From a virus: a DNA stretch of 43,539 bases. The notes beneath the pieces are model-generated. The model was not told where the DNA came from and did no database searches. It saw nothing but the letters and a program-made list of their open reading frames with translations. The position numbers were made by a program, and so were the translations under genes. The stretch covers positions 1 to 43,539 of IMG/VR virus record IMGVR_UViG_3300029787_000100, one strand, 5' to 3'. Below, piece after piece: positions 1-43,539 of this stretch; the stretch's first letter is position 1; each line of letters starts with the position of its first letter.

Positions 1-168
1 AAAGATAAGAGAAAGACACCGATGCGTCAGTTAGCGTATTACCTGCTAAACATCGAAAACCCTTACAGAGTAAAGAGTGCAATAGCTCACTTTATTCCTG
101 TAAATACTCTAAAGAAATGTGTCATCGGCAAAAAGAAGATGAACATTAAATTCGTTAACCCTATTTAG
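1..168 (+). CDS. C-terminal end of a truncated unknown gene
   Basis: Frame 1 is open from the first base to a TAG at 166-168, giving the last 55 residues of a basic protein (Lys/Arg-rich, ending VNPI). The window edge cuts off the 5' part. The next gene's ribosome-binding site (GGAGA) follows the stop directly, so it is read as the upstream member of the same + strand operon. No family is recognised from this fragment. Confidence 0.6.
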   Translation, partial: KDKRKTPMRQLAYYLLNIENPYRVKSAIAHFIPVNTLKKCVIGKKKMNIKFVNPI

Positions 169-179
169 GAGATACGTGA

Positions 180-389
180 ATGCGTAGAATAATAAGAACA
201 ATTAAGTACATACTTATGCCTTGGAAGAAGGCAACTAATGCTTTATGGTTTCAAGTAAGAAATCATCAAAAGCGTATCAATGGTATTACTTACAAGTTAA
301 ATGAACTAGAACTTTCTTTGGAAGGCGTTAGTGGTACTCAGGAATCGAGTAAGCCACGCCGGGGACGCCCTCGTAAGAAATCTTCATAA
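180..389 (+). CDS. Small basic protein with AT-hook-like C-terminus
   Basis: A 69-aa protein. Its ATG is preceded by GGAGATACGTGA, a good ribosome-binding site. The N-terminal half is basic with aromatic residues. The C-terminus holds PRRGRPRKK, which matches the AT-hook core (an RGRP palm flanked by basic residues) that binds the minor groove of AT-rich DNA. The host-independent role is unknown; a DNA-binding or nucleoid-associated accessory is the natural inference in an AT-rich phage. It sits directly upstream of the ubiquitin-like gene, 25 bases away, and is probably cotranscribed with it. The AT-hook is short and could arise by chance, so the function is tentative, but the gene itself looks real. 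Confidence 0.65.
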   Translation: MRRIIRTIKYILMPWKKATNALWFQVRNHQKRINGITYKLNELELSLEGVSGTQESSKPRRGRPRKKSS

Positions 390-414
390 CCCCGAACATT
401 GGAGGAAATGTCAT

Positions 415-618
415 ATGGCAAAGGTACTAGTACAAACCTTCGGTGGAGTTGTAAAGACGATGGACGCAGACAATCCAGCAGGATTGGCTGAGAGTCTTGG
501 TATCTCTTTAGACAACACCACTATCAATGTTAATGCTAAGAAAGCAGAGCCAAATGCGTCATTAAGAGATGACGACTTTGTTGCTTTTGTTACTGATAAG
601 GTAACATCTGGCTGTTAG
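415..618 (+). CDS. Ubiquitin-like beta-grasp protein (ThiS/MoaD/Ubl type)
   Basis: A 67-aa protein. The start at 415 is chosen over the longer open frame from 331 because GGAGGAAA lies just upstream. The layout fits a beta-grasp Ubl: a first strand (VLVQTFGG), a helix-like stretch (NPAGLAESLG), strands around INVNAKK, then LRDDDFVAFVTDKVTSGC. The last part follows the ThiS/MoaD/Ubl pattern 'L.DGD.V.....v.GG'. The protein ends Gly66-Cys67 instead of Gly-Gly, so a one-residue trim would expose the usual C-terminal glycine. The family is used as a modifier or sulfur carrier activated by E1 enzymes. Downstream lie E2-like, JAB and E1-like genes, which strongly supports the Ubl call. What it is attached to is unknown. 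Confidence 0.75.
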   Translation: MAKVLVQTFGGVVKTMDADNPAGLAESLGISLDNTTINVNAKKAEPNASLRDDDFVAFVTDKVTSGC

Positions 619-721
619 TCATTAACCCGTGATTCGTTTAGTGTGGCGTGAAGCCAATAGTAATAAAACCGACTATGTGTAAGGACTCCGTCCAATAGAA
701 AGCCGGACCGTCACACTTACG
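619..721 (+). ncRNA. Intergenic structured region between Ubl and E2-like genes
   Basis: A gene-free stretch of 103 bases. AGTGTGGCG (640-648) can pair with CGTCACACT (709-717): nine pairs, one of them G-U, closing a loop of about 60 bases. Inside, ATAG (657-660) can pair with CTAT (672-675), and GGAC/GTCC (683-686/690-693) can form a small hairpin. A competing GGC/GCC hairpin (645-647/653-655) would break the outer stem. No uridine tract follows, so it is not an ordinary terminator. It could be a cis-regulatory element, an RNA processing site or a small RNA. Confidence 0.45.
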
Positions 722-748
722 ATGATTTCAATGTTAACAAGGAGAAAT

Positions 749-2338
749 ATGGAAACTATTTTCAAATCAGCCCGTGCTAAATTACTCGCATTAGCACATT
801 GGTTAGAATCAAATGCGAGATATCAAAATAATATGATGTCTAAAAATGAATCACTTGACTTAGCTACATATTATCTTGAAAAGTTAGATGTACATAGTGT
901 CCGTAGATTAAGATATTTTGACTCTGAGGAAGATTATCACGAGGATTACTATGAATTTCGTGTTAAAGTAGGTAAACCTAAGTTTAGAGGTACAGTAAAT
1001 TATACTTTACACGAACATAGTCTAGTGTTTAATACTAATAGACCTACTAATGTAAGATTAGCAGAGGATTACGAGTGGGAACCTTGGATTATGAATATTG
1101 CCCGTGCTCATTTAGGTACAAGTTACAAAGAAGCAGAGCGTTGGCATAGATATAACATCTATTCTGGTCACCCTCACATTAATGAATATGGCGAACCTTG
1201 TTTAGGTGGCTGGGCTAATGCTTGGTCATCTTGTATATCAAGTGGTAACATATCATCATTGATACCTGTTGCACAGAGTTTTCTAAATACGTGGACTTCA
1301 AATGACGCATACTTCAATATAAATGATTTATATCGTAGTTATAGAGTGTTACCATTGCATTTTAGAAAGCTTATGCCCTTACCAGAGTTTCAATCACATA
1401 CACATATGTGGTACAAATTCAGCAGGAACCAGAGTCGTAGGTTTAGTGCTTACAACTTTTGTAGATGGGTATCTCGAAACGAGAATGCTATATCTGCATT
1501 AGTATACAAAGAAGGTTTTGACTTTCGCAAATTGTATCATTGTTATAGTGGCGTTGTTGCAAACAAAGTCATAAAGCACGATACAGAATGCAGAATGAAA
1601 GACAAACTTTTCAATGGTATTCAAACTCTAAGGAGTATGCACCAAACAGCGTATAATAAAGTAAATGAGGCTTTACAGGGAGCACCTACTAAACTGGTTG
1701 AAGGTTTAGTTCAGGAAACAATGATAGATAAAGCTAGACTTTATATACCAGCACCTTGGTCAACTAACCCGTCTAATATGTGGTATTCTCAAACCTACAA
1801 TTTTGAAGATTATGTAAATAGTCAAATAGATAGGCAAAGAAGGTCTATGCGTAACAGAACAGATACACCAGTTACAATTCAAGACATAATGCACTTTAAT
1901 CACAATGCTCATAAAATGATTAGATACCAAAATCACACGTATCTAGAACCTCAACACATTAAAGAAGGCGTCATTTATTTTAATGTGAATGTAGAAGACA
2001 GGGATTACGCATTTGATATGTTTTACGCAACTAACAACATACTTACAGAATTTGGCTATGGTCAAAATATAATACGTTTTGATGTTGGTGGCGACAAATA
2101 CGCTGAGAGTATTATTGACGCATTATCTGCAATGGATAATATGAGACTTAACGCAAGTCAAATAGACGAATACACAAACAGAATAGCATACAAGGCTCTA
2201 TGTAACTACGAGTCAAATTTACAACTAGTAATAACTAAAAGGATACATAATGGGAAAGACAAATACAAACCCATCATTTCAGATAATGGTTTCGGAAATG
2301 ATTCACAACAAAGTCAGTTATCTCTTGAATCGTTTTAA
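749..2338 (+). CDS. E2-like (UBC-fold) ubiquitin-conjugating enzyme homologue
   Basis: A 529-aa protein. The ATG at 749 is preferred over upstream ATGs at 722 and 731 because AAGGAG precedes it at ideal spacing. The N-terminal ~190 residues carry the E2 signature: strand-like segments (YYEFRVKVG, GTVNYTLHEHSLVF), then YSGHPHINEYGEPCLGGW, which closely follows the E2 active-site pattern HPNI...G.ICL...W. The putative thioester-forming cysteine is Cys151 (codon 1199-1201), with a helix (SLIPVAQSFLNTW) after it as in UBC folds. Known E2s take the modifier from the E1 cysteine and pass it to a lysine. The remaining ~340 residues, basic and aromatic, match nothing I recognise and may choose the target. 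The 3' end overlaps the JAB gene by 89 bases. Similar E2/JAB/Ubl/ThiF groupings occur in PRTRC-type cassettes. Confidence 0.65.
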   Translation: METIFKSARAKLLALAHWLESNARYQNNMMSKNESLDLATYYLEKLDVHSVRRLRYFDSEEDYHEDYYEFRVKVGKPKFRGTVNYTLHEHSLVFNTNRPTNVRLAEDYEWEPWIMNIARAHLGTSYKEAERWHRYNIYSGHPHINEYGEPCLGGWANAWSSCISSGNISSLIPVAQSFLNTWTSNDAYFNINDLYRSYRVLPLHFRKLMPLPEFQSHTHMWYKFSRNQSRRFSAYNFCRWVSRNENAISALVYKEGFDFRKLYHCYSGVVANKVIKHDTECRMKDKLFNGIQTLRSMHQTAYNKVNEALQGAPTKLVEGLVQETMIDKARLYIPAPWSTNPSNMWYSQTYNFEDYVNSQIDRQRRSMRNRTDTPVTIQDIMHFNHNAHKMIRYQNHTYLEPQHIKEGVIYFNVNVEDRDYAFDMFYATNNILTEFGYGQNIIRFDVGGDKYAESIIDALSAMDNMRLNASQIDEYTNRIAYKALCNYESNLQLVITKRIHNGKDKYKPIISDNGFGNDSQQSQLSLESF

Positions 2339-3143
2339 GGATACTGAATGGTCAGGACCTGCGTGGTACAAGATACTAAAAGCAGAGAAAAACGGCTTTC
2401 CAACAAAAGTCGAACTAGCATACTTTAAACCAATACATCTAGGTCACGGTACAGAGACAGAAATTGACGGCGAAAAGCTCGGTAAACTATTACCAAAGCT
2501 TTACAAGAAAATGCCAGACCTTAAAAGTTGTTATTTAGGTTTAATTCATTCGCATCATACTATGGGTGCATTTCTTAGTGGAACAGATAAAGACACAGCC
2601 AGAGAACAAGCAACCAGCGATGGTTTCTTTTTCAGTACTGTTGTTGCTTCACAGAAAGACCCATATGCCTGTTGCTTTACTTATACCGATAGATATGGTT
2701 ATTCTAACCTAATTGACGGCGAAGTAAATGTCAATATGCCTAAAGTAAGTGTGCCTAAAGAATGGGTTGCAGAAGCTACTGCTATCAAGAAAGCCAAGAA
2801 AGAAGAGTCTAAAATCACATATATGAATGGTAATCAATTATCATTGGTAAATACACGTGGTTATTCTCACGGTGGATACGGAGCTTACTACGCTAGAGAC
2901 TGGGACGATACTCCAGACCCAACGCCGAAGGAACCTATTGATGAAAAAAAGACATCATCCTCTTGGGACAAGGAAACTGAGATACCCGAGAAGGAAATGG
3001 AAAGAATGGAAGACTTATCTCAGGAATTTATGGACGGAATGGTTACATACCACGAGTTCATAGAAAAGGTAAATAAAGAATGTCCAAATATTAATCCTTA
3101 CGATTATATGGATGGACGAGGAAACGGAGCTAAATACTATTGA
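2250..3143 (+). CDS. JAB/JAMM metallo-isopeptidase (deubiquitinase-like)
   Basis: A 297-aa protein starting at an ATG after AAAAGGA, inside the end of the E2-like gene. The JAMM zinc site is complete: Glu33 in EWSG, His100-Ser-His102, then Ser110 and Asp113, i.e. the exact H-x-H-x7-S-x2-D spacing. Members of this family cleave at the C-terminal glycine of ubiquitin-like proteins, either to mature the precursor or to remove it from targets. The neighbouring Ubl ends Gly-Cys, which suits a maturation role. Residues ~170-297 form a charged, low-complexity extension (Lys/Glu-rich, with a GGYGAYYARDWDD segment) outside the catalytic domain. Phage tail-assembly JAB proteins (lambda K type) are an alternative, but the early-operon context and the lack of an NlpC domain speak against it. 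Confidence 0.85.
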   Translation: MGKTNTNPSFQIMVSEMIHNKVSYLLNRFKDTEWSGPAWYKILKAEKNGFPTKVELAYFKPIHLGHGTETEIDGEKLGKLLPKLYKKMPDLKSCYLGLIHSHHTMGAFLSGTDKDTAREQATSDGFFFSTVVASQKDPYACCFTYTDRYGYSNLIDGEVNVNMPKVSVPKEWVAEATAIKKAKKEESKITYMNGNQLSLVNTRGYSHGGYGAYYARDWDDTPDPTPKEPIDEKKTSSSWDKETEIPEKEMERMEDLSQEFMDGMVTYHEFIEKVNKECPNINPYDYMDGRGNGAKYY

Positions 3144-3425
3144 TATTTATATTAATAAGTATTAACTTTAGTTTTATAGGGCACGGTTGCTCTGACTTTG
3201 GTTTAAGCCAACCCGGTACCAAGTCATACAGTGAATAAACACCAACGCCGTGCCCGTTCTTTTAAAGCAACAGCTTTTGCCACGATAGAACTATCGCAAG
3301 TAAGAGCTGTGAGAATCAGTAGGCTGTTGCATCTTTTCTCAGGGGGGCTACCTTCCTTTCCACAACTACCAACACAGCAATGGTAGTCCCCATTCATTTT
3401 AATAATAACATAAGGAGAACTGTTT
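3144..3425 (+). ncRNA. Three tandem stem-loop domains between JAB and the next gene
   Basis: A 282-base gap with no convincing ORF. Three long perfect or near-perfect arm pairs follow one another: GGGCACGG (3179-3186) with CCGTGCCC (3248-3255); GCAACAGC (3267-3274) with GCTGTTGC (3323-3330); and GGGGGCTACC (3343-3352) with GGTAGTCCCC (3382-3391), with one G-U pair. Sub-helices lie inside: GACTT(T)GG (3194-3201) with CCAAGTC (3219-3225), and a CGATA-GAAC-TATCG hairpin (3283-3296). A TTGATA -35-like hexamer sits at 3140-3145, but no good -10 follows. The region ends 23 bases before the AAGGAG of the next gene. A structured RNA or leader element is likely; its class is unknown. Confidence 0.5.
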
Positions 3426-3863
3426 ATGATGACAGTACCACAAAAGAAGTACTTTTGTAAACGCATTGATGAGATTACTAATCAAAAAGTAAGTGAACTC
3501 AAAGATGTCGAAGCAATGAGTAATAAAGCTATTGCCGCAATGGGTCTTGCTAACGGTAAAATACGTTATCCACAAGAAATATCTAAAATATGGGAAGCTA
3601 TTGATTTAATAATCAATGACGGTGAAGATATACGATGGGGTAGTAGTACTTTAGGAAGTTTAGTAATAGAACCAATGCTAATAGGATTTTCAGAGTTTAA
3701 ACACGAAATGACTACTAAAATAGCTAAAGAAAATTCAGAAATCGTTAACCAGCGTAACAAGCTTTACGAAGAAGCTACACGCATAAAAGACGTTGCTATG
3801 TTCGGTTCAGAAGAAGCCGCACACGCAATGTTAAAGGACTTTATTGAATGGCAACTAAAATAA
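3426..3863 (+). CDS. Unknown helical protein inside the Ubl cassette
   Basis: A 145-aa protein, start ATGATG after AAGGAG (either ATG is possible). It is predominantly helical by composition, with a heptad-like stretch around residues 90-120 (EFKHEMTTKIAKENSEIVNQ) suggesting a short coiled coil. There are no catalytic motifs and only one cysteine (Cys11). It lies between the JAB and E1-like genes and overlaps the E1-like start by 16 bases, so it is translationally coupled to it. By position it could be a partner, an adaptor or a target of the ubiquitin-like pathway. I do not recognise the family. Confidence 0.7.
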   Translation: MMTVPQKKYFCKRIDEITNQKVSELKDVEAMSNKAIAAMGLANGKIRYPQEISKIWEAIDLIINDGEDIRWGSSTLGSLVIEPMLIGFSEFKHEMTTKIAKENSEIVNQRNKLYEEATRIKDVAMFGSEEAAHAMLKDFIEWQLK

Positions 3864-4615
3864 AAACAAGATTCCTTAGAAATAAGGACCTTATCCCATT
3901 AGAGTCACTTAGTACTATTAGTGTAATAGGTCTAGGTGGCATAGGCTCGTTCTTAATACAAGGATTAGCTATGATGGGTTGGCACAAAGTTATCGGTTAT
4001 GACAGCGATGTCATAGAAGACCATAACCTAAGTACCACTTGCTACCCACTAGATGAAACTGGTAATGCAAAGAAAGATTCTGCACAAGGATTATTTTCTG
4101 CATACAGCGAAAACTGGCAGGAGTTTATACCAAAAGACAACTTTACGATAAACGATAAAGTAACACCGAAGATGATTGTATGCACGGATGATATGGAATC
4201 GAGACGAATGGTATTTAATAAGTGGTCAAAGAGTGACAACCCACATTTCTTTATAGATATGCGTATGGGTGCAACTAGTGTGGAGATGGTAACGTGCACT
4301 CCGTCTAACATAGAGGTCTATGATAAGCACTGGGTACCCACGCATACTATTCCACCAGCACCTTGCAGTATGAAACATACTGTATTCGCTACTAACCATA
4401 TTGTGTCCCTTGGTTTAGCTCAGATATATAATATTGTTGCTAATTTAGCATACTATGACTATATTTGGACCAGCCTGAACCCAAATATGGTCGAATTTGG
4501 GACATTAATAACTCCAAAAATACAGGAGGTATCAGTTGATACAAGTAAGAAAAGTGTCAACCGAGTGGACAGCAATGCCATCCGGTCTGACATACTTAAT
4601 CATAGGACAGCCTAA
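3848..4615 (+). CDS. E1/ThiF/MoeB-like Ubl-activating enzyme
   Basis: A 255-aa protein. A Rossmann nucleotide site GLGGIGS lies at residues 28-34, followed by the E1 adenylation signature: Asp52/Asp54 (YDSD), Asn60 (DHNL), Lys75/76, and CTDD (112-115) ahead of a paired Arg. The usual 'N-L-x-R-Q' is N-L-S-T-T here, so the common arginine is missing. A cysteine after a proline-rich segment, Cys173 (PPAPCSMKH), is the best candidate for the thioester-forming residue. Family members adenylate the C-terminal glycine of a Ubl with ATP and, in true E1s, pass it to an E2 cysteine. At 255 aa it is a minimal, single-domain E1. Its 3' end contains the ribosome-binding site and first 80 bases of the Sak4-like gene, which links the cassette to replication genes. 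Confidence 0.85.
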   Translation: MATKIKTRFLRNKDLIPLESLSTISVIGLGGIGSFLIQGLAMMGWHKVIGYDSDVIEDHNLSTTCYPLDETGNAKKDSAQGLFSAYSENWQEFIPKDNFTINDKVTPKMIVCTDDMESRRMVFNKWSKSDNPHFFIDMRMGATSVEMVTCTPSNIEVYDKHWVPTHTIPPAPCSMKHTVFATNHIVSLGLAQIYNIVANLAYYDYIWTSLNPNMVEFGTLITPKIQEVSVDTSKKSVNRVDSNAIRSDILNHRTA

Positions 4616-5396
4616 GACAGGTAAAACTACAGCTTGTGCTAGTTGGAGTCCTAAGGGCAGTGATGGTGTATTAATCATCGACACTGACTTAGGCTCTGAC
4701 TTTGTTAACAATGCTAACACAGTTACAGTTACAGGTCTTAACGCTCCTATTCGCCCCGTAATGCACGAGGGCAAACAAGTTACAAAAAACGGTGTAGCTG
4801 AAAATGAGGTAATCCCAGCAGAAGAACGTGGTTTTAACTATCGTTCTGGTGATGATAAAGGCAAACCAATGCCAGTATACTCTATGATAGAAGTATATAA
4901 TTGGATTGTAAAAGAATGGGATAACCTGCCGTACGATACCATAGTAATAGATACAATAGGCGAGGTTAACAGTTGGATAGAATCTGCTGTTATACACGAA
5001 CTAGGTATTACTGCTATGGGTGAAGGTCAATGGGGTGCAGATTGGGGCAAAGCTAGACGTAAAAATCTAGATGTCATCAAACGATTCCAAGACCTAATGA
5101 AAAAGAAAGGTGGTAACCTAGTACTAGTTGCTCATAGTAAGACGTCACAGATGCAAGATGGTAAAGTACAACTAGCACCAGAACTACCACGAGGACTAGG
5201 ATACTCATTAGCGGCAAAAGCTGACGTTATTGGTTATACTACAGCCAGTAAAGATGATGGTAAGTACTATATCTCATTTGAGGCGTATGACGAGAGAGTT
5301 GTCGGTTCACGACTAAAACCTCTTGCTCAGAAAATACTCCCATTAGAGTATAGTGCTATATCTAACGAAATCCTAAAGTATAAGGAGGATAAATGA
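4536..5396 (+). CDS. Sak4-like RecA-family single-strand annealing/recombination ATPase
   Basis: A 286-aa protein. The start is TTG at 4536, chosen because a strong AGGAGG (4524-4529) lies seven bases before it, within the E1-like gene. Walker A is GQPKTGKTT (residues 24-32), followed by VLIIDTDLG and a Walker B-like TIVIDTIGEV, then LVLVAHSKTS, the sensor strand of the RecA core. The layout matches the phage AAA_24/Sak4 group, short RecA/Rad51-like proteins that act with a phage SSB in recombination-dependent replication. The next gene is SSB-like and starts in an ATGA overlap with this stop, which supports the role. Confidence 0.8.
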   Translation: MIQVRKVSTEWTAMPSGLTYLIIGQPKTGKTTACASWSPKGSDGVLIIDTDLGSDFVNNANTVTVTGLNAPIRPVMHEGKQVTKNGVAENEVIPAEERGFNYRSGDDKGKPMPVYSMIEVYNWIVKEWDNLPYDTIVIDTIGEVNSWIESAVIHELGITAMGEGQWGADWGKARRKNLDVIKRFQDLMKKKGGNLVLVAHSKTSQMQDGKVQLAPELPRGLGYSLAAKADVIGYTTASKDDGKYYISFEAYDERVVGSRLKPLAQKILPLEYSAISNEILKYKEDK

Positions 5397-6019
5397 GTAC
5401 ACGTTTCAGACCAGCAGACCTAGACACATCCAGTGATGGAGGTTCTAAGTTTCTTGGATACGTACCTTGTGGTATTACCGGCTATGAAGACAGAAGTGAC
5501 CAGTTTGACTGGGCAGATGTCTACATTGTAATATCCCTATCACTAGAGGGTTCGCAATACCCTCAGGAAATGAGGCTTTCGGGCTCTTTTGATAGAGAAC
5601 CTAACGGTAATATCAAAACTTGCACAATATTAAAGAGACTTTATTGGTTCTTTGATACCATCGGCTTTGAAGGTGGTCCAAATGTGCAAGGCGAAATGGT
5701 AGATGAAAATGGCGAAAGCATTGACTTAGTCAATCACCTTGAGTCTAACTTCATTACCTCATCCCTTAATAACCCACGCAATAACTTTCTTGCATATCTG
5801 TACAAGGAGCAAGGTCGTAAAGACCCTAGCAAAACCTATACTACAGTTTTTCCAAAGTTAGTGGAGAATACACCTAGTGGTCGTAAGGACCTCGAAGGCT
5901 ACATAAATTTTATGAAGTCTAAGAATCTTATTAAAGAGGTGCAACAAGGGGTAGCAACAAACACAGTCGTTCAACCAAATAATGGTGTAATGACAGATTC
6001 GAGCGAACCACCGTTCTAA
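5393..6019 (+). CDS. Single-stranded DNA-binding-like protein
   Basis: A 208-aa protein, ATG overlapping the Sak4-like stop (ATGA) with AAGGAGGATAA before it. The strand-rich N-terminal 120 residues (YVIVISLSLEG, MRLSGSF, ITGYEDRSDQFDW) are compatible with an OB-fold. The C-terminus ends in a flexible stretch closing in SSEPPF, like the acidic/hydrophobic tip by which SSBs recruit partners. Phage Sak4 genes are commonly followed by such SSB-like proteins, here with a direct overlap. It would coat single-stranded DNA for the Sak4 ATPase and the primase-helicase. The call is partly by context, since sequence identity to canonical SSB is not visible. Confidence 0.6.
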   Translation: MSTRFRPADLDTSSDGGSKFLGYVPCGITGYEDRSDQFDWADVYIVISLSLEGSQYPQEMRLSGSFDREPNGNIKTCTILKRLYWFFDTIGFEGGPNVQGEMVDENGESIDLVNHLESNFITSSLNNPRNNFLAYLYKEQGRKDPSKTYTTVFPKLVENTPSGRKDLEGYINFMKSKNLIKEVQQGVATNTVVQPNNGVMTDSSEPPF

Positions 6020-7797
6020 TGTTTGTTGAAATGGCAATCGGGAGTCCCTCTAAACGAGGGGCTCTCGTTCCTATTGAGGATATGTGGGACGTTGTATATG
6101 AGCAAGGAAAAGAACAAGCTATATACAGGAGTGTTTATCTGTATGATGAGGAAGCTGTAAAGTTTATTAAAACAAACGGCACAGTTAAGAACTTTCTAGG
6201 AACAAGATACATTGATAGTGTACCTATTGACATAGATAGAGCACAAAATACAGACGATTATACATTGCAACAAACGCAGTTTATAGTTGACTATCTATTT
6301 AAGGAACTTAATATTAAAGAAGGTAACTACGCTATTTACTTTAGCGGCACTGGTTACCACATTGATATTAGTGCAGAGTGTTTTGGCTTTAAACCAAGTG
6401 AGAATTTACCTTACCAAGTTAAAGCTACTATGCTAAGCATCTTAAATGATATTAAAACAGACCCAGCAGTCTACACTAGGACAGCACTAATAAGAGTAGC
6501 ACACAGTTTAAATGTAAAGTCAGGTTTATATAAGATACCTTTAACCTTAGACGAATTATATACTAACCATACGAACATTGTTAAACTAGCTAATGATAGA
6601 AGATTAGACCACGGAGTAAGTGAACTCTGGGGTGAAGGTCATTTAGAAACTAGCATAGTAAACGAAGTTCCAGTAGTTAGGTCAATGCAAAAGGTAAACG
6701 AACCAAGTAATGTAGTGAATTGCGTACAATCTTTATATAATAAAGGACCTCAACAAGGTACACGTAATCATTCTTTACTACGTATGGCTTCGCATTTTAG
6801 ACGTAATGGTATACCAAGTGATGCTACAAAAGCAAGTTTGTTACATTGGAATAACAATCAACTTAATCCACAAATAGTTATAGATAAGGTCGAAAGTACA
6901 TATAACTATGGATACAAGTATGGTTGTAATGACGAATTGTTAGCAAGTTTGTGCAATCCAAAATGTGTATACTACAAAAACAAAGACTATCTCGTTGATA
7001 TCAAAACATCTGGAGATTTACAATCAGAATTAAATAGCAGACTAGAGTCAGATTTTACTGGTAAAATGTTACCACTTGCTCAAATGTTTGGCTTACACGA
7101 TAAAGATTGTAATGTTTATCCCGGTGAGTTGGTTACGATATTTGGACCTACAGGTGCTAATAAAACAGCACTAGCACAGAACATAGCTTTAGGTTATGAC
7201 TTTGCTAATGACGAAATCAATAGAGAATGGCAGATACCGACTTTGTTCTTATCTTTAGAATTAAGTGGTTGGTATATGCACAGACGTAATCAACAGATAG
7301 TTGCTGGAATGAGTAAAGACGATGTTACTGCAAATTATAAATATGTTGGAGATACTTATAACAAGTATTTAGAACACGTTAATATGCAAACAGTAGCACC
7401 TACTCCAGATATGATACAAAAGACTATACGTGACCTGCAACCTAACTTAGTTGTAGTAGACTATATAGATTTAGTAGAAACACCTAGAGGTATTAATGGA
7501 GAATATGAACAAGTAAGATACATATCTCATTTCTTATCTAATCTAGCTGTCAATCTGGACATTATTATCATACAAATAAGTCAAGTTGCTCGTGAGTATT
7601 CACGTAATCAAATACTTGACATATATGCAGGTAAAGGTAGTGGTGCTATAGAAAATGCAAGTCGTAAAGTGATTGGTATAAATGGCAAACAAGATTCTAC
7701 AGACAAAACTGTTTCGCTATTTAAAAACAGTGACGGTGACTTGTTTGATGTAGAACTAATGTGGACTCCATCATTTAGACTTAAAAGGAGAATATAA
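6019..7797 (+). CDS. AEP-type primase fused to DnaB-like replicative helicase
   Basis: A 592-aa protein coupled to the previous gene by TAATG. The N-terminal domain has archaeo-eukaryotic primase motifs: PIDID (D71, D73), YFSGTGYHIDI (S109-x3-Y-H114), and a third basic block RVAHSLNVKSGLYK (159-172). A Cys cluster (CNDELLASLCNPKC, ~303-316) could bind zinc. The C-terminal domain is a RecA-fold DnaB/gp4 helicase: Walker A GPTGANKT (376-383, where Asn replaces the usual Gly before Lys), LFLSLELSGWYMHRR, Walker B LVVVDYIDLV, IIIIQISQVAREY, and GKGSGAIENASRKV. It would unwind the fork and lay primers. The domain pairing differs from T7 gp4, whose primase is TOPRIM. Confidence 0.8.
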   Translation: MFVEMAIGSPSKRGALVPIEDMWDVVYEQGKEQAIYRSVYLYDEEAVKFIKTNGTVKNFLGTRYIDSVPIDIDRAQNTDDYTLQQTQFIVDYLFKELNIKEGNYAIYFSGTGYHIDISAECFGFKPSENLPYQVKATMLSILNDIKTDPAVYTRTALIRVAHSLNVKSGLYKIPLTLDELYTNHTNIVKLANDRRLDHGVSELWGEGHLETSIVNEVPVVRSMQKVNEPSNVVNCVQSLYNKGPQQGTRNHSLLRMASHFRRNGIPSDATKASLLHWNNNQLNPQIVIDKVESTYNYGYKYGCNDELLASLCNPKCVYYKNKDYLVDIKTSGDLQSELNSRLESDFTGKMLPLAQMFGLHDKDCNVYPGELVTIFGPTGANKTALAQNIALGYDFANDEINREWQIPTLFLSLELSGWYMHRRNQQIVAGMSKDDVTANYKYVGDTYNKYLEHVNMQTVAPTPDMIQKTIRDLQPNLVVVDYIDLVETPRGINGEYEQVRYISHFLSNLAVNLDIIIIQISQVAREYSRNQILDIYAGKGSGAIENASRKVIGINGKQDSTDKTVSLFKNSDGDLFDVELMWTPSFRLKRRI

Positions 7798-7964
7798 TGG
7801 CATTACCATTCGGACCTAGGGCTGTAGTTAAAACAGAAGTATCGCAAGAAACTAAGTTAAAACTGCAAAAACTAGCTCAACAAAACAAACGTAGTATGCG
7901 TAAACAACTAGAATACATAATCGAAAAAGCTATAGAGGAAAAGTATGGCAAAGAAAACCACTAG
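7797..7964 (+). CDS. Small ribbon-helix-helix-like DNA-binding protein
   Basis: A 55-aa protein read directly from the sequence (ATG at 7797, TAG at 7962-7964). It starts in a TAATG overlap with the helicase stop, with AAAAGGAGA upstream, and ends 20 bases into the next gene. The pattern VVKTEVSQETKLKLQKLAQQ followed by MRKQLEYIIEKAIEEKYG is the strand-helix-turn-helix of Arc/MetJ-type RHH repressors. Such dimers bind operator DNA through the beta ribbon. It probably tunes expression of the replication operon. Confidence is limited by the short length. Confidence 0.65.
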   Translation: MALPFGPRAVVKTEVSQETKLKLQKLAQQNKRSMRKQLEYIIEKAIEEKYGKENH

Positions 7965-8475
7965 AGAACTTGTTGGTGACTTCATTGATTTAGAGTGTCA
8001 ATTAGAACACGCTGATGAAAACGAAGCTGTTGTGTTAACAAGTGCATTAGAAGTAACTAAAAAAGACATTGGTAGAAAAATGGATGGAATAGATTACTTT
8101 ATGGTAGACATTGACAGAAAAATGCACTTAATAGACGCAGAAGTAGAAGCACTTAATAAAGAAATACATAGACTTAAAACTCGTAGAAGAGCTACTAATA
8201 GTCTAAAGGATTACTTTAACAAAACGCTGATACCTATGGTAGTAGAAGAACTTGGAGATGACAATGGAATCTATGAAACTGATACTTCAAGATATAAATT
8301 ATACGAGACCTTTGGTCCTGTTGCTGTTATAGATGAAGACAGAGTTCCAGATGATTACAAAGTTGTTAAGATGACAGAAGCTATCGACAAAAAGAAAGCT
8401 AGAAAGGATTTAACACAAGGCGTTGATGTACCCGGATTCTTCATAGAGAAGGTTAAACGGGTGAGACGTTCGTGA
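7945..8475 (+). CDS. Siphovirus Gp157-like protein
   Basis: A 176-aa protein with a long alpha-helical N-terminal two thirds (coiled-coil, with the EVEALNKEIHRLKTRR block and a LKDYFNKTL segment) and a compact C-terminus (VAVIDEDRVPDDYKV ... DKKKARKDLTQGVDVPGFFIE). This arrangement is characteristic of the Gp157 family found next to phage recombination and SSB genes; reports link the family to phage resistance in Streptococcus, but the molecular role is unclear. It starts inside the upstream RHH gene and sits at the end of the replication block. Confidence 0.7.
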   Translation: MAKKTTRELVGDFIDLECQLEHADENEAVVLTSALEVTKKDIGRKMDGIDYFMVDIDRKMHLIDAEVEALNKEIHRLKTRRRATNSLKDYFNKTLIPMVVEELGDDNGIYETDTSRYKLYETFGPVAVIDEDRVPDDYKVVKMTEAIDKKKARKDLTQGVDVPGFFIEKVKRVRRS

Positions 8476-8669
8476 CTCCTATACTAGATGTATTCTTTAC
8501 ACAAAACGGTATTTGCATAACTTTAATAAACCTAATGCAAGTAGCACTGACGTTTACAAATGACTCAGTAGAACTACAGTTAGGGTTTTGGAAGTTTGGA
8601 AGTATCTTAACCTTAATTAAATCGGAGGATAACTTATGCCACGTAATGCAAGAAGTCAAAAAACAGTAA
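8472..8669 (+). CDS. Possible small protein of unknown function (GTG start)
   Basis: A 65-aa frame that starts with GTG in a GTGA overlap with the previous stop and ends 34 bases into the following gene. It fills the only stretch between two well-supported genes and has a hydrophobic N-terminal half (VFFTQNGICITLINLMQVALTF). The ribosome-binding site is weak and no family is recognised. Translational coupling would explain its expression, but it could also be an untranslated spacer. Confidence 0.35.
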   Translation: MTPILDVFFTQNGICITLINLMQVALTFTNDSVELQLGFWKFGSILTLIKSEDNLCHVMQEVKKQ

Positions 8670-8851
8670 TACTTGAACTACTTGAACAGGGAGTAAAAGT
8701 TACACCTATGATGGCATTGAATAGATGTGGTTGCTTTAGATTAGCGGCTGTTATAAATTCATTGCGAACAGATGGGCATAACATAACTACAGAACGTGTT
8801 AAGTCCCATACAGGAAATAAATACGCTGAATACACTTTAGTACAAGCGTAA
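8636..8851 (+). CDS. Helix-turn-helix protein (HTH_55-like)
   Basis: A 71-aa protein with CGGAGGA before the ATG. The pattern VILELLEQG..VTPMMALNRCGCFRLAAVINSLRTDGHNITTERV.....KYAEYTL follows the short phage winged HTH family in which 'T..eAl...g..RLaari..LR..Gh.I' forms the recognition module. It likely binds DNA as a small transcriptional regulator. A strong terminator follows 12 bases after the stop, so this is the last gene of the first early operon. Confidence 0.7.
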   Translation: MPRNARSQKTVILELLEQGVKVTPMMALNRCGCFRLAAVINSLRTDGHNITTERVKSHTGNKYAEYTLVQA

Positions 8852-8862
8852 TAACTCTAAGG

Positions 8863-8895
8863 AGAGTCTCACCGCATCGAGGCTCTCCTTTTTAA
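8863..8895 (+). terminator. Rho-independent terminator after the HTH gene
   Basis: GGAGAGTCTC pairs with GAGGCTCTCC (ten pairs, one G-U) around an ACCGCATC loop and is followed directly by TTTTT. This ends the transcript that runs from the Ubl cassette through the replication genes. Confidence 0.85.
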
Positions 8896-8910
8896 TCTAC
8901 GGGGGTAGAA

Positions 8911-9072
8911 ATGATAACACACTATTGGGACGCTATGATGGAAAACACAGTTCCATTTTTGTTAGCGTGGGAAGCCTACGTATTCTTTATGTTGATATTC
9001 TTTATTAGCATAGTGTACAGGCTTTCTAGAATAGAAAGAAAACTTAATAGATTGTTAAGGAAGAAAAGATGA
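8911..9072 (+). CDS. Small single-span membrane protein
   Basis: A 53-aa protein read directly: ATG at 8911 preceded by GGGGGTAGAA, stop TGA at 9070-9072 in an ATGA overlap with the next gene. A hydrophobic segment (residues ~15-37, VPFLLAWEAYVFFMLIFFISIVY) is followed by a strongly basic amphipathic tail (RLSRIERKLNRLLRKKR), so it should be N-out, C-in by the positive-inside rule. Function unknown; small phage membrane proteins of this kind can act in superinfection exclusion or takeover of the host membrane. Confidence 0.6.
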   Translation: MITHYWDAMMENTVPFLLAWEAYVFFMLIFFISIVYRLSRIERKLNRLLRKKR

Positions 9073-9275
9073 AGTTAATGTGCAATCCTGACAAAAGAAT
9101 GACTCGTAACGGGTTAATTAAGTTTTATCAAGACCTTATATCTAAAGGCACATTGTTAGTCGGCAGTGCTGGTTATAGAAGAATGGTCGAATTACAAGAA
9201 AGACAAGCAAGTCAGATGAAGTATAAGAGGTATTATGGCACAACAAAGAGACTTGACGTTGGGACCACCAAATAA
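9069..9275 (+). CDS. Small unknown protein
   Basis: A 68-aa basic protein coupled to the membrane-protein gene by ATGA, with AAGGAAG upstream. The core (TRNGLIKFYQDLISKGTLLVGSAGYRRMVELQERQ) looks helical. The last 41 bases overlap the HNH gene in another frame, so the C-terminal KRLDVGTTK may be incidental. No family recognised. Confidence 0.5.
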   Translation: MKLMCNPDKRMTRNGLIKFYQDLISKGTLLVGSAGYRRMVELQERQASQMKYKRYYGTTKRLDVGTTK

Positions 9276-9702
9276 AGAAGAGTTTAAAAAAGTATTAGAA
9301 CCTATACATAAAACATATTGGCAAAAGGCATATAAAAAACTAGCCTCTAAGATGAGTTCTCTTAAGAGTTCTCTCAAACGGCGTAGTGAACAATACGAAG
9401 TAAAGTTCGACATAGATGCCGCCGATATACGTGTTATGTTCTATACTAGTTACGGCAAAGGCTGTAGGTATTGTGATAAACAATTAACTTTCAGAACTAT
9501 TGCTTGTGACCATATAATTCCCTTAACAAAGGGTGGACCATCAAACCAAAAAAACTTACAGCTTATCTGTAAAACGTGTAACACACGTAAAGGACCTCTA
9601 GATGAGAAAGATTTTACGTTGTTAATACAATTAATAGGAGACTTACCAGAAGAATTAAGTCTTTACGTAATGAAAAAATTGGCTAAAGGAGGAAGATACT
9701 AA
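9235..9702 (+). CDS. HNH endonuclease
   Basis: A 155-aa protein. Residues ~77-125 hold a classic HNH beta-beta-alpha-metal domain: CRYC, DHIIPLTKGGPSNQKNLQLICKTCN and RKG. The paired CxxC motifs bind structural zinc, and the DH...N...H-type residues form the nuclease site. It is preceded by a basic helical region. Free-standing phage HNH proteins are either homing endonucleases or helpers of terminase/DNA degradation; here it lies far from packaging genes, so a homing or host-DNA-cutting role is more likely. The MazG-like gene starts at its stop (TAATG). Confidence 0.85.
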   Translation: MAQQRDLTLGPPNKEEFKKVLEPIHKTYWQKAYKKLASKMSSLKSSLKRRSEQYEVKFDIDAADIRVMFYTSYGKGCRYCDKQLTFRTIACDHIIPLTKGGPSNQKNLQLICKTCNTRKGPLDEKDFTLLIQLIGDLPEELSLYVMKKLAKGGRY

Positions 9703-10187
9703 TGTCAGTAAATGATAAAATAATTCACTTAATAAAGAAAAGATTAGACAAAGGACAAGAAGAATATAACAGAGAAGTGCCTATACGGAGAGAACGTGGT
9801 TTAACAAATCTACAAGAATCTATAGATGAAGTACTTGATACTGTTGTTTATCTTACAGCATACTTATTAGAACTAGAAGCAGACCAAGAAGAAAAGAAAC
9901 CAGTTACAATAGGACCTAATAAGATGCAAATTATTTTACGAGCATTACACGAAGCACATAGCGAAGCATACAGAGAAAATAGTATGCACAGTGCAAATGA
10001 AATAATGGAGCTTATAGACGTATTAAAGAAAGGTAGTAAGTGGGACCACGAAGACGACAAACGTATTGGTCAAACTGATAATCCTATCAATAAAATACAC
10101 GATGTAAGCCCACAAGACCCGGGCGATGAAAACGATAATCCGTTATCAGCACAGAGTAAGTGCATACCGGGTAGTAATTGCGATTAG
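9702..10187 (+). CDS. MazG-like nucleotide pyrophosphohydrolase
   Basis: A 161-aa protein. The N-terminal ~55 residues have the all-alpha NTP pyrophosphatase pattern: RLDKGQEEYN followed by LQESIDEVLDTVVYLTAYLL, giving the ExxE/ExxD pairs that hold Mg. Such enzymes hydrolyse (d)NTPs or alarmones and are common in marine phages. The middle (QIILRALHEAHSEAYRENSMHSANEIMELI) is a second helical region, and the last ~40 residues are a low-complexity acidic tail. TAATG coupling to the HNH gene. Exact substrate cannot be read. Confidence 0.65.
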   Translation: MSVNDKIIHLIKKRLDKGQEEYNREVPIRRERGLTNLQESIDEVLDTVVYLTAYLLELEADQEEKKPVTIGPNKMQIILRALHEAHSEAYRENSMHSANEIMELIDVLKKGSKWDHEDDKRIGQTDNPINKIHDVSPQDPGDENDNPLSAQSKCIPGSNCD

Positions 10188-10569
10188 AAATGAAAAGAGT
10201 CTCTCATATGTCAGAGTTTGTAACCGAAAGGTTGCTCTGTGAGGCAAACCAGTAGCAATAATGGATAAAAAGCAAGGCAGAACCTTGTTCCTAGCAATGG
10301 GTAAGCCAAAAAGAAGAAGAATGACAAATGAAAAATGGTTGGCACTAGGGACTCTTTCAGATTTGTATACAAGTGCTGTGGACTAGGCTATCGGGTTCGC
10401 TACCTAACGAAACGTGGATATTAGAGTCACCACGAACACAGCACATAAACATAACAAAGCTCCTGACCGAAGTATGGAGCTATACACCGAGGTTCTAACA
10501 CGGTGAATTGTGTCTCCTCACAGTATAGTAACTAGTAGGAGGGAGCTTTGTTTAAATCAAGGAGAGAAT
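10188..10569 (+). ncRNA. Large structured non-coding region with three closed RNA domains
   Basis: A 382-base stretch between the MazG-like and histone-fold genes. Domain A: 10191-10203 pairs with 10348-10359 (12 pairs, one bulged A, one G-U). It encloses a CAGAG/CTCTG helix (10212-10216/10235-10239) capped by AACC-GAAA-GGTT (10222-10233), and CAAGG/CCTTG (10273-10277/10283-10287). Domain B: GTGCTGTG (10373-10380) with CACAGCAC (10437-10444), enclosing CGTGG/CCACG (10413-10417/10430-10434). Domain C: AACAAAGCTCC (10453-10463) with GGAGCTTTGTT (10542-10552), enclosing CACCG/CGGTG (10485-10489/10501-10505). GCTCC (10459-10463) can pair instead with GGAGC at 10476-10480, so two states exclude each other. 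No tRNA, tmRNA or riboswitch class is recognised. Confidence 0.5.
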
Positions 10570-10842
10570 ATGCACTTAGAACATCAAGGACCTATAATAC
10601 TACATACATTAAAGGAACTTATTGAAGACAAGAGCACACCAACGGAGAACCGTATGACCAAGAAGAACATAAAACAAGCCTTCAAAAATCACGGAGTTCA
10701 GTTAAACTCAGAAGCACAAGACCAAATTATATACGAATTACAATGTGTGGTTAATAGAATGGCTAAGCGTTGTCAAGAGGGCAATGTTAAGAGACTTACT
10801 CCAGAGTTGTTTTACATAGCAATGGGTAAACTCAATGACTAA
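10570..10842 (+). CDS. Possible histone-fold DNA-binding protein
   Basis: A 90-aa protein. The start at 10570 is chosen over the longer frame from 10510 because AAGGAGAG precedes it. Residues ~30-88 fit a histone fold: short helix 1 (KNIKQAFKNHGV), loop, long helix 2 opened by SEAQDQIIYELQCVVNRMAKRCQEG, loop NVKRLT, and helix 3 (PELFYIAMGKL). The spacing and the 'KRLTPE..YIAMG' end resemble archaeal histones ('..KTIKAEDIELA'). It could compact or organise phage DNA as a dimer. Other small helical phage proteins could look the same, so this is an inference from pattern only. It is the last + strand gene before the bidirectional terminator. Confidence 0.45.
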   Translation: MHLEHQGPIILHTLKELIEDKSTPTENRMTKKNIKQAFKNHGVQLNSEAQDQIIYELQCVVNRMAKRCQEGNVKRLTPELFYIAMGKLND

Positions 10843-10845
10843 CAG

Positions 10846-10869
10846 AAAGAGCCGAGCAATCGGCTTTTT
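10846..10869. terminator. Bidirectional terminator between converging operons
   Basis: AAAGAGCCGA pairs with TCGGCTTTTT around a GCAA tetraloop (10 pairs, one G-U on the + strand). T-runs lie on the + strand side (CTTTTTCTTT), and the A-rich 5' arm gives Us on the - strand. It sits four bases after the + strand stop and 23 bases before the - strand stop, so it serves both. Confidence 0.8.
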
Positions 10870-10891
10870 CTTTATTGAGTATCGACAGGAA

Positions 10892-12382
10892 TCAATCTTC
10901 TGTTGCTAGTGCATAAACGCCAGTAATACCGGCACCTGCACCAAGGCGACTTGCAATAAATTCTGGTGTAATTTTATAGTTACCAAAAGCATTATCGTAT
11001 TTTTCTGCAAGTTCTAATAAGTTGTTAATGTCAGCTTTAGCCATATTAGCTCGAGTTGCAACTCTGTCTAACATTTCGTCTGAAACTTTTACATTCTTTT
11101 TAGGAGTATATTTTTTACCAGTAGGAGTTGACGTTGGCTTTAAGTTTATCTTTACGTTTTTTAAAACTTCTGGCATACTTATTCTCTTAATAGGACTTAC
11201 ATTTAATACTGTTTCTCCTAGTTTAACGCCAAACAAGTCTCTTAAATCATCAGCCATCATAGTAATATGACTAGGATTTTTAGGGTCTACGACAATGGTA
11301 CCTGCATAACCACCCCAGTCAATATTACCTTTCCTTGTCGGGGAAAATATAATTTGTATTTCTCCAGTATCTAATTTCCGGACTGAATTTTTACCAAAAA
11401 TTGATTTTGCGTTTGAAAAAAGTTTTTCTGGACTTGTTCCCCCAGCATTTACACTTTCAAACCATTTTGCACTTCTTGAATCAAATTGTATGCCTCTTAG
11501 TACGTCACCACCTTGATACAATCCTTTGTTTTTTAGTTGCAAATATCTAATAGGGTCCCCTTTTTTTATGCCTTGTATTGATATCAAATTATCTATTGCT
11601 TGTTTAGGTAGTAAGTCTGTGTCTACTAATTGTTTATAACTTACTTCTTCAACAAATTCACTAGCATATTTTTCTAGTTCTTTCTTAGGCATACCTTTAA
11701 AGATTACACTATTCGAGTAATCATTTATTATTTTATTATGCAACACTTTTGTAGCTTGATTAACAGGTTCTAAGCTTTTTTTAACAGCTTTTTTGTAAGC
11801 ATCTATACCACCTTCAAAGTTTTTAGGGTCACCAAGTTTGGCAATAGTGTCTTCTGAATCTTTCATCATCTGTTTAAATACCATTAAATCATTTCTAAAG
11901 AACTGTGGTATACCAGATTCACCACTAGCATAAGACATTCTAGGGTCAACAAATCTTTTAACACTACGACCAGCACCCATTAAAGTTTCAGTAAGAGCAC
12001 TTAATCCTTGCATTACTTTACCTCCACCGTAAAAAGGAATTGCCATCTTATGAAAAGGGTCCTCTTGCAAGTTGTTTCTTAACTCAGACACCCCAACTTC
12101 TCTAAATTGACCACGAGATGCTTTACCTCGAGTAGCAATTTGAGTAGCAGATTTAAGTCCTTTAGCACCTACAGCTCCAGCAACTAAACCAGCACCTACA
12201 ACACCTATTGCTTTTATTCTTTCTTGATTATCATCAGAAAATATATCAATAGCACCTTGTTCTTGAGCAGTAGACGTACCTACTATAGAAGTCAAAGCAC
12301 CACCAATAACATCAGTTTTACTTATGTTTATAGCTTCAGGTTGAAACTTTTTAATAGCGGCGGCTAGAATTTTGTTTTTCAT
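10892..12382 (-). CDS. Putative internal virion protein, last gene of the late operon
   Basis: A 496-aa protein. Glycine/alanine-rich hydrophobic stretches occur at both ends (GAGLVAGAVGAKG near residue 82; LGAGAGITGVYALA at the C-terminus), with a mainly helical and then mixed middle (IIFSPTRKGNIDWGGYAGTIVV). Similar hydrophobic patches occur in the 455-aa and 2912-aa proteins upstream in the operon, which suggests that it belongs to the same ejected or capsid-internal set. It overlaps the zinc-finger gene by 32 bases. No enzyme motifs are recognised. Confidence 0.6.
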   Translation of the reverse strand: MKNKILAAAIKKFQPEAINISKTDVIGGALTSIVGTSTAQEQGAIDIFSDDNQERIKAIGVVGAGLVAGAVGAKGLKSATQIATRGKASRGQFREVGVSELRNNLQEDPFHKMAIPFYGGGKVMQGLSALTETLMGAGRSVKRFVDPRMSYASGESGIPQFFRNDLMVFKQMMKDSEDTIAKLGDPKNFEGGIDAYKKAVKKSLEPVNQATKVLHNKIINDYSNSVIFKGMPKKELEKYASEFVEEVSYKQLVDTDLLPKQAIDNLISIQGIKKGDPIRYLQLKNKGLYQGGDVLRGIQFDSRSAKWFESVNAGGTSPEKLFSNAKSIFGKNSVRKLDTGEIQIIFSPTRKGNIDWGGYAGTIVVDPKNPSHITMMADDLRDLFGVKLGETVLNVSPIKRISMPEVLKNVKINLKPTSTPTGKKYTPKKNVKVSDEMLDRVATRANMAKADINNLLELAEKYDNAFGNYKITPEFIASRLGAGAGITGVYALATED

Positions 12383-12536
12383 TTAGACTTGGTAGTATTT
12401 TTGTTAAGTCAGTACCAGTACTAGTAGTCTTGACCATATTTTTTTCACGTTCTTTATCTTGACAAGCTTTACATAAATATCCGTCATCATTAGTAAGTGG
12501 TTTATCACAATCAACACAATGATTAGGTATCGGCAT
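12351..12536 (-). CDS. Small zinc-finger protein (CxxC pair)
   Basis: A 61-aa protein coupled to the end of the giant gene by TAATG. The first 27 residues contain two CxxC knuckles (CVDCDKPL ... YLCKACQDKE), a compact treble-clef/DksA-type zinc site; the rest is polar. DksA/TraR-like small phage proteins bind RNA polymerase, an interesting possibility beside a putative RNA polymerase gene. The link is only inference. Confidence 0.6.
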   Translation of the reverse strand: MPIPNHCVDCDKPLTNDDGYLCKACQDKEREKNMVKTTSTGTDLTKILPSLNEKQNSSRRY

Positions 12537-15500
12537 TAGTATATAAACCTTCCTCGCATAGCCTCTGGCTTCTCTTGTTTAATAAGCTGTCCTGCTTGCA
12601 TTAAAGGCATCCCTGTAAACTTAGTTACAGTATAAAACGGATTCTCTATAATGCCGCCGGGTCCAACTACGTCTCTAATTATTCTACCAAATGGTGGTAT
12701 AGTCCATAGATAATAGTCAGTTAATCTACTAGAGTCACCACTTACTAACCACTTAAACATAGGTGGTAATAATCTTAAAGATGGTGGAGTAATAGCTTGT
12801 ACAGGACCAAGTGGTGAACCAAAGAAAGCTCTATCTCTTTCCTTTTCATCTCCCATTAAATAATCAGCCGTGTCTTGAAACCAATTCCAAGGAGCTGGAA
12901 GTGAACTTTCAAATAGACTATACATAAAGAGGTTAGATAATGACATCATCATTAAATCAGCTATTGCTAGTCTTTTAAAAGAATCATACTCAGGTGTACC
13001 CTCACGGTAACCTGCAAGTTCTGCTCGTCTTATTACGTCATTTCTAAAACGAACACTGTTCCAGCTCCATAATTGGAAACGAGAAAACACCCTACCCAGA
13101 GTGCTATTTGTAAACAAAGGTCTAAAAGGTGCAGAGTATAAAAACTGCGTACCTTTAACGCCTTTCTTAGCGTAATTAATTAAAAACGGACTATCATAAT
13201 CAGCAATAGCTCCACCAAATTGTTCTTTAGCTTGTAGGTAATGAGCCATAAACGAGTCACGTCTTAAAATTCTTTCAGGTACACGCATAAATGAACTCGC
13301 TACTGCAAAAGCTCTATCTGTTATACCATTTTTTCTAGCAAGTTGTGCTAGACTTTCATCACTGTAGTTAGGGTCTCTTTTTATTTTAGCTACAGCTTGT
13401 CTAATAAAATCTTGATTCTTTTTACCTTTTAACTGTGGGTTTAACCCTGCTTCGTGTACTAAAAATTCCTCTATAATACCTTTAGATTGTAACCAGCGTT
13501 CAACGTCTTTCATATTTTCCCATCTAGGATTAACGTTAGTCTTTAAGTAATCAAAGTTTCTGGCGTTCTTTAAGTTATTATATCCAGTACTTACCCAAGT
13601 GTGTACTGTACCACCATACAAATTTGCAATAGAACTTTTTGGATGTGCAAGTAGCGATGCTAACTGCCATTTAGCTTCTAAAGCACCCCAGCCTTGTAGC
13701 TGGTTATATTCTATACCACTTAATTCATCAATAGATTTCTCATCTAAATTAAATTTTCTTAACTCATTTCTATTTAATCCAAGTTTCTTACCTATATAAT
13801 CAATTCTTTTCTTAGCTTGAGAGTCAGCTAACCATTTATAAGCAGTCCCTTTTATTTTCATTTGAGGGTCATTCATAACGTGTTCAGGTATATGAGTAGG
13901 ATAACCCATTGCACTTTGTGTGTATAGTTTAAAGAAATTCATCCAAGAGTTAGTAAGGTTCCCATCTTTTGTCTTCTTATAAAAAGAATTGTTAAAGTTA
14001 AACATAGATGTTCTTGCAGATAATTGCATAGCTTGTTTATAAAATGTATTTATACTGTTTTTCATATACATTTCGTAAGCTTCTGGTGTTAATTCCCAAC
14101 CACCTATGTGTGCATCTCTACTAAATTGATTACCTACACGTTTTAAATCATTAGTAAGTATTGACTTAGCTTTGGCTTCTTTATTGTTAGCCATATTAGT
14201 AAGCACGTCTTGCATAACATCGAAGTTGTCACCCATTTCATCCTTAGTCATAAAATCACCAGTCATCTTTTTAAACTGATGTATAATTTTCTTTGATTCT
14301 TTTGCTATTTCTTCCTTACTTAACTCAGGGTCATTAACAATTTTATCTAACGCACTCTTTAATTTATTCTTTGCAGATTTCCTATTAAAAGACATATGTG
14401 GAAAGTAATATTCTGGTCCTAAATCACCTGTTTGGTCAAATGGTGTAACCTCTAAACTTTTACGTGCTTCTTGTAATCTATCAAAGTTTCTTAACCTTCC
14501 CGGTGTCTGGCTAATAAGTATACGTTTAACTATCTGCCTCATACCATCTATGCCAAGCTCCTCTATAGGTATAGTTTTGTTTTCTTGCACAGTTTTCATA
14601 ATATATTTATGGAACTCACGGCGTAGGTTATCTAAACCAGTCCAAGTAACATCACCATTAGTGTTTTCTGCTATCTTTAACCACTTATTACTAGCGTCTG
14701 TACCAGTTAACCATTTTCTAGTCTTAATATTATAATTAGTGATTATGTTATCTATACTATTTACTACAGCTTCACCAGTCTTTTGAATGTTACCTTCTTT
14801 TGTAGGTACTATATAATTTTTATTTTTTAATACATTCCATTGCTTTTCTAATGCGTTCCAGTTTTCTTGATAAACCATTTCTTTTGATGTCAGGTCGCTA
14901 GAGCTTTCTTTATATTTCTTTCTAAGTTTATCTTTCATATATCTTAGCTCTCGTTTAGCAACGGCTATTTCAAATAAAACATCACCATCTTTTAAAGCCG
15001 ACACATATGGTCGCAATTCGTCACGCCATAGAGAACTTTCATCTTCATATTTTTGCATAGATAGTTCTTGTGTTCTATGTGCAAGTTCTTGTATGGTTCC
15101 TATTACACTAGTAGGTCTTACAGTTCTAGCGTTTTCAAATGTGTTACCAAGTTTATCTTTGTATGGACCAACATCGTCAACCCATTCCATCATAGCTGGG
15201 TTACGCATTAAATCTCTATCAATAGCTTTTGGAAACATCCAGTAATAAGCTTTCTTTATTGCAGGATTTTTATCTTTACCAGTCATATAATCCATAGTGT
15301 TACGCCACCAAGTACCATCACGCATATCTGCAAATATTCTATCTAGTTGTTGCAAGTCTACTTTGTTAGCCTCGTTAATATTCTTTTTAAATATACCTCT
15401 AAAGAATCCATTTAGATTTATAACATCTAAGTTATGGTAGTGTTCTAAGTGTTCTGTTAAACTATCATAAAGCCTACGCATTTCTGGGTCTTTAACCTTA

Positions 15501-18500
15501 CCTTCAAATAAACCAGTAAACGGCTTAACCTCATCTAAATACTTTTTACTTTTAGCGTCTATAAGATTAGCATCAATAAACTCATTACGTATATCATTAC
15601 CTTCTGCATCTTTAAATGTAGTGATAGGCTCAGTTCCTTCTGCCTCACGCATTAGTTGTTCTTTCTGTGGCTCTGTTAATTTTACTCTACTCTTTTTAAT
15701 TAACTGCTCATAGTTAGTAAAGAACTTTTTTAAGTTTGTATCAGATATTTCTTTAGAGTTAACGCCTTCTCTAATAAGTGATGTGTTAACAGCGTTTCTT
15801 TTTAGCTGTTCAAAAGCACCTTGCATTTCAGGTTGTTTAAGCCCTACACTATCTTCAAGTTTTTGAAGAGTTTCTAATGCCTTTCTATCACCTTTACTAT
15901 AAGTACCTATGTATAACATATCAAATAAACTTTTTTCCTGAGGCGACAACTCTTGTTTGTATCTTCTTATTAGAGCATCTGTTCTAACCCTATCATTCAT
16001 AGCACTAGCTTTATCATTAAAACCAAATTGGTCACGAGCTTTATCTATTTCTTGTGCTAGTGTTCTATTTAACTTTACTTCTTTTAAACCTTGAGGTCCT
16101 TCTTCAAACTTAACAAACTCTAAGTCAGACATTCTGCGTAGTGCATCATCCATATCTCTACGTTTTTGTGCCATATATACAGTTTTAGATTTTATCTCAT
16201 CAACTTTAGAATGTATATCACTTATTCTTTTTGGGTCCATACCTTCTGCAACTTCACTTATACTTTTTAAAGAAGCCATATCGCTCAAATCGTTCACTAG
16301 AAAATCTTCAGCTTTTAACATTAAATGTTCAAGATAAAATTCTCTATTGTCTTTCTTTGTAAAGTCTACATTTCTAAACTTATATGGAAGTTTGCCAAAG
16401 CCTTCTGATATAAATTCTTCAAATCTTTTTTCACTACCAGCTATTCTAGACCTGCCGTCTCTAGTGTACAGCTCACCATCAAGAACCTTTTGTATAAACC
16501 TGCCTTTTTCAGTCTTTAGAGTACTTCTACCCATAGCATCCTTTAGCCATTCGTTTTCTCTAACTAAATCAGCGTGGTCAAAGTATATCTTATTTATAAC
16601 AGCTTCGTTTGCGTGTTTAAACATATTGTCTGACCAGTTTATACCCTTAATAGACTCTGCTAACTGTGGTAAAAACGTATTTCTGGATGACTCTGGCATA
16701 AAATCAAAAGCTCTAGCACCTTGTTGTATTTCAGAGTAAGTATATCTTCTACCTTCTAAATGATTTCTACCATACAATACGCTATTAGCTTCTAAAAATT
16801 TCTTATGTAAACTTTTATTTTTTAGGTAATCTCTTTGACCCTTATTAATCATAGCAGTCTCAAACTTATTGATACTAAGCTTACCCTTACTGCTAACATC
16901 AAATATTTTATAATTAAATAAAGTGTCTAACATCTTAGGCTCAAACAATTCACCACGTAAACCAGCTTCGTCCATAGGGTCAGAGCCTAACGCTATTGCC
17001 GCTCTAGACATTTCTCTAAATCTTTGTAAGTCTACATCATTTTTCTTTACTTCAAATATTATTCTACGTTTACTAGGCTTACCATCCTTAGTATATATAT
17101 AAGGTACACTAAATTTATCTTTAGTTAATATTACCTCATCTTTTTCATTTACTTTCTTGCCATTTTTATTATAAGTAAGTACAACTGGCTCAGAAGTAAC
17201 ATCACTTGCACCTCGAATAGAATTGTAAGCTCCTAGTATAGCCATACGTCTAGTAACAGCTACGCCTAGCATATCTCTACCAGTATATGCACCCCTACTC
17301 ATAAACTCTCTCCAGTATGGAGAGTACTGTGCAGTAGGATGCTTAGATTTTTTCATTGTTACTTCATCTCTTACGGCTAACTGCTCACCATAAGTCTGTT
17401 TAGTAAACGGGTCTATTTCATTCTTATTGTCACCTTCTCTAGTGCCACCATCTTTTAAGTATTCATCTTTAGCACTTTCGTACATTTGACGCCAGGATTT
17501 TTTAAAGCCACTAGACTCACCACCAAAGAATACAAATGCTTTATCCCCATCTAAGTCAGCACCACCTAACGCTCTCATACTTCTAGGATGCAGTAGACTA
17601 CCAAAACCTTTTATACCTGTAAACCCAGCAAGTTCTAATCCGTGTGCACCACTTATTGAATCCATAGGTACACGCATTACTACAGCAGTAAGTATATCAT
17701 TTATTTCATTCTTAAAATTCTCATAACCTTTGTAGTTATTTTCTTTTATTTCAAACAATTTGCCTAGTGTCATACGTTGCTTACCAAACATAGCGTCTTT
17801 TATTTGCAACTCTTTAAAACCATCATCTAAGAAGAATACATCTTGACCTTCTTTTCTTGATAGTATTTCTGTTTTTTTGTTAGGTAATTGTAATCCAACT
17901 TCCCAAGGTCTCATTCTAGATGACGCACTATTGTCTATTTGTGGTCTAGTAAGTCTTTGAACTACAAAGTTTCTAAGAGACTGCATCCTATAGTCACGAG
18001 AAAACTTATGTAAGTACGCACCAATACTTCCGTCAGGAAACAATCTACCCATACGTTCTACAACACCTTCGTAGTCAGCAAAGCTTTTCTTGTATTCCAT
18101 CTCTGCTTCTCTTGATATCTCACCTTCACTAGCTATGTTCTCTAAGAACTCATTGTTTATTCTTAGTATTTGTTCATATAACTTTTGTGACAACTTAGAT
18201 TCTTTAGGGTTTCTAAGTATATTAAACACTTCATTAAGTGGTATCTGGTCTATATTATCTACTACTTTTTGTATACTCTCATCACTACGTGATTTTGTAT
18301 ATTCTTTTAGTATATCCATACCCTCTTCAGTACCTCTAACTGCTCTGTCAGAGAGACTTTTATACATATCTTCCATAACCTTAGGGTCAATAGCTTTGTG
18401 TCCGTATTGACTTAATACAGAATACATCTGTTTAGGAACTTGTTGTCTCTTTAAAAACTTCTCACTTGTTATTTCTGACATAATAGTTCTAAAACTATTT

Positions 18501-21274
18501 ATAGGTACATCAAATAACTCACCATTAAATGTTATATCATATTTTTTGTTAGCAAAGTCTGGTTCATATCCAAGCTCACCACGTTTACTTATCCGTTTAC
18601 CTGCTTGTTTTACAGCAGAGTCAGGCATTAACATATGTATACCACGTGACTCCATCATTTGTTGTAGCTCTGGACTTGCTATGTGTATAGCATACTTACC
18701 TAACAATGCACCTTCTTGACTATTAGGTGCTACTATAAAAGACTTGTTCATCTTACCACTAGTAGGTAAACCTTTATCCATATTTAAAGCATCAACAACT
18801 TCATTCCTAGCAATGATAGCACCATCAGATATTTCTGCATATTTTTCTGCACCATCAGTTAATTTTATATTCTTACCATCAGCTTCACTAAACAACCCTA
18901 CTTTAAAATTAGGGTCCTTACTAGAAATATCCCGTTTGCCGTTGTTTCTTATGTAATCTATAACGTACTTAGGGTTAGCAGATAAACCCGTGTTAAACCA
19001 TATCTGTTGCCTCTTATTAAACCCTTTGGGGTCATTTATAAAACCTTTACCTAGTACATCGCTTATACCTTGCTTTAAATCTTTTGTTCTTGTACTAAAA
19101 CCATTCATAGTAAGGTCATATAAAACATTAGACGCATACATTTTATCGTAAACTTCTTTAGCGTTCTTTACATCTTTGTGTTGTTCTACCCACTTATCTC
19201 TAGCTTCGTTATAAGCTTCTCTATATCCATCTACTTTATTTCTACGCATTTCAGTAAACAACTGACGTTTTACAGTTTTATGTATAGTTTTATTCTTTGA
19301 TATACTAGGATGTTTCTTTATAAAGTACATCTTTTTATTATCACCCTTACCACCATAGTAATAATAATCTTCTTTCCACATAGTCTCTATAAGTTTTTTA
19401 CGAACAGCTTTCATATGCTTAGATGATTCTAAGTCAGCCATTTCTTTTAATTCCTTATAGTCCATTTCTTTATCTTTGAACTTCTTTTGTATCTCAACTA
19501 ACTTTTGACGTGATATATTTTGTTCTGCTCTTGCAAGGTCGTGTTCTTTCCCTCGGTATACTATATGGTCCAGAACTCGAAAGAACTGGTCCTCTGGTGG
19601 TAGTTCTTTACCTCGATTAACTCTTTTATACTCTGCTCTATATCCATCTTCGATAATAAGTGGTTCCTGTGACAAGTTCTTGGTGTTGCCTAGACTGTTG
19701 GTTTTTTCTTCAAGTACCCTAACTTTGTCATCAACGACTTCAATTTGCTCAACCCACTTTTGTCTTCTGTTTGTTTCAGCCCAGCGTCTCCACCAGCCTT
19801 TTTCATTTTCAGTAAGTGATTGCCCATACGCCTTTTCAATGTGCGTAATGATTTTTTGCTCTGCTCCCGGTATTGGTTTTGCATCTTCATTTTGTAGTTT
19901 TCTCCATTCTTTATAGATGTCGTTAGACCTATCTATTCTTTCTACTGTGGTTAGCTTTGGAAACACTTGGTCTATGTATCCATTCTTACCCATCAGTCTA
20001 CCGGGTACTTCCTGTATTTCTGCAATGTGCATATCTAAATCCTGTGGGTCTTCATACCTAGGGTCTTTTATATATGCTTCTTTATATTCTTTTAATTCTT
20101 TTGGAGATAAAGACTTAGAACTTACCTCTCCTGTAACGGGGTCTACATCATAAGCTTTGCCATACTCATTAGCAATATCTTCTATCTGTTTTAAATTCAT
20201 TCCTCTATTACTTAATATATCAAAGAGTACATACGATGATTCACTTGGTCCATCAGTACTGTATTGGAATGTTTCTTGAAAATCTCTGCTTACTATCTTT
20301 TTCATTTGACTAGTAAGACCATCCCATTTAGGATTCATCTCTGGGTCAGGACCATACTTTTCCTTAATTGACTCTGCAAGGTATTGTCTACTTGTCCTTG
20401 TTTGAAATGGTATTTCACCAAAGCCAAAGAAAGCCCCCATTGCGTATTGGTATACCTGTTCTTCTGTTGTTGCACCTTGCAACGTAGAGGGCAGTCCTTG
20501 GAAAGCCATACCTGCTGTAGTACGCATAGCTAAATCTAACTTTTGCCCAGCTTCTAACTTACTAAAGTCTGGTCTTCCATTAGGTTTCATTTGTCCAGCA
20601 TTAATTCTTTTACCAAAACCGGGCATATTGCCTATGCCTCTAAACACACCACCTGCAACAGCACCAAACCCTGCCGCCTTAAACATTTCATCTACTCCGT
20701 GAGTCCAACTAGATATAGCACTAGCAGTACCTAAATGAAAAGCTCCTTGTGCTAAGTCAGGTACAATGCCACTTGTTGCCCACTTAGGCAGGTCACCTAA
20801 CATAGGCTCCACAGCTCTACCTACTCTGCCTTGTATAGCATTAGCAAATAACATAGGAACAGATTTCCCTCTAATACCTTCGGCTACTCTTGAGTAACTT
20901 TTTAATATACCAAGTTTTCTTAATGTTCTACCACCGGGTAGATAGCCTACAAACCCTGCAAGGTGTCCTAGGTTTCTTGATATACCTTCCCAAGTATCTT
21001 CTGGTTCTTTACCAACGCCTAGTTTTTCTGGTGGTAAGGTAGTAAACCCTTCCATAAAACCAGCACCAGCTTGTTTAAGCATACGTGTTACAAAGGCATC
21101 TTGATGTTTTTTGTTGCGAGTAAATGGTATTCTATAATAAGAAGCGTGGTCTTCTAATACCTGTATGTCGTCATCCCTATTGTCAAACGCATTAGGAAAT
21201 CTTGAGTATTGGTCTATTAGTCCTCTTATATTTTGTTCATCGAACTTAGGAGAGAACTGTTTAGGTTCAGCCAT
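12536..21274 (-). CDS. Giant virion protein, candidate packaged RNA polymerase
   Basis: A 2912-aa protein, start ATG at 21274 after AGGGA. Near the middle, at residues 1240-1244 (17543-17557), lies GGADLDGDKAFVFF. This matches the Mg-binding NADFDGD element of the RNA polymerase beta-prime double-psi barrel. The ~45 residues before it also follow the beta-prime order: R-x-P (MRVPMDS), a hydrophobic GL.L.G stretch, and then LHPRSMRALGG just ahead of the motif, as in 'LHPLVCAAYNADFDGD'. Single-chain polymerases of the YonO/crAss-phage type carry D.DGD. The ends are different: N-terminal Gly-rich hydrophobic helices (~100-240) and a hydrophobic C-terminus (~2700-2912) suited to membrane passage. 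It sits among internal virion proteins, so it is probably packaged and injected. Confidence 0.6.
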   Translation of the reverse strand: MAEPKQFSPKFDEQNIRGLIDQYSRFPNAFDNRDDDIQVLEDHASYYRIPFTRNKKHQDAFVTRMLKQAGAGFMEGFTTLPPEKLGVGKEPEDTWEGISRNLGHLAGFVGYLPGGRTLRKLGILKSYSRVAEGIRGKSVPMLFANAIQGRVGRAVEPMLGDLPKWATSGIVPDLAQGAFHLGTASAISSWTHGVDEMFKAAGFGAVAGGVFRGIGNMPGFGKRINAGQMKPNGRPDFSKLEAGQKLDLAMRTTAGMAFQGLPSTLQGATTEEQVYQYAMGAFFGFGEIPFQTRTSRQYLAESIKEKYGPDPEMNPKWDGLTSQMKKIVSRDFQETFQYSTDGPSESSYVLFDILSNRGMNLKQIEDIANEYGKAYDVDPVTGEVSSKSLSPKELKEYKEAYIKDPRYEDPQDLDMHIAEIQEVPGRLMGKNGYIDQVFPKLTTVERIDRSNDIYKEWRKLQNEDAKPIPGAEQKIITHIEKAYGQSLTENEKGWWRRWAETNRRQKWVEQIEVVDDKVRVLEEKTNSLGNTKNLSQEPLIIEDGYRAEYKRVNRGKELPPEDQFFRVLDHIVYRGKEHDLARAEQNISRQKLVEIQKKFKDKEMDYKELKEMADLESSKHMKAVRKKLIETMWKEDYYYYGGKGDNKKMYFIKKHPSISKNKTIHKTVKRQLFTEMRRNKVDGYREAYNEARDKWVEQHKDVKNAKEVYDKMYASNVLYDLTMNGFSTRTKDLKQGISDVLGKGFINDPKGFNKRQQIWFNTGLSANPKYVIDYIRNNGKRDISSKDPNFKVGLFSEADGKNIKLTDGAEKYAEISDGAIIARNEVVDALNMDKGLPTSGKMNKSFIVAPNSQEGALLGKYAIHIASPELQQMMESRGIHMLMPDSAVKQAGKRISKRGELGYEPDFANKKYDITFNGELFDVPINSFRTIMSEITSEKFLKRQQVPKQMYSVLSQYGHKAIDPKVMEDMYKSLSDRAVRGTEEGMDILKEYTKSRSDESIQKVVDNIDQIPLNEVFNILRNPKESKLSQKLYEQILRINNEFLENIASEGEISREAEMEYKKSFADYEGVVERMGRLFPDGSIGAYLHKFSRDYRMQSLRNFVVQRLTRPQIDNSASSRMRPWEVGLQLPNKKTEILSRKEGQDVFFLDDGFKELQIKDAMFGKQRMTLGKLFEIKENNYKGYENFKNEINDILTAVVMRVPMDSISGAHGLELAGFTGIKGFGSLLHPRSMRALGGADLDGDKAFVFFGGESSGFKKSWRQMYESAKDEYLKDGGTREGDNKNEIDPFTKQTYGEQLAVRDEVTMKKSKHPTAQYSPYWREFMSRGAYTGRDMLGVAVTRRMAILGAYNSIRGASDVTSEPVVLTYNKNGKKVNEKDEVILTKDKFSVPYIYTKDGKPSKRRIIFEVKKNDVDLQRFREMSRAAIALGSDPMDEAGLRGELFEPKMLDTLFNYKIFDVSSKGKLSINKFETAMINKGQRDYLKNKSLHKKFLEANSVLYGRNHLEGRRYTYSEIQQGARAFDFMPESSRNTFLPQLAESIKGINWSDNMFKHANEAVINKIYFDHADLVRENEWLKDAMGRSTLKTEKGRFIQKVLDGELYTRDGRSRIAGSEKRFEEFISEGFGKLPYKFRNVDFTKKDNREFYLEHLMLKAEDFLVNDLSDMASLKSISEVAEGMDPKRISDIHSKVDEIKSKTVYMAQKRRDMDDALRRMSDLEFVKFEEGPQGLKEVKLNRTLAQEIDKARDQFGFNDKASAMNDRVRTDALIRRYKQELSPQEKSLFDMLYIGTYSKGDRKALETLQKLEDSVGLKQPEMQGAFEQLKRNAVNTSLIREGVNSKEISDTNLKKFFTNYEQLIKKSRVKLTEPQKEQLMREAEGTEPITTFKDAEGNDIRNEFIDANLIDAKSKKYLDEVKPFTGLFEGKVKDPEMRRLYDSLTEHLEHYHNLDVINLNGFFRGIFKKNINEANKVDLQQLDRIFADMRDGTWWRNTMDYMTGKDKNPAIKKAYYWMFPKAIDRDLMRNPAMMEWVDDVGPYKDKLGNTFENARTVRPTSVIGTIQELAHRTQELSMQKYEDESSLWRDELRPYVSALKDGDVLFEIAVAKRELRYMKDKLRKKYKESSSDLTSKEMVYQENWNALEKQWNVLKNKNYIVPTKEGNIQKTGEAVVNSIDNIITNYNIKTRKWLTGTDASNKWLKIAENTNGDVTWTGLDNLRREFHKYIMKTVQENKTIPIEELGIDGMRQIVKRILISQTPGRLRNFDRLQEARKSLEVTPFDQTGDLGPEYYFPHMSFNRKSAKNKLKSALDKIVNDPELSKEEIAKESKKIIHQFKKMTGDFMTKDEMGDNFDVMQDVLTNMANNKEAKAKSILTNDLKRVGNQFSRDAHIGGWELTPEAYEMYMKNSINTFYKQAMQLSARTSMFNFNNSFYKKTKDGNLTNSWMNFFKLYTQSAMGYPTHIPEHVMNDPQMKIKGTAYKWLADSQAKKRIDYIGKKLGLNRNELRKFNLDEKSIDELSGIEYNQLQGWGALEAKWQLASLLAHPKSSIANLYGGTVHTWVSTGYNNLKNARNFDYLKTNVNPRWENMKDVERWLQSKGIIEEFLVHEAGLNPQLKGKKNQDFIRQAVAKIKRDPNYSDESLAQLARKNGITDRAFAVASSFMRVPERILRRDSFMAHYLQAKEQFGGAIADYDSPFLINYAKKGVKGTQFLYSAPFRPLFTNSTLGRVFSRFQLWSWNSVRFRNDVIRRAELAGYREGTPEYDSFKRLAIADLMMMSLSNLFMYSLFESSLPAPWNWFQDTADYLMGDEKERDRAFFGSPLGPVQAITPPSLRLLPPMFKWLVSGDSSRLTDYYLWTIPPFGRIIRDVVGPGGIIENPFYTVTKFTGMPLMQAGQLIKQEKPEAMRGRFIY

Positions 21275-21283
21275 TTGCTATCC

Positions 21284-22651
21284 CTATTCGTTCATTTCTG
21301 TTTCTGCGTCACTCAATATATCATTTAACAGCATTATATCACTAGCTAAAATTACCCCACTAACCATCATTGTAAGTGGGTTTGTAGCTCCAAGTAATGC
21401 TTTACCTGCCATACCACTAAGTAATTTTACACCACCTTTTTTCATTAAGAATTTAGTAAACTTTGCAGTACCCATTTTATCTCTTACTTGTTTTGCTCTT
21501 CTAGCAACATCAAAAACATTTATACCACGCCTAGCTAAGTCACCTGCGGCAAGTCCACCACCAATAGTTTCATACATATTACCATCGTCCATATACTGAC
21601 TAGCACCTACAGCTACTGTCGTTCCCATACCAAGCTTTGTAGCTAATCCTCCTAAACTTAAAGGACCTATACTACTAATTCTACTTTTAGATATAGCATT
21701 AATTAAACTTTCATATTTATCTTTATCTTTTAGCAATGCGTTTTCTATACTCTTAGCATTAACAGTTTTACCTGACTTTGCCATATCATCTAATAACTTA
21801 GTAAAAGCATCAGCATCAGACTTATTCATCTTATTTGCCTTAACCATTTTATTTAAAGAACGATTGACTTGACCTAGTTTATTATGTGCAATGCCGGGAC
21901 CTATAAAATCATCTGCCATCTTTACTTCTTTACCAAGGTTACCAGCTTTCTTAGATAAGTCAGCAATGTTCTTTTTAAATATTTTACCTGCGGCTCTAGT
22001 TGGTCCCCACATTTGTGACGCACCATAGATAGCACCACCTGCTAATGTTGCTAAACCAGCTCCACTAAGTATATCTTTAGTGTCTACTCCAAATAGATTA
22101 GAGTCATTAGCATCCCAGTACTCTTGCATTAAAGATTGTATTTCTGGAGGAGCGTCAGCTAAAAATCTTTGCTGTTCATCTGCATCCATACTATTCATAT
22201 AATCACTAATAGCTTTTTTGTATTGCTTTTCTGTTTTATACTTTCCGGGATTTCTTTGAAAAGACTTCCAGTAAGATGCGTCTTCTTTTGCTTTAGACGC
22301 TTGAAACCATTGTTGGAAAGCTCCGTAGTTACCACCTACTTGTTCTTTCCATTGTTTCATATATTTTTCTTCACTACCTGCACCAAACTTTCTTTCTTCA
22401 TTAGCTGTAGTAAAATCACCAAATGCTTTGCTACTTGGATAGTTAGAGAATATAAAGTTTTCTGCTTTTTTATTTAAATTATAAGCCTCTTCTTCTCGTT
22501 GACTCTTTTTAATATTATATTGTTGCATCTGACGCATAAACTTACGTTCAGCTACACCACGTAAATTTTCTGCTAATGTTTTTTGTTGTGGCAATCCATC
22601 TCTTGGGTCAAAAGATACACCCGGAAGATTCATTGGTTTAATCTCAGCCAT
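21284..22651 (-). CDS. Putative internal virion (ejection) protein, 455 aa
   Basis: Start ATG at 22651 with AAGGAAT upstream; its first eight bases overlap the preceding gene's stop. The N-terminal ~190 residues are charged and helical (Gln/Lys-rich). From ~200 on, Gly/Ala-rich hydrophobic helices alternate with charged ones: GAGLATLAGGAIYGAS, LGGLATKLGMGTTVAVGAS and a C-terminal LLGATNPLTMMVSGVILASDIMLL. This mix is typical of proteins stored in the capsid and ejected to form a conduit through the envelope. No catalytic motif seen. It lies just upstream of the giant gene. Confidence 0.6.
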   Translation of the reverse strand: MAEIKPMNLPGVSFDPRDGLPQQKTLAENLRGVAERKFMRQMQQYNIKKSQREEEAYNLNKKAENFIFSNYPSSKAFGDFTTANEERKFGAGSEEKYMKQWKEQVGGNYGAFQQWFQASKAKEDASYWKSFQRNPGKYKTEKQYKKAISDYMNSMDADEQQRFLADAPPEIQSLMQEYWDANDSNLFGVDTKDILSGAGLATLAGGAIYGASQMWGPTRAAGKIFKKNIADLSKKAGNLGKEVKMADDFIGPGIAHNKLGQVNRSLNKMVKANKMNKSDADAFTKLLDDMAKSGKTVNAKSIENALLKDKDKYESLINAISKSRISSIGPLSLGGLATKLGMGTTVAVGASQYMDDGNMYETIGGGLAAGDLARRGINVFDVARRAKQVRDKMGTAKFTKFLMKKGGVKLLSGMAGKALLGATNPLTMMVSGVILASDIMLLNDILSDAETEMNE

Positions 22652-24425
22652 ACATATTCCTTAACGATTGTTTAATAAAACCTTGCATAGGTATGTATCC
22701 ACCTTCTTGCTTTGACATTCCTGTTGTACCACCTACGGGTCTTTTAGGTCCTATAAAGTTATCTTGATTTTCTATTGCTCTTTGGAGTACATCTGGTAAA
22801 GGTAACCCTTGCTCTTGCATTCTCTTAGCTTTTTCTATAGCAGATTCATAATTTTCTTCACCTGTTTTTTGTTGCTCTTCAGTTATTTCATCCTTTACTT
22901 CTTCTTTTGGTGCTTCTTCTTCTCCACCTACTTGTTCCATTTCTTCTTCTACAGGTGCACCCGGTCTATCAAAACCTTGCAACTCTGCTAATCTGTGCAT
23001 TGCTTCACTTGCCAAACCAAAGCCTTTACTTGCGTCTTCAGAAAATTTATCACTTTCTAAATACTTTTTAGCTTTCGGTTTAAACTCTTGGTATGCGTCA
23101 CCAGCTTTACCGTAAAGTTCTTGTGCTTTGTTGTAGATGTTTCCAGCAGTTTTTATACCAGCTCCTAATCCAGCTTGTGCATCATCTATAAGTTGTTGTC
23201 CTGCTTGACCAGCCGCCATACCATAATCAGCTTTACCTAATCCAAACTCATCTCTCATCATCTTAGCCATTTCTAAATTAGATTCTGCTAATTCATCTTG
23301 TCCTTCAAAAGCTTCTCCGTCTATTCCTCCTGCCATATCTGCATTTAATCCAGCTTGTAAGTCCATAGCTTTACTAGCTTTTATAGCGTCACCACCAAAC
23401 CTATTGTATGCTTTACCTAAAAAGTCTTTAGCACCACTATATAATTTTTTACCATAACCAACTGCATCTTTAATAGCTTTTTCGCCTCTTTCTTCATTGT
23501 CTGCATAAGCGTTTTCTCCAAAACCCATTGCGTCTTCTTGACCACGTAAGTCTTGTATTTCTATATCATCACCTTCACCAAATCCAAGTTCATCTTCCAT
23601 TCCTCTAAGGTCAACAACATTTCCACCAGTTTGCATATACTTTTGCCAGTCTTCTCTTCTAGCTCCAAGCCCAATACTACGAGGTATACTTCTAGCTTTA
23701 GACTTAATCTTATCAGAAAACCTTGGTTTAATTTTATTGTTTATCTTATCTAATCTTTTTTTACCAATAGCTTTTACAGCGTTTCTATTTAATACGTACT
23801 CACCCGGTTCTAGTTTAGCATCTACTACATCACCGGGTAACGGACTATCTTCAAGTCTTCTTATGTTTTGAGGAGAACTTATCTTCTCTTCCATCTTAGC
23901 TTGTCTTACGCCTCTTCTTAACTCATCTAAAGCTGATTGCCTCTTTTTACTAGTAAAACCTTTTGGTCTATCTTGTAGTGGTTGTTGATTATAGTAGTCA
24001 GTTTTTGATAGAGTATTCATCATACTCATATAACTTTTCATATCATCACCACTAAACTGGTCTCCTTTCATTGCAGGAGCATCTACAAACTTTGGATTAA
24101 AAGGTGTATCAGCTAATCTCTTTATATCTAATTGTGGTGTTGCAAATTTCTTAGCGTATTCAGCATCGCCTTTCATTCTTGCAGTATGTATAAGTCTATC
24201 TATTTGACCACCCGGTTTAAAAGCACTTATATTACTATCATCTGCTATGCCGTTACCTACTGGTAAAGGTTGTGGGTCAAAATCTTCTAAAGGAAGTTGT
24301 CTAAGTTTCATAGGAGCATTCATAGCATAAAACTGGTCAGATTGAGCCATTGCTCTACCTGCTTTTATAGCTTGAGCGTCTTCTCTTGCTCTTCGTTTTC
24401 TATACTGTGCGTCTGATTCAGCCAA
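22644..24425 (-). CDS. Putative internal virion protein, ~593 aa (TTG start)
   Basis: The longer frame would begin at a GTG at 24434, but that codon overlaps the GGAGGT ribosome-binding site. TTG at 24425 lies seven bases after it and is the better start (protein begins AESDAQYRKRRARE). The body is acidic, Gln/Asp/Gly-rich and helical. At ~200-235 the block DAKLEPGEYVLNRNAVKAIG.KRLDKIN matches the 'a.L.pGEyVi.r.av..iG...Ld.iN' signature found in phage internal/structural proteins. GG-x-V motifs (MQTGGNVVDL, KQEGGYIP) recur, and the Glu-rich segment near 500 (EEEMEQVGGEEEAPKEE) is low-complexity. The 3' end overlaps the 455-aa gene. Confidence 0.6.
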   Translation of the reverse strand: MAESDAQYRKRRAREDAQAIKAGRAMAQSDQFYAMNAPMKLRQLPLEDFDPQPLPVGNGIADDSNISAFKPGGQIDRLIHTARMKGDAEYAKKFATPQLDIKRLADTPFNPKFVDAPAMKGDQFSGDDMKSYMSMMNTLSKTDYYNQQPLQDRPKGFTSKKRQSALDELRRGVRQAKMEEKISSPQNIRRLEDSPLPGDVVDAKLEPGEYVLNRNAVKAIGKKRLDKINNKIKPRFSDKIKSKARSIPRSIGLGARREDWQKYMQTGGNVVDLRGMEDELGFGEGDDIEIQDLRGQEDAMGFGENAYADNEERGEKAIKDAVGYGKKLYSGAKDFLGKAYNRFGGDAIKASKAMDLQAGLNADMAGGIDGEAFEGQDELAESNLEMAKMMRDEFGLGKADYGMAAGQAGQQLIDDAQAGLGAGIKTAGNIYNKAQELYGKAGDAYQEFKPKAKKYLESDKFSEDASKGFGLASEAMHRLAELQGFDRPGAPVEEEMEQVGGEEEAPKEEVKDEITEEQQKTGEENYESAIEKAKRMQEQGLPLPDVLQRAIENQDNFIGPKRPVGGTTGMSKQEGGYIPMQGFIKQSLRNMYG

Positions 24426-25431
24426 TTTGGACACCTCCCATACGAGTTCCTATAGCCATCGGTCCTTTAGGTCCCATAACTTGAGATAACATTCCACCTT
24501 CTTGTCCATAGACTTTACCACCTTTTTGCATTGGTACGGGTGGTGCTCCCATAGCCATAGGTGCTAGTTTCATCAACATACCTATCTTTTCTGACTTGTC
24601 GTCCTCTCCTTCTTTCTTATCTCTAATAAGACCTTTTACATTATCTCTTGCATCTACCATACCACCATAATTATAATTTTTTACCATACCACCGTATGCC
24701 ATACCTTTTTTATGAGTATAACCTTGATTCTTTAATCTTATATGGTCAATAAACTTGTTAGCCATTTCTTCTTTATCACCCTTATACATCATATGGGGTT
24801 TAAATACCTCGCCACCTTTTTGCATATATAAATCTTCTGGGACACTACCACCTTCTTGTCCAAACAAACCACCTAAAGCACTACCTACCATACCTCCTAG
24901 TGGTCCACCCATTGCAGTGCCAACCATACCTAAGGCACTTCCAGCAAGTGATGCTTTAGCACCAGCCGCTTGACTGTCTAGTTGTGCGTTTGCTTGTCTT
25001 TGAGCCGCCATAGCATTCATTTTGTTAGTATTCATACTAGCTAAGTTGTTAGCCGCACCACTTAACATACCTGCTCCACCTGACATAGCACCTTGTAAAT
25101 ATTGATTGTAAGAATTAAGTGATGCTTCTTGGGCTTTATTAGAACCAGCTCTAGCTTGAGCCGCCATTACTCCTGCTGGTGCACCACCACTCATAGCCGC
25201 AGTTCTTTGAGCCATACGAGCTGCTTCAGCAGAGGCATCCTGTCCCTGTGCCATTTGACGGGCTTTTTCTGCTTGGTTTAAAGCAGAGTTTGGGTCCATC
25301 ATTTCACGACCACGACCCATTAAATCGCTATAAGCGTCTTGTGCTGGTTCGTAAGCCTTATCGTACTCTGAGCCTACTCTGCCTACACTGTACTTTTGAT
25401 TTGTTCCGAATAGATTGCTAAAAAATCCCAT
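24418..25431 (-). CDS. Putative internal virion protein with GG-motif repeats
   Basis: A 337-aa protein. Residues 1-110 form a helical, Gln/Ala/Met-rich region starting MGFFSNLFG, a common opening of phage structural proteins. At ~155-185 lies a glycine-rich hydrophobic segment (ALGMVGTAMGGPLGGMVGSALGG) that could enter a membrane. The rest has at least six copies of a short [Q/Y]xGG-x-[V/L] motif (GQEGGSVP, MQKGGEVF, AYGGMV, NYGGMV, MQKGGKV, GQEGGML), spaced irregularly. The same motif occurs in the next gene. Function likely in the ejected core of the virion. Confidence 0.55.
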   Translation of the reverse strand: MGFFSNLFGTNQKYSVGRVGSEYDKAYEPAQDAYSDLMGRGREMMDPNSALNQAEKARQMAQGQDASAEAARMAQRTAAMSGGAPAGVMAAQARAGSNKAQEASLNSYNQYLQGAMSGGAGMLSGAANNLASMNTNKMNAMAAQRQANAQLDSQAAGAKASLAGSALGMVGTAMGGPLGGMVGSALGGLFGQEGGSVPEDLYMQKGGEVFKPHMMYKGDKEEMANKFIDHIRLKNQGYTHKKGMAYGGMVKNYNYGGMVDARDNVKGLIRDKKEGEDDKSEKIGMLMKLAPMAMGAPPVPMQKGGKVYGQEGGMLSQVMGPKGPMAIGTRMGGVQIG

Positions 25432-25479
25432 AATGTTACCTTATTCTTCCATTGAATATAATTAGTCTTGTATTAATAC

Positions 25480-25767
25480 TCAACTGTTCTTATCTTTGAC
25501 TACAAAAGTGTTATCTGCACTTCTTATCCAGCCATCGCTAGTTTTAACTTCCAAATACCACTTGCTTTTATCTTTAACTGTTCTTATAGTTCCCTCTACA
25601 CTACTTGCATTACTTTTTTCAACCCTACCCGTTTCTGAATCTACTTTGTCTGCAATAGTATCTATTGTTCTTTGTATGTCTGAAGGTGAACTAATCTGTT
25701 CTTCGCTAAAATAATTTGTTCTTGTACCAGTATCTCTGGTAGTCTTTCTATTTTGTTGTTTTCTCAT
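25480..25767 (-). CDS. Small virion-associated protein, unknown
   Basis: A 95-aa protein overlapping the end of the 1175-aa gene by four bases (ATGA). Basic and polar N-terminus (RKQQNRKTTRDTGTRT), a helix (SPSDIQRTIDTIADKVDS), then beta-like strands (GTIRTVKDKSKWYLEVKTSDGWIRSADNTFVVKD). The latter could be a small SH3/OB-like barrel. No family recognised; by place it is a tail or core accessory. Confidence 0.55.
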   Translation of the reverse strand: MRKQQNRKTTRDTGTRTNYFSEEQISSPSDIQRTIDTIADKVDSETGRVEKSNASSVEGTIRTVKDKSKWYLEVKTSDGWIRSADNTFVVKDKNS

Positions 25768-28700
25768 TTAGGTTTCTTTGGTTTGTAAATAATCCCTATA
25801 GAATGACCTTTGATGTTTGTTGTGCTTCCATTTGTAGCAGTAGCTTTTACTCTTACCCATCTATTTTTAGAATGAGCAGAGCTAGGTTTAATAGCTTTAC
25901 CTGACCAACTACTTCCGTAATTAGAAGTAACATCTGTTCCTGAGTTGTAACTACTTACATCGTTAGTAGTATACGATAAAGATGTACTAGGGTTACTATT
26001 AGCATCCATCTTAATAACTCTTAATTTTTTGTAATTAGTATCTGTACCAAGTGTTAACTTTTTACTTATCCACTCCCAGTTTCTTCTTTGAGTAGCAGTT
26101 CCCATTTTAATTATTCTACCTTCTTCTGCTAATAATATAGGAGAGCCATCATCACCATCTACAGTATCTAATATTTTATAATCTGTTTCCCATAAATCCC
26201 ATCTACGTTGAGGTATATAATATGACCAACATCTCTTATCACTTGATTTCTTAAAGAAGATTAATAAAGTTTGCCTAGTGGCATCATACCCTATTACTGC
26301 TTCATCTTTTTCTGCATTAGTAAGTGTGTTCCATCCGTGTGTTGTTTGTTCTGTAATAGTTGTGCCTACTTTATCTATCTTTGGAGCTGAATGATATACA
26401 TTGTTGTAATCAAGCCAGAATAAACCACTAGATGTTGACTTCATTGACTTAGGTCCTAAACATCCTATCCCTTTTATATTTTCTTCTATAATAAGTGTTT
26501 CTGGATTTACAATGCACATTTGATTTTTGCCAAAAATATAAAGCTTACCTAAAAATCCTTCCATTGCTGTGGGTATAAAATCTAATTGTACAAAATTCTG
26601 TGACCAGTTAAACAAAGAATACTTGCCCGGCTCACTTCTAAATATAATGTTTTCTCCATCTGGAAACTCTGGATGATTGCAATTACCTATAAACATATAA
26701 CCATTTACACTAGCATTTACTGTGTAGTCTACACCAAGCTTACCTAATGTTTCTGGTATTCCATTTAAAGCTTCATAAGAAGCTCCTCTTGAGCCATCGT
26801 CTTGAACAGTAAAATTATACTTATTATTCTGTAAATAAAAATTATCTATGGGTATGTCTTGTACAAATCTATATAATCCTTCTGGTTCAACAGCATTTTG
26901 ACTACCATCATCTGCTCTGTACAGCAAAACAGATGTTATTCTTCTTGAAATCTTTTTTTGTACACCTGTTATAGCTTCTTCTTCTATCTCTATAGGAACT
27001 TGTAAACCTTTTGTAAATGTGTTACCACTATCGGCAAAAGCTTTTGGTGAACCTATTAATGCTGACTCTTGAAATCCGTCATATAATAAAGCACATTTGT
27101 AAAACACTTGTTGAGTAGTAGTATCACCTAACCAGTCTTTATTTGTGTTTTTAGTTACTGTGTTTATATTAAACCAAGGAGTAGCACTTGATATAGAATT
27201 AGCAACTGCACTTGTAGTACCAACTGTTTGTAATATTAACTCATCCCCTTCAGAATCTCTTTTATTTATTAAGTTAACTAGTGTAGTAGGTAATGCAGTA
27301 TTGTTAGCAGGTGTAGTTTGTATTTCTCTATCTGACAATACATATCTATTGGCACCTTCATCACTGGGTAATGAAGCTTCAGTGCGATTAGCTGGTAAAG
27401 TAGCACTATAAGCTGAGCTATAACCATTAAAAGTAGTATATGCAGTTGCGTTAGCTTGAGGAAACATACTTACATTACTTGTTAATGAAGCACTATCTTT
27501 TATAGACCTTACTTTACAAACACCTTCTGTTCTAGATAGATAATAAAAACCAACTCTTTGTCCATCATCAGACTCACCATAACACATTAACTTTTGATTA
27601 CTGTTTTTACTAGCAGTATGAGAAAACAAAGGATATTCAGAAGGTACTGGTTGCCCATCAACATTTAATACTGAAATACTCCAACTTTGTGTATGTCCAG
27701 TTGTTCCTTCTGATTTCATATGAGCCATCATATGACAAGGGTTTCTACCACTACTGTCTCTAGGTATAACATAAGTTACCCAAGTAAATCTCCAGTATTT
27801 AGAACCATCCCACCAAAAAGGATGTGCTTCAGCACTTTCATATCCACCATAATCACTTTGTGAAGAGTCTTCTTGCACAGTAGGATTTTTTAATTTAACA
27901 GTTATTCCTATCTGTGGATTTTGTCCATTAGCATCGTAACCCATAAAAGTTAAACAACTTCTTTGTATTACAACTGGATGGTTTTTATAAGGTATTATGT
28001 TAACATTTCCATTATAGCTATCTAGCCTTACCCACATATGAGCACTTACGCTTGATTCTGCTTCGTAACTATTTTGTGGAGAAGTAGGTATATAATCACC
28101 AGCTTCTATATTACCACCATCACTTCCAGAAAAGTCACTTTCATTATAATTTTTAAACTGTTCTACTTTAAATACATAACCATCTTTTACACTACTAGTA
28201 TTACTTGTAGCTCCTGCGGCTAAATACAAATCAAATATATTAGAGTTACTACTAATGTCTTCTATTCTAGGTACAATTAAAAAGTCAGAAAACCTTTCTA
28301 AAGCAGTATTACCAGAAGGTGCTTCTAAATTAAAAGACTTTTTAAAAGTTACTACTGTTGCATCATCACTTATTTCATATGTTTGAAAGAAGTTTACATA
28401 ACCACCATTAACGCTTTCCATTAATATAGCTACTCCTGTAGTCTTACCACTTGTTTGAATAAAAGGGCAAGTTCTAATTGCTAACGGAGCACCCGGTAGT
28501 TCTCGTCTATAAACTTTATTAGTATTTCTATTGTAAACATAAAAAGAAGATTCAGCATCTTCAGTATCAAAACCTATTGATAAATGAGGAGCATTTATAC
28601 TAGCTCCACCACCTTGTAATTGAACTGCATCTGTAAATACTTTATGTGCAGTAGAAGATATAGAAACTTGTTGATAAGATTTTTCTTGAACTTTTTCAAA

Positions 28701-29291
28701 TTCTTCAGCACTACTTACTCCCCAGTTATTGTTTTTAACATAACCTACAACTTGAGATGATTTATCTCTACCAAGTCCAACAAAAGCTAACTTATTATTT
28801 ACAACATAATCTACATATCCAGTTTCTTTTGAAGGTATCGAGCTTGTTTGTATTATATTAGGGTCATCTGAATTGTAATTTTCTATGTAAGCAGTTTCTC
28901 CTGACCTAGAATTAATAGCAATAAGATGTTGCTCATCTTCTTTATCTATTGGAATTAGTCTATCAAATGAGTTAGATGTATCATTAGGTGCTAATCTATA
29001 GTCAGGTGCTACATCGAATATCCAAGTATCTCCAGCTAAGTAAGTTCCTAAACTATTCCTAGTAAAAGTTACTGACATACCTAATGTTATTAAATATGCT
29101 GTATTAGCACTATGACTAGTAACTGTTGTTTCAGAACTCCAAGCATCTTGACCAGCTTTAGTTTTCCATTTAAAACTAGTACCACTACTATTATTTATTC
29201 TAATATAAAATCTAGTAATTTCTGTTCCAGTAAATGTACCTGTTAGTGTACAGTACTGTTTGTTATTAGGGCTGGAAGTAGTTATTGCCAT
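25764..29291 (-). CDS. Large tail nozzle/hub-type structural protein
   Basis: A 1175-aa protein, rich in beta structure and in Ser/Thr/Asn/Gly throughout. From ~940 it has a segment (GIGCLGPKSMKSTSSGLFWLDYNNVYHSAP) and a WxxYYIPQRRWDLW block (~1040) that resemble the beta-propeller of podovirus stabilisation/nozzle proteins (P22 gp10, T7 gp12 type). A strand-rich N-terminal domain of ~130 residues precedes it. It starts in a TAATG overlap with a 90-aa ORF that looks like the N-terminal piece of the same family. It would close the DNA exit channel below the adaptor. The homology call rests on pattern memory. Confidence 0.55.
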   Translation of the reverse strand: MAITTSSPNNKQYCTLTGTFTGTEITRFYIRINNSSGTSFKWKTKAGQDAWSSETTVTSHSANTAYLITLGMSVTFTRNSLGTYLAGDTWIFDVAPDYRLAPNDTSNSFDRLIPIDKEDEQHLIAINSRSGETAYIENYNSDDPNIIQTSSIPSKETGYVDYVVNNKLAFVGLGRDKSSQVVGYVKNNNWGVSSAEEFEKVQEKSYQQVSISSTAHKVFTDAVQLQGGGASINAPHLSIGFDTEDAESSFYVYNRNTNKVYRRELPGAPLAIRTCPFIQTSGKTTGVAILMESVNGGYVNFFQTYEISDDATVVTFKKSFNLEAPSGNTALERFSDFLIVPRIEDISSNSNIFDLYLAAGATSNTSSVKDGYVFKVEQFKNYNESDFSGSDGGNIEAGDYIPTSPQNSYEAESSVSAHMWVRLDSYNGNVNIIPYKNHPVVIQRSCLTFMGYDANGQNPQIGITVKLKNPTVQEDSSQSDYGGYESAEAHPFWWDGSKYWRFTWVTYVIPRDSSGRNPCHMMAHMKSEGTTGHTQSWSISVLNVDGQPVPSEYPLFSHTASKNSNQKLMCYGESDDGQRVGFYYLSRTEGVCKVRSIKDSASLTSNVSMFPQANATAYTTFNGYSSAYSATLPANRTEASLPSDEGANRYVLSDREIQTTPANNTALPTTLVNLINKRDSEGDELILQTVGTTSAVANSISSATPWFNINTVTKNTNKDWLGDTTTQQVFYKCALLYDGFQESALIGSPKAFADSGNTFTKGLQVPIEIEEEAITGVQKKISRRITSVLLYRADDGSQNAVEPEGLYRFVQDIPIDNFYLQNNKYNFTVQDDGSRGASYEALNGIPETLGKLGVDYTVNASVNGYMFIGNCNHPEFPDGENIIFRSEPGKYSLFNWSQNFVQLDFIPTAMEGFLGKLYIFGKNQMCIVNPETLIIEENIKGIGCLGPKSMKSTSSGLFWLDYNNVYHSAPKIDKVGTTITEQTTHGWNTLTNAEKDEAVIGYDATRQTLLIFFKKSSDKRCWSYYIPQRRWDLWETDYKILDTVDGDDGSPILLAEEGRIIKMGTATQRRNWEWISKKLTLGTDTNYKKLRVIKMDANSNPSTSLSYTTNDVSSYNSGTDVTSNYGSSWSGKAIKPSSAHSKNRWVRVKATATNGSTTNIKGHSIGIIYKPKKPK

Positions 29292-29563
29292 TATGCTGAA
29301 CTAGGTGCTGGTGGCGTATAAGCATAGCTAGAACTCTGACTTTGATGCCTAGAGCCTTGGTCCCAAGAAGTTAATGTTACGCTGTTTTCAAATCCTGTAG
29401 ATTTTAACGCTTTGTCTTTTTTAATACCAGCAAGTTCTCCGTCTATCGTTGGGTCAATATTAAGTGAATATGATGCGGCATCTGTTGGTATATCCCTTTC
29501 GTCTTGAGGGTTAGCCATTATACCTGCACTAAAATTCTTTATTTCAAAATTAGACTTTGGCAT
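29291..29563 (-). CDS. Short tail protein resembling the N-terminus of a nozzle protein
   Basis: A 90-aa protein. The segment IKNFSAGIMANPQDERDIPTDAASYSLNIDPTIDGELAGIKK matches the usual opening of podovirus nozzle/tail-hub proteins, in which a '.F.gG.......dip.....s.N.d....G.l..r.g' pattern leads into the propeller. Here it is a separate ORF that ends with a TAA overlapping the start of the 1175-aa gene. The C-terminal ~25 residues are Ser/Gln/Pro-rich linker-like. Either two subunits now do the job of one, or a frameshift joins them. Confidence 0.55.
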   Translation of the reverse strand: MPKSNFEIKNFSAGIMANPQDERDIPTDAASYSLNIDPTIDGELAGIKKDKALKSTGFENSVTLTSWDQGSRHQSQSSSYAYTPPAPSSA

Positions 29564-30344
29564 TTATCTCTTTCCCCCATAAGGAAGTTCTCCCGTCAAT
29601 AATATTGACAATATGGACTGTAAAATTTCCATCAGCAAAGTAATCAACAACAGCAAAAGCGTGTGCCCAGTTTGTTTTACGATTACCAAGCCATCCATTA
29701 GCTTCATCTGACATATCCTTTAAACATCCTAAACTCCAAGCACTCTTTGGTCCATCTATATGTGTTACTGAGTGCATCTGCAAATCGTGATGGTGTCCAT
29801 ATATTAAGTTGCAACCTAACTTCATTACGTGATTTCTTGCGTGTGCAACTCCTGAATAATGATTTCCGTGATAGTACCATAGGTTACCTAGCTTTAAGTA
29901 TTTTCCGTTTGGGTAGTATTCAAAACCACGTTGTTTAAGTAACAATGCGTCTGGGACCGTAAGACCTTGTAAATAGGGGTTTTCTTCAGCAAACGAGTTA
30001 AGCCATTGTTCGTGGTTCCCTTCACAGAAATATTTCTCTTTACATCGTACCTTATCAAGGGCTTCATCAATAATATCCATACCCTCATTAACAGCTCCGA
30101 TGTCTTCATATACTCTCGGAAGTTGATACTCCAACGGAGGACGTTTGCGTTTCTTCCATTGCCAGTGTGAAACGCTACTAAATTCTCCAGTATCCCCGAG
30201 GTCAACGTAAAAGTCTGGCTTAATGATTCGAATCGCTTGGCAGACCACATCGACTGCTTCTTTGCTATGTAACGGAAAATGTTTATCTGGCGTAATGATT
30301 CCACGTTTAATTACACCCTTATCTAATTTGGTGGTTGTTGGCAT
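29550..30344 (-). CDS. Calcineurin-like metallophosphoesterase
   Basis: A 264-aa protein. The start at 30344 (ATG preceded by GGAGACTAT) is preferred to the longer frame from 30443, whose extra residues overlap the upstream gene. The dinuclear-metal motifs are in order: ITPDKHFPLH (D20-x-H22), VDLGDTGEFSS (GD at 50-51), FCEGNHEQW (GNHE), LWYYHGNHY and YGHHHDLQMHS (GHxH). Such enzymes cut phosphomonoesters, phosphodiesters or nucleic acids. Being in the late operon, it may be a virion component or act late on host nucleotides. Its 3' end overlaps the 90-aa gene by 14 bases. Confidence 0.85.
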   Translation of the reverse strand: MPTTTKLDKGVIKRGIITPDKHFPLHSKEAVDVVCQAIRIIKPDFYVDLGDTGEFSSVSHWQWKKRKRPPLEYQLPRVYEDIGAVNEGMDIIDEALDKVRCKEKYFCEGNHEQWLNSFAEENPYLQGLTVPDALLLKQRGFEYYPNGKYLKLGNLWYYHGNHYSGVAHARNHVMKLGCNLIYGHHHDLQMHSVTHIDGPKSAWSLGCLKDMSDEANGWLGNRKTNWAHAFAVVDYFADGNFTVHIVNIIDGRTSLWGKEINAKV

Positions 30345-30586
30345 ATAGTCTCCATCCCTTCTAGGTCGATAAATAAGCCTTCGGTTTTCTTTAAATGTTT
30401 TACAGTAGTTTGTTTTGTAAACCTTAACATCTTTTCTCCACATCCATCACATTCCCAAAACAAGGGTCCATTATACGCACAAAGTACTTCTATGCCTGTA
30501 ACATCTTTACATCCACAATAAGGACACTTATCTGGTGCTTTGTTACGCCACCTTTTAGTCCCCTTAATGTTAAGGTTATTAAACAT
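30323..30586 (-). CDS. Zinc-ribbon protein
   Basis: An 87-aa protein starting MFNNLNIKG at 30586, just after the lysozyme stop with AGGTATAG before it; the longer frame (from 30625) would overlap the lysozyme gene. Two CxxC pairs (CPYCGC ... WECDGCGE) form a zinc ribbon around residues 20-50. The tail (FTKQTTVKHLKKTEGLFIDLEGMET) is helical and basic. Role unknown; it is coupled to the metallophosphoesterase gene by a 22-base overlap, so the two may work together. Confidence 0.6.
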   Translation of the reverse strand: MFNNLNIKGTKRWRNKAPDKCPYCGCKDVTGIEVLCAYNGPLFWECDGCGEKMLRFTKQTTVKHLKKTEGLFIDLEGMETICQQPPN

Positions 30587-30588
30587 AT

Positions 30589-31065
30589 CTATACCTGTAA
30601 CGCTCTTCGATACCATCCGAACCAATACTTTTCCAAACTAGGTTTTCTTCCTATTAAGTCTGCATAGTATTTAACTCTGTAACTACGTAACCTATCTGGT
30701 TCTAAACCAGACTTTAAGGCATTGCTAATTGTCTTAGGACCTATACCTCCATCAACTTCAGTCTTGACACCTTTAGCTGTAATAGCTTGTTGTAGTATCT
30801 TAACTGCTCTTGACTTTCCCATATTAACTACCATATCAAAATATATCATACGTAGTTCTTCAGGTACTTTAGACACTTTGGCTTTTAACCAATAGTCTTT
30901 GAAGTATATATCTTCAGCGTCTTTTTTAGTTAGTTCCTTAATATTAAGATAGGGATATGCTTTTTTGCTAATGCCCATATTAGTTTCCCCACCCGGGTCA
31001 ACAGGGTCATTAACATATCCCCCTTCGTGTTTAAGGATAATCTTTACTGCATCCTTGAAAGTCAT
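30589..31065 (-). CDS. Endolysin, GH108-type muramidase
   Basis: A 158-aa protein. The N-terminus ILKHEGGYVNDPVDPGGETNMGIS is the GH108 (N-acetylmuramidase) signature, with the catalytic Glu14 inside HEGG and the GGETN.GI block next. The C-terminal part (DGGIGPKTI.. ALKSG, LRSYRVKYYADL, W..GW..R) is the usual peptidoglycan-binding end of the family. It cleaves the glycan backbone of the cell wall to release progeny. No signal peptide is seen, so a holin is needed; several small membrane proteins lie just upstream in the operon. Confidence 0.9.
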   Translation of the reverse strand: MTFKDAVKIILKHEGGYVNDPVDPGGETNMGISKKAYPYLNIKELTKKDAEDIYFKDYWLKAKVSKVPEELRMIYFDMVVNMGKSRAVKILQQAITAKGVKTEVDGGIGPKTISNALKSGLEPDRLRSYRVKYYADLIGRKPSLEKYWFGWYRRALQV

Positions 31066-31290
31066 TTACTTTTTAAACATACCTTCAATAATGTCAGTAA
31101 CTACATCAACGCACTTTTCAAAGAAGATTTGTTCTTTATCTTCTGATACGAAAGGTATGTCAATTTTTTTATTGATTGCAGAAGCTATCTTATGAGCCAT
31201 ATCTTCGCTCCCTAGTTCTTCAACCATTTTGTCTTTCATAGCGTCAGCTTGTTTTTCAGCTAACTCCATCATCATCCCTTTTAAATCCAT
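31066..31290 (-). CDS. Small acidic protein before the endolysin, unknown
   Basis: A 74-aa protein (MDLKGMMMELAEK...EGMFKK). Start at 31290 with AAAGGAATCA upstream and a TAATG overlap with the membrane-protein stop; the longer frame from 31323 is an alternative. Two amphipathic helices (AEKQADAMKDKMVEELGSE; EKCVDVVTDIIEGMFKK) are separated by a short strand region. No membrane segment. It may regulate lysis; no family recognised. Confidence 0.5.
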   Translation of the reverse strand: MDLKGMMMELAEKQADAMKDKMVEELGSEDMAHKIASAINKKIDIPFVSEDKEQIFFEKCVDVVTDIIEGMFKK

Positions 31291-31439
31291 TATGATTCCT
31301 TTATCTTTTTTGTTTTTAACCATAGGTAGTATATGTTAATACAAAACATTAAACACATTAACACTCCAGATATAATGTCCGTATAATATACCATACCTAA
31401 TCCTGTACTTATTCCACTTACTCTTAAACTATCCATCAT
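31290..31439 (-). CDS. Small membrane protein, holin candidate
   Basis: A 49-aa protein read directly from the - strand: ATG at 31439 overlaps the previous stop (ATGA), TAA ends at 31290. Residues ~20-42 (TDIISGVLMCLMFCINIYYLWL) form one hydrophobic span, followed by a basic tail (KTKKIKES). One span with a charged C-terminus, next to the endolysin, fits a small class III-type holin. Two neighbouring proteins also carry one span, so which of them is the holin is unclear. Confidence 0.5.
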   Translation of the reverse strand: MMDSLRVSGISTGLGMVYYTDIISGVLMCLMFCINIYYLWLKTKKIKES

Positions 31440-31579
31440 TTTTTCTTCCGTTTAGGTAATTTTTTAATTTTACCATTATGAGTTCTTGCAAATCTATGCG
31501 TAGCAGTTTCCATACTAGGTATTAATGTCCCACTGTATTTTTTACCACCAAACATCCAACTAATTAATCCACCAGCCAT
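31436..31579 (-). CDS. Tiny basic protein, unknown
   Basis: A 47-aa protein (ATG at 31579, TGA at 31436-31438). It opens with GGLISWMFGGKKYSGTLIPS and ends in a strongly basic RKKK tail. It overlaps the 102-aa basic protein's end at one position (TAATG) and the holin candidate by four bases. Such overlapping mini-genes are normal in this operon. No family recognised; the glycine-rich start could insert weakly in a membrane. Confidence 0.5.
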   Translation of the reverse strand: MAGGLISWMFGGKKYSGTLIPSMETATHRFARTHNGKIKKLPKRKKK

Positions 31580-31887
31580 TATCTTTTTAACTTCTTTGCT
31601 TTGCTAACAGCACTAGCTTTTTTCTTAGAACCACAATTACAGTTCCACTTACGCAATGCTTTATTAATTCTTGAATTTGGGTCTCTAGCTGTTTTAGCAC
31701 TAGTAAGTCTTCTTTTCATTCCACACATTCTAGCACAGAATGACTTACGTCTAGCTTTAGCTTTACCCTTTGGATTCTTTTGTGTTACAGGAGCTTTTAA
31801 TGTACCTTTAGAGTAACTAGCCCTGCCTTTTGCATTTAAGCCACCACTAGGTGACTTGCCCTCTTTTCTTGTCCAAGCTTCACTCAT
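31579..31887 (-). CDS. Small basic Cys-containing phage protein
   Basis: A 102-aa, Lys/Arg/Ser-rich protein. Its opening, SEAWTRKEGKSPSGGLNAKGRASYSKGT, is shared by a widespread family of small marine phage proteins whose members contain 'LNAKGRASY' (I recall DUF6321, but cannot confirm). Cysteines in FCARMCGM and WNCNCGS could bind zinc. The strong positive charge suggests nucleic acid binding, perhaps with packaged DNA or virions. Function unknown. Confidence 0.65.
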   Translation of the reverse strand: MSEAWTRKEGKSPSGGLNAKGRASYSKGTLKAPVTQKNPKGKAKARRKSFCARMCGMKRRLTSAKTARDPNSRINKALRKWNCNCGSKKKASAVSKAKKLKR

Positions 31888-32204
31888 TAGTGTTTACCGT
31901 TTATCCTACTCAATGAGCCATCTATACGAGACACTTGATTATCTAAATCATTTATCTCTTTTATAACAGCATCAAACTTTCTATCAAGCTTGTCATCTGA
32001 TTGATTCCAACGCCCAATAAGTTTAATGACCATACCTTCCATATTCTCCAATGTCTCAGATTGACCCTTGTTTTCTACTTTTAAATTTTCCAATGCTTGA
32101 GCCTGTTCAGTAGCACGTTTGTTCATACTATACACCATATAGACAAACATAGCTCCGACTACGCCAATCATTCCTGCTTCTGAATATACTGCTAAAAAGT
32201 CCAT
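31887..32204 (-). CDS. Membrane-anchored coiled-coil protein
   Basis: A 105-aa protein, ATG at 32204 with GGGGAA before it. Residues ~9-26 (EAGMIGVVGAMFVYMVYS) form one transmembrane span, followed by a long heptad-repeat region (ALENLKVENKGQSETLENMEGMVIKLIG ... DRKFDAVIKEINDLDNQVSRIDG). This is the layout of small holin-like (BhlA-type) or i-spanin-like phage membrane proteins. It stands near the endolysin in the lysis region. The choice between holin, spanin and tail-associated protein cannot be made. Confidence 0.55.
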   Translation of the reverse strand: MDFLAVYSEAGMIGVVGAMFVYMVYSMNKRATEQAQALENLKVENKGQSETLENMEGMVIKLIGRWNQSDDKLDRKFDAVIKEINDLDNQVSRIDGSLSRINGKH

Positions 32205-32215
32205 ATTTCCCCGGA

Positions 32216-32506
32216 TTATTTATTTTTACGCCCCCATTTAAGAGGATTTAGTTCAAGTGATTGTTTATACCATTTCTCAATTTCTTCTATTTCTGCTTCG
32301 TGCTTCGCTTCTAATTTAGTAATTCTTTCTGATAGATGCTCAAGCTCTCTTGCAATATTACTAAGTTGTGTTTCAATACTAACGTATGTATACACAAGCG
32401 TACCTGTAAGAACAAGCAACTGAATAAGCCACTTAATATTAAGATGGACGCTAAAGTTATCATCAATTCTGTTAACCTTGTACGACCTCGCAAGGTCCTC
32501 ATTCAT
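32216..32506 (-). CDS. Second membrane-anchored coiled-coil protein
   Basis: A 96-aa protein, one membrane span at ~24-43 (IKWLIQLLVLTGTLVYTYVS) followed by a charged coiled coil (IARELEHLSERITKLEAKHEAEIEEIEKWYKQS) and a basic end. It is the same layout as the next gene but without obvious sequence identity. It overlaps the small upstream gene by eight bases (ATGAATGA). Inner-membrane spanin subunit or holin-like antiholin are both possible; no outer-membrane lipoprotein partner (lipobox) was seen nearby. Confidence 0.5.
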   Translation of the reverse strand: MNEDLARSYKVNRIDDNFSVHLNIKWLIQLLVLTGTLVYTYVSIETQLSNIARELEHLSERITKLEAKHEAEIEEIEKWYKQSLELNPLKWGRKNK

Positions 32507-32669
32507 CTTTAGGTATTTCTAAACCTAAGATACCTCTCATAATAACCCATATTTTTTGCATATCTTCGAGTTTGATATCGCCGTAGCTTTTATTATCTAT
32601 TAAGTCGTGGGCTTCTTTACACTTATCTTCAGTGTCTTTTTTCCACGCTTCTAATTCTGCTTTTAACAT
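32499..32669 (-). CDS. Small acidic protein, unknown
   Basis: A 56-aa protein read directly: ATG at 32669 overlaps the stop of the collagen-like gene (TAATG), TGA at 32499-32501. Charged helical N-terminus (LKAELEAWKKDTEDKCKEAHDLI), then KLEDMQKIWVIMRGILGLEIPKDE. It fills the gap between the fibre and lysis modules. No family recognised; the tight overlaps on both sides support it as a real gene. Confidence 0.55.
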   Translation of the reverse strand: MLKAELEAWKKDTEDKCKEAHDLIDNKSYGDIKLEDMQKIWVIMRGILGLEIPKDE

Positions 32670-34912
32670 TATGCTATCCTTGTTACTAGTCCGTTAGATA
32701 CTTGAATTGTTCTTGTCTGACCTTTTAGGTTAATAAGATATGCTTGACTCCCAGTATGTCCACTTGTACTACCAGCCGGTCCCGTTGGTCCCGGTGGTCC
32801 GGGTGGTCCTGCTACAGTACTGTCAGCTCCTGCTGGTCCGGTTGGTCCGGCTGGTCCTGCTGGTCCTTGGCTTCCGGTATTACCTTTCGCTCCTGCCGGT
32901 CCTGCTGGTCCTGCGGCTCCTGCACTTCCCGTAGCCCCTGTAGGTCCGGGTCCACCATCATCTCCATCTGCACCTGCTGGTCCTGTTCCACCTGCTGGTC
33001 CAGTTGCACCTGTATTTCCTTTCGCTCCAGTAGGTCCGGTAGGTCCGGTATCTCCTTTAGGTCCGGCAGGTCCAGTTCCACCAGTAGGTCCTGCTGGTCC
33101 CGGAGGTCCAGCTACCGTACTTGCAGGTCCTGTTGCTCCTGTGTTACCAGTATTACCTTTAAGACCCTGAGGTCCGGTAGGTCCCGGAGGTCCTGCTGGT
33201 CCAGTAGAACCAGTTGGTCCAGCTACGGTACTCGCCGCCCCCGTAGGTCCTGTAGGACCAGTTGCACCCTTAGGTCCCGTAGAACCCGTAGAGCCCGTTG
33301 GTCCTGTATTACCCGTAGGTCCTCTTAACCCAGCTAATTGTGGAGCAGTAAAGTTTGCATACACAAATGCAGGTCCGGTTGCTCCAGTTGGACCAGTCCC
33401 TCCAGTCGGTCCTGTAGTTCCAGTAGAACCTTTGGGTCCTGTTGGTCCAATACTACCCGTATCTCCCTTTGCTCCGGCAGGTCCTGTAGGTCCTGCAACT
33501 CCTTGTGGACCTTGACTCCCGGTAGAACCAGTTGGACCTCTAAGTCCAGCTAGTTGTGGTGCTGTAAAATTTGCGTAAACGAATGCAGGTCCTGTAGCAC
33601 CGGTAGGTCCTGTACTTCCAGTTGAGCCTTTAGGTCCAGTAGGTCCAATCGGTCCAGTACCTCCGGTAGGTCCAGTCGGTCCGGCTACTGTACTAGCGGC
33701 ACCAGTTGGTCCAGTTGGTCCTACTGCTCCAGTAGCACCTTTATCACCTGTGTTACCTTTGGGACCAATAGGTCCTATAGCACCTGTCGGTCCTGTTGGA
33801 CCAGCAACAGTACTAGCGGCACCTGTGGCACCAGTCGCACCAGTATTTCCTTTTAATCCTTGTGGACCTGTAGGTCCAATAGGTCCTGTAGAACCTGTTG
33901 GTCCCGTAGGACCAGTCAACCCTGCTAACTGAGGGGATGTAAAATTTGCATATGTAAAAGCTGGACCAGTTGCACCCGTGGGACCTGTTGGACCAGTAGG
34001 TCCAGTACTACCAGTACTTCCCTTAACTCCTTGGGCACCAGTTGGACCTGTTGGTCCTGCAACCGTAGAATCGGCTCCTGCTGGACCAGTAGCTCCAGTA
34101 GGACCAGTAGACCCAGTTGTACCTTTATCACCTTTTGCTCCTTGTGGTCCAGTAGGACCTAAAGCCCCAGTAGGACCAGTAGGACCTGTAGGTCCAGTTG
34201 CTCCGGTGTCACCTTTAACACTTAACTCTGCCCAATTATTATTAGAACCAGATGGTCTTGAATTACTATTTGCTTTTACACATATCCAAGAACTGCCACT
34301 ATCATATACTGCATCATCTACAGAATAGCTAGTTGCACTAGACCAATCATTTCTCCATACTAAACCTTCGGGACCTGTACTTCCAGTAGGACCTGTGGGA
34401 CCAGTACTTCCAGTTGGTCCGGTAGGACCTGTTGGACCGGGACCTCCAGTAGGACCCGTTCCACCTGTTACACCAGCACTACCAGTAGAACCTTTAGGAC
34501 CTGCTGGACCTTGAGACCCTGTGTCTCCTTTTGGTCCTGCTGGACCCGTTGGACCTGCTATTCCCTGAGAACCAGTATCACCTTTGGCACCTGCACTACC
34601 TGTTGGACCAACTGGTCCTATATTACCTTGAGGACCTGTAGGACCTGCACTATCCCAATTTTCTGATTCTGCTGTACCAAAAGCATTAAATAACATTTTG
34701 TAAATATGGTGTACATCATCATAAAGTTTATTAAAGTCAACCCTTAATAACTCTACAGCATCCATTACATTATGTGTAATAGGGTCTAATGTTGAATCCG
34801 ATTCTACATTATCCGAATCAAACAAGTGTGGTAGCCTAGTTTGACTTTTAAGCGTAGCTGGTTTAGTTGTTAACTCTCTTAAATTTGCGTTATCTAGTTT
34901 TTCTCTTGCCAT
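32669..34912 (-). CDS. Collagen-like (Gly-X-Y) tail fibre with carbohydrate-binding-like insert
   Basis: A 747-aa protein. Residues 1-86 form a non-collagenous attachment region. From ~87 to ~712 it is almost continuous Gly-X-Y, mostly GPTG/GATG/GPAG triplets, which should form a trimeric triple helix projecting from the virion. A ~45-residue module at ~183-231 (W186, [20 protein letters not shown]) looks like a chitin/cellulose-binding CBM5/12-type domain. The motif YANFTxPQLAGL interrupts the helix three times (near 33350, 33565, 33940), and STVAGP blocks recur. The last ~35 residues ([21 protein letters not shown]) are a small strand-rich tip. Likely a receptor-binding or decorative fibre. 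Confidence 0.8.
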
Positions 34913-36516
34913 TATATTTTTGCTATCTTTAATCTAGCACCGTATAAACGATGTGATGTTGAAGTTGGATTCCATTTAAGTATTATATAACGACCATTGG
35001 TAGCATCAGCCTGTATACCACTTGATGGATTAGTTGCGTTATCTGAATTAGTATATAAAGTAGTTACTTGTGCAGAAGTTGCAGTAGATGTTGTAACATC
35101 ACTATAATAAATACTTACTTGTACACTAGATGTACCATTTAATCTAAAATGAGTAACTTTATAACCAGTAGGTATGGGTATGTTTGCATATAGCTCTAGA
35201 CTAGATGTCATAACTCTTGCTTGAGCACCATTGTCTACTATAGCCGCATTATAATATGAATTGTCATCGTTAGGCATAAATTGAGATGGCATTACCCATA
35301 TATAACCAGCTCCATCAATAACACTAGTACTATACGAAAGTGTATTTGCACTTGGTATAGTAGGCTTATTACTTAAATCAGAATAACTAAGACCATTTGT
35401 AGCATCATCAAACTGAGCTTCACCTTGAAATGTACAACTACCTGAAACATCTATATCGCTATTTAAAGTAACATTGCCATTAAAAATACTAGTACCTTGC
35501 ACATTTAAATCATTATCAGTTATACTTGTTGTACCAATGCCTAGTCCACCATCTTTAATATAAACGTGTTTATTAGTACCATCACTACCAAATGTAAAAC
35601 CATTTACTGTTTTAGTATTAGCAAAAAAACCTGTCTTACCATCTGGATTAAATGATAACACTCTTTCAGGGTGTGGAGAACTGCCAGAATAACCATTTCC
35701 ATTATGTATCCAGAATTGGTCGTTGTCTACAGTATGACTTACTCCTATCCCAAACTTATTTGTAGTTCCTGTTTGAAATAATATCCTTGATTGATTACCT
35801 GTACCACCTCTTCTAATAAAAAGTGTTGATGTACCAAGTGGATTAGTTCCTCCAAGGTCAAATGTAGGATTAGCTCCCTGTACTTCTACTTCAGCTTGAC
35901 CTGTGCCATCACCTTTTAATACAATTTTTGAATCACCATTAGGGTCTTGATTGATAGTAAAGTTACCTTTACAATTAACAGTACCATTAGCTAGTGCTTG
36001 AAATTCGTCATCAGCTATTTTAAGATTACCAGAACTATCTACTGCAAAAGGATATACACCACTTGCTGGAGTACCAATACTTAATGAGCCACCTACCATA
36101 GTTATAGAACTATTACCATCAACAGCATCTTTAGCCGCTTCTGCTTTACTTTTTACATCACTAGCTGTACTACCATCAATTTTACCAGTATAATCACCGG
36201 TAGAAGGGTCAAAGACTGCTGTTCCATCTGATTTAGCAAGTATACCAATAAACCTACCATTATTAAATTTACTATTGTCTACATTACCTAAACCTACACT
36301 TTCTTTAGATAAACCAGTTGCAGTACCTGTAAACGTAGGATTAGCAAACATAGTAGCTTTAGACTCATTAGTTACATTACTAAGACCTACATCAGCTTTA
36401 CTTGGTTTGTTATCTGTTCTATAAAAATCACCTATTGCTTTACTACCAAAAGTACCGGTTACATTACCGGTAAAATCAGCATCAGCTCGTTGTAATTTTT
36501 TCCAAACTTTAGCCAT
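34912..36516 (-). CDS. Tail fibre protein
   Basis: A 534-aa protein beginning [17 protein letters not shown], almost identical to the start of the 406-aa fibre 2 kb upstream. This shared peptide is probably the anchor to the tail. Then come short [15 protein letters not shown] repeats, a common fibre shaft element, and a strand-rich body with nucleation-like repeats ([19 protein letters not shown]). The C-terminal ~110 residues ([21 protein letters not shown]...) are strand-rich and may be the receptor tip. TAATG-type coupling to the collagen-like gene suggests that both are assembled together. Confidence 0.7.
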
Positions 36517-36703
36517 TTACTTCTTCTACTTGTTCATATTCAGGGTCAGCTTCAGCCGCCTCTTCAAATGCTTTTTTAAATTTTTTGTGCATTTCAAATA
36601 CCCAAGCTCCTTCACCTACTTTAACATCAATACCGGATATTAAAGTGCATATACCTTCTAGTTCTTGAGTAGTACACTTAATTATTTTCAGTTTCTTCTT
36701 CAC
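36509..36703 (-). CDS. Small acidic protein between fibre genes
   Basis: A 64-aa protein that starts with GTG at 36703 (GGAGAGCAAA before it), overlapping the previous gene by 26 bases and the fibre gene by eight. It opens with KKKLKIIKCTTQELEG, with a helix KKFKKAFEEAAEADPEY and an acidic end. Probably a fibre assembly helper or small structural protein; unknown family. Confidence 0.5.
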   Translation of the reverse strand: MKKKLKIIKCTTQELEGICTLISGIDVKVGEGAWVFEMHKKFKKAFEEAAEADPEYEQVEEVNG

Positions 36704-36923
36704 TTTGCTCTCCTTGTTCTAGCATTGTTTTAATAAACTTTATTTTTAAATAAGTGGTTGTAGCTTGTTCAAGTTCACGTCCCCTATATGTTCTTTCTAT
36801 CATCAAGTCGTTAATGTAATTTATATCAGACAATTCTAACTTTGAAAGTTTTGCTTGTAAATCTATAACCTCTTCTTTTTTTTCAGTAACTACTGCTCCT
36901 TTAGCTTTATCCCAAAATCCCAT
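36678..36923 (-). CDS. Small helical protein between fibre genes
   Basis: An 81-aa protein with TAATG coupling to the upstream gene. It has a GFWDKAKGAVV start and then a long helix of EEVIDLQAKLSKLELSDINYINDLM and QATTTYLKIKFIKTMLEQ, probably a coiled coil. Possible chaperone for the neighbouring fibres. No family recognised. Confidence 0.5.
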   Translation of the reverse strand: MGFWDKAKGAVVTEKKEEVIDLQAKLSKLELSDINYINDLMIERTYRGRELEQATTTYLKIKFIKTMLEQGEQSEEETENN

Positions 36924-37414
36924 TAAGACTTTCCTGCATCAACTTTTTCACCATCTACTTTATAGTCATAAGGATACCCAGCTATGTTAGCTTTTTTCTT
37001 ATGATACTTTTGTAAGTTACTTATTTTTAATTCAAGTGCACCAGTAGTAACTACCTTAGGTGGAATTAAATCACCTTTTTTATCTTTTGTAGCAATCATA
37101 TCAACCATATCATCATTTAATTTTTTATTTAATTCAGCATATAGTTCTGCTTTTGTCATTATTTCACAAGATATTTCAGTAGATTGGTCCATACTCATAT
37201 CATTCTGCATTAGCCAAATTCTACGAGACCCATACATTACATTACCATCTAAATCAGCACAGATAAAATCATACTTATCTGGCTTGTAACCTTCGTCTTG
37301 TAAGGATTTTTTTAAAGGGGCATAAGGGTATGCTTCCATACCCTCCCATTGCCCTTCTTTTGGTATGGTAATTTTCAAGTCACTTAGTTTAAAGTTCTTT
37401 ACTTCTTTAGCCAT
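36923..37414 (-). CDS. ParB-like/unknown protein between fibre genes
   Basis: A 163-aa protein. It opens FKLSDLKITIPKEGQWEG, with a middle KYDFICADLDGNVMYGSRRIWLMQNDMS. The 'l.d...i...g.r...lM....' layout faintly recalls the ParB/Srx nuclease fold, in which a strand precedes a GxRR motif, here GSRRI. There is no clear catalytic set, and a fibre chaperone is as likely. The family is not identified. Confidence 0.4.
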   Translation of the reverse strand: MAKEVKNFKLSDLKITIPKEGQWEGMEAYPYAPLKKSLQDEGYKPDKYDFICADLDGNVMYGSRRIWLMQNDMSMDQSTEISCEIMTKAELYAELNKKLNDDMVDMIATKDKKGDLIPPKVVTTGALELKISNLQKYHKKKANIAGYPYDYKVDGEKVDAGKS

Positions 37415-37423
37415 CTTTTACTC

Positions 37424-38644
37424 CTAAATGTCTACGACTACGTATTGCTCACCACCTACTACGCCAACCTGACCAACAACTTCGTTAGCTGGGTCATTAG
37501 TAAATACGTTATCACCATCAACATCTTCTGCTGTTAATGACATCGGTGCTTTACCTTTTGTAGCTAGTGCATTAGTAGTTGTTGTAGCAAAACTTGCATC
37601 GTCTCCAAGTGCGGCGGCTAGTTCATCAAGAGTGTTTAAAGCTCCCGGTGCACCACCTATAATTGCTGTTTGTGCGGCACTTGATGCAGAGCTTTCAGCT
37701 TCTGCTACTGTCTTACCACCAACTTTATCAGCATCAATAGTTTGTGCTGAACCGTCAAACTTAATTTTACCACCAGCAACTGTTACTGCTTGGTTAATAA
37801 CATTTCCTAATCCTACGTTAGCGGCAGTTGTACCAGCTCTAATAGATGATGTACTATCTTGATTAGCCGTTGCACCACTTGCCGCTCCACTCTTAACAGT
37901 ACTCATTGCAGTTCCACCAAGTGTAGCACTCGTTGATATTGCACCCGTTAATGTACCTCCTAAGATAGTTGATGTGCTATCTTGGTTAGCTGTCGCTCCA
38001 GCGGCGGCTCCCGACTTAATGTCTGCCGCACTAGTTCCACCTATTGTACCAGTAAACGCACCACCTAATATGGTTGTTGTTGAATCTTGGTTTGCAGTAG
38101 CTCCAGAAGCGGCACCACTTTTAACCGTACTAAATGCAGTTCCACCTACTGTTGCACTAGTAGATACTGCACCTGTTAGAGTTCCACCTAAAATTGTAGC
38201 TGTACTGTCTTGGTTTGCAGTTGCACCTGCGGCGGCACCAGATTTAACTGTTGCTACAGAAGTACCACCTACAGAACCTGTAAGGTCTCCTGCCATTATT
38301 GTTGCGGCACTCTTGTTTTCAACAGAACCTAATCCAATATCACCTTTTCCTAAACCTGCGTTAGTTGTAATGTTAGCAACTGTTAACTCACTTCTGATTG
38401 TAGCTGAACTCTTGTTCTCTACACTTCCCAACCCAACGTCAGTTGCTGTTGTATTAGAGTTAATCATACCTGCTTGAGCGTTTGCTGTTTTTAGCTTTGT
38501 ATCGCTATCAAACGCCGCATCAGTTATTGTTTTTGCCGCACTTCCAGCGACTGCTCCTGTTTTGACAGAACTTGCCGCAGTACCGTCTATAGTACCCGTG
38601 AAGTCACCGTCTGCACGTTGGAGCTTCTTCCAGACTTTAGCCAT
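37424..38644 (-). CDS. Tail fibre with tandem Gly/Ala/Ser-rich repeats
   Basis: A 406-aa protein starting [17 protein letters not shown] like the other fibre. Residues ~20-290 are a series of ~35-45-residue repeats built on TILGGTLTGA.STSATVGGTAxSTVKSGAASGATANQDST, with VGLGSVENKSSATI elements earlier. Composition is Ala/Gly/Thr/Ser, giving a long thin beta-helical or triple-stranded shaft. The C-terminal ~70 residues (ESSASSAAQTAIIGGAPGALNTLDELAAALGDD) form the end common to many phage fibres. Repeat copy number may vary by recombination. Confidence 0.7.
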   Translation of the reverse strand: MAKVWKKLQRADGDFTGTIDGTAASSVKTGAVAGSAAKTITDAAFDSDTKLKTANAQAGMINSNTTATDVGLGSVENKSSATIRSELTVANITTNAGLGKGDIGLGSVENKSAATIMAGDLTGSVGGTSVATVKSGAAAGATANQDSTATILGGTLTGAVSTSATVGGTAFSTVKSGAASGATANQDSTTTILGGAFTGTIGGTSAADIKSGAAAGATANQDSTSTILGGTLTGAISTSATLGGTAMSTVKSGAASGATANQDSTSSIRAGTTAANVGLGNVINQAVTVAGGKIKFDGSAQTIDADKVGGKTVAEAESSASSAAQTAIIGGAPGALNTLDELAAALGDDASFATTTTNALATKGKAPMSLTAEDVDGDNVFTNDPANEVVGQVGVVGGEQYVVVDI

Positions 38645-38654
38645 AGTCTTTCTC

Positions 38655-38996
38655 CTATTCTTCTACGGACACCAATAGACTACCTTCAGAACTATTGTAA
38701 TAAAGAGTTCCTTCAGAATTGTCACTAGGTGCCGATGTTCTTGGTTTTAAATGAACAGCCCCTTGGTAGTCAACCGAGAATACCTCTGTGCTGTTATTAA
38801 GTATTTGAAACAAGTCTCCAGATGATACTGTACTACTTGTTTGATGTTTTAAAATATTTCCAGATATTAGCTGTGGTAGTACCTCTACATCAGAAGTTCC
38901 ATTATCTCTATAAAACTTACCATTAGATGTATTATACCAAACTAATTTCGTGTATACGTCTTTTACTAAATTAGGACTCGATAAACTACCTGCCAT
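38655..38996 (-). CDS. Putative fibre/tail accessory protein
   Basis: A 113-aa protein, strand-rich, with paired short turns (YYNSSEGSLLVSVEE, WYNTSNGKFYRDNGTSDV). The 'G.l.yN...g.l..s..' end is common near fibre C-termini and in small tail adhesin-associated proteins. It sits between the 69-aa and 406-aa genes, with 10 bases before the fibre gene. Probable structural component; no family named. Confidence 0.5.
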   Translation of the reverse strand: MAGSLSSPNLVKDVYTKLVWYNTSNGKFYRDNGTSDVEVLPQLISGNILKHQTSSTVSSGDLFQILNNSTEVFSVDYQGAVHLKPRTSAPSDNSEGTLYYNSSEGSLLVSVEE

Positions 38997-39205
38997 TATT
39001 GTACCCTCGAATATGTTGGTGCTGTTGGTTCAGCAACTCTAGTTGTAACTGTAAGTACTGGTTTAACAACTCTAGTTAATATCGGTTTAGTTGGTAATAC
39101 AACACGAGTTGTTTGAGTACCTCTTATTAATGTTAAAAGTATATTATTAAAAGGATAAGCTATCTTATCAAAAGCTAAACTAATCTTATCAAAAGCTACT
39201 GACAT
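38996..39205 (-). CDS. Small repetitive protein, unknown
   Basis: A 69-aa protein coupled by single-base overlaps (TAATG-type) to both neighbours. N-terminal near-repeat SVAFDKISLAFDKIAYPF, then several TRVV/TRVA-x-P repeats (TRVVLPTKP, TRVVKPVL, TRVAEPT). Such short, biased proteins occur between adaptor and fibre genes. Function unknown. Confidence 0.45.
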   Translation of the reverse strand: MSVAFDKISLAFDKIAYPFNNILLTLIRGTQTTRVVLPTKPILTRVVKPVLTVTTRVAEPTAPTYSRVQ

Positions 39206-39669
39206 TAGAAATCCATTGGTGCTATACTTTGTTTAGAACCATCTCTGCCTCTATAAGAATAATTTTTTGCTTGTTTTAAACCTACTTCATATTTCATCAT
39301 AAAGTGTTGTGCTAGTGGTATTGTTTCAGCTTTTCTTTCATAACCATTGGCTATAACTCTTGCAATAAGAGATTCGTGAAATTGTTCTGGTATTTCACAG
39401 ACTTGATTTAAATAAGTAGTTTCTGTTACTTGCCCACTACTATCTAACGTAGTTTCTAAGTAAGTGTCCCCTGAAGCAAAGCCATCTCTTTCTGGTCCTT
39501 CTCCGGGAATTAAAAATTTATCGGGTCTTTGTATATATAATAAGTTTACTGTAACTGCATCTGTTGGAGTAGTAAACTTATCTAAGTTAGCATCATAATA
39601 TGCAATAAGGACAGAATCACGTTCTGTCCACCATAAGTATTGACTAAGATTAAAGTTACTTCGTTCCAT
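39205..39669 (-). CDS. Head-tail adaptor-like protein, C-terminal part
   Basis: A 154-aa protein. The strand block (LIAYYDANLDKF..., VTVNLLYIQRPDKFL) and the later EIPEQFHESLIARVIANGYERK...FMMKYEVGLKQAKNY follow the second half of podovirus adaptor proteins (T7 gp11/P22 gp4-like), where 'iP..yh..li..via..y' precedes a helix. The preceding 87-aa ORF looks like the first half of the same protein. It should form a ring between portal and nozzle. Confidence 0.55.
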   Translation of the reverse strand: MERSNFNLSQYLWWTERDSVLIAYYDANLDKFTTPTDAVTVNLLYIQRPDKFLIPGEGPERDGFASGDTYLETTLDSSGQVTETTYLNQVCEIPEQFHESLIARVIANGYERKAETIPLAQHFMMKYEVGLKQAKNYSYRGRDGSKQSIAPMDF

Positions 39670-39932
39670 TACGTTAGGTCCCTTTCTTTGGGTCTACCTA
39701 TTAATTTTTTAATTGTTTTGCCGTTATAATCTACACCTTTAACTTTAATAATATGCTTTTTTAATGGATAAACTCTTTGATTTGCAGTTGTTGTGAATTG
39801 GTCTATTGACTCTACCATCTCTGCTCTAAATCCCATATCGTTCATTCCATCATTTAACGACCTTACAATTTCAACTACTCCCATATCTGGATGATGTTGC
39901 TGTACTCTTTCAATCATCTCTTTTAGTTTCAT
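39669..39932 (-). CDS. Head-tail adaptor-like protein, N-terminal part
   Basis: An 87-aa protein, ATGA-coupled to the upstream gene. Its helical opening (LKEMIERVQQHHPDMGVVEIVRSLNDGMNDMGFR) followed by FTTTANQRVYPLKKHIIKVKGVDYNGKTIKKL is the first half of a typical podovirus adaptor. It ends in TAA overlapping the ATG of the 154-aa ORF. Both are short for the family, but together they reach about the expected length. A +1 frameshift at AAAGGGA just before the stop could join them. Confidence 0.5.
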   Translation of the reverse strand: MKLKEMIERVQQHHPDMGVVEIVRSLNDGMNDMGFRAEMVESIDQFTTTANQRVYPLKKHIIKVKGVDYNGKTIKKLIGRPKERDLT

Positions 39933-40978
39933 ACTTGCCTCTCGTTAGTGTCAAGTTTTTTAGGAGTTATATTTAATTGTATAAACTCTTGTTTCTTGCT
40001 AGTTATTAATTGTAGTTGTTGAGTCATCCATTGATAATCAACTTGTATCTTTTGTATAACTGTATTATATAGCTGTATTTTTTTAGCTAAGTTAGCTTGG
40101 AACTCTGCTAAAGCCTGTTGCTTTTGTGCAGACTGTCCACCAAGCTCTGCATTAAATTCACTTAGTATAACATTTGCTCTACTTAATTCTTGTGCGGCAG
40201 TAGCTAGTGTTACTTGTACCATATCTTCATCTTCATCGTTTAACCAATACTGTACACTTTCAGGTTCTGTATCACCTGACATTGTTGTACCATCTATTAA
40301 ATTTTGAGCTTTTGTTATTGCGTCATTAAAATCACTTGTAGGAAACGTATAACTAATACTAGCTGATACGTCAGCTATTTCATCAAATAAAGTTGTATTA
40401 CCATCTAAGTCTGTTGGTAATGTACTAGCAAAGTTAGATAACTTTTCTATTAATAAAGTTTCAGATGCGTGTAGTACTACTAATTCATTAAATTGAACAG
40501 GAAATCCACTTTGAGTACTAGCATTTCCGTCTGAATTATAAATCTTTTCATTGTTGTCATTAAAACTATATCCATTAATATTTTGAACTACTTCTAACTT
40601 TATTTCACTACCTGAACCAGCAATAGGGCTCATATATATTTTAGCACCTTCTAAATAATAAGCTGGAGATAATGCAGTTGCAAAATGTATACTACTGCTG
40701 TCAGCTATTCTATCTTTTACAGAGGCTGATACTTTTCTAGCTTCTCTAAAAACAGAACCATCTTTTCTACTTACATTTAATAAATAAAGTCCTTTAACAT
40801 CTGATTGCCAATTTATTCCATTAGCAACCGATTCTAATGTTGTTGAAAAATCTTCTAACAAAGCAGGGTTTTGCCCTATAAGAGAAAGAGTATACTCTAT
40901 ACCTTTTTCAAGTGCTTGACTTAAATCTAAACCCGATATTGAATGTAGATTCTGTTGTAATCTAGTAGTAAATGACAT
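39929..40978 (-). CDS. Virion structural protein, unknown
   Basis: A 349-aa protein directly after the capsid gene. The first ~190 residues mix strands and helices (GLYLLNVSRKDGSVFREARK, YYLEGAKIYMSPIAGSGSEIKLEVVQ). The last ~110 form a long coiled-coil-like region (ANVILSEFNAELGGQSAQKQQALAEFQANLAKKIQLYNTVIQKI). It lies where head completion or adaptor proteins are normally coded, and similar proteins accompany capsid genes in marine podoviruses. Exact role unclear. Confidence 0.55.
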   Translation of the reverse strand: MSFTTRLQQNLHSISGLDLSQALEKGIEYTLSLIGQNPALLEDFSTTLESVANGINWQSDVKGLYLLNVSRKDGSVFREARKVSASVKDRIADSSSIHFATALSPAYYLEGAKIYMSPIAGSGSEIKLEVVQNINGYSFNDNNEKIYNSDGNASTQSGFPVQFNELVVLHASETLLIEKLSNFASTLPTDLDGNTTLFDEIADVSASISYTFPTSDFNDAITKAQNLIDGTTMSGDTEPESVQYWLNDEDEDMVQVTLATAAQELSRANVILSEFNAELGGQSAQKQQALAEFQANLAKKIQLYNTVIQKIQVDYQWMTQQLQLITSKKQEFIQLNITPKKLDTNERQV

Positions 40979-40995
40979 CTATATTTTCCTTATGA

Positions 40996-41011
40996 GGGGT
41001 CCGAAGACCCC
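40996..41011 (-). promoter_or_regulatory. Stable UUCG hairpin after the capsid gene
   Basis: On the - strand, GGGGTC-TTCG-GACCCC forms a six-pair stem closed by the unusually stable cUUCGg tetraloop, 24 bases after the capsid stop. No T-run follows, so it is less likely a terminator than an mRNA 3'-end stabiliser or a partial attenuator that would keep capsid transcript levels high relative to downstream genes. Confidence 0.55.
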
Positions 41012-41034
41012 CCATAATATACCTAATCCGTTGA

Positions 41035-42360
41035 TTAAGACCACTTCATAACTGCGTGGGTTTCAGGTAGACTGATTTCTAAACCGGCTTCGGTCATAAC
41101 CATATCTTTTCTTCCGTCCACATTGTTATTCTGTATGTTTGTCAAGATGTGAGTGTCTCTTGATACACCATTACCTTGTAACGGTCTATACTTAACATTA
41201 GCTAAATCAATAGCTATTGCAAGATTCTCATCCTGACCTCTGAACAATGGTTCTGCTACGAAATGCAAGTTACCAAAGATTGTATTAATCTTAGTTACTT
41301 GGTGTCCGAAAGCACCTTGAATGTTCTGAACATCTAACTTATAAGAGCTAGAAGTAACAGTGTTATTCAAGAAACCATTAGAGCCTAGCTTATTTAAGTA
41401 AGCTAAGACCTTACGAGAAGCAAGTACTAACTTGTCTCCACTATTTCCAGACTCTGGTGCGTAGAAATCCTTCATCGCATCAATAAAGTCATCATAAGTA
41501 GAGGAAGCATAAGTAAAATTAAAAATCTTACCATTTGCTTCAGTGTAAGGTACAATACCGTGAGAGTATCTAACTGGTCCACCAGAAGCGGCTTCGTCAG
41601 ATTTACCAATACCAAACAACATAGCGTGTTCAATATCCATCTTATGTTGCATTAGGCAGTCAGCCCAAACTCTACGATATTCATCTGGTCTTCCTCTGTA
41701 ACGAGTAGCTAAAGAAGAACCACTAAAGAGCTGAATAGCTGTCTTAAAAATCTGACAGTATCCTTCTCTAGAGTAAAGCTCATCTTTCCAGCCTTCTGGG
41801 TCAGTAGACCCTTCAGCCCAAGCACTTCCAATTACTTGACCTTTCGCTCCGACTTCAACGTCTGCTTCAGCAATAGCTTCTAAAGCTGTACAAACTATTT
41901 CAGAGTGAGTTGTTGCGTCACCAGCAGAGTAAGTTCCAGCATTACCATCACCGATTGTAACACCAGTGACTTTAAGTGCTTTCCCATTTACTCTAATTAC
42001 TTGTCCAACAAGTAAGTATTGAGGTGCCGCTGTACTTGACCCACCACCTAAGGTGAGGTCGTTACCGTATTTGTCGTAATCAGCTACGACATCATAAGTA
42101 ACTGAGGCATCCTTTGCAGTTGCCGCTCCGTCTGTCTTAACAATAAAGTTCCTACGTTGCCATTGATGACGCTGTTCAAGAAATTTGAATACGGGGTCAT
42201 CCGTAGCCTCTTTTGCAACTTTGCTTAGATAGACAAAAAACGGTGACTGTTGAGGAGCTAACTCAGATACTCTTTCGCCAAAATTAAAAATTCGGCGGGA
42301 ATCATTAATACTGATGCCCTGTGGGGCTACGCCAGTATCATTACTAAAGACATTTGCCAT
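41035..42360 (-). CDS. Major capsid protein
   Basis: A 441-aa protein following the putative scaffold gene, with GGAGATACTAAA before the ATG. Features fit an HK97-fold capsid: an N-terminal charged stretch (NDSRRIFNFGERVSELAPQQSPFFVYL), a central P-domain-like helix-strand region (GYCQIFKTAIQLFSGSSLATRYRG, MQHKMDIEHAMLFGIGK), and FHFVAEPLF-type strands (LHFVAEPLFRG) late. The sequence contains no signal or fibre repeats. The call rests on the length, on the placement between the scaffold and adaptor-like genes and on overall composition; I could not align it. Confidence 0.75.
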   Translation of the reverse strand: MANVFSNDTGVAPQGISINDSRRIFNFGERVSELAPQQSPFFVYLSKVAKEATDDPVFKFLEQRHQWQRRNFIVKTDGAATAKDASVTYDVVADYDKYGNDLTLGGGSSTAAPQYLLVGQVIRVNGKALKVTGVTIGDGNAGTYSAGDATTHSEIVCTALEAIAEADVEVGAKGQVIGSAWAEGSTDPEGWKDELYSREGYCQIFKTAIQLFSGSSLATRYRGRPDEYRRVWADCLMQHKMDIEHAMLFGIGKSDEAASGGPVRYSHGIVPYTEANGKIFNFTYASSTYDDFIDAMKDFYAPESGNSGDKLVLASRKVLAYLNKLGSNGFLNNTVTSSSYKLDVQNIQGAFGHQVTKINTIFGNLHFVAEPLFRGQDENLAIAIDLANVKYRPLQGNGVSRDTHILTNIQNNNVDGRKDMVMTEAGLEISLPETHAVMKWS

Positions 42361-42396
42361 TTTAGTATCTCCTAGTTATACCCACCGACTAACAAG

Positions 42397-43359
42397 TTAA
42401 CCGAATGGGTTTCGTTTTTTATAGTCATTTATCATAGAATCCATCATAGTGTCTTGACCGTTTTGCTGACTAGAACTTTGTCCGGGTACTACACCCATAG
42501 GTGTAGGTACAGATTGTGCTCTTTTTCGTTGCTCAAAACTTTCACTTTGTGCAGTTTGGGTCATTGGCTGTACAGCCTGAGTACCATTTTGCATCCTGTA
42601 AAGTTGAAATAAGTTGTCTACAGTAATATTCTTAGGGTCGTCCATCACCTCTACAAACTTAGCCACTTCTTCATCAGATGCTTGATAAGTTTGTTGTAAA
42701 TGTGACTTCATATTCGTCATATTACTATTGTATTCTTCTCTTTCAGCTTGAGCCCTTTGAATTTCCTTCTGTTCTTCGTGTATTCGTTGTCGTTCCTCAA
42801 CCATTACTGCTTGAGTGTATTGTTGATGTAAGCGATTATATTCATCCATATCATCACGCCACTTATCAACAGTGTCTAAATAACGAGCACTTTCAGAACT
42901 CGGGTCATCCAATGCGTCAGTTCTACTATATCCTGCCGGTTTCCCCGGTTTTGCTGGGGGGTCAGGAAAAGTCAGTTCTTCTTCAATAGGTTCTAATGTT
43001 TCTGGCTGTGGCTGAACAGCTTTATTTTCTAATGCTTCAAGGCGTTTTGCCATTTCTGCATTTTCATTTCTAGCCTTATCTGCCTCACTTTGCCAGTATT
43101 GATAACGCTTGACATCGTTATCAACGGGTGATTCCTCTTCCGTAGCTGTTTCTGTAGGTACTTCAACTGGTGAAGGCTCATTTACAGCTTCAGATGGAAC
43201 ATCGTCCATCTTATTTGCACGAAAAAAGTCATCTATCAATGTACCTTTATCCTGAGTTTGGTCAAACGCCGCTTCAGGTGTCATAGGTGCATCTTGAGGA
43301 ACGCTTACTGCTGGTTCAGGGGTAACCGGAGCTTCCGGTGCCATTACTTCTTCAGTCAT
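42397..43359 (-). CDS. Putative scaffolding protein
   Basis: A 320-aa, strongly acidic protein. The first ~90 residues are Pro/Glu/Val-rich and disordered (VTPEPAVSVPQDAPMTPEAA). A long helical, Glu/Gln/Arg-rich region follows (~95-240: NAEMAKRLEALENKA, QYTQAVMVEERQRIHEEQKEIQR). It ends with a Gln/Ser-rich linker and a short basic tail (NDYKKRNPFG). This matches the pattern of phage scaffolds, which are acidic, helical and end in a basic capsid-binding tip, and it directly precedes the capsid gene. A good ribosome-binding site (AAAAGGAG) precedes the start. Confidence 0.7.
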   Translation of the reverse strand: MTEEVMAPEAPVTPEPAVSVPQDAPMTPEAAFDQTQDKGTLIDDFFRANKMDDVPSEAVNEPSPVEVPTETATEEESPVDNDVKRYQYWQSEADKARNENAEMAKRLEALENKAVQPQPETLEPIEEELTFPDPPAKPGKPAGYSRTDALDDPSSESARYLDTVDKWRDDMDEYNRLHQQYTQAVMVEERQRIHEEQKEIQRAQAEREEYNSNMTNMKSHLQQTYQASDEEVAKFVEVMDDPKNITVDNLFQLYRMQNGTQAVQPMTQTAQSESFEQRKRAQSVPTPMGVVPGQSSSQQNGQDTMMDSMINDYKKRNPFG

Positions 43360-43391
43360 TTGTTCTCCTTTTCTTGATTGCGTAGGCTCTG

Positions 43392-43538
43392 TTAGGACTC
43401 AGAGGTACTACTTTTTTTATTATCAGCGATTGTTCTACGAACTTCACTTTTAGCTTGTCCTAAAGCATCATCAAGGCGTTTCTCGAACAGCTTAGCAGAC
43501 GCTTTACTTTGTGTGCCAGTCTTGTCGAGTTCCGTCTT
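43392..43538 (-). CDS. C-terminal end of a truncated late gene
   Basis: An open - strand frame from the window edge to TAA at 43392, giving the last 48 residues (KTELDKTGTQSKASAKLFEKRLDDALGQ...SSTSES). Lys/Asp/Ser-rich and helical with a polar tail. Located just upstream of the scaffold, it may be the end of the portal or of a small head protein; the fragment is too short to tell. Confidence 0.5.
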   Translation of the reverse strand, partial: KTELDKTGTQSKASAKLFEKRLDDALGQAKSEVRRTIADNKKSSTSES

Positions 43539-43539
43539 A

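Follow-up and report, generated by a model that had tools for sequence, protein, structure and literature searches.

We identified four phage genes, in the order Ubl-E2-JAB-E1, that likely (probability about 0.7) make up a complete phage-encoded ubiquitin-like (Ubl) conjugation and deconjugation system. Our data show the gene set and its order, the predicted folds, invariant catalytic residues, an ...SG end and variable tail on the Ubl, a replication-gene context and an enrichment of clamp-binding-like motifs; catalysis, conjugation and targets are inferred. The stretch of DNA analysed (the window) is positions 1-43,539 of IMG/VR virus record IMGVR_UViG_3300029787_000100 (43,539 nucleotides; one strand, 5' to 3'), and the cassette lies at 415-4615. 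An ORF check of the window placed all cassette ORFs on the + strand at the positions given in an earlier note made from the sequence alone, and the strand and active-site motifs reported there also held. That note's five-gene cassette failed in part: the gene for a 145-aa protein of no matching family (protein X; 3426..3863, +) is missing from many cassettes, so the conserved kit comprises four genes and we rejected protein X as a member, treating it as an optional neighbour. The description of the phage as lytic is not supported by the evidence shown.

We found 481 relatives of the JAB in IMG/VR. Counting only related viral loci with enough room to show all four genes, 88 of 88 hold them intact and in the same order, and the active-site residues are invariant across related loci. 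Because every such locus is complete, and because the catalytic residues are invariant even though E2s of related lineages share just 13-16% identity with the window E2, the gene set is not a chance assembly. The order recurs in cultured crAss001, DAC17 and Flavobacterium phage FpV4, where the kit adjoins a primase or uracil-DNA glycosylase gene, as well as in Dulem 41, bajarodcaudo 1 and cr128_1; besides the marine phage of the window and its hundreds of relatives, cultured crAss-like phages of the human gut thus carry the kit. In crAss001 it spans gp76 to gp79, with gp77 as the JAB and gp79 as the Ubl. Across the genomes of 84,980 bacterial species, the E1 profile had no match and the JAB profile one partial, unrelated match, so the cassette's distribution is likely viral. 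A plasmid search returned three weak E1 matches. All four kit genes are listed as "unknown function" in PHROGs, and other existing labels read "metalloprotease" or "hypothetical".

In the window, a replication block begins with a Sak4-like ssDNA annealing ATPase (4575..5396, ORF from 4536, +; phrog_124, 8.5e-29), followed by a putative SSB-like protein (5393..6019, +; 208 aa), inferred from its acidic tail DSSEPPF and conserved position, and a primase/DnaB-type helicase (6019..7797, +; phrog_19, 4.4e-29; phrog_16345, 1.6e-18). The Sak4-like gene comes after E1 in 128 of the 132 loci, the SSB-like and primase/helicase genes are usually present too, and this context is kept across marine phages, Steigviridae and Fipvunavirus. 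Searches of 12 related records found no Pol A, Pol B, Pol III alpha or clamp; this negative covers only validly tested families (PF03175 was excluded as its control failed), and virus records may be incomplete.

The Ubl gene (415..618, +) encodes a 67-aa modifier precursor. AlphaFold predicts a beta-beta-alpha-beta-beta-beta fold (pLDDT 89), and the best structural matches in VIA are TtuB (Z 9.1), SAMP2 (8.2) and MoaD (8.2), with ThiS also among the closest; the Pfam ThiS match is weak (0.098), and a sequence search of GenBank phages gave no match. The proposed beta-grasp assignment withstood a refuting condition set beforehand, and with the conservation of its Gly end the protein passes the general membership test for a Ubl conjugation system, a beta-grasp modifier ending in Gly. 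The Gly-Cys ending (C-terminus SGC) noted earlier is real in the window, but the terminal Cys is not conserved and we rejected it as the functional end. Of this end only the SG is kept, S65 and G66 being invariant across 21 diverse Ubls; in relatives the tail beyond them ranges from nothing to ~20 residues, with a fused domain in crAss001. A variable tail after an invariant SG resembles ubiquitin-like precursors that get trimmed, and we predict that this is the JAB cleavage site: within KVTSG (598..612, +), the JAB would cut after Gly66, the functional end, and take off Cys67. Whereas in crAss001 the Ubl is fused at the SG site (KIKSG) to a C-terminal domain, in cr106_1 the two are encoded apart, with an HNH gene lying between their ORFs, and the stand-alone Ubl ends KKIKSGKF. 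Constraint on the protein is evident between the window and a related locus (L007), whose Ubl genes differ by 15 nucleotide changes and 0 amino-acid changes; Ubl and E1 rank with the best-conserved proteins in the block.

The E1-like adenylyltransferase (3848..4615, +; 255 aa) carries the GLGGIGS motif and a single Pfam ThiF match above the cut-off (1.3e-10), and its profile matches PaaA, UBA3, UBA5, MccB and, weakly, Cap2. Its ATP-site residues are invariant in relatives, as is Cys173 (4364..4366, +), a candidate thioester cysteine located in the crossover loop within C[ST]xK. The minimal E1/ThiF with a candidate Cys173 proposed earlier held, and the protein qualifies as an E1-type adenylyltransferase with an ATP site and candidate Cys. 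GenBank labels phage E1s "thiamine biosynthesis protein"; the window E1 scores 28.2 against a cut-off of 275.25 bits for NCBIfam TIGR02356 (thiamine), and membership in the ThiS/ThiF thiamine pathway was not met.

The JAB/JAMM protease gene (2250..3143, +; 297 aa) overlaps the E2 gene by 89 nt. The window copy matches Pfam Prok-JAB at 2.6e-5 and 24.5 bits, just below the cut-off of 25, and the JAB of a relative (L144) passes at 28.1. Among 12 diverse JABs, E33 is invariant, as are H100, H102, S110 and D113 of the JAMM motif, HSHHTMGAFLSGTD (2547..2588, +). The HxHx7SxxD site reported earlier was thus confirmed, and the protein passes the test for a JAMM deconjugase/maturase with E, HxH and SxxD.

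The E2-like protein (749..2338, +; 529 aa) is predicted to comprise a UBC domain (residues ~5-220), a helical C-terminal part and a disordered tail (501-529). It contains HPHINEYGEPCLGG, with Cys151 as the active-site Cys (HPHINEYGEPCLG; 1169..1207, +). The AlphaFold model of the whole protein shows a UBC fold (pLDDT 87), and residues ~5-220 align best to UBC/UEV folds, the top VIA rows being UBE2W (rank 1, Z 6.1), TSG101-UEV, UbcH10 and UbcH5b. UBE2W is also the best profile match, and the alignment lands Cys151 on its catalytic Cys (HPHVYSNGHICL). H141, H143, C151 and G153 are invariant among 22 diverse E2s; HPH is invariant in the window's lineage, and crAss-like phages have HSH. Outside the core, the rest of the E2 changes quickly, at 27-31% identity.

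A Foldseek search of the whole E2 model against the PDB gave nothing at E 0.001 (the top rows were helical proteins), so among structural searches of the PDB only the VIA second look singles out UBC folds. The fold call consequently leans on VIA Z scores of 4-6, a middling range by the tool's own description, plus a short motif. The protein had no significant match in Pfam, PHROGs, NCBIfam or PADLOC, and none in a sequence search of GenBank phages; a wide E2 profile run against the PDB gave only ribosomal L35/uL29 matches, which we rejected as chance. Profile-profile comparison of marine and crAss E2s was not significant, so we relate the two groups by operon slot, JAB overlap, the HxH...CxG motif and a Foldseek match of the marine model in BFVD, namely a protein of cr128_1 that at 435 aa equals in length the CDS occupying that phage's E2 slot. 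The assignment as a UBC-fold E2 survived a refuting test set beforehand, at middling fold strength. We conclude that the protein is predicted to be a UBC-fold E2, on modelled fold and motif only, with Cys151 as its putative catalytic residue.

The JAB linker contains QLSLV (2835..2849, +) and the E2 C-terminus QLSLESF (2315..2335, +), both resembling bacterial sliding-clamp-binding motifs of a published consensus class (PMC12309361, PMC4549789). Clamp-binding proteins are defined by QxxLF or QL[SD]LF in a disordered part. Counted by lineage, a relaxed motif occurs in 28 of 45 JAB linkers where 6.1 would be expected; none of the 45 has strict QxxLF, and several JABs (those of FpV4, DAC17, Dulem 41 and cr128_1) lack the motif. 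Many E2 C-termini carry such a sequence as well. The window's E2 motif lies inside the overlap with the JAB gene, and when codons were simulated, the JAB reading frame by itself produced an E2-tail motif at 10-90% in most lineages. We accordingly downgraded the E2-tail motif as strong evidence: given the overlap, it argues for selection only in lineages with a null below 1%, of which 8 in 16 carry the motif, perhaps representing four independent clades. From sequence alone and without binding data, we infer that the JAB, and probably the E2, carries a disordered clamp-binding-like motif.

In the mechanism we propose, JAB cleavage behind the SG would mature the Ubl precursor, the ThiF-type E1 would use ATP to adenylate Gly66, and the Ubl would pass through E1 Cys173 to E2 Cys151. 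The E2 would then place the Ubl on amino groups of target proteins, from which the JAB could strip it again. As the earlier note argued, the full set speaks for conjugation, which we favour because the set is conserved whole with its active sites, conjugation itself being inferred. The leading candidate for the place of action is the replisome, whether at the clamp or polymerase of the host or at replication proteins of the phage, proposed because the kit is joined to replication genes and because the JAB, and probably the E2, has a clamp-like motif. Among the targets guessed earlier, the new evidence favours the phage's own replisome, although targets remain inferred. By analogy with PCNA ubiquitination and SUMOylation, and with clamp binding itself inferred, we hold this part tentatively, the balance tipping slightly against it. 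In a bolder reading, also possible, the E2 and JAB of a widespread viral Ubl system would dock on the sliding clamp of the bacterial host and there reversibly tag either the clamp or replication proteins bound to it. This would be a phage equivalent of PCNA ubiquitination/SUMOylation and might use N-terminal (UBE2W-like, HPH) conjugation.

We compared the kit with known systems, and found membership in neither the PRTRC nor the Bil type that the earlier note had mentioned as relatives. The bacterial antiviral operon BilABCD (ISG15-like) consists, like the kit, of a Ubl, an E2, a JAMM protease and an E1, and its JAMM protease exposes a C-terminal Gly (PMC11354881). In contrast to the phage proteins, BilA has two Ubl domains rather than a single beta-grasp of 67 aa, BilB has CEHH after its Cys rather than HPH before it and CLGGWANAWSSCIS after Cys151, and BilD combines two adenylation domains with a Cys domain, rather than having one ThiF domain in 255 aa; none of these Bil tests was met (PMC11354881). 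Unlike BilABCD, the kit is carried by phages within a replication block. PRTRC operons (class 6d of Iyer 2006), found on mobile elements, likewise have stand-alone Ubl, JAB, E1 and E2, but their E2 lacks the classical His, whereas the phage E2 has HPH (PMC1779556); scores against NCBIfam PRTRC models also fell short (ThiF, 26.3 vs 144.75 bits; PRTRC A, 11.6 vs 101.8). Type II CBASS Cap2/Cap3 shares E1 and E2 activities and a JAB protease, but Cap2 fuses E1 to E2 and conjugates a CD-NTase, whereas the kit has separate proteins and a dedicated Ubl; no CD-NTase was found among the families of neighbouring genes scanned, and the Cap2 test was not met. Lambda/T1 TapI and TapK are a phage-encoded Ubl with a conserved Gly plus a JAB, as in the kit (PMC1779556), but lie in the tail module without E1 or E2, while the kit is a complete set in the replication module; the NlpC/P60 tail-module test was not met. 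UBE2W shares HPH (instead of HPN) before its catalytic Cys, but is a small single-domain E2, with the phage protein ~300 residues longer. Archaeal SAMP/UbaA/JAMM1 and Thermus TtuB match the kit in having a ThiS-like modifier, a single-domain E1 and a JAMM protease, but have no E2 and are also sulfur carriers.

In one rival reading, the Ubl would carry sulfur as a thiocarboxylate, like ThiS, MoaD or TtuB, after activation by the ThiF-like enzyme, for tRNA thiolation or for a cofactor, and the 529-aa protein would be something other than an E2. The Ubl's nearest structures (TtuB, SAMP2, MoaD and ThiS) fit, single-ThiF-domain E1s with a crossover-loop Cys occur in sulfur-transfer pathways, the GenBank label points to thiamine, and some carriers serve both roles. 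We consider this unlikely: the NCBIfam thiamine models score far under cut-off, the cassette has no thiolase or rhodanese, relatives in NCBIfam and PADLOC point equally to E1-E2 systems, and every locus with enough room includes a dedicated UBC-fold protein whose HPH...C site is invariant. Also unlikely is a counter-defence role, in which the kit would attack or mimic host Ubl immunity (CBASS Cap2/Cap3, Bil or Bub), for example by tagging defence proteins or by JAB-mediated stripping of conjugates. The enzyme classes are those of host antiviral systems, Cap3-like JABs take off Cap2 conjugates, and the fast-evolving E2 body would fit arms-race target recognition. However, a JAB alone would suffice for stripping, yet the four genes stay together; the cassette sits among replication genes and tracks them across very distant phages; and the high conservation of Ubl and E1 is unlike typical anti-defence genes.

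A third alternative accepts conjugation but places it on host or virion proteins unrelated to replication (takeover, degradation or assembly), with the neighbourhood reflecting only early expression. This remains possible, since early genes cluster in phages and the clamp-like motifs might dock another partner; against it, the replication context is held across marine phages, Steigviridae and Fipvunavirus, and the motif fits the published clamp class.

A search of the open-access literature (subscription papers and preprints not covered) returned no report of a phage E1, E2, Ubl and JAB set. Ubl conjugation in bacteria, and the bacterial kits that perform it, are known mainly from antiviral defence; unreported in the literature covered is a complete, apparently functional Ubl kit, its conjugating activity inferred, kept as a core part of viruses of bacteria by tailed phages, beside their replication genes. 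With crAss001 and its host Bacteroides intestinalis the proposal can be put to a direct test, since trypsin digestion would mark each target with a residual Ser-Gly (+144.05 Da). If the kit does conjugate, phages would represent a large, unnoticed reservoir of ubiquitin-like signalling, one relevant to its origin.

The 43.5 kb virus record, which is the window itself, carries on its + strand (415-4615) a 67-aa ubiquitin-like protein (Ubl), a 529-aa E2-like protein, a JAB (a JAMM protease), a 145-aa ORF and a ThiF-type E1, as placed by ORF positions. In family-profile searches, E1 exceeds the Pfam ThiF cut-off, JAB falls slightly under the Prok-JAB cut-off while one relative's JAB exceeds it, and neither Ubl nor E2 matches any family significantly. 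The E2 and JAB genes share 89 nt in different frames (2250-2338), and the marine lineages share a similar overlap, as do the phages crAss001, FpV4, Dulem 41, bajarodcaudo 1 and cr128_1. The cassette also contains two non-coding gaps, of 130 nt (619-748) and 282 nt (3144-3425), neither with an Rfam match at gathering thresholds. Elsewhere in the window, 12536-21274 on the - strand, the strand of the structural genes, is taken up by one ORF of 2912 aa that matches no Pfam family.

We collected relatives from IMG/VR using E1, E2 and JAB as queries (for JAB, 481 relatives were found and 80 retained). The cassette is real and conserved: every one of the 88 loci with room for it has all four genes, arranged Ubl-E2-JAB-E1. 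Across the widest sets, the invariant residues are S65-G66 in Ubl; H141, H143, C151 and G153 in E2; E33, H100, H102, S110 and D113 in JAB; and the glycine loop, D52, D54, N60, K75, D114, R119 and C173 in E1. Compared with the related locus L007, identity is 100% for Ubl (15 nucleotide changes, no amino-acid changes), 86% for E1, 66% for JAB and 34% for E2. Within E2, the core at the active site (residues 139-198) averages 69% identity and the C-terminal part 27-31%.

AlphaFold, run with an alignment of relatives, predicts a beta-beta-alpha-beta-beta-beta fold for Ubl (pLDDT 89), with TtuB (Z 9.1), SAMP2 in complex with a JAMM protease (8.2), MoaD (8.2) and ubiquitin-like folds as the closest structures. 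The E2 model has an average pLDDT of 87, with disorder confined to residues 501-529. A Foldseek search of the whole 529-aa chain against the PDB returned nothing significant; on VIA re-alignment, UBC/UEV folds make up nearly all of the top 30 rows, covering residues ~5-220, and UBE2W ranks first (Z 6.1). Z values of this size are middling, and gain weight because the sequence profile agrees: its best PDB match is also UBE2W (E 0.25), with HPHVYSNGHICL aligned opposite HPHisedGePCLG and Cys151 on the catalytic cysteine.

After the conserved ...SG, Ubl tails vary widely (none, C, LA, S, SK, LTA, SCS, A, LSQ and longer ones). In crAss001 gp79, the corresponding site, KIKSG, lies at the junction of a beta-grasp-like domain and a C-terminal domain. 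The crAss-like phage cr106_1 encodes a 92-aa stand-alone Ubl ending KKIKSGKF and, as a separate protein, the C-terminal domain that crAss001 gp79 carries fused to its Ubl, with an HNH endonuclease gene between Ubl and this extension (680-1883 of its locus). The simplest reading is that the neighboring JAMM protease would trim Ubl after the glycine, as BilC trims BilA (PMC11354881).

A tblastn search with E1 and JAB identified crAss001, DAC15/17, further Steigviridae, Flavobacterium phages and two metagenomic phages. Their cassettes have the Ubl-E2-JAB-E1 order, an H[SP]H...CxG motif in E2, and DNA primase or toprim and uracil-DNA glycosylase genes as neighbors. Profile comparison of marine and crAss E2 proteins does not reach kinship. 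Searching BFVD with the marine E2 model returned a 420-aa protein at rank 2, the length of the FpV4 E2, and a 435-aa cr128_1 protein at rank 7 (E 0.69), presumably the product of the CDS at the E2 position of the cr128_1 cassette, given the same length and organism. In Fpv1/S29-type Flavobacterium phages, the JAB gene is split by a group I intron (RF00028, E 2.5e-9) precisely where the JAMM motif is encoded (4740-4985 in the FPSV-S29 locus, with identical layout in Fpv1); the FpV4 JAB gene is uninterrupted. Group I introns favor such sites in conserved genes. The intron comes with an antisense ORF that, by our reading, looks LAGLIDADG-like. Separately, three Xanthomonas phages and one Erwinia phage in the phage collection have E1 relatives, on the E1 match alone and without neighborhood data. 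One related record, IMGVR_UViG_2811995091_000024, appears from its number only to derive from an IMG genome record and not a metagenome, and may point to a host.

When tested, the cassette did not show the defining features of PRTRC, CBASS Cap2, the lambda tail Ubl or thiamine ThiF. Bil has the same parts list, but its defining features were likewise absent; we infer that the cassette acts like a Bil-type cascade without being Bil. A search of 84,980 species genomes from bacteria and archaea turned up no E1 or JAB relatives save one partial, unrelated JAB, and the open-licence literature we searched holds no report of a phage Ubl/E2/JAB/E1 set. On a Polyangiaceae MAG contig (JALWFW010000228.1, 4890-6576), a ThiF-like ORF precedes a different kind of JAB (HSHNNMGVFFSGTD); cassette profiles found no Ubl or E2 there, and the contig is possibly mis-binned.

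After E1, 128 of 132 loci encode a Sak4-like protein, usually followed by SSB-like and primase/helicase genes across the lineages we tabulated. Searches of 12 related records (42-55 kb), with controls giving signal, detected neither a clamp gene nor one for Pol A, Pol III alpha or Pol B; these records may be incomplete. JAB linkers hold Q-x-x-hydrophobic-aromatic/hydrophobic motifs (QLSLV, QISAF, QLSMY, QGSMF, QTHMF, QRSMF and, in crAss001, QGELPF) resembling the bacterial beta-sliding-clamp-binding motif, whose consensus is QL[SD]LF or QxxLF with possible variation at positions 4-5 (PMC12309361, PMC4549789). The motif occurs in 28 of 45 diverse linkers, whereas shuffling the linkers gives 6.1 +/- 2.2 and reversing them gives 6; strict QxxLF is in no JAB examined. 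E2 proteins have similar C-terminal ends (QLSLESF, QLSAF, QSELF, QTDLF, QAQLF, QVPLSF and the like). Since the E2 end overlaps the JAB gene, we simulated a null holding the JAB protein fixed; the E2-end motif was uninformative in most lineages, and was present in 8 of the 16 lineages where this null lay below 1%. Given the enrichment in JAB linkers and the overlap-confounded E2 ends, clamp docking is a serious lead, inferred from motifs without binding data and better supported for the eraser (JAB) than for the writer (E2).

Neither conjugation itself nor its targets have experimental evidence. The cassette very likely constitutes a complete phage-encoded pathway for Ubl conjugation and deconjugation, and it is likely to be connected to replication.
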